Under the pieces are notes generated by a model that ran no database searches, was not told the origin of the DNA, and saw nothing but the letters and a program-made list of their open reading frames with translations. From Limisphaerales bacterium (GTDB taxonomy: Bacteria; Verrucomicrobiota; Verrucomicrobiia; Limisphaerales; UBA1100): DNA of 33,684 nt. The position numbers and the translations under genes are program-made. The stretch covers positions 1 through 33,684 of the forward strand of contig JACNJL010000065.1 of the NCBI GenBank assembly GCA_014382585.1, in the 5' to 3' direction. This document shows, one piece after another, positions 1-33,684 of this stretch; within the stretch, counting starts at the first letter, position 1; each line of letters opens with the position of its first letter.

Positions 1-72
1 TTTCCCCTGAAAACGGGGGATTTGATGTTCGTTGGGTTCGATTCCCAAAACACATTCCACTCGTTGCGGTTT

Positions 73-1497
73 TCACCTCAGCCACGGCTGGAATTGCAGG
101 GCGAACACGTCGGCGTTTTTGGCCTCGATGCGGAGGCGCACGATGGGGTGTTTGCGATCCAACGCGCTGAGGTCGGCGCCGGCTTTCCATTGGACGTTGC
201 GGTTGAGGCTGTCGCCGATGAGGGGTTTGCAGTCTTCAAGGGCGTGGCCGGGGATGGGGGTGCAGTCGGGGTTGTACAGGCCGACGCGGACTTGGCCGCC
301 CTCGGCGGTTTTGAAATTCAGCGTCAACCGCTCGGCGAGGCGGCCGAGGGTGATGGGCTTGGTGATTAGGAGCCCGCCTTTTTTGCCGGCGCGGAGGGAG
401 ACGAAGCCGTCCTTGCGATACTCGAAGCGGCGCACGCGGGTGTCGGGGCCGGTGTAGTAGGCTTCGGTGGCGTAGACGGAGAAGTGCATGGGGCGGCCGG
501 GAATTTCCACGAGGCCCCAGGTCATGTAGTTGCTGCGGTTGCCCTTCCGGTCTTTGGGCGCGCTCTCGGGGATGACCGGATCGAGCCAGCGATGAAATCG
601 TCGTCCGTCGCGGCTGACCATAAAGGTGGGCTCCACGCGCGAGCCTTGGTTGGGCAGGTAGCGCGTAGGGAAGCCGATGAGCAAATGCGGCGCGCGCGGG
701 TACGGCTGCACGGCGTTGGTGTAAAGATGCTGCGCGGGGATGCCGGCTTGATACTCGAGCAAAACCGGCTTGGTCCAGTTTACAAAATCCTTCGAGGTGC
801 CCGTCATGATGGCGCGCACGCCGTTGATGAATGTGCGGTGGTACTCGCGGTATTGTCCGGTGTGGGTGTCCCAAAAGGCGAGATTTTGTGAATCGAAGGC
901 TCCGTCGGTGATGACCGGTTTATTTTTAATGAGCTTCCAGTGAATGCCGTCGGGCGATTGGAAAACATAGAGCCCCTTTTTGCCCGTCGGTCGGCCGCGG
1001 GCGATGCCTTTGTAACGTGCCTCGGGCAGGCACTTGGGGTTGTTATCTTTGAACGCCACGAAGCAATGCGTACCGATGCCGTCGAACACGATGTTGTTTT
1101 TCTTCGAGCCGTTGAATTCAAACAGGCCAAGATTCGGCTTCGTCCAGTGAATGCCGTCCTTGCTTTCCGCGTAACAGACCACTTCGCGATGCGTCGCTTT
1201 TTTGGTTTTTGTGTTCCAATGCGAGCCGCGGTAGTACATCCGAAACTTCGCGCCATCGCGAAAAATCGTGTAGTACGCGCAGGTGTTTCCTTCCCACGGC
1301 GCGCCGGTGGTGAGGACAACTTCTTTCGGTGCCGGTTGGTGCAGATGTTGTTTCAGGTCGCCGGATAGTTTGGCGATAAGATGGTTGTCGATAAACAACT
1401 CGCGTGCAGTGCCGTGCTCACCAAATTGGATCGGTGCGGCGGCGGAAACCAGTTGTGCGGCGAACAAGAGAATCAACAATGTGGATTTATTTTTCAA
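73..1497 (-). CDS. Secreted glycosidase-like five-bladed propeller protein
   Basis: The product has a hydrophobic signal peptide (LLILLFAAQLVSAAA) followed by about 440 residues rich in propeller-type motifs, such as FRMYYRGSHW, VCYAESKDGIHWTKPNLG, YVFQSPDGIHWKLI and FMVSRDGRRFHRW. The repeated S-x-DG-x-x-W pattern is typical of GH32/GH43-like five-bladed propellers found in PVC genomes. The enzymatic activity is not known and I could not assign catalytic acids. I chose the TTG at 1497 because it places the signal peptide at the N-terminus (474 residues). An ATG at 1566 would add 23 unlikely residues. The gene lies 94 bp downstream of a DUF1501 gene on the same strand with no evident promoter of its own, so the two probably form an operon. 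The function (carbohydrate binding or cleavage outside the cytoplasm) is inferred from fold resemblance. Confidence 0.75.
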   Translation of the reverse strand: MKNKSTLLILLFAAQLVSAAAPIQFGEHGTARELFIDNHLIAKLSGDLKQHLHQPAPKEVVLTTGAPWEGNTCAYYTIFRDGAKFRMYYRGSHWNTKTKKATHREVVCYAESKDGIHWTKPNLGLFEFNGSKKNNIVFDGIGTHCFVAFKDNNPKCLPEARYKGIARGRPTGKKGLYVFQSPDGIHWKLIKNKPVITDGAFDSQNLAFWDTHTGQYREYHRTFINGVRAIMTGTSKDFVNWTKPVLLEYQAGIPAQHLYTNAVQPYPRAPHLLIGFPTRYLPNQGSRVEPTFMVSRDGRRFHRWLDPVIPESAPKDRKGNRSNYMTWGLVEIPGRPMHFSVYATEAYYTGPDTRVRRFEYRKDGFVSLRAGKKGGLLITKPITLGRLAERLTLNFKTAEGGQVRVGLYNPDCTPIPGHALEDCKPLIGDSLNRNVQWKAGADLSALDRKHPIVRLRIEAKNADVFALQFQPWLR

Positions 1498-1591
1498 AGT
1501 GCAGTTGTGCTGATTGAAATTGAAATGGCGCGGACTCGCAAACTCGTCCCTCCCCAAAATTTCCATCCGACCCTGTCTGTGATATCCGTGT

Positions 1592-2980
1592 CTAAAACAG
1601 TTCCGTCAACGGCCGGCCTTTTTCGACAATATTGAAGAGACGACCGGTGGTGTCGGTGGCAGTGAGGTCGTCTATGCCCATGGCGTGGTAGACGGTGTGG
1701 GCGATGTTTTCCGGGCCCATTCTTTTCTCCACGGGATACTCGGCAAACGCGTCAGTTTTGCCGTAGGTTTGCCCGCCGCGAATGCCGCCGCCGGCGAGGA
1801 CGACGCTTTGGCAGGCGGTCCAGTGATCGCGTCCGCCGCCGGTGGTGCCGCCGGAGCGGGGGTCGCCAATCTTCGGTTTGCGGCCCATTTCGCTGGTGAG
1901 CATCACGAGGGTGGAATCGAGCAACCCGCGCTGGGCGAGATCCTCGAGCAACGCAGAGTAGCATTGGTCAAAGCGCGGGAGCAGATCGGTTTTGAGGCAG
2001 TTGAAATTATTTCCGTGCGTATCCCAACCGCCGGCGCTGCGGCATTTTTTGGCGAGCTTGGAATCGATGCCATCCACGCGCCAAAAGACGGTGATGAACG
2101 GCACGCCCGCCTCAACCAGCCGACGCGCCATCAGTAGGCTCATGCCGTTGAGATGTTCGCCGTAGCGTTCGCGCACGTTTTTCGGTTCGCTGGCGATGTC
2201 AAATGCGCCGGCGGTTTCGGTGCTGGAGAGGAGGTCAAACGCTTTTTGTTGTTGGCTCGTGTAATTGGCAATGGCGGGGTCAACATCGGCGGTGCGACGG
2301 GCGGAGTTGATGGCCTCGAGAAAAACTTTACGCTCGGCGAGCCGCTTGTGATTCATGCCCCCGGCAAGTGTAAGCGAGGGGGCGGTAAAATTCATGGGTG
2401 CCGCGTGTTGGCCATAAATGTAAAATGGATCGTGTTCCAGCCCGAGGCGCCCGGCGAATTGGCCGGGGCGCGTGTAAGGCGCGCGGCTGGGTTTGTAGGG
2501 CAGGGTGATCACCTGTGGCAGCTTGGGGTGCTTCGGCCGACGCTGGCCAATTACGCAGCCCATGTACGGCGCGTCCGTGGCGTACGGTCGGCGGTTGTTG
2601 CCTTGAGTGCGAAAGGTGAGATCCGGCACGTTGCCGGTGAGGTTGTAATAATAACCGGCGTGATGATCGCCCGTGGCGAGGCCGAAATCGGTGACGGATC
2701 GGACGATGGCGAGGTGCTTGCCTTGCTTGGCGGTGAGCGGGAGGTGTTCGCAAATATCCACGCCCGGCGCGGTGGTTTTGATGGGACGGAACGGTCCACG
2801 GTATTCCATTGGCGCTTCGGGCTTCATATCCCACATATCGATATGTGATGAGCCGCCACAGAGGAAAAATAGGATGGTAGATTTGGCCGGCTTTGCCCGC
2901 CCACCCGGCGCACCGAGCGAAGGGAATGCCAACCCGCCCAAACTAGCGGTAGACGCCATGAGAAATGCACGCCGATCCAT
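1592..2980 (-). CDS. DUF1501 Tat-exported protein (copy 1)
   Basis: This 462-residue protein begins MDRRAFLMASTASLGG, a twin-arginine-type signal. DUF1501 hallmarks follow: an early metal-site-like segment (FFLCGGSSHIDMWDMKPEAP), PGVDICEHLP, and near the C-terminus SEMGRKPKIGD with GGGRDHW and VVLAGGGI. DUF1501 belongs to the alkaline-phosphatase-like clan, and its substrate is unknown. This copy has EMGRKPK and a short glycine-rich insertion where the two other copies in the window read EFGRTPK-x-N-x-x-GGRDHW. I chose the ATG at 2980 over an in-frame start at 3016 because it puts the RR motif at the N-terminus and lies 6 bp after a -10-like box. It is not next to a DUF1549/DUF1553 gene. It leads into the propeller gene at 1497, which suggests the two act together. 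Confidence 0.88.
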   Translation of the reverse strand: MDRRAFLMASTASLGGLAFPSLGAPGGRAKPAKSTILFFLCGGSSHIDMWDMKPEAPMEYRGPFRPIKTTAPGVDICEHLPLTAKQGKHLAIVRSVTDFGLATGDHHAGYYYNLTGNVPDLTFRTQGNNRRPYATDAPYMGCVIGQRRPKHPKLPQVITLPYKPSRAPYTRPGQFAGRLGLEHDPFYIYGQHAAPMNFTAPSLTLAGGMNHKRLAERKVFLEAINSARRTADVDPAIANYTSQQQKAFDLLSSTETAGAFDIASEPKNVRERYGEHLNGMSLLMARRLVEAGVPFITVFWRVDGIDSKLAKKCRSAGGWDTHGNNFNCLKTDLLPRFDQCYSALLEDLAQRGLLDSTLVMLTSEMGRKPKIGDPRSGGTTGGGRDHWTACQSVVLAGGGIRGGQTYGKTDAFAEYPVEKRMGPENIAHTVYHAMGIDDLTATDTTGRLFNIVEKGRPLTELF

Positions 2981-2986
2981 AGGGAA

Positions 2987-3016
2987 AATATCCAGTGTCC
3001 AAGGCAAAATGTCCAA
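2987..3016 (-). promoter_or_regulatory. Putative leaderless promoter of DUF1501 copy 1
   Basis: Reading the minus strand, TTGGAC (3011-3016) is followed after 18 bp by GATATT (2987-2992), which ends 6 bp before the ATG at 2980. The -10 box is a weaker match than in the other examples. There is no Shine-Dalgarno sequence. Confidence 0.35.
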
Positions 3017-3086
3017 TAAAAACCCAATTCAAAAAGAACCCTCCAATACGGCCAATTCTGGAACCGCCAGTTTTGGGATTTGAGCA
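2993..3086. repeat. CCAAT-rich low-complexity spacer
   Basis: The divergent intergenic region contains several CCAAT words and related short words (GTCCAAGG, GTCCAATA, CCCAATTC, CCTCCAATAC, GGCCAATTC) plus TTTTGGGATTTG. It reads as a degenerate short-word repeat rather than coding DNA. From general familiarity, similar stretches of AATTCC/CCAAA words are frequent between genes in PVC and candidate-phylum genomes. Both outward promoters sit at its edges. Confidence 0.4.
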
Positions 3087-3115
3087 TTGGCGATTGGGCA
3101 TTTTCCCCGTAGTCT
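3087..3115 (+). promoter_or_regulatory. Putative leaderless promoter of DUF1080 gene
   Basis: TTGGCG (3087-3092) is followed after 17 bp by TAGTCT (3110-3115), which ends 7 bp before the ATG at 3123. Transcription would therefore start at or next to the start codon. No ribosome-binding site is visible. Confidence 0.45.
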
Positions 3116-3122
3116 TTTGCGT

Positions 3123-3869
3123 ATGAAATTCATTTCGCTGTTATTTCTTGCCTTCACGATCACCGTTTTTGCCGCCGACCCCAAGACGTTTAAACAGGGC
3201 ACCGGTCCCGGTTGGCGGGCAATGACGGAGGCGGATTTTACCAAAGTGAATTGCGATCCGGACACTTGGAAGTGGGGCAAAGACGGCCTCATCCAATGCA
3301 CCGGCAAACCGGTGGGCGTGATTCGCACGAAGAAACAATTTACCAACCTCGAGCTGGTTGTGCAATGGCGGCACTTAAAGCACGCGGGCAACAGCGGGGT
3401 ATTTCTGTGGGCCATGCCCGAGAGCATCAAGAATTTAGAAGCGGGCAAAGGGCGTCTGCCGTGGGGCATTGAGGTGCAGGTGTTGGATTTGGGCTACGAG
3501 ACGAACTGGGAGAAATCCAAAGGCAAACCGTCGAACTGGTTTACCTCGCACGGCGACGTGTTCCCCACCGGCAAGGCCCGGATGAAAGCGATTACGCCAC
3601 AGATCACTTACACCCGCGAGGATGGCTCAAAATACACGGTTGGCAATCCGAAGAGCAGCCGCAGCTTTCCCACTCAACGCCTCACGCACGGCGTCGGTAA
3701 ATGGAACCACTACCACATTCGCGCGGTGGATGGCGAAGTGAAGCTGTGGGTGAACGGCGTGATGGTCACCGGCGGCAAAGAGTGCAATCCGGCCACGGGT
3801 TTTCTCTGCCTCGAAAGCGAAGGCTCGCCGATTGAATTCAAAGGCCTGCGCATTCGCGAGCTGCCTTAA
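3123..3869 (+). CDS. Secreted DUF1080 (3-keto-disaccharide hydrolase-type) protein
   Basis: The 248-residue product starts with a signal peptide (MKFISLLFLAFTITVFAAD). A single DUF1080 domain follows, with the family's NLELVVQWRHLKHAGNSGVFLW core, a W-x-x-H-x-x-A-VDG-x-V-x-LWVNG segment near residues 195-215 and the closing CLESEGSPIEFKGLRIRELP. DUF1080 has a LamG/GH16-like sandwich fold. Characterised relatives hydrolyse 3-keto-glycosides, and most PVC members are uncharacterised. The ATG at 3123 is preferred over an upstream in-frame start at 3087 because it begins the signal peptide and follows a promoter-like pair. The stop overlaps the convergent gene at 3866 by 4 bp. Confidence 0.88.
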   Translation: MKFISLLFLAFTITVFAADPKTFKQGTGPGWRAMTEADFTKVNCDPDTWKWGKDGLIQCTGKPVGVIRTKKQFTNLELVVQWRHLKHAGNSGVFLWAMPESIKNLEAGKGRLPWGIEVQVLDLGYETNWEKSKGKPSNWFTSHGDVFPTGKARMKAITPQITYTREDGSKYTVGNPKSSRSFPTQRLTHGVGKWNHYHIRAVDGEVKLWVNGVMVTGGKECNPATGFLCLESEGSPIEFKGLRIRELP

Positions 3870-4339
3870 ATCTCGGCCAGCAGCACCACGTAATTTTTCC
3901 CGTACGTCTCGGCGCACTTGGGGCAGGTGGTGTAATAAAATAATTGCCGCTTGAGCGTTTCGTTTTTCTCGGCAACGTGCCCGGCCATCTCCTTCGCCCA
4001 TTGGCCGGCGTGGCGATAGTGTCCTTCGAAGACGCGCGACATAAATCGTCCGCTCAATTTCACATTGTCCGCGCCGGGCAAATCGCCGCTCACGGAAATG
4101 TACACCACCGATTTCCACAACGAACATTCATCGGAAAGTACGATCATTTCCGGATCCTTCACCTTCGCCGCTTCGATGCGTTCTACGTTACTCGCCATCA
4201 CGCCGCCGAAGTTCAGCGGGATGTGAAACAGGCAGCGCACGGTGTCCCGCACGAAAGATTTATTGGTCCACTCGAGAATTTGATGGTCCCACAGCGCGGG
4301 GTTAAATCGGGGGCAACAGCCGGTTTCAACATCGCTCAT
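3866..4339 (-). CDS. Conserved small protein with C-terminal CPKC motif
   Basis: This 157-residue cytoplasmic protein has no signal peptide or membrane segment. It has a cysteine pair near the N-terminus (GCCPRFNP) and a C-terminal segment reading FYYTTCPKCAETYGKNYVV. Other recognisable blocks are FHIPLNFGGVM and MIVLSDECSLWKSVVYI. I recognise this as a widespread uncharacterised bacterial family, but I cannot give it a name or function. The CPKC pair could bind zinc or take part in a thiol reaction. The gene has its own promoter-like pair 8 bp upstream of the ATG. It is unrelated in content to its exported neighbours and overlaps the 3' end of the DUF1080 gene by 4 bp. Confidence 0.8.
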   Translation of the reverse strand: MSDVETGCCPRFNPALWDHQILEWTNKSFVRDTVRCLFHIPLNFGGVMASNVERIEAAKVKDPEMIVLSDECSLWKSVVYISVSGDLPGADNVKLSGRFMSRVFEGHYRHAGQWAKEMAGHVAEKNETLKRQLFYYTTCPKCAETYGKNYVVLLAEI

Positions 4340-4347
4340 GACTCGGA

Positions 4348-4375
4348 ACCGTATTTTTCCCTAAATTTTTTTCAA
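4348..4375 (-). promoter_or_regulatory. Putative leaderless promoter of the CPKC gene
   Basis: On the minus strand TTGAAA (4370-4375), a 16 bp spacer and TACGGT (4348-4353) lie 8 bp before the ATG at 4339. No Shine-Dalgarno sequence is present. Confidence 0.45.
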
Positions 4376-4514
4376 CCTTAAAAAAGCTCTTATTTGCAAA
4401 AAACAGGCTATTATTGGCATTTTTCATAATAAAATGGCGAATCTCGCCTGTGGCCAAGTAAAAATAAATCAAAAAAATTGAAAGAAATGGGGTCTGTTTT
4501 GCGAATATATATAT

Positions 4515-4604
4515 GGAGGGCATTGCTCCCTCCGCGCGGAAGAGGTTCCGTGTGCAATGGGTTGTGTATAGTAGCGGCGCCCCTTTCGGGGGGCGTCGTT
4601 TTTT
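4515..4604 (+). ncRNA. Candidate structured small RNA ending in a terminator
   Basis: The 307 bp gap between two minus-strand genes (4340-4646) has no plausible ORF. It does hold three hairpins in a row on the plus strand. The first is GGAGGG/CCCTCC at about 4515-4533. The second is CGGAA-GAGG-TTCCG at about 4537-4550, enclosed by an alternative long-range CATTGC/GCAATG pair. The third is a strong terminator at 4575-4604. No plus-strand gene lies upstream within reach, since the nearest ends at 3869 beyond an opposing gene, so the terminator needs its own transcript. A promoter is not clear: TTGAAA at 4478-4483 with an AT-rich run near 4503-4514 is the best candidate, but its spacing is poor. 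I do not recognise a known RNA family. Confidence 0.4.
4575..4604 (+). terminator. Rho-independent terminator
   Basis: The 9 bp stem CGGCGCCCC / GGGGCGTCG (4575-4583 with 4590-4598, one G-T pair) has a 6 nt loop and is followed directly by six T residues. The T run is only on the plus-strand side, so it terminates plus-strand transcription. Confidence 0.75.
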
Positions 4605-4646
4605 CGTTCACTTAAAGTGCCCGGTTTTAATGGAAAAAAAGACGGA

Positions 4647-6050
4647 TCAACTTACTTCCGACAGCGGTTTATAACTGGGATCCACCAAATAGTGAGGGCG
4701 ACCTTGGAGGTCGGTGATGGTGGCGGTATCGAGATTGATGCCGAGGTTATTGTAGAGTGTGGCGAATACTTCCTGGACGTGCACGGGACGGCCGTTAGCT
4801 TCGCCGCCGTCCTTGGTTGTGCTGCCGATGACTTGGCCCGTGCGCATACCGCCGCCGGCGAGGAGGGCGGGGGCGACGTTCGGCCAATGATCGCGGCCGC
4901 CTTTTTCATTGATCTTCGGTGTGCGGCCAAACTCACCCCACACGACGACGGTGACGTCCTGATCCAAACCGCGCTCGTGAAGGTCGGTGACGAGGGTGGC
5001 CAGCGCGTGGTCGAAGTCGGGTAAATCCCACTCGGCGAGTTGCTTGAGTGTGCCGCCGCGATTGGCGTGCCAATCCCATGCGCCGAAGGCAACGGTGACG
5101 CAGCGCGCACCGGCTTCCACCAAGCGTCGCGCGAGCAGGAGTTGCTGCGGATTCTTCGCCGCGCCGCCAAAGCTCTCGGTGGTCGGCTTGGAAATTCCGT
5201 AGCGCGCGATGGTTTTTGGATTTTCATTTTTCAAATCCAATGCCCGCGCGAGGCGGCTGCTGTTCAAAATGGAAAATGCCTGTTCGCGAAAGGGATCTGC
5301 GTCCGCCTCGCTGCGGGCATCGGCTGCACGGCGAAAATCATCGAAACCGGTCAGCAAACCCTTGCGGTCTTCAAGGCGCTTGACGGTGATGTTGTTGAGC
5401 ATCAAATCGCTTTTACCCTGTCCGTAAAGGCGGAAGGGCGTGTGGCGTTGGCCGGTGAAGCCCGGCCAGGAAATGGGCCCGGGGGGATCGTGAAGGCCGG
5501 CCACGTTGTAAGGTTTATGGCGCATCTGCGGGCCGGCGTCGATGTACGATGGCAGGTTGTTCGGGCCGGGGCCTTGGAGGCGGCTGACCACCGAGCCGAG
5601 TGTGGGCCAGCCGCCGGCGGGTTCGTTGTCCGTGGGTTTGCCGCCGGGTCGCCCGCTGTAGCATTGGAACGATTCATGGCGATTTTTCAAACCGACCAGC
5701 GAGCGGATGATGATCAGCTTGTCCATCGCCTTGGCCAGCTTGGGCAGCAGTTCACAGATGTGGACGCCGGGCACTTTGGTGCGGATAGGTTTGAAACAAC
5801 TGCGGATATCCGATGAGGCACCCGTTTTCAAATCAAACGTATCGTGATGCGTCGGGCCGCCGGGGAGGTAAACCATGATCACGGCCTTGTGGCCGAGCCG
5901 GTTTTTTGATTTCGGCGCGGCTTTCTCGGCAGCGAGGAGTTGCGGCAGCGACAACCCGCCCATCGCCATCCCGCCGATTTGCAGAAATGACCGGCGCGAA
6001 TGTCCATCGCAAAACCGTGGTCCCGTCTGACTGCTGATGAAATTCAGCAT
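4647..6050 (-). CDS. DUF1501 Tat-exported protein (copy 2)
   Basis: This 467-residue protein has a Tat signal (SRRSFLQIGGMAMGGLSLPQ at about residues 18-37). It carries the DUF1501 blocks VYLPGGPTHHDTFDLK, PGVHICELLPKLAK, LLARRLVEAGARCVTVAFG, WGEFGRTPKINEKGGRDHWP and LLAGGGMRTGQVIG. The GRDHW block is shared by the alkaline-phosphatase-like clan, but the reaction is unknown. It is an orphan copy: there is no DUF1549/DUF1553 partner, and its upstream neighbour is the dimethylformamidase-like gene 72 bp away. A good promoter-like pair 6 bp before the ATG suggests it can be transcribed independently and supports the start. Confidence 0.88.
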   Translation of the reverse strand: MLNFISSQTGPRFCDGHSRRSFLQIGGMAMGGLSLPQLLAAEKAAPKSKNRLGHKAVIMVYLPGGPTHHDTFDLKTGASSDIRSCFKPIRTKVPGVHICELLPKLAKAMDKLIIIRSLVGLKNRHESFQCYSGRPGGKPTDNEPAGGWPTLGSVVSRLQGPGPNNLPSYIDAGPQMRHKPYNVAGLHDPPGPISWPGFTGQRHTPFRLYGQGKSDLMLNNITVKRLEDRKGLLTGFDDFRRAADARSEADADPFREQAFSILNSSRLARALDLKNENPKTIARYGISKPTTESFGGAAKNPQQLLLARRLVEAGARCVTVAFGAWDWHANRGGTLKQLAEWDLPDFDHALATLVTDLHERGLDQDVTVVVWGEFGRTPKINEKGGRDHWPNVAPALLAGGGMRTGQVIGSTTKDGGEANGRPVHVQEVFATLYNNLGINLDTATITDLQGRPHYLVDPSYKPLSEVS

Positions 6051-6056
6051 CGGCGA

Positions 6057-6084
6057 ATTGTAGCAGGATTTGCCCGATGGGCAA
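6057..6084 (-). promoter_or_regulatory. Putative leaderless promoter of DUF1501 copy 2
   Basis: On the minus strand TTGCCC (6079-6084), a 16 bp spacer and TACAAT (6057-6062) lie 6 bp before the ATG at 6050. The -10 is one of the closest to consensus in the window. Confidence 0.5.
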
Positions 6085-6122
6085 GTGGGGTTTTGGTGTG
6101 TGCTGAGGCGGTACGCCCCAAA

Positions 6123-7604
6123 TCATTCCAAAGTTTTTTTGAACAAATTGTGTGTGATTTGTTGAATGCGTTGATCAACTCCATGCGGTCGGCTGAAGTG
6201 GCTCCACGGGAGCATATGGCCGGGGGGAGCAGCGAGGGCTTGGGCCCACCAGATGGTGGCGGCGTTAAAGATGATATTTTTTTTCGGCCCGGGAAAAATG
6301 GTGGCGGTCCAATGGGCGGGGGTGGTGCCGCCGCGCCAGACCGTGCCCTCGGCGACGACCTCGAGGCCGGGTATTTTGGCGGGCGCGCCGTGGTGTTCCC
6401 ATCCCACAAGGCCGGGGATGGAGTCGCCTTTTTTCATTCCGGTGTTTTGGAAAATCCAGTGCTTGGGTTTGGTGCACGTCCAGTCGCCGCCGCCGTTGAA
6501 AGGCACGATGCTGCGGGCTCCGATGAGGTCGCTTTCGTCCGGGCCTCGGCGGCGCCAGTCTTGGGTGAACACGCCGATGGCGGCGTTGATTTCCTCGTCG
6601 GTGAGGCCACTGTAAATTCCATCGCGGGTGATGATGCGTTTGTCGTGACTGAACGGGCTGACACCGAAAACGGAATTGCCGCAAAGCCACATCACGTTTG
6701 TTCCATCGGCAATGGCTTTTTTAACCGCATGATATTGTCGGACATCCCAGTATTCATCGTGGCCGACAGAAAGAAAAGTGTTGCTGCGGGTGATTTGCGC
6801 GGCATCAAGGCAGTCGCTGTTGGAACAGTAGCTGACGTCATAGCCGTGTTTTTCCATCCAATAGGCAAGCGGGAATTCCCACAGCAGAAATTCACCGGAG
6901 CCATTGGAGAGCGGGCGCTCAAAAATCTGCGAGTACTTTGCGTACGGCCGGTCGAAGCTCACTGATACGTCGACTGCATGCGCGCCGCGCGGGTCGGTGT
7001 ACAGACTGTGGTTGTCGGGCCATTTGTTGTACGCCTGCCACGTGTTGTCGCTGCATTGGAAAAGGAAATCAGCGGGGCGCTCATCGCGCACGATGAAAAT
7101 GACATAGCTTTGCCAGTACGGTTTATTGGTTGCTTCGGGCACGGTGGTGAGGCGGCCGAGATAAATTCCGCTTGGCCAGTCATTGGGGATTTTAATCGTC
7201 GCCGCCGGTTCCCATTTGCATTGGCGCAGTCGCTGTTCGCCCACCGGCGGGATGGGCTGCGGCTTGCCCTTGAGTGGGCCGAGAGTTTTCATCAGGCGCG
7301 CGCCGCGTCCGCCGTAGTAGCCCATCCGAAATAGTTCCAGCGTGAACTGCGCCGCCGGCTCGGTGCTCACCATGACGTCGAGCGTCTCGCCGGCCTTCAC
7401 GGATTGCCGTGAGCAGTAGCCCTCGATGGCCGGGGTGCGATAACCGACGGGCCGCACGCGTGTGAGCTGCCAATCCCGCGTCCCGGGGCGGGCATTTTCT
7501 TTTTGGATTAAATCCGGCTGTCGCGCGGGCGCGGCTCGGGCGAGTTTGGAAGTGGCGATTGCTGCGGCAGAGGTTTTCAAAAAATCACGGCGCGATGGGC
7601 TCAT
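6123..7604 (-). CDS. N,N-dimethylformamidase beta-subunit-like Tat protein
   Basis: The 493-residue product begins MSPSRRDFLKTSAAAIATS, a clear Tat signal. The body resembles the large subunit of N,N-dimethylformamidase: an N-terminal sandwich (VKAGETLDVMVSTEPAAQFT, LFRMGYYGGRGARLM, WPSGIYLGRL), then FQCSDNTWQAYNKWPDNHSLY, FLSVGHDEYWD and VMWLCGNSVFG. Characterised DMFase uses a mononuclear iron held by Tyr and Glu side chains. I did not verify those residues here. PVC relatives are common and uncharacterised, so a C-N hydrolase on an exported substrate is only a family-level guess. I chose the ATG at 7604 over an in-frame start at 7709 because of the Tat motif and the promoter position. Confidence 0.82.
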   Translation of the reverse strand: MSPSRRDFLKTSAAAIATSKLARAAPARQPDLIQKENARPGTRDWQLTRVRPVGYRTPAIEGYCSRQSVKAGETLDVMVSTEPAAQFTLELFRMGYYGGRGARLMKTLGPLKGKPQPIPPVGEQRLRQCKWEPAATIKIPNDWPSGIYLGRLTTVPEATNKPYWQSYVIFIVRDERPADFLFQCSDNTWQAYNKWPDNHSLYTDPRGAHAVDVSVSFDRPYAKYSQIFERPLSNGSGEFLLWEFPLAYWMEKHGYDVSYCSNSDCLDAAQITRSNTFLSVGHDEYWDVRQYHAVKKAIADGTNVMWLCGNSVFGVSPFSHDKRIITRDGIYSGLTDEEINAAIGVFTQDWRRRGPDESDLIGARSIVPFNGGGDWTCTKPKHWIFQNTGMKKGDSIPGLVGWEHHGAPAKIPGLEVVAEGTVWRGGTTPAHWTATIFPGPKKNIIFNAATIWWAQALAAPPGHMLPWSHFSRPHGVDQRIQQITHNLFKKTLE

Positions 7605-7610
7605 GAGCCA

Positions 7611-7638
7611 ACGGTACGAGATTCGCCTTGGCTCACAA
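7611..7638 (-). promoter_or_regulatory. Putative leaderless promoter of the DMFase-like gene
   Basis: On the minus strand TTGTGA (7633-7638), a 16 bp spacer and TACCGT (7611-7616) lie 6 bp before the ATG at 7604. Its -35 touches the -35 of the divergent plus-strand candidate. The whole divergent gap is only 60 bp. Confidence 0.42.
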
Positions 7639-7657
7639 TCAAAATATGCGATGCTGT
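7628..7657 (+). promoter_or_regulatory. Putative promoter of the UbiA-like gene
   Basis: TTGGCT (7628-7633), an 18 bp spacer and TGCTGT (7652-7657) end 7 bp before the ATG at 7665. The -10 is poor (TG instead of TA). The spacing matches the other leaderless candidates in the window. Confidence 0.28.
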
Positions 7658-7664
7658 TCGGCCG

Positions 7665-8537
7665 ATGAAACCGGCACTGTCCGCAATTGCCCTGCCCGAA
7701 ACGCAACATCGTTCGTGGTGGCTGTGGCCCAATCTCCTGAGCCTTGATGCGCCGGTGGTGGCCTTGGTGTGGCAGGAGGCGTTCGCGGCCGGGTTGGCGG
7801 TGGATCTGGGTTGGACACAGCGCGCGTTGTTGGCGGTGTGCGTGTGGCTGGCGTATTGCGGGGATCGCTTGCTGGACGCCCGGCGGCTACCGGAAGGGGC
7901 GGTAGATTCTCCGCGGCACGCATTTGCGCGCGATCATTCAACGGCGTTGACGGTTGCGTGGTGCGTGGGCTTGGCGTTGGCGACAGTGTTGGCGTTGCAA
8001 ATGTCCGCGCGCGAAATGTTGGTGGGCGCTGGCTTGCTCACGGTGTTGGGCGGATATTTTTTGTTGCATCATGTGCGAGCCTCCCGCGAGCGGGCGGGGC
8101 GGTGGAAGGAACTGATGGCGGGTGTGTGCTTCGCCGCGGGCACGCTTTTTTTTGTGGTACTGAATTTGCAAATTGCTGTGCCCGTTGTTTGGGGTTCGTT
8201 TGTGTTGGCGGCGCTGGCTTGGGGTGGTTTGTGTGTGATAAATTGCTTGGTGATCGCCGGTTGGGATCGTGAAAGTGATGCTGCGATGAAGCAGCCTTCG
8301 CTGGCGCGACGATGGGCGGGGATGGAACGTGCATTGCCGATGATGGCGTTGGGTTTGGTGGGGATGATTCTTGGCGCGACGGTGCTGGACGATCGGTGGG
8401 TGCCTTTGGCGCTGGCCTTGGCGGCGAGCGCGTTGGCGTTGCTGGAATTGGCGCGCCGCCCGAATGGGGGTTCGGCCGAAGCCCGGCGCGTGTGGGCAGA
8501 TGCGGTTTTGCTGACGCCGTTGCTGGTACTGGTTTGA
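7665..8537 (+). CDS. UbiA-like integral membrane prenyltransferase homologue
   Basis: The 290-residue protein has about seven to nine hydrophobic helices. Two aspartate motifs are placed as in the UbiA superfamily: D67-R-L-L-D71 after an early helix, and W200-D-R-E-S-D205 after a later one, with a K148-E149 pair between them. UbiA enzymes transfer isoprenoid chains to aromatic or other acceptors in the membrane, using Asp-rich motifs to bind Mg-diphosphate. The motifs here are shorter than the canonical NDxxDxxxD, so the assignment is tentative and the substrate unknown. The next gene, a SAM methyltransferase, starts 2 bp after the stop, which suggests translational coupling and a two-step modification of a lipid or quinone. 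Confidence 0.6.
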   Translation: MKPALSAIALPETQHRSWWLWPNLLSLDAPVVALVWQEAFAAGLAVDLGWTQRALLAVCVWLAYCGDRLLDARRLPEGAVDSPRHAFARDHSTALTVAWCVGLALATVLALQMSAREMLVGAGLLTVLGGYFLLHHVRASRERAGRWKELMAGVCFAAGTLFFVVLNLQIAVPVVWGSFVLAALAWGGLCVINCLVIAGWDRESDAAMKQPSLARRWAGMERALPMMALGLVGMILGATVLDDRWVPLALALAASALALLELARRPNGGSAEARRVWADAVLLTPLLVLV

Positions 8538-8539
8538 AC

Positions 8540-9259
8540 ATGGATCGGACGCAACCCATTGAATTGTCGAAGACGGTTGCATCCTCGACCGAACGGCAAG
8601 ATGCCGGGAGCAGGTTTGACCACCTCGCTCGGCCGTATCGGTGGCTGGAATATGCGGTGTTCGGGCGGGGGTTGTTGCGGTGCCGGTTTGATTTATTGCC
8701 GTGGCTGGCGGATGCGAAGCGGGTACTCACGGTGGGCGAGGGAGATGGCCGGTTTGTGGCGGAATTGGTGCGGCGATTTCCAAAACTTCAAGTGGATTGC
8801 GTGGAAGCGAGCGCGGCAATGATTGTCCGCGCGCAAGCGCGTTTGCCCGCTGAAGCAAAGGTGACGTTTTACCACGCGGATGCGCGTGAATTGGATTTTT
8901 CGAAAGCCAAATACGACGCAATGGTGACGTGTTTTTTTCTCGATTGTTTTTCCGAGAAAACGCTGGCTGATTTGATGCCGCGAATGGCAGCGAGCGTGCG
9001 CCCGGAGGGGCAATGGTTGGTGGCGGAATTCGGCCAACCCTCGCGTGGTTGGCCGGCGTGGCATGCGCGGGGATGGCTGGCATTGATGTATTTTTTCTTT
9101 CGTCTCGCCACGCGTCTCGAGGCGAGGCGGTTACCGGATTGGGAGCGCGAAATGGCACGGCTCAACTTCGCTTGCTCCAATCGCATCACGCGTCGTTGGA
9201 GTTTGATGGCCTCCACCCGTTGGAAGGTTGCCCGAATAAACTCGCAAAACAGCAGGTAA
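8540..9259 (+). CDS. Class I SAM-dependent methyltransferase
   Basis: This 239-residue protein has the Rossmann methyltransferase signatures VLTVGEGDGRF (motif I, about residues 63-73), VDCVEAS (acidic end of strand 2), FYHADARELDF and YDAMVTCFFLDCF (motif IV region), then LMPRMAASVRPEGQWLVAEF. A hydrophobic patch near residues 180-195 (WLALMYFFFRLATR) may contact the membrane. The ATG at 8540 is only 2 bp after the UbiA-like stop. A much earlier in-frame start at 8312 would overlap that gene and is rejected. Pairing with a UbiA-like protein recalls quinone or terpenoid maturation, but this is inference. The methyl acceptor is unknown. Confidence 0.82.
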   Translation: MDRTQPIELSKTVASSTERQDAGSRFDHLARPYRWLEYAVFGRGLLRCRFDLLPWLADAKRVLTVGEGDGRFVAELVRRFPKLQVDCVEASAAMIVRAQARLPAEAKVTFYHADARELDFSKAKYDAMVTCFFLDCFSEKTLADLMPRMAASVRPEGQWLVAEFGQPSRGWPAWHARGWLALMYFFFRLATRLEARRLPDWEREMARLNFACSNRITRRWSLMASTRWKVARINSQNSR

Positions 9260-9270
9260 TTTTATATAAG
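9242..9270 (+). promoter_or_regulatory. Weak putative leaderless promoter of the alpha/beta hydrolase
   Basis: TCGCAA (9242-9247), a 17 bp spacer and TATAAG (9265-9270) end 8 bp before the ATG at 9279. The -35 lies within the last codons of the methyltransferase gene. Cotranscription with that gene is also possible. Confidence 0.3.
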
Positions 9271-9278
9271 CCGCGCCG

Positions 9279-10058
9279 ATGGACGCGGAAATTCGCAACG
9301 CGCAGGGAGAGCGGCTGGACTACGCTTTTCATGCAGCAAAATCTCACAGCCCATTCACCGTGGTCATAGGCCATGGTGTGACGGCAAATATGGACCGCCC
9401 TTTTGTGACCGCGTTGGCGGCAAGCCTCGCGATGGCAGGCATACCGGCATTGCGTTTTTCTTTTTCCGGCAATGGCGGTTCCGAGGGACGCTTTGAAGAT
9501 TCTTGCATCACCAAAGAGGTGGAGGATCTCGGGGCAGTGATCGACGCGCTGCACTCGCAAGGACGGCAGATTGCTTACGTGGGCCATAGTCTCGGCGGCG
9601 CGGTGGGCGTCAAACGCACGGTCATGGATGATCGCATCGAGTTGCTCGTATCACTTGCGGGTATGGTACACACCAAGAAATTTGCTGAGACTGAATTTGG
9701 CGATGAAACACCGGGCTCGGGCCATATGTGGGGTAAAGAGGACTGCCCGCTTTCGCAGACATTTGTGGATGATATGAATCACATCGGCACCGTGGTGGGG
9801 TTAGCGGCGAGCGTGAACGTTCCGTGGTTAATGGTGCACGGCACGGCGGATGACGTGGTGCCCATTGAGGAATCACGCGAGCTGTTTGAGCAGGCAAACG
9901 ACCCAAAAGAGTTGTTCGTCATCGAAAATTGTGACCACGTTTTCGATGCTGAAACTGATCCCGATGCGCTGCCCGCGATGGTAGGCAAAGTGAGCAACTG
10001 GTTGATGCCAAGGGTGATGCCGGGTATGGAAATCAAGATTGAAAAGGAAGAAGACTAA
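9279..10058 (+). CDS. Cytoplasmic alpha/beta hydrolase (serine hydrolase)
   Basis: The 259-residue protein has no signal peptide and the full set of alpha/beta-hydrolase features: VVIGHGVTANMDRP (oxyanion region), the nucleophile elbow VGHSLGG with Ser104, acid D191/D192 in HGTADDVVP, and His220 in ENCDHVF. The architecture resembles small bacterial esterases or acyl-peptidases of the dienelactone-hydrolase-like group. A substrate cannot be deduced. It starts 19 bp after the methyltransferase stop, so it may belong to the UbiA-like/methyltransferase operon and act on the same small molecule. Confidence 0.85.
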   Translation: MDAEIRNAQGERLDYAFHAAKSHSPFTVVIGHGVTANMDRPFVTALAASLAMAGIPALRFSFSGNGGSEGRFEDSCITKEVEDLGAVIDALHSQGRQIAYVGHSLGGAVGVKRTVMDDRIELLVSLAGMVHTKKFAETEFGDETPGSGHMWGKEDCPLSQTFVDDMNHIGTVVGLAASVNVPWLMVHGTADDVVPIEESRELFEQANDPKELFVIENCDHVFDAETDPDALPAMVGKVSNWLMPRVMPGMEIKIEKEED

Positions 10059-10082
10059 CCGTCACTTCGCGTTGCAGATTGA

Positions 10083-10102
10083 TTTTTAGTTGAGGCTAAA
10101 AA
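10083..10102. terminator. AT-rich hairpin after the hydrolase gene
   Basis: TTTTTAG and CTAAAAA form a 7 bp stem around a 6 nt loop. It is followed after 3 nt by a short T run (TGATTTTT). It lies 25 bp after the stop at 10058 and could be a weak terminator. Confidence 0.35.
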
Positions 10103-10186
10103 CTGATTTTTCGGGCATTTTCCAATCAAACCATTAAAATTACCCCGTGTTGGGAGCGGTTTTTTCAAAATCTTCATGGGTCAGGG

Positions 10187-10214
10187 TTGACTAACTAAAA
10201 TGGTGATGTACCCT
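10187..10214 (+). promoter_or_regulatory. Putative leaderless promoter of the pseudopilin-like gene
   Basis: TTGACT (10187-10192), a 16 bp spacer and TACCCT (10209-10214) end 8 bp before the ATG at 10223. There is a near-consensus -35 and no Shine-Dalgarno sequence. Confidence 0.5.
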
Positions 10215-10222
10215 TTTTGCCG

Positions 10223-10942
10223 ATGCCACCCAATCTGCGCTGCATGCAATCCTCCCGTGCGCGCCATGGATTTACCATGGTGGAATTGGTTGTTATTTTG
10301 GCAGTCGTCGGATTGCTTGCGGGACTGATTATTCCCTCCCTAGTCAAGGCACGCCATCAAGCTTCGGCGTCGCGATGTCTCGATAATTGCCGCGCAATCG
10401 GCGAGGCTTTCATTCAATACTCGCGAGACAACGACGGCCGATTGGTGCCATTCAGCCAACCGCGCCCGGGTGAGATCGAAAAAAACGAATCCTCCGATTT
10501 ATATTGGACTGAATTGCTGGGCACCGATGCCGGCGAACATGAACCGTGGCAATGCCCTGAATGCCGTGACGGCTCTCATGGAGGGTTGGCGTACAACCGT
10601 TTGCTAGCTAACCGCGGAATCAAAATCGGGCAGGTCCTCAAGCCGGCACACACCGTGGTAATTGGCGACGCCGGTCCGGTGGCCAATCCCGAAGAAACAA
10701 ATCCCGATTTGTGGCGTGAGGATGTCTCCAGTAAAATGACCGTGGCCACCCGCGTGCGCTTTGCCGTGCCGGGCACACCTTCATGGCGCCCCCCCCGGCA
10801 ATCCTCCGTGCGAATGCTTAACCGACACCGCGGTCGCACCAGCGCTATTTTTGCTGACGGCCATGCGATGCGTCTGCCCGTGAGCCATATTGGATTCCAA
10901 CACGAGGCCGGCGATGCCCGGGCCCTCTGGGATAATCAGTAA
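10223..10942 (+). CDS. Type II pseudopilin-like protein with H-x9-DG motif
   Basis: The 239-residue product has a type IV prepilin leader ending HGFTMVELVVILAVVGLLAGLIIPSL. That gives cleavage after Gly, N-methyl Phe at +1, Glu at +5 and one hydrophobic helix. The C-terminal part carries an H-R-G-R-T-S-A-I-F-ADGH motif of the H-X9-DG type seen in PVC DUF1559-like and related pseudopilins. A CPEC pair lies mid-protein (WQCPECRDG). These proteins are abundant in Verrucomicrobia, often alone, and their assembly partners are unknown. The ATG at 10223 is preferred over a TTG two codons upstream because of the promoter spacing. The gene ends 42 bp before the sulfatase. Confidence 0.85.
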   Translation: MPPNLRCMQSSRARHGFTMVELVVILAVVGLLAGLIIPSLVKARHQASASRCLDNCRAIGEAFIQYSRDNDGRLVPFSQPRPGEIEKNESSDLYWTELLGTDAGEHEPWQCPECRDGSHGGLAYNRLLANRGIKIGQVLKPAHTVVIGDAGPVANPEETNPDLWREDVSSKMTVATRVRFAVPGTPSWRPPRQSSVRMLNRHRGRTSAIFADGHAMRLPVSHIGFQHEAGDARALWDNQ

Positions 10943-10984
10943 GTTTTCTTTGCTCATTGGCGATTCATCCGCAATCCTTCGCGA

Positions 10985-12772
10985 GTGAAGCAGATCATAC
11001 TATTTCTCTCCATTTTCCTTTGCGGATTAACACAGGCAAAGCCGCCCAATATCGTTGTCATTCTCACGGATGATCAGGGTTGGGGGGATCTCAGTCTGAA
11101 TGGCAACACGGATCTGGCGACGCCGCATATTGATTCGCTGGCGCGGGATGGGGCGCGGTTTGATCGTTTCTTTGTCTGTGCGGTGTGTTCGCCCACGCGC
11201 GCGGAATTTCTCACCGGCCGCTATCATGTGCGCAGTGGCGTGTACAGCACCTCGGCCGGTGGTGAGCGCATGGATCTCGATGAGCTCACTATTGCCGATA
11301 CGTTCAAGGCAGGCGGTTACGCCACGGGCGCTTTCGGCAAATGGCACAACGGCATGCAGTATCCGTATCATCCGAATGGGCGCGGGTTTGAGGAGTACTA
11401 CGGCTTTTGCTCCGGCCATTGGGGCGATTATTTCAGTCCGCCGCTGGAGCACAATGGCCGCATTGTACAGGGCAAAGGTTTTTGCATCGACGATTTTACC
11501 AACCAAGCCATGGCGTTCATAGAGCGCAGTCATCAGTCGGGCAAACCGTTCTTTGCCTATCTGCCCTACAACACGCCACATTCGCCCATGCAGGTGCCGG
11601 ACCGGTGGTGGAACAAGTTTAAGGATAAAGACATTAAATTGCACAACCGCGATCCGCGTCGGGAAAACCTGCCGCACTTGCGGTGTGCCTTGGCGATGTG
11701 CGAGAACATCGATTGGAACGTCGGCCGTCTGTTGAAGAAGCTCGATCAACTGGGCGTGGCCAATGACACGATCGTGATGTTCTTTCATGACAACGGCCCG
11801 AACGGCGTGCGCTGGAACGGCGGCATGAAAGGCCGTAAAGGCTCGACGGACGAAGGCGGCGTGCGCTCGCCGCTTTTGGTGCGTTGGCCGGCACGAGTGA
11901 AGGCGGGCACATTTGTGAAGCCGATCGCCTCGGTGATGGATGTGTTACCCACCTTGGCGGATTGCGCGGGTGTTTCGGTAGCCAGCAAAAAGCCCCTGGA
12001 TGGCCGTAGTCTCAAGCCTTTGCTGCTCGGGCAAAAGGCGGTTTGGAAAGACCGCACGATCATCAATCATTGGAGGGGCAAGGTGAGTGCGCGCACACAG
12101 CGGTATCGGCTCGATCATCAGGGTAAACTCTTTGACATGGTGACGGATCCGGGGCAGGGCAAAGACATTAGCGCCGCGCAGCCCAAAGTGACAGAGGATT
12201 TGCGCAAGAAAGTGGCGCACTGGAAGGAGGCCGTGTTGGCCGAACTGGGCGAAGACACACGGCCATTTGTGATTGCGCATCCGGATTACTTATGGACACA
12301 GATCCCGGCCCGCGACGGCACCGCTCATGGCGGCATCAAGCGTTCCAATAAATTTCCCAATTGTTCGTACTTTTCCAATTGGACCTCGAAGGACGACGAG
12401 ATCACTTGGCCGGTCGAAGTAGCTGCCAGCGGTCGTTATGCGGTGACGCTCCACTACGCTGTGCCGAAGGGCGACGAGGGCGCGCGGATGCAGTTATCTT
12501 ACGGCATGAGTTTTAAAACGCCGGACGGAAAAATGAAGGGGTACGGCAGTGCAGTGGGGGTGACACTATTTAAGCCGCATGATGTGCCGGTGCGCGGCCA
12601 CGAAAATGATCGCGTGCAACGCATGGAATCCTACGTGAAAGATTTTAAACCGATCGAAATGGGCACCCTCAACCTGAAGAAAGGCCAGGGCACTCTCACG
12701 CTCAAGGCTCTGGAAATTCCAGGCAAAACGGCGCTGGAATTTAGGTTGCTCATGCTGCGCCGGATAAAATGA
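10985..12772 (+). CDS. Secreted formylglycine-dependent sulfatase
   Basis: This 595-residue protein has a signal peptide ([15 protein letters not shown]) and the sulfatase signature. D29/D30 in LTDDQGWGD are metal ligands. C68-S-P-T-R72 carries the Cys converted to formylglycine. FGKWH (K119, H121) follows, then H199 in YNTPHSP and FFHDNGPNG with a lysine in GGMKGRKG. After the catalytic domain, residues from about 430 form an extra beta-rich region ([29 protein letters not shown]) that resembles a carbohydrate-binding sandwich. Substrate is most likely a sulfated polysaccharide. No formylglycine-generating enzyme is encoded in the window. Translation starts at GTG 10985. The gene has no convincing promoter and may be read from the pseudopilin gene 42 bp upstream. 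Confidence 0.93.
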
Positions 12773-12776
12773 ATTA

Positions 12777-12846
12777 ACACTAAAGAGACCCGGGCACGCA
12801 GAGGAATTAAAATGAACAATTTCCGTGTTCTCCGTGTCTCTGTGGT
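12777..12846. repeat. Degenerate inverted repeat just upstream of the fusion gene
   Basis: The left side (CACTAAAGAGACCCGGG...GAGGAATT) is an imperfect reverse complement of the right side (AATTTCCGTGTTCTCCG...TCTCTGTGGT), giving a long imperfect hairpin of about 70 nt. It fills most of the 80 bp gap between the sulfatase stop and the next gene. Its right end lies against the AGGA ribosome-binding site at 12847-12850. The GTGTTCTCCGTGTCTCTGTGG wording resembles a dispersed repeat type I associate with Verrucomicrobia. Confidence 0.5.
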
Positions 12847-12852
12847 AGGAAA

Positions 12853-15800
12853 ATGAAAATTGCGATTTGCACTCTATTACTGTTGGCCGGTCCGCTGTTG
12901 GCGGGCACCCCGGAGGCGATGATGTTGCTGAAAGCAAATTGTTTTGCCTGCCATAATCCGGACAAGGAAAAGGGCGGGCTGGATCTCACCACGCGCGCGG
13001 GATTGTTGCGCGGCAGCGATGAGGGCAAGGCGATTATCCCCGGCAAGGCCCCGGCTAGTCGGCTCATTCAAGTCATCCAAACCGGCTCGGATCCGCATAT
13101 GCCGCCAAAGGGGCAACTGACTCCGCGGGCGATTGGCATGCTGGAGGATTGGGTGAATGCCGGCGCACCGTGGAACGCCGCTGCGTTAAAAGATAAACCG
13201 CGGCCGGCTCCCGCGAAGCTTGGCACATTACCCCCCGGTTACACCCCGGCGCTGGCCGTGGCATTGGCCCCGGACGGGAAACGACTGGCGCTGGCGCGGG
13301 CCAACACGATTTTCATTCACGATTTGACGGCCAAAAACAAACACATTGCCACGCTCACCGGCCATCGCGATGCGGTGCAGTCGCTAACGTGGAGTGCCGA
13401 TGGCAAATGGCTGGCCAGCGGGGGCTATCGTTCGGTGCGTTTATGGAATACGGAGTGGGAACTCGCACGCGAGTTGACCGGCTTTGCCGGTCGCGTCACG
13501 GCAATTGTTTTTTCACCGGACAACACGTCCCTCTTCACGGCGGACGACGGGCACGTGCGAAGGTGGTCGGTTGCCGATGGCAAATCGACCGGCCATTGGC
13601 AGGCACACCAAGATACGGTTTACGGACTTGCACTGAGCCGGGATGGAAAACAAATCGCCACCGCCAGTGCGGATGAAACGGCGAAGGTGTGGAGTATCGC
13701 GGACCAAAACGCGACGGCCACGCTGGAGGGGCATCACGGCGCGGTGTACGCGGTGGCGTTTAAGAGCGACGGCAAGCAATTGGCCACGGGCAGCGCAGAT
13801 CACGAAATGTTGGTTTGGGATTTGCAGTCAAAGCAAAAGCTGACAGAAGTTCGCAACCACAAGGGCGGCGTGACGGCGCTGCGCTGGACACCCGACGACA
13901 AGGCGCTGGTGACTGCATGCGAGGATGGCCTTGTACGAATTTTTACAGACATCAAACCGCACGATGGCGCGCAACGCTCAGGCACGGCAAAGGAACGCAA
14001 ACTTACTGGCGCAAGTGGGCGGCTGCACAGCGTTGCCAGCTCGACTGACGCCAAGAGGGTCATCGCCGGCAACCACGCGGGCGACGTGTTCATTTGGCAA
14101 GACAATCGCCTCACCGCCACGCTCAAGGCGGAAGCTGCGATTAAACCGAACGGCAAAATTAGTTTCATCAAGGACGTGCTACCGATTCTCAGCAAGGCCG
14201 GCTGCAGCGCGGGCTCATGCCACGCCAAGGCGGGAGGGCAACACGGGTTCCAACTCTCGGTGTTTGCGTACGACACTCATAAGGACTGGCGCGAAATCAC
14301 GGCCGATGCCCACGGGCGCCGCGTGTTTCCAGCCTTCCCTTCGGAAAGTCTCATCGTAAAAAAAGCCACGCTCGCCATGCCGCACGAGGGTGGTCAGCGC
14401 ATCAAACCCGGCTCAAATTCCGATCGCGTGCTGCAGCAATGGATCCGTGAAGGCATGGCGTATCAACACGAAGGCGAACCGCAGCTCACGCGCCTGTCCG
14501 TGGAACCGGCCGCGCGCATTTATCGGTTGGGGCAAACACAACACTTGAAAGTCACCGCGCATTTTTCAAATGGCAGCCGCCGCGACGTGACGGCGTTATC
14601 AAAGTTTGTTTCCAATGACACCGAGATGGCCGCCGTGGACGAGGCTGGGCGTGTGACCGTGGGCCGCATGAATGGCGAAGGCACGCTGGTGGTGCGCTAC
14701 ATGGGGCAGGTTGCCATCGCGCGCGTGACAGTGCCGGCGGCCAGGAAAATTTCGGCTGAAAAATACGCCGCGCTGCCGGCAATTAATTTTATTGATGAAC
14801 TGGCCTACGCGCAGTTTCAGCGGCTCGGGCTGTTGCCTAGCGAGTTGTGTTCGGACGCGGAATTTCTCCGGCGCGCTTCGCTGGATACCATTGGCCGGCT
14901 GCCGACGGTCGAGGAAGCGCGCACATTTCTTGACGACAAAACCAAGTCGCCCGCCAAGCGGCGCGCGCTCATCGAGCGGTTGCTGAAGCATCCCGCGTAT
15001 GGCGATTATTGGGCGAATAAATGGGCGGACCTTGTGCGCCCCAACCCGGATCGTGCTGGGCTCAAGAGCGTGTACGTGCTCGACCAATGGTTGCGCGAGG
15101 CGTTCCGTGCCAATCAACCGATGGATCAATTTGCGCGCGCGATGATCATGGCCAGCGGCAGCACGCATCGATTCGGGCCGGCTGTCGTTTATCGCGACAA
15201 GCGGACGCCTGAAGAGATGGCCAAAATTTTCAGTCAGGCTTTTCTCGGTACGCGGCTGGAGTGCGCGCGCTGCCACAATCATCCCAACGAACAATGGACA
15301 CAGTCGGATTTCTATTCGCTTGCCGCCTTTTTTGCACAGGTGAAGCGCAAGGGGTCGGGCGTGTCGCCGCCTATTTCCGGCGGCACGGAATTTTTTTATC
15401 ACGGGGGCAGCGGCAGCGTGAATCATCCGGTTACCGGCAAAACCCTTGCGCCCAAGCCGCCTGCCGGTCCGCTTGCCCAGATTGCCATTGGTGCGGATCC
15501 GCGCGCGGCGTTGGTTGATTGGATCGTAGAGCCGGACAATCCATTTTTCGCGCGTGCAATGGTGAACCGAGTGTGGAGTGTTTATTTCGGACGCGGCTTG
15601 GTGAATCCGGTGGATGACCTTCGTGCTTCCAATCCCGCGATGAACGCCGCGTTGCTTGATGCGTTGGCAACCCATTTTGTCAGAATTAAATTCGATCAAA
15701 AGGCACTCATTCGCACCGTGATGCAAAGTCGTTTGTACCAACTCAGCCACACTCCGAATGAATCCAATACCGCGGACACGCGGAATTTTTCGCGGATGTA

Positions 15801-16290
15801 TTTGCGCCGTCTTCGCGCCGAGGTGCTAATGGACGTTATTAATGACGTGACCGGCGTGCCATCGAGCTTCGGCGCCACGTGGCCGGGCGCGCGGGCGATT
15901 GAGACGTGGAATTTCAAAATCAGCAGCGAATTTCTGGACGCCTTTGGTCGGCCCAACTCCAGCAGCGATCCCCCCTGCGAACGCAACACTTCAGGCACCA
16001 TCGTCCAAGCGCTGCATCTGATGCACGGTGACGGGGTGCAGAAAAAAATCACCCACGCCCAAGGCCGCGCCCGTCGCCTCGCCGACAGCAAGAAGACCGT
16101 TACCGAGATTGCGGATGAAGTATACCTCGCAGCCTTGAGTCGCCGTCCCACCAAAAAAGAAACGGATCTCGTCAAAAAATTTTACCAAGGCCACAAGGTT
16201 GATGAAGATGATGAAACTAATCGCCGATCCGCCACCGAGGATTTCATCTGGGCGATCATCAACTCAGCAGAATTTGTGTTTAACCATTAA
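12853..16290 (+). CDS. PSCyt1-WD40-Ig-DUF1549-DUF1553 fusion protein
   Basis: This is a 1145-residue exported protein. The signal peptide is at 1-18. A planctomycete-type cytochrome C domain (PSCyt1) carries C30-F-A-C-H34, with HMPPKG near 82-87. WD40 repeats run from about 130 to 425 (for example LTGHRDAVQSLTWSADGKWLASG and LEGHHGAVYAVAFKSDGKQLATGSADH). A second cysteine-histidine motif is C451-SAGS-C456-H457. A bacterial Ig-like segment spans about 543-628. DUF1549 (PSCyt2) spans about 643-835 and contains C804-A-R-C-H808. DUF1553 (PSD1) runs from about 880 to the end. Haem binding is expected only for the CxxCH sites and is unproven. A short AGGA lies 2 nt before the ATG at 12853. It is followed by DUF1501 and PPC genes, its usual PVC partners. 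Function unknown; an envelope electron-transfer or polysaccharide-processing role is a guess. Confidence 0.92.
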   Translation: MKIAICTLLLLAGPLLAGTPEAMMLLKANCFACHNPDKEKGGLDLTTRAGLLRGSDEGKAIIPGKAPASRLIQVIQTGSDPHMPPKGQLTPRAIGMLEDWVNAGAPWNAAALKDKPRPAPAKLGTLPPGYTPALAVALAPDGKRLALARANTIFIHDLTAKNKHIATLTGHRDAVQSLTWSADGKWLASGGYRSVRLWNTEWELARELTGFAGRVTAIVFSPDNTSLFTADDGHVRRWSVADGKSTGHWQAHQDTVYGLALSRDGKQIATASADETAKVWSIADQNATATLEGHHGAVYAVAFKSDGKQLATGSADHEMLVWDLQSKQKLTEVRNHKGGVTALRWTPDDKALVTACEDGLVRIFTDIKPHDGAQRSGTAKERKLTGASGRLHSVASSTDAKRVIAGNHAGDVFIWQDNRLTATLKAEAAIKPNGKISFIKDVLPILSKAGCSAGSCHAKAGGQHGFQLSVFAYDTHKDWREITADAHGRRVFPAFPSESLIVKKATLAMPHEGGQRIKPGSNSDRVLQQWIREGMAYQHEGEPQLTRLSVEPAARIYRLGQTQHLKVTAHFSNGSRRDVTALSKFVSNDTEMAAVDEAGRVTVGRMNGEGTLVVRYMGQVAIARVTVPAARKISAEKYAALPAINFIDELAYAQFQRLGLLPSELCSDAEFLRRASLDTIGRLPTVEEARTFLDDKTKSPAKRRALIERLLKHPAYGDYWANKWADLVRPNPDRAGLKSVYVLDQWLREAFRANQPMDQFARAMIMASGSTHRFGPAVVYRDKRTPEEMAKIFSQAFLGTRLECARCHNHPNEQWTQSDFYSLAAFFAQVKRKGSGVSPPISGGTEFFYHGGSGSVNHPVTGKTLAPKPPAGPLAQIAIGADPRAALVDWIVEPDNPFFARAMVNRVWSVYFGRGLVNPVDDLRASNPAMNAALLDALATHFVRIKFDQKALIRTVMQSRLYQLSHTPNESNTADTRNFSRMYLRRLRAEVLMDVINDVTGVPSSFGATWPGARAIETWNFKISSEFLDAFGRPNSSSDPPCERNTSGTIVQALHLMHGDGVQKKITHAQGRARRLADSKKTVTEIADEVYLAALSRRPTKKETDLVKKFYQGHKVDEDDETNRRSATEDFIWAIINSAEFVFNH

Positions 16291-16380
16291 CCATTGGTGA
16301 CTTCCAATATCCTGCTCGGGTGAATTCAATTCAATTTTAATTCGTCGAAATTCCCAGTCTTATTGGGGCTCAATTTTTAA

Positions 16381-17697
16381 ATGAACAGCAGAAAATACAA
16401 CTGTGCCGGAATGGGGCGTCGGGACTTTTTGCAGGTGGGCTTGGGTGGGATGATGGGCCTGGGGCTGGCGGATTTATTACGGGCACGGGAGGCTCAGGCG
16501 GGAAAGAAGATTAATTGCATCCTCGTTTGGCTCGATGGCGGGCCGTCACATTATGAAACATTTGATCCGAAGCCGGATGCGCCCAAAGAGATTCGCGGCG
16601 AATTTGGCGCGATGAAGACAAACGTGCCGGGGGTGAATTTTTGCGACAAGGTGCCGCACTTGGCGAAAGTGGCGGATAAAGTGACGATCGTGCGGTCAAT
16701 CTGGCATAAGGATCCGAACCACGGCGGCGGCAATCACTATATGATGACCGGTCGACCGACGCCGGTGCCGGTGAATTGTGGCGCGTTCGTGACGTTTCAT
16801 CCGTCATTCGGATCAATGACCAGTTACGAGCGCGGCGTGATCAAAGGGTTGCCGCCTTATATGAGCCTCGGCCGGATGACCCGTTCGGGCGGCCCGAATT
16901 TTCTGGGTGCGGAGCACGCGCCGTTTGTGATTAAGGCGGATCCCAACAGCACAAGTTTTAAGGTTCGCGACGTGGTGTTGCCGCAGGGAATCAGCGAAAG
17001 CCGCGCGGAGAATCGGCAGGTCTTGCGTCGTGAACTGGATAGTCTGTTGCGCATCACCGATAAGGTAGCGAAGGATCCAGCGGTGAGTTTCGACCGCTTC
17101 AACGCGCAGGGCGTTGATCTGATTACCTCCACCGCCGCGCAGAAGGCGTTTGATATTTCAAAGGAAGACGACAAAGTCCGCGACGCTTACGGTCGCAACT
17201 CACTCGGCCAACGAATGTTACTAGCGCGGCGCTTGACGGAGGTGGGCGTGTCGTTTGTCACGGTTTATTATGGCGGTTGGGATCATCACACCGATATTTT
17301 CAAAACGCTCAACGGCAAGTTCATGACCAGTTGGGATCAGGGCCTCGCGGCATTAATCAATGACCTCGATGTGCGCGGGCAATTAGACGACACGATGGTC
17401 GTTTGCCTCGGTGAATTTGGCCGGACGCCCAAAGTGAACAAGCGCGGCGGGCGCGATCACTGGCCCGGCGCGATGAGCGTGCTATTGGCCGGGGCGGGGA
17501 TTCCGCGCGGGCAAATCGTCGGAGCCACCGATGCGAAGGGCTACTATGCCTCCGAAAATGTTTACACGCCGGAAGATTTTGCCGCGTCGCTGTACCGCAA
17601 GTTAGGCATCGATCCGCATCAGGTGCTGCACACCGCCACCGGCCGGCCAGTGCAGTTGGTGGACGGCGGTTCGCGCATCAAGGAACTCTTCGCGTGA
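16381..17697 (+). CDS. DUF1501 Tat-exported protein (copy 3)
   Basis: The 438-residue protein has a Tat signal (GRRDFLQVGLGGMMGLGLADL at about residues 12-32). The DUF1501 blocks are ILVWLDGGPSHYETFDPKPD, VPGVNFCDKVPHLAKVADKV, NHGGGNHYMMTG, MLLARRLTEVGVSFVTVYYGGWDHH, CLGEFGRTPKVNKRGGRDHWPG and VLLAGAGIPRGQIVGATD. This is the canonical genomic setting for the family, directly downstream (90 bp) of a DUF1549/DUF1553 gene and overlapping a PPC gene. The stop shares one base with the next start (TGATG), so the two are translationally coupled. It lacks the small insertions seen in copies 1 and 2. The reaction is unknown. Confidence 0.92.
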   Translation: MNSRKYNCAGMGRRDFLQVGLGGMMGLGLADLLRAREAQAGKKINCILVWLDGGPSHYETFDPKPDAPKEIRGEFGAMKTNVPGVNFCDKVPHLAKVADKVTIVRSIWHKDPNHGGGNHYMMTGRPTPVPVNCGAFVTFHPSFGSMTSYERGVIKGLPPYMSLGRMTRSGGPNFLGAEHAPFVIKADPNSTSFKVRDVVLPQGISESRAENRQVLRRELDSLLRITDKVAKDPAVSFDRFNAQGVDLITSTAAQKAFDISKEDDKVRDAYGRNSLGQRMLLARRLTEVGVSFVTVYYGGWDHHTDIFKTLNGKFMTSWDQGLAALINDLDVRGQLDDTMVVCLGEFGRTPKVNKRGGRDHWPGAMSVLLAGAGIPRGQIVGATDAKGYYASENVYTPEDFAASLYRKLGIDPHQVLHTATGRPVQLVDGGSRIKELFA

Positions 17698-19364
17698 TGA
17701 TCCGCGCTGGCATTGCGGCAATCCTATTTTCACTCACGGCAGCCGCCGCGCCGCCGCAGGTGGATTGGCTCTTTCCCATCGGTGCCCAGCGCGGCAGCGA
17801 GGCGCTCGCGCAAATTGGCGGCAAATTTCAATGGCCCTTAAAAACCTGGGCGGACGATCCCGGAATTGCGATCACAGCCGATGCGAAGAAAAAAGGGTTC
17901 TTCAAAATCACCGTCGCCAAAGGCGTCACGCCCGGGCCGCATCTCGTGCGTTTTTTTGACAGCAACGGCACTGCGCCGCCGCGCGTTTTTTTTGTGGGCA
18001 AAGTGCCCGACGTGCCGGAGAAAGAGCCGAACAACGAAATGCTCTCGCCGCAGGCGGTGGACGTGCTGCCCGCGGTTATCCACGGTAAACTGCAGAGCAG
18101 TGGCGATGTGGATAGCTACCGCGTCAAACTCAAGGCTGGCCAATTTTTTATTGCACAGCTCGATGCCTATACCGCCGGTATTTCGATGGACGCATTGATG
18201 ATGCTGCGCGACGCGCGCGGTACGAAGCTCGCTTTCAATCATGACGCGCATTCGCTCGATCCGCGTCTCGTGTGGCAGTGCGATCGCGATGGCGAATATG
18301 TGTTGCAAGTCGCCGCGTTCAAATTTCCCGCCAACAGCACCTCGAGCTTCAGCGGCGGCGCAAATCATGTTTACCGCCTCACCCTCACCAACGGTCCGTG
18401 GGTGCGCCATGGATGGCCGCACGGGGCGACGGCTGGTACGGCTGGCAACATCGAGCTGGCGGGTTGGAACTTGAACAAGAAATCCATCACCTTCGCCAAG
18501 CAAACGGTTGACGAAACCGTGCTGCCGGTGACGGCGGCGAACGGGCCGTTGCGTTTGCCGGTGACGCCGTGGTCGCAAATTGCCGAGCGCGAGCCGAATG
18601 ACACCAACGTGACCGCGCACACCTTCAGTTTGCCCGCGACGGTTTCCGGCCGCATTGATAAGCCCGGTGACGTCGATCGTTTTACCTTCACCGCCAAGAA
18701 AGGCGCGCGCTATCGGCTGGACATCGATTCGTTTACGCTCGGTTTCCTGTTGGACGCGCGGTTGTCGGTCGAGGATGCCGACGGTAAAGAACTCACCACC
18801 AACGACGACGCCAATAAAATCCGCGACCCGCTGCTCAATTGGACCGCCCCCGCGGACGGTCGTTTCTTCGCGGTCGTTCGCAGTCTGTTGCACAAAGGCG
18901 GCGGCGAATATTTTTACACGCTGAAAATTCATCAACCGCAGCCAACCTTTAGTGCCACCGTTGCTGCGCCGCATTTTAGTGTGAACGCTGCCGCCACGAA
19001 TGAGGTGAAAGTGACGGTCAATTTTCTTGATGGCTACAAAGGTAAACTCACCGTCGCCGCAAAAAATTTACCCAAAGGCGTCAGCGCCGCACCGGTGGTG
19101 CTCGAAAAGAACGACACCGCCATCCTCAAACTCATTGCGACTAACGACGCCCAACCCCACAACGGACCGATGGCCATTATGATTTCTGCTGAAGACAAAA
19201 ACGTTCGGCCCGCCACCTGCGCCCTCACCAGCGCGAGCGTCAACAACGGCGTCCCACAGGGGTTTCCGGAATTCATCATCCCAACGACCGCACACCTTTG
19301 GCTTACTGTGCTTCCGCCCAAGTTGGTTGCTCCGAAGAAATCGGAATCCTCCGATCCCAAATGA
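17697..19364 (+). CDS. Exported protein with two pre-peptidase C-terminal (PPC) domains
   Basis: This is a 555-residue protein from the ATG at 17697 (TGATG overlap with the DUF1501 stop). It has a signal peptide ending in TAAAAP. Two PPC beta-sandwich domains each begin with the family's E-P-N motif: EKEPNNEM near residue 110 and EREPNDTN near residue 299. Each continues with a G-DVD-x-Y/F pattern (SGDVDSYRVKLKAGQ, PGDVDRFTFTAKKGARY). The C-terminal part (about 420-540) looks like another Ig-like domain. There is no catalytic motif. PPC domains usually act as extracellular folding, secretion or binding modules. Position behind PSCyt/DUF1501 is typical in PVC genomes and suggests a joint surface complex. 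Confidence 0.87.
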   Translation: MIRAGIAAILFSLTAAAAPPQVDWLFPIGAQRGSEALAQIGGKFQWPLKTWADDPGIAITADAKKKGFFKITVAKGVTPGPHLVRFFDSNGTAPPRVFFVGKVPDVPEKEPNNEMLSPQAVDVLPAVIHGKLQSSGDVDSYRVKLKAGQFFIAQLDAYTAGISMDALMMLRDARGTKLAFNHDAHSLDPRLVWQCDRDGEYVLQVAAFKFPANSTSSFSGGANHVYRLTLTNGPWVRHGWPHGATAGTAGNIELAGWNLNKKSITFAKQTVDETVLPVTAANGPLRLPVTPWSQIAEREPNDTNVTAHTFSLPATVSGRIDKPGDVDRFTFTAKKGARYRLDIDSFTLGFLLDARLSVEDADGKELTTNDDANKIRDPLLNWTAPADGRFFAVVRSLLHKGGGEYFYTLKIHQPQPTFSATVAAPHFSVNAAATNEVKVTVNFLDGYKGKLTVAAKNLPKGVSAAPVVLEKNDTAILKLIATNDAQPHNGPMAIMISAEDKNVRPATCALTSASVNNGVPQGFPEFIIPTTAHLWLTVLPPKLVAPKKSESSDPK

Positions 19365-19500
19365 TTGGGACGTATAAGGTGACAAACGGTCGCAGCTCCG
19401 GCGATTGGTCTTTTGAAATTGGCTGCCCGATTGTCTAATCCGTATTCACTTGAGCTTGCCGAATTTGTTCCGCGCCCACACAATCTCGCGAAGACCATTT

Positions 19501-21771
19501 ATGATGATTCGAATCTCATTTTTTTTAACCTCACTCATTGCTCTCAACGTCTTTGCCGGTAAATGGGATGAGATGAATTACGGGCCGTATCTGTCCACCT
19601 CGCTGGAGGTGCCGAACGCGGGGATTGTCAACAAGGGCATCGCCATTCGGCTCGATGGAGGCGAGGGCGGTGTTTCCAAAGGCGGCGCGTTTATGTTGTA
19701 CGATACGGATTTGATGAACTGCGCGGCGGGTTGGACCGGCGGATTTATTGATTGGCGCGGCATCGCTTTTGACGGCCGCCATAACGCTCACGCTTCCATC
19801 ACCGGCACACAGGCGTTTACCAATCCTGTCGGTCCCGGCTGGCGCGGCGGCAAGGGCCAGTGGATCGATGCCGTGCGTGTGAAGGGGCTCGATCAAAAAC
19901 CGTATGGACCGCTCCCACGCGATTGGGCGCATTACAAGGGTTTGTATGTGAACAGAAACCGGGTGGTACTTTCGTACACCGTTGGTGCGCGCGGCGTATT
20001 TGAGTCGCCCTCGCTACACGGCAATGATGTGTTCATTCGAAACCTGCACGTGGCGCCGGGCCCGAGCCAAATCGTAATGCAAGTGGCGCGTGGCGAAAGT
20101 GGTGCGATGCATTTGGCCGACAATAAGGATTTTGTTTTTGTGAAAACCCCGAAGGACACGATTGTCTGCGCGGCGGTGTTGGGCGGTTCGGGGTTGTGGG
20201 ATTTGAGCGATGGCAAAAATCTTCGGCTCCGCATTCCAGCGGCGAACCAGGCGCTGAAATTGCAGGTAATTCTCTGGCGCGGCCAACAGGGAAAGCTTGA
20301 AGGATTTAAGAAGGCCGTTGCCGCTGTGAAAAAGGCCGGTGCGCCACCCAATCTTTTAGCACTGGCGCGCGGTGGTTCGGCGAAATGGAAGCAAACGGTG
20401 GAAACAAAAATTCAGCCGGGCTTGGCAACGGGGCCGTTTGCCACGGATACTTTTGAATTGCCGGAGAATAATCCGTGGAAGTCGTGGATGCGGTTGGGTG
20501 GGTTTGATTTTTTTAAGGACAATAAGCGGGCGGCGGTGTGCACTTGGCAGGGGGATGTTTGGATGGTCAGCGGGCTCGATCAGCCGAAGGGCAAGCTGAC
20601 TTGGCGGCGGGTGGCGGCGGGGATGTTCCAGCCGCTCGGGCTGAAGATTGTTGATGAAACAATTTATGTTTGTTGCCGTGACCAGATCACGCGCCTGCAC
20701 GATTTGAATGGCGATGGCGAAATGGATTTTTACGAGAGCTTCAATAATGACCATCAAGTGACCGAGCATTTCCACGAGTTCGCGATGGATTTGCAAACGG
20801 ATGCGGCGGGCAATTTTTATTTTGCCAAGGCCGCGCGTCACGCGAAGAGCGGGCTGGTGCCGCATCACGGTTCCATTATCAAGGTGAGCAAGGACGGCTC
20901 CAAGAGCTGGCGCATCGCCAACGGGTTCCGCGCGCCCAATGGCGTGACGGTGAATGGCGACGGCACATTTTTCGCCAGCGACCAGGAAGGCCACTGGACG
21001 CCGAAGAACCGCATCAACCTTGTCCGCAAGGATGGCTTTTACGGCTACATGGGTTCGTACGTGCCCGGGCGCGACCCCTCGAAATACGACCCGCCGGTGG
21101 TGTGGATTCACAACAGTGTTGATCGCTCACCCGCGCAGCAGCTTTGGGTGACCAGCGATAAGTGGGGGCCGCTGAAAGGTTCGCTCATCAATTTCAGCTA
21201 CGGCACGGGTCGGATTTTTGTTGTGCCGCACGAGGTATTGGGCGGCATCCCGCAGGGTGGCGTGGCGCGATTGCCCATTGCCGAAACTCCCACCGGCGTG
21301 ATGCGCGGCCGCTTTCATCCCGTCGACGGCCAGCTTTATGCGTGTGGTCTTTTCGGCTGGGCGGGTAACAAACATTTGGCCGGTGGGTTTTATCGATTCC
21401 GTTACACTGGCAAACCGCTGCACGTGCCGATCAATTATTCTGTCAGCAAAGATGGAGTGCGTCTGGTCTTCAGTGAACCGCTTGATCTGGAAGCCGCAGG
21501 CGACGTCGACAGATTTTCCGCTGAGATGTGCAACTACCGTCGCACCGCCGGCTATGGTTCGCGCGATTATCTCGTGACTGATCCCAAAAAGCAGGGCCGC
21601 GACAAACTGGAAATCACCAAAGCCATCCTCGGGGCGGATCGCAAATCGGTGCTCCTTCAAATGCCCAAGCTGCAGAAGTGCATGACGCTGCGCATCCAGT
21701 ACAATCTCAAAGGCGCTAAGGGTGAAACCGTGAAATCCGAAATCAACTGCACGGTAAACGTGCTGAAATAG
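19501..21771 (+). CDS. Exported DUF6797-type beta-propeller protein without cytochrome domain
   Basis: The 756-residue protein has a signal peptide (MMIRISFFLTSLIALNVFAG). The N-terminal region (KWDEMNYGPYLSTSLEVP, GGVSKGGAFMLYDTDLMNCAAGW) matches what I know as DUF6797. The middle is a glucose/sorbosone-dehydrogenase-like propeller (AAVCTWQGDVWMVSGLD, IYVCCRDQITRLHDLNGDGEMDFYE, IANGFRAPNGVTVNGDGTFFASDQEG). The C-terminal part is an Ig-like region (INYSVSKDGVRLVFSEPL). PVC relatives often end in a CxxCH cytochrome domain. I found no CxxCH anywhere here. The ATG at 19501 (followed by a second ATG) is preferred to an in-frame start at 19450. It lies 136 bp after the PPC gene without a clear promoter and converges with trhO 2 bp away. 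Confidence 0.8.
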   Translation: MMIRISFFLTSLIALNVFAGKWDEMNYGPYLSTSLEVPNAGIVNKGIAIRLDGGEGGVSKGGAFMLYDTDLMNCAAGWTGGFIDWRGIAFDGRHNAHASITGTQAFTNPVGPGWRGGKGQWIDAVRVKGLDQKPYGPLPRDWAHYKGLYVNRNRVVLSYTVGARGVFESPSLHGNDVFIRNLHVAPGPSQIVMQVARGESGAMHLADNKDFVFVKTPKDTIVCAAVLGGSGLWDLSDGKNLRLRIPAANQALKLQVILWRGQQGKLEGFKKAVAAVKKAGAPPNLLALARGGSAKWKQTVETKIQPGLATGPFATDTFELPENNPWKSWMRLGGFDFFKDNKRAAVCTWQGDVWMVSGLDQPKGKLTWRRVAAGMFQPLGLKIVDETIYVCCRDQITRLHDLNGDGEMDFYESFNNDHQVTEHFHEFAMDLQTDAAGNFYFAKAARHAKSGLVPHHGSIIKVSKDGSKSWRIANGFRAPNGVTVNGDGTFFASDQEGHWTPKNRINLVRKDGFYGYMGSYVPGRDPSKYDPPVVWIHNSVDRSPAQQLWVTSDKWGPLKGSLINFSYGTGRIFVVPHEVLGGIPQGGVARLPIAETPTGVMRGRFHPVDGQLYACGLFGWAGNKHLAGGFYRFRYTGKPLHVPINYSVSKDGVRLVFSEPLDLEAAGDVDRFSAEMCNYRRTAGYGSRDYLVTDPKKQGRDKLEITKAILGADRKSVLLQMPKLQKCMTLRIQYNLKGAKGETVKSEINCTVNVLK

Positions 21772-21773
21772 CC

Positions 21774-22709
21774 TCACTGCTCAGGCTCTTCTTCGGTGGG
21801 GATCAGTTGCCCAATGTGTTTTTCGCCGCGTTGGCGGGCGAGGGTTTGTTGGCGTTGGCGTTCTTCGCGGCGGGCGCGGAGTTCAGGCGTGAGGGTGTCT
21901 TTGCAGCGCGGGCAGCAGATGCCCGGCTCGTAAGCGGGCGAGGCCAAGTCTTCCGGCGTGAGGGGCCAGCGGCAGCCGAAACAGATTTCGCAGGTGCCGC
22001 GTTCGAGGCCGTGCACGACGGTGACACGGTGATCGAACACAAAACATTCGCCCTCCCACAAACTTTGTTCGGGCTTCGTTTCCTGCAAATATTTCAGGAT
22101 GCCGCCCTGCAGGTGATACACGTTTTCAAATCCTTCCTTGAGCAAATGCGCGGATGCCTTTTCGCAGCGGATGCCGCCGGTGCAAAACATCGCCACTTTT
22201 TGTTGCTTATCACCGCTGAGATTTTTTTGCACGAACGCATCCCATTCGCCGAAGGCAGCGGTGTCGGGGTTGACGGCGTTTTTGAACGTGCCGAGTTCCA
22301 CTTCGTAATCGTTGCGGGTATCGATCAGGAGCACCTCGGGATCGCTGATGAGTTCGTCCCAGTCTTCGGGTGCGACGTATTCGCCCACGGCGTCGTTGGG
22401 GTTCACGGATGGATCGCCAAGCGTGACAATTTCCGGCCGGATGATGATTCGCAAGCGATGAAACGTTTCGCGTTCGGTTTCGCATTCGCGGTGCGGCATA
22501 TTTTCAAAACGCGCATCGCTCCGGATTAATTTAAGCACCGCTGCGATTCCCTCCTTCGGTCCGGCGATGGTGGCGTTGAGGCCTTCGGTGGCGAGGATGG
22601 TCGTGCCGTTCACCGCGTGCGTTTTGCACTCGGCCTCAAGGCGCGTTTGCCAGTCCTCGCAATCGGGCAGGTCGGTGAAGCGATAAAATGTGGCGACGGT
22701 TTGCGCCAT
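21774..22709 (-). CDS. trhO: tRNA uridine-34 hydroxylase, rhodanese family (TrhO/YceA)
   Basis: The 311-residue protein has the TrhO layout. The N-terminal YceA-like domain reads VATFYRFTDLPD and GLNATIAGPKEGI. The rhodanese domain has VLLIDTRNDYEVELGTFKNAVNPDT and the catalytic loop C176-TGGIRC, then VYHLQGGILKYL. A C-terminal cysteine cluster (CEICFGCRWPL, CCPRCKDTL) likely binds zinc. The family hydroxylates uridine 34 of certain tRNAs, the first step toward 5-carboxymethoxyuridine or related modification, using prephenate-derived or oxygen chemistry depending on the pathway. The start lies 2 bp after the DUF1080 stop, so it is cotranscribed with an exported-protein gene it has no obvious link to. 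It is one of the few housekeeping genes in the window. Confidence 0.93.
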   Translation of the reverse strand: MAQTVATFYRFTDLPDCEDWQTRLEAECKTHAVNGTTILATEGLNATIAGPKEGIAAVLKLIRSDARFENMPHRECETERETFHRLRIIIRPEIVTLGDPSVNPNDAVGEYVAPEDWDELISDPEVLLIDTRNDYEVELGTFKNAVNPDTAAFGEWDAFVQKNLSGDKQQKVAMFCTGGIRCEKASAHLLKEGFENVYHLQGGILKYLQETKPEQSLWEGECFVFDHRVTVVHGLERGTCEICFGCRWPLTPEDLASPAYEPGICCPRCKDTLTPELRARREERQRQQTLARQRGEKHIGQLIPTEEEPEQ

Positions 22710-22711
22710 TC

Positions 22712-23689
22712 TTACTTTTTCAAAATCCAGTAGTTGCGAAAGCGCACGGGGTTGCCGTGGTTTTGCAGGAGGATGGGCAGCGGGGCGGGGCCTTCTTTTT
22801 GACCGGCACCGGTTTTGTTTTTTAGCTCGTAGGCGTCGTGAATGATCACGCCGTTGAGCTTCACGGTAATCATCGCGCCCTTGGTTTTTTTGCCATCGTC
22901 GTCAAACCGCGCGGCGGTGAAGTCGATGTCGTAGGTCTGCCACGTGAGCGGCGGGAAACACATGTTTAAGTTGGCGGCGCGTTGCCGGTAAATGCCGCCG
23001 CAGTCGTTGTGTTTTTGTTCGAGGCCGAAGGAGTCGAGGATCTGCGTCTCGTAACGGCGCTGCAAATACACGCCGCTGTTGGCGCGGGCCTGGCCGCGGG
23101 CGGCGGGCATGAAGGGCAGGCGAAACTCAAGGTGCAGCGTGAAGTCCTGATAGGCGTCCTTGGTCATCACGCCTTCCATGAGCAGGCCGTCATCGGTGAT
23201 GCGGGGCTTGGCGAGCTTGCCGGTGTCCTTGCCGTTGAAGAGCACCACCGCGCCCTTGGGCGGCTTGGCGCTGAGCGTGGGTGACTTGCGCGTGATTTTC
23301 TTGAACTGGCCCACCTTGCGATCGCCCTTGGCGGCGAGGATGTTGCCATTGTTGTAGTAGAGCACAATCATCGTCTCCTCGCTCTTGAACACCGCCTTGT
23401 CTTCACCGCGGCGTTTGCCGGTGTAAGTCCATTTCGTGTCCTTGTTCCAGCCGTCGCCGGGCAGTCCGCCCTGGAACACCGTCGCCGAAAACTCCCCCTT
23501 GCCCAGCGCCACAATCTGCACGCCGGCCGGAATATTTTTCCCGTTGCCATCAATCCCGTCGCCCTTGTATTCGCCCTGAATGGCAAAGTCCGGATTATCC
23601 GCCGCCGCCTCCGGCGTAGCAAAAACCGCCTTGTCACTGGGAGCCGCGATGATGGAAATGGAGATCAGAAAAAGGACGAGTGGCTTCAT
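22712..23689 (-). CDS. Secreted DUF1080 protein with an N-terminal extra domain
   Basis: The 325-residue product starts with a signal peptide (MKPLVLFLISISIIAAPS). Residues about 25-150 form a separate region (FAIQGEYKGDG, KGEFSATVFQGGLPGDGW) that often accompanies DUF1080. The DUF1080 domain spans about 165-325 (FTLHLEFRLPF, ANSGVYLQRRYETQILDSFG, CGGIYRQ, WQTYDIDFTAARFD, PILLQNHGNPVRFRNYWI). The YETQILDSFG and QNHG-x-PVRFRNYWI blocks are characteristic of the family, linked to 3-keto-glycoside hydrolysis or glycan binding. It is about 75 residues longer than the DUF1080 protein at 3123. A good leaderless promoter lies 7 bp before its ATG. It is coupled to trhO downstream. Confidence 0.9.
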   Translation of the reverse strand: MKPLVLFLISISIIAAPSDKAVFATPEAAADNPDFAIQGEYKGDGIDGNGKNIPAGVQIVALGKGEFSATVFQGGLPGDGWNKDTKWTYTGKRRGEDKAVFKSEETMIVLYYNNGNILAAKGDRKVGQFKKITRKSPTLSAKPPKGAVVLFNGKDTGKLAKPRITDDGLLMEGVMTKDAYQDFTLHLEFRLPFMPAARGQARANSGVYLQRRYETQILDSFGLEQKHNDCGGIYRQRAANLNMCFPPLTWQTYDIDFTAARFDDDGKKTKGAMITVKLNGVIIHDAYELKNKTGAGQKEGPAPLPILLQNHGNPVRFRNYWILKK

Positions 23690-23696
23690 GGGGTGG

Positions 23697-23725
23697 ACAG
23701 TAAAAGTTCAAAAGTAGAAAGTCAA
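23697..23725 (-). promoter_or_regulatory. Putative leaderless promoter of DUF1080-trhO
   Basis: On the minus strand TTGACT (23720-23725), a 17 bp spacer and TACTGT (23697-23702) end 7 bp before the ATG at 23689. The -35 lies in a 17 bp segment (23718-23734) shared, with one mismatch, with the promoter of the SGNH hydrolase gene. Confidence 0.55.
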
Positions 23726-23761
23726 AGCCACAACGCAAAATACAAAAGGGCGGTGGAGTCA

Positions 23762-23795
23762 GCCCACCGGGCATTTCCCCCTCTTCAAAGGGGGA
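23762..23795. repeat. Two adjacent short hairpins
   Basis: GCCC-ACC-GGGC (23762-23772) is followed by TCCCCCT / AGGGGGA (23776-23782 with 23789-23795, loop 6 nt). Neither has a T run fit for termination. They open the 316 bp repeat-filled gap between the DUF1080 and LRR genes, which contains no credible gene. Confidence 0.5.
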
Positions 23796-23801
23796 TGGGT
23801 T

Positions 23802-23859
23802 TCACGCGGAGGCGCGGAGTCGCGGAGGGATTTTTTTGTTTCTCCGCGCCTCCGCGTGA
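23802..23859. repeat. GC-rich 18 bp inverted repeat, copy 1
   Basis: TCACGCGGAGGCGCGGAG (23802-23819) is a perfect reverse complement of the sequence at 23842-23859. The 22 nt loop contains a T run. A second copy in the same orientation lies at 25092-25159, so the two bracket the LRR gene. The wording resembles a dispersed palindromic repeat type of Verrucomicrobia. Confidence 0.7.
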
Positions 23860-23883
23860 GCCTATGCGACCCATTTTCCGCGC

Positions 23884-23998
23884 CAACGATTGGGCCAGGC
23901 TTTCAGCCCTCGGTTCGTTTGGGGTTATGGTTCCCAGGGCGTTGCCCCAGGCTAATATGGAGCCGCGCCGTTGGCGCTTTCATATCCATCCCTACCGA
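23884..23998. repeat. Second hairpin-repeat type (GGGCGTTGCCC / GCGCCGTTGGCGC)
   Basis: This segment contains GGGC-GTT-GCCC near 23938-23948 inside a wider CCCAGGGC...GCCCCAGG pairing. It also contains GCGCC-GTT-GGCGC near 23966-23978, flanked by ATATG and CATAT. I recognise the wording, including 'cccagggcgttgccc', as close to a dispersed intergenic repeat found across PVC and Bacteroidota genomes. An ORF can be read through it but is not a gene. It ends just before the stop of the LRR gene. Confidence 0.5.
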
Positions 23999-24005
23999 CG
24001 GCGGC

Positions 24006-24920
24006 TTAATGGCGAATGTTACACTTGGGCAGTGCCTTCTTCAGTTCCGCCACGCCCGCGTCGGTGATTCGGGTGTACGACAAGTCAAGCGAGGTGAGCT
24101 TCTGGAGCTGGGCCACCTCCTTGAGGCCCGCGTCGGTGATTTTGGTGAAACTCAAGTCAAGCTCGGTGAGCTTTTGGAGCTTGGCCACCTCCTCGAGGCC
24201 CGCGTCGGTGATTTTTGTGATTTTTGAGTTGACGATGAAGCCGCTACTCAAGTCAAGCGAGGTGAGCTTCTGGAGCTTGGCCACCTCCTTGAGGCCCGCG
24301 TCGGTGATATTGAAGCAGACACCCAAGTCAAGCGAGGTGAGTTGCTGGAGCTTGGCCACCTCCTTGATGCCCGCGTCGGTGATTTTCGTGCGGTACAAGT
24401 CAAGCGAGGTGAGCTGCTGGAGCTTGGCCAGCTCCTTGAGGCCCGCGCCGGTGATTGAGGTTTCTCCCAAGTGAAGCTCGGTGAGCTGCTGGAGCTGGGT
24501 CACCTCCTTGAGGCCCGCGTCGGTGATTGAGGTGCGGTACAAGTGAAGCAAGGTGAGCTGCTGGAGCTGGGCCAAATCCTTAAAGCTCCCGTCGGTGAAA
24601 TAGGCGTCGCCCAAGATCAACCCAAACGCCGATGTCGGCACGGGGAGCGATGACAGCATCCGGGGTTTCCAGTTAAGGGTCCTGAATGTCGGGATGGACT
24701 TATGTGGCCCCATCCACTGGGCATTAAACCCCGCCTTTTCCCACGCGGCAACCATTTTGGGAGTTAACCCTGCCTTCTCCCACGCGGCAACCAGTGCTGG
24801 CGGCATGGGCGTCACCGACTCAGGCTTTTCCGTCTCCGCGTTTTCCTTTTTCCCACAACCGACCCCCATGGCGGCGGTTAGGAGGATGAGACTCAGGGTT
24901 TTCATGGGGTTCATTTTCAT
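24006..24920 (-). CDS. Leucine-rich-repeat lipoprotein
   Basis: The 304-residue product has a lipoprotein signal (LILLTAAMGVG-C22), a charged linker, and a duplicated VAAWEKAG motif (residues 44-51 and 57-64). Seven leucine-rich repeats of about 24 residues (113-290) follow, with the unit KEVAKLQQLTSLDLYRTKIT then DAGL. The repeat with ITDAGL endings is of the ribonuclease-inhibitor-like or internalin-like LRR type that forms protein-binding solenoids. Repeat 4 has one extra residue. Repeat 5 carries an insertion (SSGFIVNSKITK) that lengthens it to about 32. The final half-repeat (AELKKALPKCNIRH) caps the array. It probably faces the periplasm or surface and binds a protein or glycan partner; none is evident nearby. 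ATGs at 24920, 24914 and 24905 are all possible starts. I chose 24920 because of the -10-like box 5 bp upstream. Confidence 0.85.
   Translation of the reverse strand: MKMNPMKTLSLILLTAAMGVGCGKKENAETEKPESVTPMPPALVAAWEKAGLTPKMVAAWEKAGFNAQWMGPHKSIPTFRTLNWKPRMLSSLPVPTSAFGLILGDAYFTDGSFKDLAQLQQLTLLHLYRTSITDAGLKEVTQLQQLTELHLGETSITGAGLKELAKLQQLTSLDLYRTKITDAGIKEVAKLQQLTSLDLGVCFNITDAGLKEVAKLQKLTSLDLSSGFIVNSKITKITDAGLEEVAKLQKLTELDLSFTKITDAGLKEVAQLQKLTSLDLSYTRITDAGVAELKKALPKCNIRH
24051..24584 (-). repeat. Coding tandem LRR array, 72 bp period
   Basis: The LRR codons are nearly identical from unit to unit at the DNA level. For example, 'ccgcgtcggtgat' and 'caagtcaagc' recur at almost every unit, usually 72 bp apart. 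Such conservation of nucleotides, not only residues, points to recent duplication or gene conversion between units. Confidence 0.75.
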
Positions 24921-24925
24921 ACCGG

Positions 24926-24953
24926 AGGATATCCCGCGGCGGCGGGATTGGAA
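24926..24953 (-). promoter_or_regulatory. Weak putative promoter of the LRR gene
   Basis: On the minus strand TTCCAA (24948-24953), a 16 bp spacer and TATCCT (24926-24931) end 5 bp before the ATG at 24920. The -35 is weak. The sequence CCTCCGGT occurs twice here, once beside the start codon and once about 50 bp upstream. Confidence 0.3.
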
Positions 24954-24984
24954 ATGGTAATGTTCTGTCTTTTTACCGGAGGAC

Positions 24985-25039
24985 GGTAGGGCTGGCTCTC
25001 CGAGTCAGCCGCGGCGCGGTGGGGACACCCCGCCCTACC
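24985..25039. repeat. Three-way hairpin repeat element
   Basis: An outer pair GGTAGGGC / GCCCTACC (24985-24992 with 25032-25039) encloses two inner hairpins: GGCTGGCTC-TCC-GAGTCAGCC (24990-25010, one G-T pair, sharing a few bases with the outer arm) and GGTGGGG-ACA-CCCCGCC (about 25018-25034). The layout is that of a cruciform or REP-like unit. It lies in the 333 bp gap 24921-25253, which has no credible gene. Confidence 0.6.
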
Positions 25040-25091
25040 CAGGACTCCCGGAGTCGGTAAAGGCTCATTGGGTAACAATCGTTAAATGAGA

Positions 25092-25159
25092 CTCACGCGG
25101 AGGCGCGAAGCCGCGGAGGGATTTTTTCGTTTCTCCGCGTCTCCGCGCCTCCGCGTGAG
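25092..25159. repeat. GC-rich inverted repeat, copy 2
   Basis: The arm 25092-25110 pairs with 25141-25159 at 18 of 19 positions. A nested CGCGGAG / CTCCGCG pair sits inside. This copy has one more CTCCGCG unit in its right arm than the copy at 23802-23859 and the same orientation. Both are followed by a similar word (CATATGCAAAC here, CCTATGCGAC there). Confidence 0.7.
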
Positions 25160-25215
25160 CATATGCAAACTCCCCAGCCTTTACCCCCATCCGTGAGGGC
25201 GGGTCCTTTTGTGTC

Positions 25216-25232
25216 GGCCCTTCGGGCCTTTT
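25216..25232 (+). terminator. Short GGCCC-TTC-GGGCC hairpin with T run
   Basis: A 5 bp GC stem with a 3 nt loop (25216-25228) is followed by TTTT on the plus strand. No plus-strand gene precedes it, so it may be part of the repeat cluster rather than a working terminator. It lies 22 bp beyond the stop of the minus-strand SGNH gene, where a T run on that strand is missing. Confidence 0.3.
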
Positions 25233-25253
25233 CGCGACGTTTTTGGTGGGGCG

Positions 25254-25961
25254 TTACTCGCCCATTAATTCCTTCAGCTTGGCCTCAATGGATTCGGCCC
25301 AGATGGTGTAGCCTTTTTCGCTGAGGTGCAGGAGGTCGGGCATGATTTCGCGGGTGAGGGTGCCGTCTTCTTTCAGAAATTTCGGGCTGATGTCGAGGTA
25401 GTGCACGGCCTTGCCGTCGGCGAGTTTCTTGAAAATGGCGTTGGCGCCTTCGTTGACTTGGCGGCGCTTGTCGGCGTTGTTGGTGCCCCGGGGGAAGACG
25501 CCGAGGAGCAGTACCTTGGTCTCGGGTAGTTTCTTGCGCAGTTGCTTCACAATGACCTCCACGCCGTCGGCGATTTCCTGCGAGGTGTTGCTGCCGGAAT
25601 TGTTGGTGCCAATCATGATCACCGCAGCCTTGGGCTTGATGCGGTAGAGGTTGCCGTTGTCCAAGCGCCAGATGACGTGTTGGGTGCGGTCGCCGCCGAT
25701 GCCGAGGTTGACGGCGTTGCGTTTGGCGTAGTGCTTGGCCCACACGCCCTTGCCGCGGCCTTCCCAGCCTTGGGTGATGGAGTCGCCGATGAAGATGACG
25801 TCGCACTTGCCTTGGGCCACGCGTTTGTTGAAGGACTCATGTCGCTTGGTCCAACCGCCGCTGCGCGGGACGGGTTTGGTGGCGGAGTGGAGGTCTGGTT
25901 TTTCCTCAGCAAAAAGTGAGAGGGAGAAAGCGAGGGTGCCGATCAACAAAGTGGATTTCAT
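25254..25961 (-). CDS. Secreted SGNH/GDSL hydrolase
   Basis: The 235-residue product has a signal peptide (LLIGTLAFSLSLFAEE) and all SGNH blocks. Block I is FIGDSITQGW with nucleophile Ser61. The block II glycine is in NLGIGGDRTQH. Block III is MIGTNNSG with Asn120. Block V is D199-LLH202. It resembles the acetylhydrolase-like SGNH family that removes acetyl groups from polysaccharides or lipids. The substrate is unproven but fits the other exported carbohydrate-related enzymes here. The ATG at 25961 is chosen over a TTG three codons upstream because of the promoter 8 bp before it. Confidence 0.92.
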   Translation of the reverse strand: MKSTLLIGTLAFSLSLFAEEKPDLHSATKPVPRSGGWTKRHESFNKRVAQGKCDVIFIGDSITQGWEGRGKGVWAKHYAKRNAVNLGIGGDRTQHVIWRLDNGNLYRIKPKAAVIMIGTNNSGSNTSQEIADGVEVIVKQLRKKLPETKVLLLGVFPRGTNNADKRRQVNEGANAIFKKLADGKAVHYLDISPKFLKEDGTLTREIMPDLLHLSEKGYTIWAESIEAKLKELMGE

Positions 25962-25969
25962 AGACCCCA

Positions 25970-25998
25970 AAAGTAGGGGGTCGCACGCGAAAAGTCAA
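25970..25998 (-). promoter_or_regulatory. Putative leaderless promoter of the SGNH gene
   Basis: On the minus strand TTGACT (25993-25998), a 17 bp spacer and TACTTT (25970-25975) end 8 bp before the ATG at 25961. The -35 region (25991-26007) matches the promoter of the DUF1080 gene at 23718-23734 in 16 of 17 positions. Confidence 0.55.
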
Positions 25999-26026
25999 AG
26001 CCTCAACATCGGGGGTTAAAGTGATT

Positions 26027-29000
26027 TCAGATTGCGGCGTTGGCGGGTTCCGTTGTGCGGCCGGTTTGCCAATCCCAGTATCGGCGGCAGGCGGCTTTGA
26101 TGTCTTCCAAAATAAGGTAGCAAATGGGTACGAGGATGAGGGTGATGAAGGTGGCGAAGAATACGCCCCAGGCGAGGCTGATGCCCATGGGGATGACGAA
26201 TTGTGCCTGCGTGCTTTTCTCGAACATGGTGGGCAGGATGCCGCCGAAGGTGGTGAGGCTGGTCAGGATAATGGGCCGGAAGCGCGCGCCGCCGGCGTTA
26301 CGGACGGCCTCAAGCATAGGTAGACCCTCGCTGCGTTTGCGGTTGATGTAGTGCACCATCACCAGGCTGTCGTTGACGACCACGCCGGCCATTGCGAGCA
26401 GGCCAAAGGCGCTCATAATGCTGAAGGTGGCGCCCATGATCATATGGCCGAGCAGTGCGCCGGTGATGCTGAAGGGAATGATGGCCATCACGATGAACGG
26501 TTGCGTGTAGCTTTTAAACGGAATGGCGAGCATCGCGTAGATGCCGAGCAGGACAATGATGCCGCCGATGCGCAGAGCGGAAAAGGACTCAGCGCGTTCG
26601 CGGCTTTCGCCATCGAAGCTATAGCTCATGCCGGGATGAGCTTCCACCAAAGCGGCGACTTTGGGTTCGAGATCCTGCCGGACTTTTTCGAGGTCCAAGG
26701 TGGGGTCATACTTATCGGCATCAGCCACCACGGTGAGCGTGCGGGCGAGGTCGGTGCGGCGGATGGAGGGAAAGCTCTCGTTCATTTCCAATTCGGCCAC
26801 TGCGGTGAGCGGCATTGAGGAGCCGTCGGTGGAGAGGATGTGCATGTTTTCCAGGCTGGCAAACGCTTTGCGTTCGGCGAGCGGGTAGCGCACCATCACG
26901 CGCACTTCATTTTGTCCGCGCTGAATGCGTTGCGCTTCGTGCCCGAAAAAGCCTCCCTGTACCTGCCGTCCAACCGTTGCGCGGGTGAGTCCGCGTTGGA
27001 GGGCGTCCGGGCGGAGGATGGGGCGGACTTCTTCTTTGGTGCGTTCAAAGGTGTCGTGAATGTCGAACAGGCCGGTGTAGGTATTCAGCTCGGCTTGAAT
27101 TTTACCGGAGACTTGGCTGAGCAAGGCGGTGGTTTTGAGCGAGGTATCCTGCGCGGGCAAGGCGAGCTGGATGGCAATGGGATCGCGCGTGCGGCCGATG
27201 ACCGCGCGGGTGGTCACTTCCTGCGCGCCCTCGATGAGGCCGATATTTTTACGCCATTCCGTGGCAAGATCGCGAGTCTTGAGATCCAGATAGCTGGCGT
27301 CGTGAAAATGAATACGATCTTCCGGAGCCATGATTTGCAGTTGTACTTCGCCGAGATGGGCCACGCCAGATTCGGCGCGGCCGCGCACGCCGGCAATATT
27401 TTGGCCGCCGATGGTGGTGATAATGTTGCCGATGAGGCTGCGCCGGATTGTTTGGCCAGTTTCGGGGTCGTCAAAGTCGGCGGTGTATTTTGCCTTCAAC
27501 CGGTCGGCTTCGGAAATCATCACCTTGAGTTTTTCGGCGGTGACTTCGTACGCGGTGCCCTGCGGCATCACCAGCCGGGTGGTGGCGATCTCCGCATCGA
27601 TCGGCGGGAAGAATACCATTTGCAATCGACCACTGAAACTGTAAGCGCCAATCACCACCGCCGCGCCAATGAATACGCAAAGAGTGACGTAGCGATGCAC
27701 CGAGGCGTGCGAAAGGATGGGCCGATAGATATGATCAATACACCACTCGAGGCCGTCGGCACACCATCGTTGTGCGCGCGCCAGCGGATTGAGCGTGCTG
27801 CGTTTGGGTTTGCCGGTGGAAAGACGACTGAGGTGTGCGGGCAAAATCAGTTTGGATTCAACCAATGAAAAAATGAGACAGGGAATCACCACTAACGGAA
27901 TTTGCGCGAAAATCTGGCCGCGTCGCCCCTCCACCATCAGTAGGGGCACAAAGGCGATGGCGGTGGTGAGCACGCCAAAGATCACCGGCACGGCGACTTC
28001 CTGCGTGCCCTTGATGGCGCCAATCAATGCCGTGCCACCGCGTTGTTGATGGGTGTGGATGCAATCACCGGTGACGATGGCGTCATCCACTAAAATGCCC
28101 AGCACGAGGATGAACCCGTACAGCGTAAAAAGATTAATGGTGACGCCCACGTACGGCATCATCGCAAAGGCTCCCATGAAGGCGACGGGTACGCCTACGC
28201 AAACCCACAACGCCACCGCCGGACGCAGGAATAATCCCAGCAGCACGATGATGAATGCGATGCCCATCAACGCTGAGTCATTGAGCGTGACGAGGCGTTT
28301 TTTGATGATGTCGGCGCGGTTGTTCCATACGTCGATGGATACGCCCTCGGGCAACTGCGGGATGAGGCGGGCGAGGTATTCGTTGACGATGTGCTCGATC
28401 TTCAGCGCGTTTTGATCGCCCGTGCGCGCCACGTGCACCACCGCGCAACGACGCCCGTTGAAGCGCATCAACACGCGATTTTCTTCGAACGCATCGGTTA
28501 CGTTGGCCAGCTCGCCGAGTGTGAGATGCGAACCGTCCTCGCGCGATTGCACAATAATTTTTTCAAACGCCGCCTTGTCAAACGCGCGGCCCTCGGTGCG
28601 TACCAGCACCTCGCCGTTGCGGCTGCGGATGACACCGCCGGGAATGTCCACCGCCGAGTTGCGCACCGCATCGGCCACGGTTTGCAGGGTAAGCCGATGT
28701 TCGCGCAGCACCTGTTCAGGAATCTCAATGCCCACCTCGTAGTTGCGCAGGCCGCGCATCACCACGCGTGAAATGCCTTCCAGCCGACCCGCTTCATCGC
28801 GCACGCGCTCGCCGAGCTGATGGAGGTCGTGCTCGCTCATATCGCCGTGGATGATGAGCGTCATCACCTCATGCAGGTGTTCCTCCAGCTTGACCTCCGG
28901 GGGCTCGATGCCTTCGGGCAAATTGTTGACCGCATCGACGCGGCTCTTCAATTCGTCCCGCAACTCCCGCGGATCGTGCCCGCTTGCGACTTCCACCTCA

Positions 29001-29278
29001 ATGCGTGCGCTGCCTTCGCTCGCGGAGCTTTTGATTTCTGCGATACCCGGAAGATCAGCAATGCTGTTTTCCAGCGGGATGATGATGGATTCCTCCATCT
29101 GCTCCGGCGTGGCACCGCGATAGGTCACGCGGATTTCCACCTCGTCCGGGTTTAAATCGGGAAACACCTCCACCGGCAAACGATTCACGATGCCGTTGAC
29201 GCCCATCAATATAATGAACACCATCAGCAAATTGGCGGCCACGCGATTGCGGGCGAACCATTCAATTAAACCATTCAT
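26027..29278 (-). CDS. RND-family efflux pump, inner-membrane transporter
   Basis: The 1083-residue protein has the full AcrB-type layout. TM1 is near residues 12-32. A periplasmic porter domain contains VEIRVTYRGATPEQMEESI and PGIAEIKSSASEGSA. TM2-6 follow, with the proton-relay pair D398-D399 in VLGILVDDAIVTGDCIH. A second periplasmic half comes next, then a TM cluster near residues 900-1060 (AMAGVVVNDSLVMVHYINRKRSEG). The DD pair argues for a hydrophobe/amphiphile-type drug or lipid exporter rather than a heavy-metal pump. VDDAIVTGDCIHTH differs slightly from the commoner VVDDAIVVVEN. It is the last gene of an outer-membrane factor, adaptor, pump operon, 17 bp after the adaptor stop. The cargo is unknown. 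Confidence 0.95.
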   Translation of the reverse strand: MNGLIEWFARNRVAANLLMVFIILMGVNGIVNRLPVEVFPDLNPDEVEIRVTYRGATPEQMEESIIIPLENSIADLPGIAEIKSSASEGSARIEVEVASGHDPRELRDELKSRVDAVNNLPEGIEPPEVKLEEHLHEVMTLIIHGDMSEHDLHQLGERVRDEAGRLEGISRVVMRGLRNYEVGIEIPEQVLREHRLTLQTVADAVRNSAVDIPGGVIRSRNGEVLVRTEGRAFDKAAFEKIIVQSREDGSHLTLGELANVTDAFEENRVLMRFNGRRCAVVHVARTGDQNALKIEHIVNEYLARLIPQLPEGVSIDVWNNRADIIKKRLVTLNDSALMGIAFIIVLLGLFLRPAVALWVCVGVPVAFMGAFAMMPYVGVTINLFTLYGFILVLGILVDDAIVTGDCIHTHQQRGGTALIGAIKGTQEVAVPVIFGVLTTAIAFVPLLMVEGRRGQIFAQIPLVVIPCLIFSLVESKLILPAHLSRLSTGKPKRSTLNPLARAQRWCADGLEWCIDHIYRPILSHASVHRYVTLCVFIGAAVVIGAYSFSGRLQMVFFPPIDAEIATTRLVMPQGTAYEVTAEKLKVMISEADRLKAKYTADFDDPETGQTIRRSLIGNIITTIGGQNIAGVRGRAESGVAHLGEVQLQIMAPEDRIHFHDASYLDLKTRDLATEWRKNIGLIEGAQEVTTRAVIGRTRDPIAIQLALPAQDTSLKTTALLSQVSGKIQAELNTYTGLFDIHDTFERTKEEVRPILRPDALQRGLTRATVGRQVQGGFFGHEAQRIQRGQNEVRVMVRYPLAERKAFASLENMHILSTDGSSMPLTAVAELEMNESFPSIRRTDLARTLTVVADADKYDPTLDLEKVRQDLEPKVAALVEAHPGMSYSFDGESRERAESFSALRIGGIIVLLGIYAMLAIPFKSYTQPFIVMAIIPFSITGALLGHMIMGATFSIMSAFGLLAMAGVVVNDSLVMVHYINRKRSEGLPMLEAVRNAGGARFRPIILTSLTTFGGILPTMFEKSTQAQFVIPMGISLAWGVFFATFITLILVPICYLILEDIKAACRRYWDWQTGRTTEPANAAI

Positions 29279-29295
29279 GGCCGTTTCGTTTTGTC

Positions 29296-30771
29296 TTATT
29301 GCTCTTCGGCCCTTCCGTTGACAGGTGATGGTGCAGCTTCACCGTCAATGCGTACTTGCAGGAATTGACCATTGGTAGCGTAGTCAATCGGCGTGGTAAT
29401 GATTACATCGCCCGACTTTAGTTTGTCTGTGTCGGTGACAATATCTTTTTCATTGCGCCACAGTATTTTGATTTTCAAGCGCTTGAGGATGGTTTGGCCA
29501 TCTTTTTGAATAGCCAGGGCTACTTCGTTACCGTGCCGCACGGCGTGGCGTGGGAGCACGAATACATTTTCCAACGTATCGCCGGTAATGGTGGCTTGTA
29601 CGAAGAGTCCCGCTCGAAGATAGGGTCTATCACCGTAGGGTTCGGGGATGTGCGCGATCAACGCAAGTTGTTGGCTGGTGGCATCATGCCGGCCGCTGTC
29701 ACGTGAAATGTAGCCACCTGGCCAATGATGCATATCGCGGCCGATTTGCATGCGAATATCCACCGCCGGCGGATCGATGGGCACTTCGATTTGCATGGCC
29801 TGCGTCTCGTTGGTGTTTGTGCGGTGCAGGGGCACACGGATGTGATTCAGGCGGGCATTGGAAACGGGTAGGTGTACCTCCGCATAATCCGTGGCAATTG
29901 CCATAGCCAGCACGGTGCCAGAGGTGACATACTGGCCAATGTCCGCGTTTTTGGCAATGATACGGCCGGGGTATTTAGGCGCGCGCACAACGGTGCGGGC
30001 GAGGTCAACGTTTGCCTGTGCGAGGGCGACGTTTGCCACGCGAATCTGTGCCTCGAGATCGGCTTCTAATTGGTCCGGCCGCAATGCAAGATCTTCCTTG
30101 GCCTTGGCCAATTCAGCTCCCCTGGCTTGGGCCTTTGCTGCGGCCTCGGCTACTTGCGGCTCGTTGCGCGCGAGGGGGCTGGATTTGTCCAATGTATTCA
30201 GCCGATTGAGATTGGCGATGGCCGCGGAGCGGCGGGCTTTCTCCAATTCCAGGGTCGCATCGGCTTGTGCAAGATTGGCCTGTGCCATGACCACGGCGTT
30301 GGAATACGCAGAGCGTTCAAGCTTTTGCAACGCCAGCTTTGCGTTTAATTGCGCTAGCGTGGCTTCGGCGCGAGCGATGTCATTGGAAGGATTAGTCTTA
30401 TCCAAGGTAAGCAATACTTGTTCGGGCTGAAAAAAACCACCCTCGCGAAACACCTGCTCAATGGAAATAATTCGGCCGCTCACTTCCGGAATGATACTGC
30501 TCTGTGCACGCGCACGTACACGGCCTTGACTAGGGATTTTAATGACAAAATTCTGCGGCTGAAGGCGAATGGCTTGGACCACTGTTACCTGCCGCTTAGG
30601 TTTTTTGCGTTCGGCTGCTTTTTGATGCGTCCAAAAATATTGCGCAGTAAAAAAACTGCCAGCGAGAATGCCTCCTCCCACCAGTACGCCAACAAGCGTT
30701 CGCGCTATGCCCTCACGTGGCGGTGGGGATTCTTCAGAATCAGTTTCGGATAATTTTTCGGCTTTGCTCAT
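29296..30771 (-). CDS. RND efflux periplasmic adaptor (HlyD/MFP family)
   Basis: This 491-residue protein has one N-terminal membrane anchor (residues about 24-47, ARTLVGVLVGGGILAGSFF). A lipoyl half-motif follows (QGRVRARAQSSIIPEVSGRI), then a long alanine-rich coiled-coil hairpin (about 130-255), the second lipoyl half (VVRAPKYPGRIIAKNADIGQYVTSG), a beta-barrel and a membrane-proximal domain. It is somewhat longer than typical AcrA-type adaptors and uses a transmembrane anchor rather than a lipidated cysteine. Its start overlaps the stop of the outer-membrane factor gene by 4 bp, indicating coupling. Confidence 0.93.
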   Translation of the reverse strand: MSKAEKLSETDSEESPPPREGIARTLVGVLVGGGILAGSFFTAQYFWTHQKAAERKKPKRQVTVVQAIRLQPQNFVIKIPSQGRVRARAQSSIIPEVSGRIISIEQVFREGGFFQPEQVLLTLDKTNPSNDIARAEATLAQLNAKLALQKLERSAYSNAVVMAQANLAQADATLELEKARRSAAIANLNRLNTLDKSSPLARNEPQVAEAAAKAQARGAELAKAKEDLALRPDQLEADLEAQIRVANVALAQANVDLARTVVRAPKYPGRIIAKNADIGQYVTSGTVLAMAIATDYAEVHLPVSNARLNHIRVPLHRTNTNETQAMQIEVPIDPPAVDIRMQIGRDMHHWPGGYISRDSGRHDATSQQLALIAHIPEPYGDRPYLRAGLFVQATITGDTLENVFVLPRHAVRHGNEVALAIQKDGQTILKRLKIKILWRNEKDIVTDTDKLKSGDVIITTPIDYATNGQFLQVRIDGEAAPSPVNGRAEEQ

Positions 30772-32216
30772 TCCTTGTTGGGCTCAAGTTTAGGTTCAGT
30801 AAACTCGCCGCCGAGCGCGAGGTAAAGGTCGATGCGGTTTTGCAGGCGAACATTTTGAAGCTCCAATAAAGATCGCTTGGCATTGAATACCCGCCGTTGC
30901 GATTCGAGCACGGTCACGATCTCCGCCAGTCCGGCCTGGTAATCATCCAACGCCAGCGTCCGGGCCTCGCTCGCCTCGGTTACCGCGGCGCGTAGGGCGG
31001 TTTCCTGGGCGACCAGAAACGCCTCCGCCGCCAGCGCGGTTTCCACTTCGGCAAACGCCTGCAGCGCAGTTTGCACGTACAGATTGCGCGTTTCCTCGCG
31101 TTGGGCTTCGGCGCGTTCGATTTGCGATTTAATTTTCCCGCCATCCAAAATTGGCCGGGTGAGATTCGCCGCGAGGCTCCAGATATTGTTGTTGATATCC
31201 AACACTTCCTTCAATTCATCGCTGGAGGTGCCCGCGCTGGCGGTGAGTTTAATTTGGGGCAGCCGATCCTTGCGCGCCGCGCTCACGCGCCGATGGGCGG
31301 CGAGATAGTTCCGTTGAGCTGCCAATACATCCGGCCGACGTTCCAGCAATTGTGCGGGCAACCCGGCCGGCACCGCTGCGGCGAGCGTGGGCAGCGCGGC
31401 GGTCAGCGCTACTTCGCCTTTGGGATAGCGGCCCAGTAAAATTTCTAGCGACCGCCGGGCGCCGTCGCGTTCGCGCAGCCTAAGTTGAATTGCGTTTTCC
31501 GCGTTGCGGACGCTGGTGCGCATCAGCCTCACGTCCAGTGCCTTGGTTAACCCGCGCTGAAATCCATCCTCTAAAACCGCGAGGTTGTTGGTGTAACTTT
31601 GCAGAGTTTGTCGGGCCAGTTGCGATTGAAGTTCCGCTTCGGCCAGACTGAACCAGCCCTTGGCCGTGTTGGCGGCGAGGCTCAGGCGCGCGGCGTGCAG
31701 GTTGGCCGCCGCCTCGCCGGCGTCCAGCCGAGCGGCTGCCCGCGTGTCCGCCAGTCGCCCCCACACATCCCATTCCCAGGCGAGATCCAGTTGTGGTGTA
31801 TAACGGTATGAACGGCTGGTGGATATGCTAAAGCCGCTAGTGGAACTGCGCTTAGTCCGCGAGGCCACCGCCGTGGCGTTGAGGGTGGGTTTTAATTCTG
31901 CTCCGGCAAGGCGCAGATTCGCCTGCGCCGTTTGCAGGCGCGCGGCGGTTACGCGTAGATCAGGATTCTTCGCCATCGCTTCCCGCACCAGTGCATTCAG
32001 CGTGGCATCATTGAAATCTGCGAGCCATCCCGCTCCCGCAGGCGCGTTGGTGTTTGCTTCCCCTCCGCCAAATGCCGTAGGCAATGCTAGGCCTGCCCAG
32101 GCTTCCGGGGCGTTGGTTGAAGGGGTCGAGCATCCGTTGCCCCCAGCCAAAACCCCAATGCCCAGTGCTAAACTGTTGATGAAAATTCGTTTCACAAAAC
32201 CCCCCATCGCACTCAT
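30768..32216 (-). CDS. NodT-type outer-membrane efflux lipoprotein (TolC superfamily)
   Basis: The 482-residue product has an N-terminal signal with a possible lipidated Cys (AGGNGC29; the lipobox is a loose match). The two-fold TolC-type repeat follows: LNALVREAMAKNPDLRVTAARLQTAQANLRLAGAELKP in the first half and LLERRPDVLAAQRNYLAAHRRVSAARKDRLPQIKLTASAG in the second. RPDV and the A-A-R-x-x-x-LPQ pattern are typical of NodT-family factors. It is the first gene of the efflux operon and would form the outer-membrane channel. The promoter must lie in 32217-32417, shared with the divergent lipoprotein gene. No strong -35/-10 pair was found for this direction. Confidence 0.93.
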   Translation of the reverse strand: MSAMGGFVKRIFINSLALGIGVLAGGNGCSTPSTNAPEAWAGLALPTAFGGGEANTNAPAGAGWLADFNDATLNALVREAMAKNPDLRVTAARLQTAQANLRLAGAELKPTLNATAVASRTKRSSTSGFSISTSRSYRYTPQLDLAWEWDVWGRLADTRAAARLDAGEAAANLHAARLSLAANTAKGWFSLAEAELQSQLARQTLQSYTNNLAVLEDGFQRGLTKALDVRLMRTSVRNAENAIQLRLRERDGARRSLEILLGRYPKGEVALTAALPTLAAAVPAGLPAQLLERRPDVLAAQRNYLAAHRRVSAARKDRLPQIKLTASAGTSSDELKEVLDINNNIWSLAANLTRPILDGGKIKSQIERAEAQREETRNLYVQTALQAFAEVETALAAEAFLVAQETALRAAVTEASEARTLALDDYQAGLAEIVTVLESQRRVFNAKRSLLELQNVRLQNRIDLYLALGGEFTEPKLEPNKE

Positions 32217-32351
32217 CCGTATGCCGCTGGAGTGTACACAAAAACGAGTGGGACGCGAGTAAGAATAAGCCGATTAGGAACGGGTGTTTATAAAAGGTGA
32301 AATTTGCCAGGGTACTGTAAAAATTCTCAGTTATTGTAGTGGACGATTTTT

Positions 32352-32359
32352 GGGGGGGG
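32352..32359. repeat. G8 homopolymer in a divergent promoter region
   Basis: A run of eight G on the plus strand lies between the efflux operon and the lipoprotein gene, 58 bp upstream of the lipoprotein ATG and about 30 bp upstream of its -10 box. Runs of this length are prone to length change. Confidence 0.8.
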
Positions 32360-32388
32360 TAACTATGATGTCTTTTTTCCGGTGTGAT

Positions 32389-32411
32389 TATATTAACCTT
32401 AACTGAAAGGA
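32389..32411 (+). promoter_or_regulatory. -10 box and ribosome-binding site of the terminal lipoprotein gene
   Basis: TATATT (32389-32394) with a poor -35 (TGATGT, 17 bp upstream) is followed by GAAAGGA (32405-32411), 6 bp before the ATG at 32418. This is the clearest Shine-Dalgarno sequence in the window, in contrast to the leaderless pattern elsewhere. Confidence 0.5.
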
Positions 32412-32417
32412 CTCATC

Positions 32418-33684
32418 ATGAATAATAAACTAAACTTTTTCGCGGGTCTACTCACGCTTGTTTTGGCTGTGGGTTGCGGCAAGGACAATCCCGTTGAGTC
32501 GGCTTCGCCAGAAGGTTCCGGCCCGAGCCCTGCCGATGGTGGCGGTGGCGGTGGCGGTGGCGGAAGTGCCTCTCAGGCTAAAGCTTCCCACGTGAAAACG
32601 GAAATGCCTGCGGCCAAGGCTTCACCGCAGAAGACGAGCATGGCCGAGGTGGCCAAGCATCTGGATTTTGGCGGCAGCGCGTTTTCATATAAAAGCAACG
32701 AAGGGGTAAACTCCGCATTGGCCGGATTGTTTGGGATCATCGAGACGATGATGCAGGCCGAGGGTGATCCGCAGGCGATGGCGGTGCTGAAGGTGGTGCA
32801 AAACGTTTATAAGGAATCAGGCTTCACGGATATCAGCGGCACGGGCTCGAGCAGTTTCATCACCGAAAACGGCATTCGGCGCAATGCGATGATGGCTCAT
32901 CATTGGCCGGGGCAGGATAAAGGATTGTTGTGGAAATTGCTGGGCGGCCCGGCGCACCAGTTGGGCGGGCTGAAGCTGATGCCCGCCAACACCGCGTTGG
33001 CGATGCACGGCGATCTCGATGTGGCGGCTGGCTGGGCGTGGATCAAGGCTTTCATGGCGAAACAGGACCCAGCAATGGCACGGGAATTCAACGCCATGCT
33101 CACGCAAATGGCTGACAACAATATGCCGATAGAGGAATTACTCAAATCGCTCGGCGGTGAGGCGGGTGTGTCCGTGGTGTTGCACCCCACCAAGAAGGTG
33201 AAAATGCCCACTGGCGGCAAATGGGAGGTGGACGCCAATGGCAACGAACTATTTGTACAAGAGACCATTACGATCCCTGAGCCGAGCTTCGTATTGGCCG
33301 TGAAGGTGAAAGATACTCTACTTCTGCAAATGCTCGGCGGTATGCTGCAGGCGCAAGGCGCGGAGGAATCCAACATTGACGGGGTGAAAGCACTCACCCT
33401 GATGCCCCCGCCCGGGGAGGACATGCCCTTTCCGCTGAGCCCAACCCTGCTGAAGCTGAGCGATTATCTGGTGTTGACCAGCACCAAGGAATTAGCCGGC
33501 GAATTGGCATCCATTCAGTCGGGCAAATCAAAGGGACTGGCAGGCACGGCGGAATTCCAAAAAGTCACCGCCGGCATGGAGCTGAAGGGTAACCATTTGT
33601 TTTACCTCAGCCCGGCTGTGAAAACGATGGGCTTGAAACTTGTGGAGGAAGCCTTGGCCGGCGAACGGGAATTTCGAGACCCCA
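32418..33684 (+). CDS. Lipoprotein of unknown function, 3' end beyond the window
   Basis: The reading frame stays open from the ATG at 32418 to the window end (422 codons visible). It starts with a lipoprotein signal (LLTLVLAVG-C20), then a low-complexity linker with nine consecutive Gly encoded by GGT/GGC alternation (32538-32564) and an Ala/Lys-rich stretch. The folded part contains repeated short patterns (LLWKLLGGPAHQLGGLKLMP, NTALAMHGDLDVAAGW, LKLSDYLVLTSTKELAGEL) that resemble substrate-free binding or DUF3352-like proteins only loosely. I do not recognise a family with confidence. A strong ribosome-binding site precedes it. It shares its upstream region with the efflux operon, which may indicate common control. 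Confidence 0.8.
   Translation, partial: MNNKLNFFAGLLTLVLAVGCGKDNPVESASPEGSGPSPADGGGGGGGGGSASQAKASHVKTEMPAAKASPQKTSMAEVAKHLDFGGSAFSYKSNEGVNSALAGLFGIIETMMQAEGDPQAMAVLKVVQNVYKESGFTDISGTGSSSFITENGIRRNAMMAHHWPGQDKGLLWKLLGGPAHQLGGLKLMPANTALAMHGDLDVAAGWAWIKAFMAKQDPAMAREFNAMLTQMADNNMPIEELLKSLGGEAGVSVVLHPTKKVKMPTGGKWEVDANGNELFVQETITIPEPSFVLAVKVKDTLLLQMLGGMLQAQGAEESNIDGVKALTLMPPPGEDMPFPLSPTLLKLSDYLVLTSTKELAGELASIQSGKSKGLAGTAEFQKVTAGMELKGNHLFYLSPAVKTMGLKLVEEALAGEREFRDP

Follow-up and report, generated by a model that had tools for sequence, protein, structure and literature searches.

The DNA analysed here, a window of 33,684 nucleotides from a Limisphaerales bacterium, encodes on its forward strand (12853..16290) a protein of 1145 amino acids that carries in one chain a signal peptide, PSCyt1, a WD40 propeller, a cytochrome-like segment with a CX4CH motif, an Ig-like domain, PSCyt2 (DUF1549) and PSD1 (DUF1553). 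As judged from sequence comparison, the protein arose by joining two neighbouring genes, which are still separate in close relatives. The reading that we favour, tentatively and with slightly more doubt than confidence, is that the product would be an exported three-haem c-type redox protein, either an electron carrier or an enzyme, working with the DUF1501 and PPC proteins on carbohydrate.

The frame starts with ATG and contains no internal stop. All features lie on the forward strand. The chain opens with a Sec-type signal peptide without a lipobox, read from the sequence with an approximate boundary (about residues 1-18, 12853..12906), and Pfam and alignment place PSCyt1 at residues 30-87 (12940..13113), with CxxCH at 30-34 and a conserved Met83 in HMPP. 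A seven-bladed WD40 propeller recognized by Pfam and structural match (about residues 135-424, 13255..14124) leads to the fusion junction after ATLK (14122..14145). Beyond it, alignment defines the cytochrome-like segment (about residues 431-540, 14143..14472) with CX4CH at 451-457 and the invariant His511, and a predicted beta-sandwich with a structural match marks a Big_2-type Ig-like domain (about residues 544-628, 14482..14736). PSCyt2 (residues 647-831, 14791..15345; Pfam and alignment) bears CxxCHxH at 804-810, and PSD1 (residues 884-1111, 15502..16185; Pfam) completes the chain. Scores in bits exceed the Pfam cut-offs for PSCyt1 (PF07635, 58.6 against 22), WD40 (PF00400, 146.9 against 27), PSCyt2 (PF07583, 151.9 against 29.8) and PSD1 (PF07587, 143.2 against 28.5). 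The open frame and the Pfam matches thus bear out the single-chain fusion proposed from the sequence in an earlier note, and its statement that the WD40 part is missing from many members of the family is correct. The core does not require WD40, as the Planctomycetota loci do without it.

WD40 propellers took up the Foldseek output for the full-length protein, and the WD40 part matched the seven-bladed designed propeller 7bie with a TM of 0.93 by target length. The beta-sandwich was predicted at about residues 545-627, with bacterial Ig domains as the top structural matches. In a shorter structure model the surroundings of CX4CH had low confidence. Foldseek and a second structural comparison returned, among the matches listed, almost only the Ig domain; because the parts beyond it were barely probed, we do not claim a new fold. 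A search for solved structures of the PSCyt2-PSD1 part found none, phmmer against the PDB giving mainly matches to the Ig region.

The fusion protein has ten cysteines (residues 6, 30, 33, 356, 451, 456, 666, 804, 807 and 1042), and its only haem-type motifs are CxxCH at 30 and 804 and CX4CH at 451. In all 52 aligned PSCyt1 rows CxxCH (C30, C33, H34), H82 and the Met83 of HMPP are present. Across the 104 rows compared, a set that excludes two loci without the CX4CH segment, CX4CH is kept in 103, the remaining row being gapped there, and both His511 and the second CxxCH, in the form CxxCHxH with its second His810, occur in every row. This conservation across relatives puts the motifs far above chance. 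Against the three-haem reading, His772, which might be the distal ligand of the third haem, is replaced by W or F in the majority of Planctomycetota. The source genome encodes cytochrome c assembly proteins (PF01578 twice, ResB once). Taken together, the near-invariant residues and the assembly genes support up to three c-type haems in the fusion protein. The suggestion of an exported protein with up to three haem sites was accordingly strengthened by the signal-peptide-like start, near-invariant motifs, candidate distal ligands and assembly genes, with haem itself standing as a prediction.

The 104 rows, which also served for the tree, comprise 112 loci minus the two without the CX4CH segment and seven near-copies, plus the window; they derive from relatives that were the best 80 of 587 and from 32 further regions, omissions including orthologues on short contigs and one that is cut in two (G002, G006, G013, G016). 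In Verrucomicrobiota, PSCyt1-WD40 forms one chain with the remaining domains in 38 of the 104 rows, counting the window, and is a gene of its own immediately upstream in 15; no Planctomycetota row was fused or had an adjacent PSCyt1-WD40 gene, and 12 of the 104 rows end at a contig edge before the upstream gene is visible. Along the tree, the fused state was gained or lost at least 6 times. In a genome of the same genus (G001) the PSCyt1-WD40 gene and the downstream gene are separate and overlap by ATGA, and the stop of the upstream gene is the exact point at which the window protein reads through. A close relative (L051) has the same fusion, with 93% identity in the C-terminal part, and so does the sister genus (L053-L057). 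In the split pairs the second gene has its own export signal, and 6 of the 15 distinct loci with adjacent genes have one resembling a lipobox, signal peptides being called by eye from a crude hydrophobicity window. The fused or adjacent arrangement and the split stop exactly at the junction make it very likely, on sequence grounds, that the two halves are one working unit, the PSCyt1-WD40 half belonging functionally with the cytochrome-Ig-PSCyt2-PSD1 half.

A similar association was seen within the source genome, where matches number 51 for PSD1, 68 for PSCyt1 and 75 for DUF1501, and PSD1 frames about 49. Ten of its 14 WD40 frames lie at most 3 kb from a PSD1 gene, and a WD40 frame was found within 3 kb of 9/16 low-scoring versus 2/33 high-scoring PSD1 frames, a test that counts the window itself; six regions were opened of the 16 low-scoring frames. 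Long linkers (139-171 aa) occur in 12 fused proteins. A second Ig domain was considered as their content and rejected, one such stretch (L059) having no Pfam match. Big_2 begins the second gene of L052 and of L068.

The surroundings point to a cassette of exported proteins. A sulfatase (CSPTR; 10985..12772, Pfam and gene order) lies directly upstream in the genus of the window and in the sister genus. Downstream, on the same strand, follow a DUF1501 protein with a twin-arginine start (16381..17697), a PPC-domain protein (17694..19364) and, next in order in the family of the window, a DUF6797 protein with a propeller region like those of gluconolactonase and PVC haem proteins (19450..21771; Pfam and profile match). 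Further along, at 22715-23689, is a PF06439 gene that may hint at a link with 3-keto-sugar chemistry. The DUF1501 and PPC genes had been described as coupled downstream, which holds between these two, the PPC gene overlapping the DUF1501 gene from its GTG at 17694, but not for the fusion gene; the DUF1501 start lies about 90 bases past the fusion-gene stop and therefore does not overlap it. The DUF1501 gene (16381-17697) lies next to the PSCyt2-PSD1 gene, which places the locus among the DUF1501 cassettes. DUF1501 was found downstream in 36/56 Verrucomicrobiota loci (the other 20 have none nearby) and in 20/24 Planctomycetota loci, and DUF1501 plus PPC in 31/50 and 15/22, respectively. Thus the proposed partnership of the fusion with both proteins gains from a gene order kept in two phyla, although it is not universal, since in the sister genus the fusion is followed directly by the DUF6797 gene and both are absent. 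Comparison of DUF1501 with the sulfatase profile gave P 4e-6 (reversed control 0.18), a distant similarity, and its matches to PDB sequences were all weak, including sulfatases at E 0.26-0.35.

Under the favoured redox reading, a PSCyt1-WD40 gene would have fused to a downstream cytochrome-Ig-PSCyt2-PSD1 gene, and the PSCyt2-PSD1 part would most likely provide the catalytic or substrate-facing site. We infer that electrons from the PSCyt2 CxxCH haem would reach first the CX4CH haem (His457/His511) and then the PSCyt1 haem with its Met ligand, from which they would leave for a soluble carrier. The propeller and the Ig domain may provide rigid connections or surfaces for docking. Working in a complex with it would be the sulfatase/phosphatase-like DUF1501 protein, probably a hydrolase, and the PPC protein, and the target would be an extracellular or periplasmic carbohydrate, a sulfatase being encoded nearby.

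Alternatively, though this is unlikely, the protein could act as a structural scaffold that carries haem at few sites or at none. Its Cys/His motifs would then serve another metal or disulfides, and its propeller and Ig domain would position the DUF1501 and sulfatase activities on the cell surface or in the envelope. Binding is the typical role of propeller, Ig-like and PPC domains, the split partner bears a lipobox in several species, and a simple CxxCH haem site does not usually show CHxHP with an invariant second His810. Against this, CxxCH with the HMPP Met in every PSCyt1 row is the class I cytochrome c pattern, and the genome has the assembly genes to go with it.

Less probable still is a remote variant of the DUF1800-DUF1501 pair (PF08811, PF07394). 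In this reading PSD1 would be related to DUF1800, and PVC bacteria would have added the haem parts later to an exported machine that was older, lacked haem and acted on extracellular polysaccharide or helped to assemble it. PF08811 matched the PSD1 end of five orthologues (E 2e-5 to 4e-4), profile comparison of PSD1 with DUF1800 gave P 2e-6 and a probability of 89.5 (reversed control 0.26), and HMM matches were found in both directions; control comparisons of PSCyt2-PSD1 with DUF1501 and of DUF1501 with DUF1800 gave no match. Furthermore, DUF1800 occupies the same place before DUF1501, 28/30 DUF1800 genes of relatives being followed by it, and the pair is located in bacterial chitin synthase operons (PMC5122149). 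None of 25 DUF1800 rows has a CxxCH, and the one DUF1800 protein scanned had no other Pfam domain. However, the homology is strong over about 60 columns only, plus a weaker collinear C-terminal match; it does not extend to the PSCyt2 half (P 0.15, reversed control 0.087), where the N-terminal half of DUF1800 is not alignable, and the window protein itself has no PF08811 match at E<=0.001 and so falls outside DUF1800. An HPNE string common to PSCyt2 and DUF1800 was present in only 12/25 DUF1800 rows and was treated as chance. These comparisons indicate distant homology between PSD1 and the C-terminal part of DUF1800. It is possible, if on balance doubtful, that the PSCyt2-PSD1/DUF1501 cassettes represent the PVC branch, with haems, of this widespread pair. 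Both would then go back to a single ancient exported machine of two proteins; PVC bacteria would have equipped it with three c-type haems and, in Verrucomicrobiota, with an electron exit carried by the propeller, which repeatedly fused to the core or separated from it. If so, genetics in tractable DUF1800-DUF1501 bacteria would inform the whole group.

We regard as quite improbable a haem-based sensory or regulatory role in an envelope process, with redox state or gas detected at the haems and relayed to the partners by the propeller. The abundant paralogues in one genome could mean many inputs, and a PSCyt2-PSD1 gene of R. baltica is reported to be connected with a stress-induced ECF sigma factor (PMC2754498), but Pfam detected no signalling output domain in the chain and the strongest neighbours are exported proteins that resemble hydrolases. 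That assembly or annotation misread two genes as one, as the two genes in the same genus might suggest, is negligibly probable given the frame open through the junction and the fusion shared by the close relative, the sister genus and the other fused rows.

The component parts are not new. For the PSCyt1 and PSCyt2-PSD1 families He et al. 2017 cite Studholme 2004. In Planctomycetes and Verrucomicrobia, PSCyt1/PSCyt2-PSD1 proteins (PF07635, PF07583, PF07587) form a large family that has been described before, with PSCyt genes that have WD40 and Big_2 domains and neighbour two unknown gene families and sulfatases (He et al. 2017, PMC5615132). The window protein has the same three domain families, all above curated cut-offs, and joins PSCyt1-WD40 to CX4CH-Ig-PSCyt2-PSD1, a combination that may already appear among their architectures (PMC5615132). 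A DUF1501 module of PVC bacteria, credited to Kamneva 2012 (PMC4452313, PMC4960237), is like the window a cassette around a DUF1501 gene with exported products. These accounts come without a function, and the earlier note's remark that none is established for this set of proteins still holds in the literature searched. For a family so greatly expanded in both phyla, the fusion and neighbour pattern points to a probable interacting partner and yields a single-chain construct for expression.

Quinohaemoprotein amine dehydrogenase (1jmx, 1jju) is a periplasmic enzyme that combines c-type haems, Ig-like domains and a seven-bladed propeller, and it is used here as a comparison of how such a protein works, with no claim of family. 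The window protein scored E 0.014 and 14.5 bits against 223.2 with the beta-subunit model TIGR03907 and thus lies outside it. Its Ig domain superposed on 1jmx_A with Z 9.1 and an rmsd of 2.0 over 84 residues, the Ig fold alone matching, as it does in many unrelated proteins.

The protein encoded at 12853-16290 (+) most probably serves a DUF1501 cassette as an exported redox subunit with multiple putative haems. The frame is open without a stop and encodes 1145 amino acids, in which PSCyt1 (residues 30-87), WD40 repeats, PSCyt2/DUF1549 (residues 647-831) and PSD1/DUF1553 (residues 884-1111) were identified by Pfam above the curated cut-offs; the PSCyt and PSD1 names reportedly go back to Studholme 2004. 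Haem-type motifs are limited to CxxCH at 30 and 804 and CX4CH at 451. The AlphaFold2 model (mean pLDDT 86, pTM 0.72, 38 sequences) comprises a propeller, matched by Foldseek to seven-bladed propellers, a helical CX4CH segment, a beta-sandwich at about 545-627 matched to bacterial Ig domains and a helical PSCyt2-PSD1 part. Frame, domains, motifs, model and structural matches thus bear out the one-chain PSCyt1/WD40/Ig-like/DUF1549/DUF1553 fusion claimed in the earlier note.

Relatives were gathered from 32 regions of related genomes and 80 contig loci (the best 80 of 587), and the compared set comprised 104 rows, window included. C30, C33, H34, H82, M83, P84 and P85 are unchanged in all 52 aligned PSCyt1 rows, a CxxCH-plus-Met arrangement as in class I cytochromes c. 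In the alignment of the remaining part, C804, C807, H808, H810 and His511 are kept in 104/104 rows and the CX4CH residues C451, C456 and H457 in 103, the last row having a gap. His511 is the better candidate for the distal ligand of the CX4CH site, since the position two before it, Met in the window protein, is V, I or L in most other rows. Position 772 is His in 66 of 68 Verrucomicrobiota rows and mostly W or F in the 36 Planctomycetota rows; His772 is therefore not a general ligand. The genome of the window encodes cytochrome c assembly proteins (two PF01578 matches, with one ResB match near the first), and given these and the residue conservation, covalent haem on the protein is likely.

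Of the 104 rows, 38 carry the PSCyt1-WD40 part in one chain with the rest and 15 have it as the directly upstream same-strand gene; in 2 it is encoded downstream, 37 lack it within the available sequence, and 12 cannot be judged. Every fused and adjacent case comes from Verrucomicrobiota, with none in the 36 Planctomycetota rows, though 7 of these have curtailed sequence. Mapping onto the tree requires a minimum of 6 changes for the fused label and of 11 for the three states combined. In G001, which belongs to the same genus as the window, the PSCyt1-WD40 gene terminates in ...ATLK-stop, with its TGA overlapping the ATG of a second gene that opens with a lipoprotein-like signal and a Big_2 domain, followed by the cytochrome part. 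The window protein shares 64% identity with the G001 protein as far as exactly ATLK, after which it continues straight into the cytochrome part. L058, the next relative further out, likewise has separate genes, so the simplest account places the fusion in the window's lineage, which would have lost the Big_2 domain and second export signal along with the stop. As the genes adjoin and fuse repeatedly, their products very probably interact. In locus L105 (4830-10100, +), an open frame of 1757 amino acids carries about 500 residues ahead of PSCyt1.

The window's genome (3.7 Mb) holds 51 PSD1, 68 PSCyt1, 75 DUF1501 and 61 WD40 matches. Counting the window itself, 10 of 14 WD40-repeat frames have a PSD1 match no more than 3 kb away, a range covering 8.6% of the genome, and a WD40 frame lies within 3 kb of 9/16 low-scoring versus 2/33 high-scoring PSD1 frames; WD40 thus belongs mainly to one subtype of PSD1 proteins.

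In HMM searches PSD1 and DUF1800 each retrieved the other, and a further collinear match lay close to the C-terminus; in five orthologues of the window protein the PSD1 end was matched by the DUF1800 model (E 2e-5 to 4e-4). Profile comparison of 130 PSCyt2-PSD1 with 25 DUF1800 sequences gave P 2e-6 over 59 columns (reversed alignment 0.26). For the PSCyt2 half, no such relation to DUF1800 was seen. We read PSD1 as a true but distant homologue of part of DUF1800, not as a DUF1800 member. Among relatives of the organism, DUF1501 follows 28 of 30 DUF1800 genes examined; in the window's genome, one DUF1800 gene is followed by two DUF1501 matches (G000:C13:4053-8759). DUF1800 and DUF1501 genes adjoin outside PVC bacteria too, e.g. 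in chitin synthase operons, according to passages of PMC5122149.

He et al. 2017 (PMC5615132) describe WD40 and Big_2 domains in PSCyt genes, which frequently have sulfatases close by and to which these authors could assign no function; citing papers (PMC4452313, PMC4960237) mention a DUF1501 module of PVC bacteria, and PMC5587647 notes Planctomycetes WD40 genes with DUF1501 neighbours. The window protein therefore belongs to an already described kind. Searches of one open-access library turned up neither the recurrent fusion nor a link to DUF1800 in print, and no paper there came up for DUF1553 and DUF1800 together.

The earlier note had proposed a scaffold with up to three haem-like sites working with the DUF1501 (16381-17697, +) and PPC (17694-19364, +) proteins, an interpretation that is supported in part. 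The haem-type motifs agree with this, and the gene order is common in two phyla: among loci with enough sequence, DUF1501 (at most 1.2 kb downstream, same strand) follows in 36/56 Verrucomicrobiota and 20/24 Planctomycetota loci, and DUF1501 plus PPC in 31/50 and 15/22. The neighbours are not universal, however, since in the sister genus (L053-L057) the order runs sulfatase, fusion, DUF6797 protein, with neither DUF1501 nor PPC in between; DUF1501 is thus frequent beside the fusion without being required there, or comes from another locus. The window's DUF1501 protein starts like twin-arginine exported proteins, and its profile resembles that of sulfatases (P 4e-6, versus 0.18 for the reversed control). 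Across 29 rows, DUF1501 keeps W-D-x-H, E-x-G-R-x-P and R-x-H, and an invariant Gly is closely followed by a conserved His (GGP-S/T-H in most). Two more DUF1501 genes (1595-3016 and 4650-6050, both -), which share 37-38% identity with that at 16381, lie beside a Tat-exported DMFA2_C protein (6126-7709) and a gene (76-1566) that matches no Pfam family. The DUF6797 protein adjoining the fusion in L057 (4999-7983, -) carries a Laminin_G_3 carbohydrate-binding-type domain. A 3-keto-disaccharide hydrolase family gene (PF06439; 22715-23689, -) adjoins the window's cassette, and the haem proteins may be linked to sugar oxidation. The RND efflux set at 26030-32216 (-; AcrB-type, HlyD-type, OEP) is apparently without relation to the fusion.
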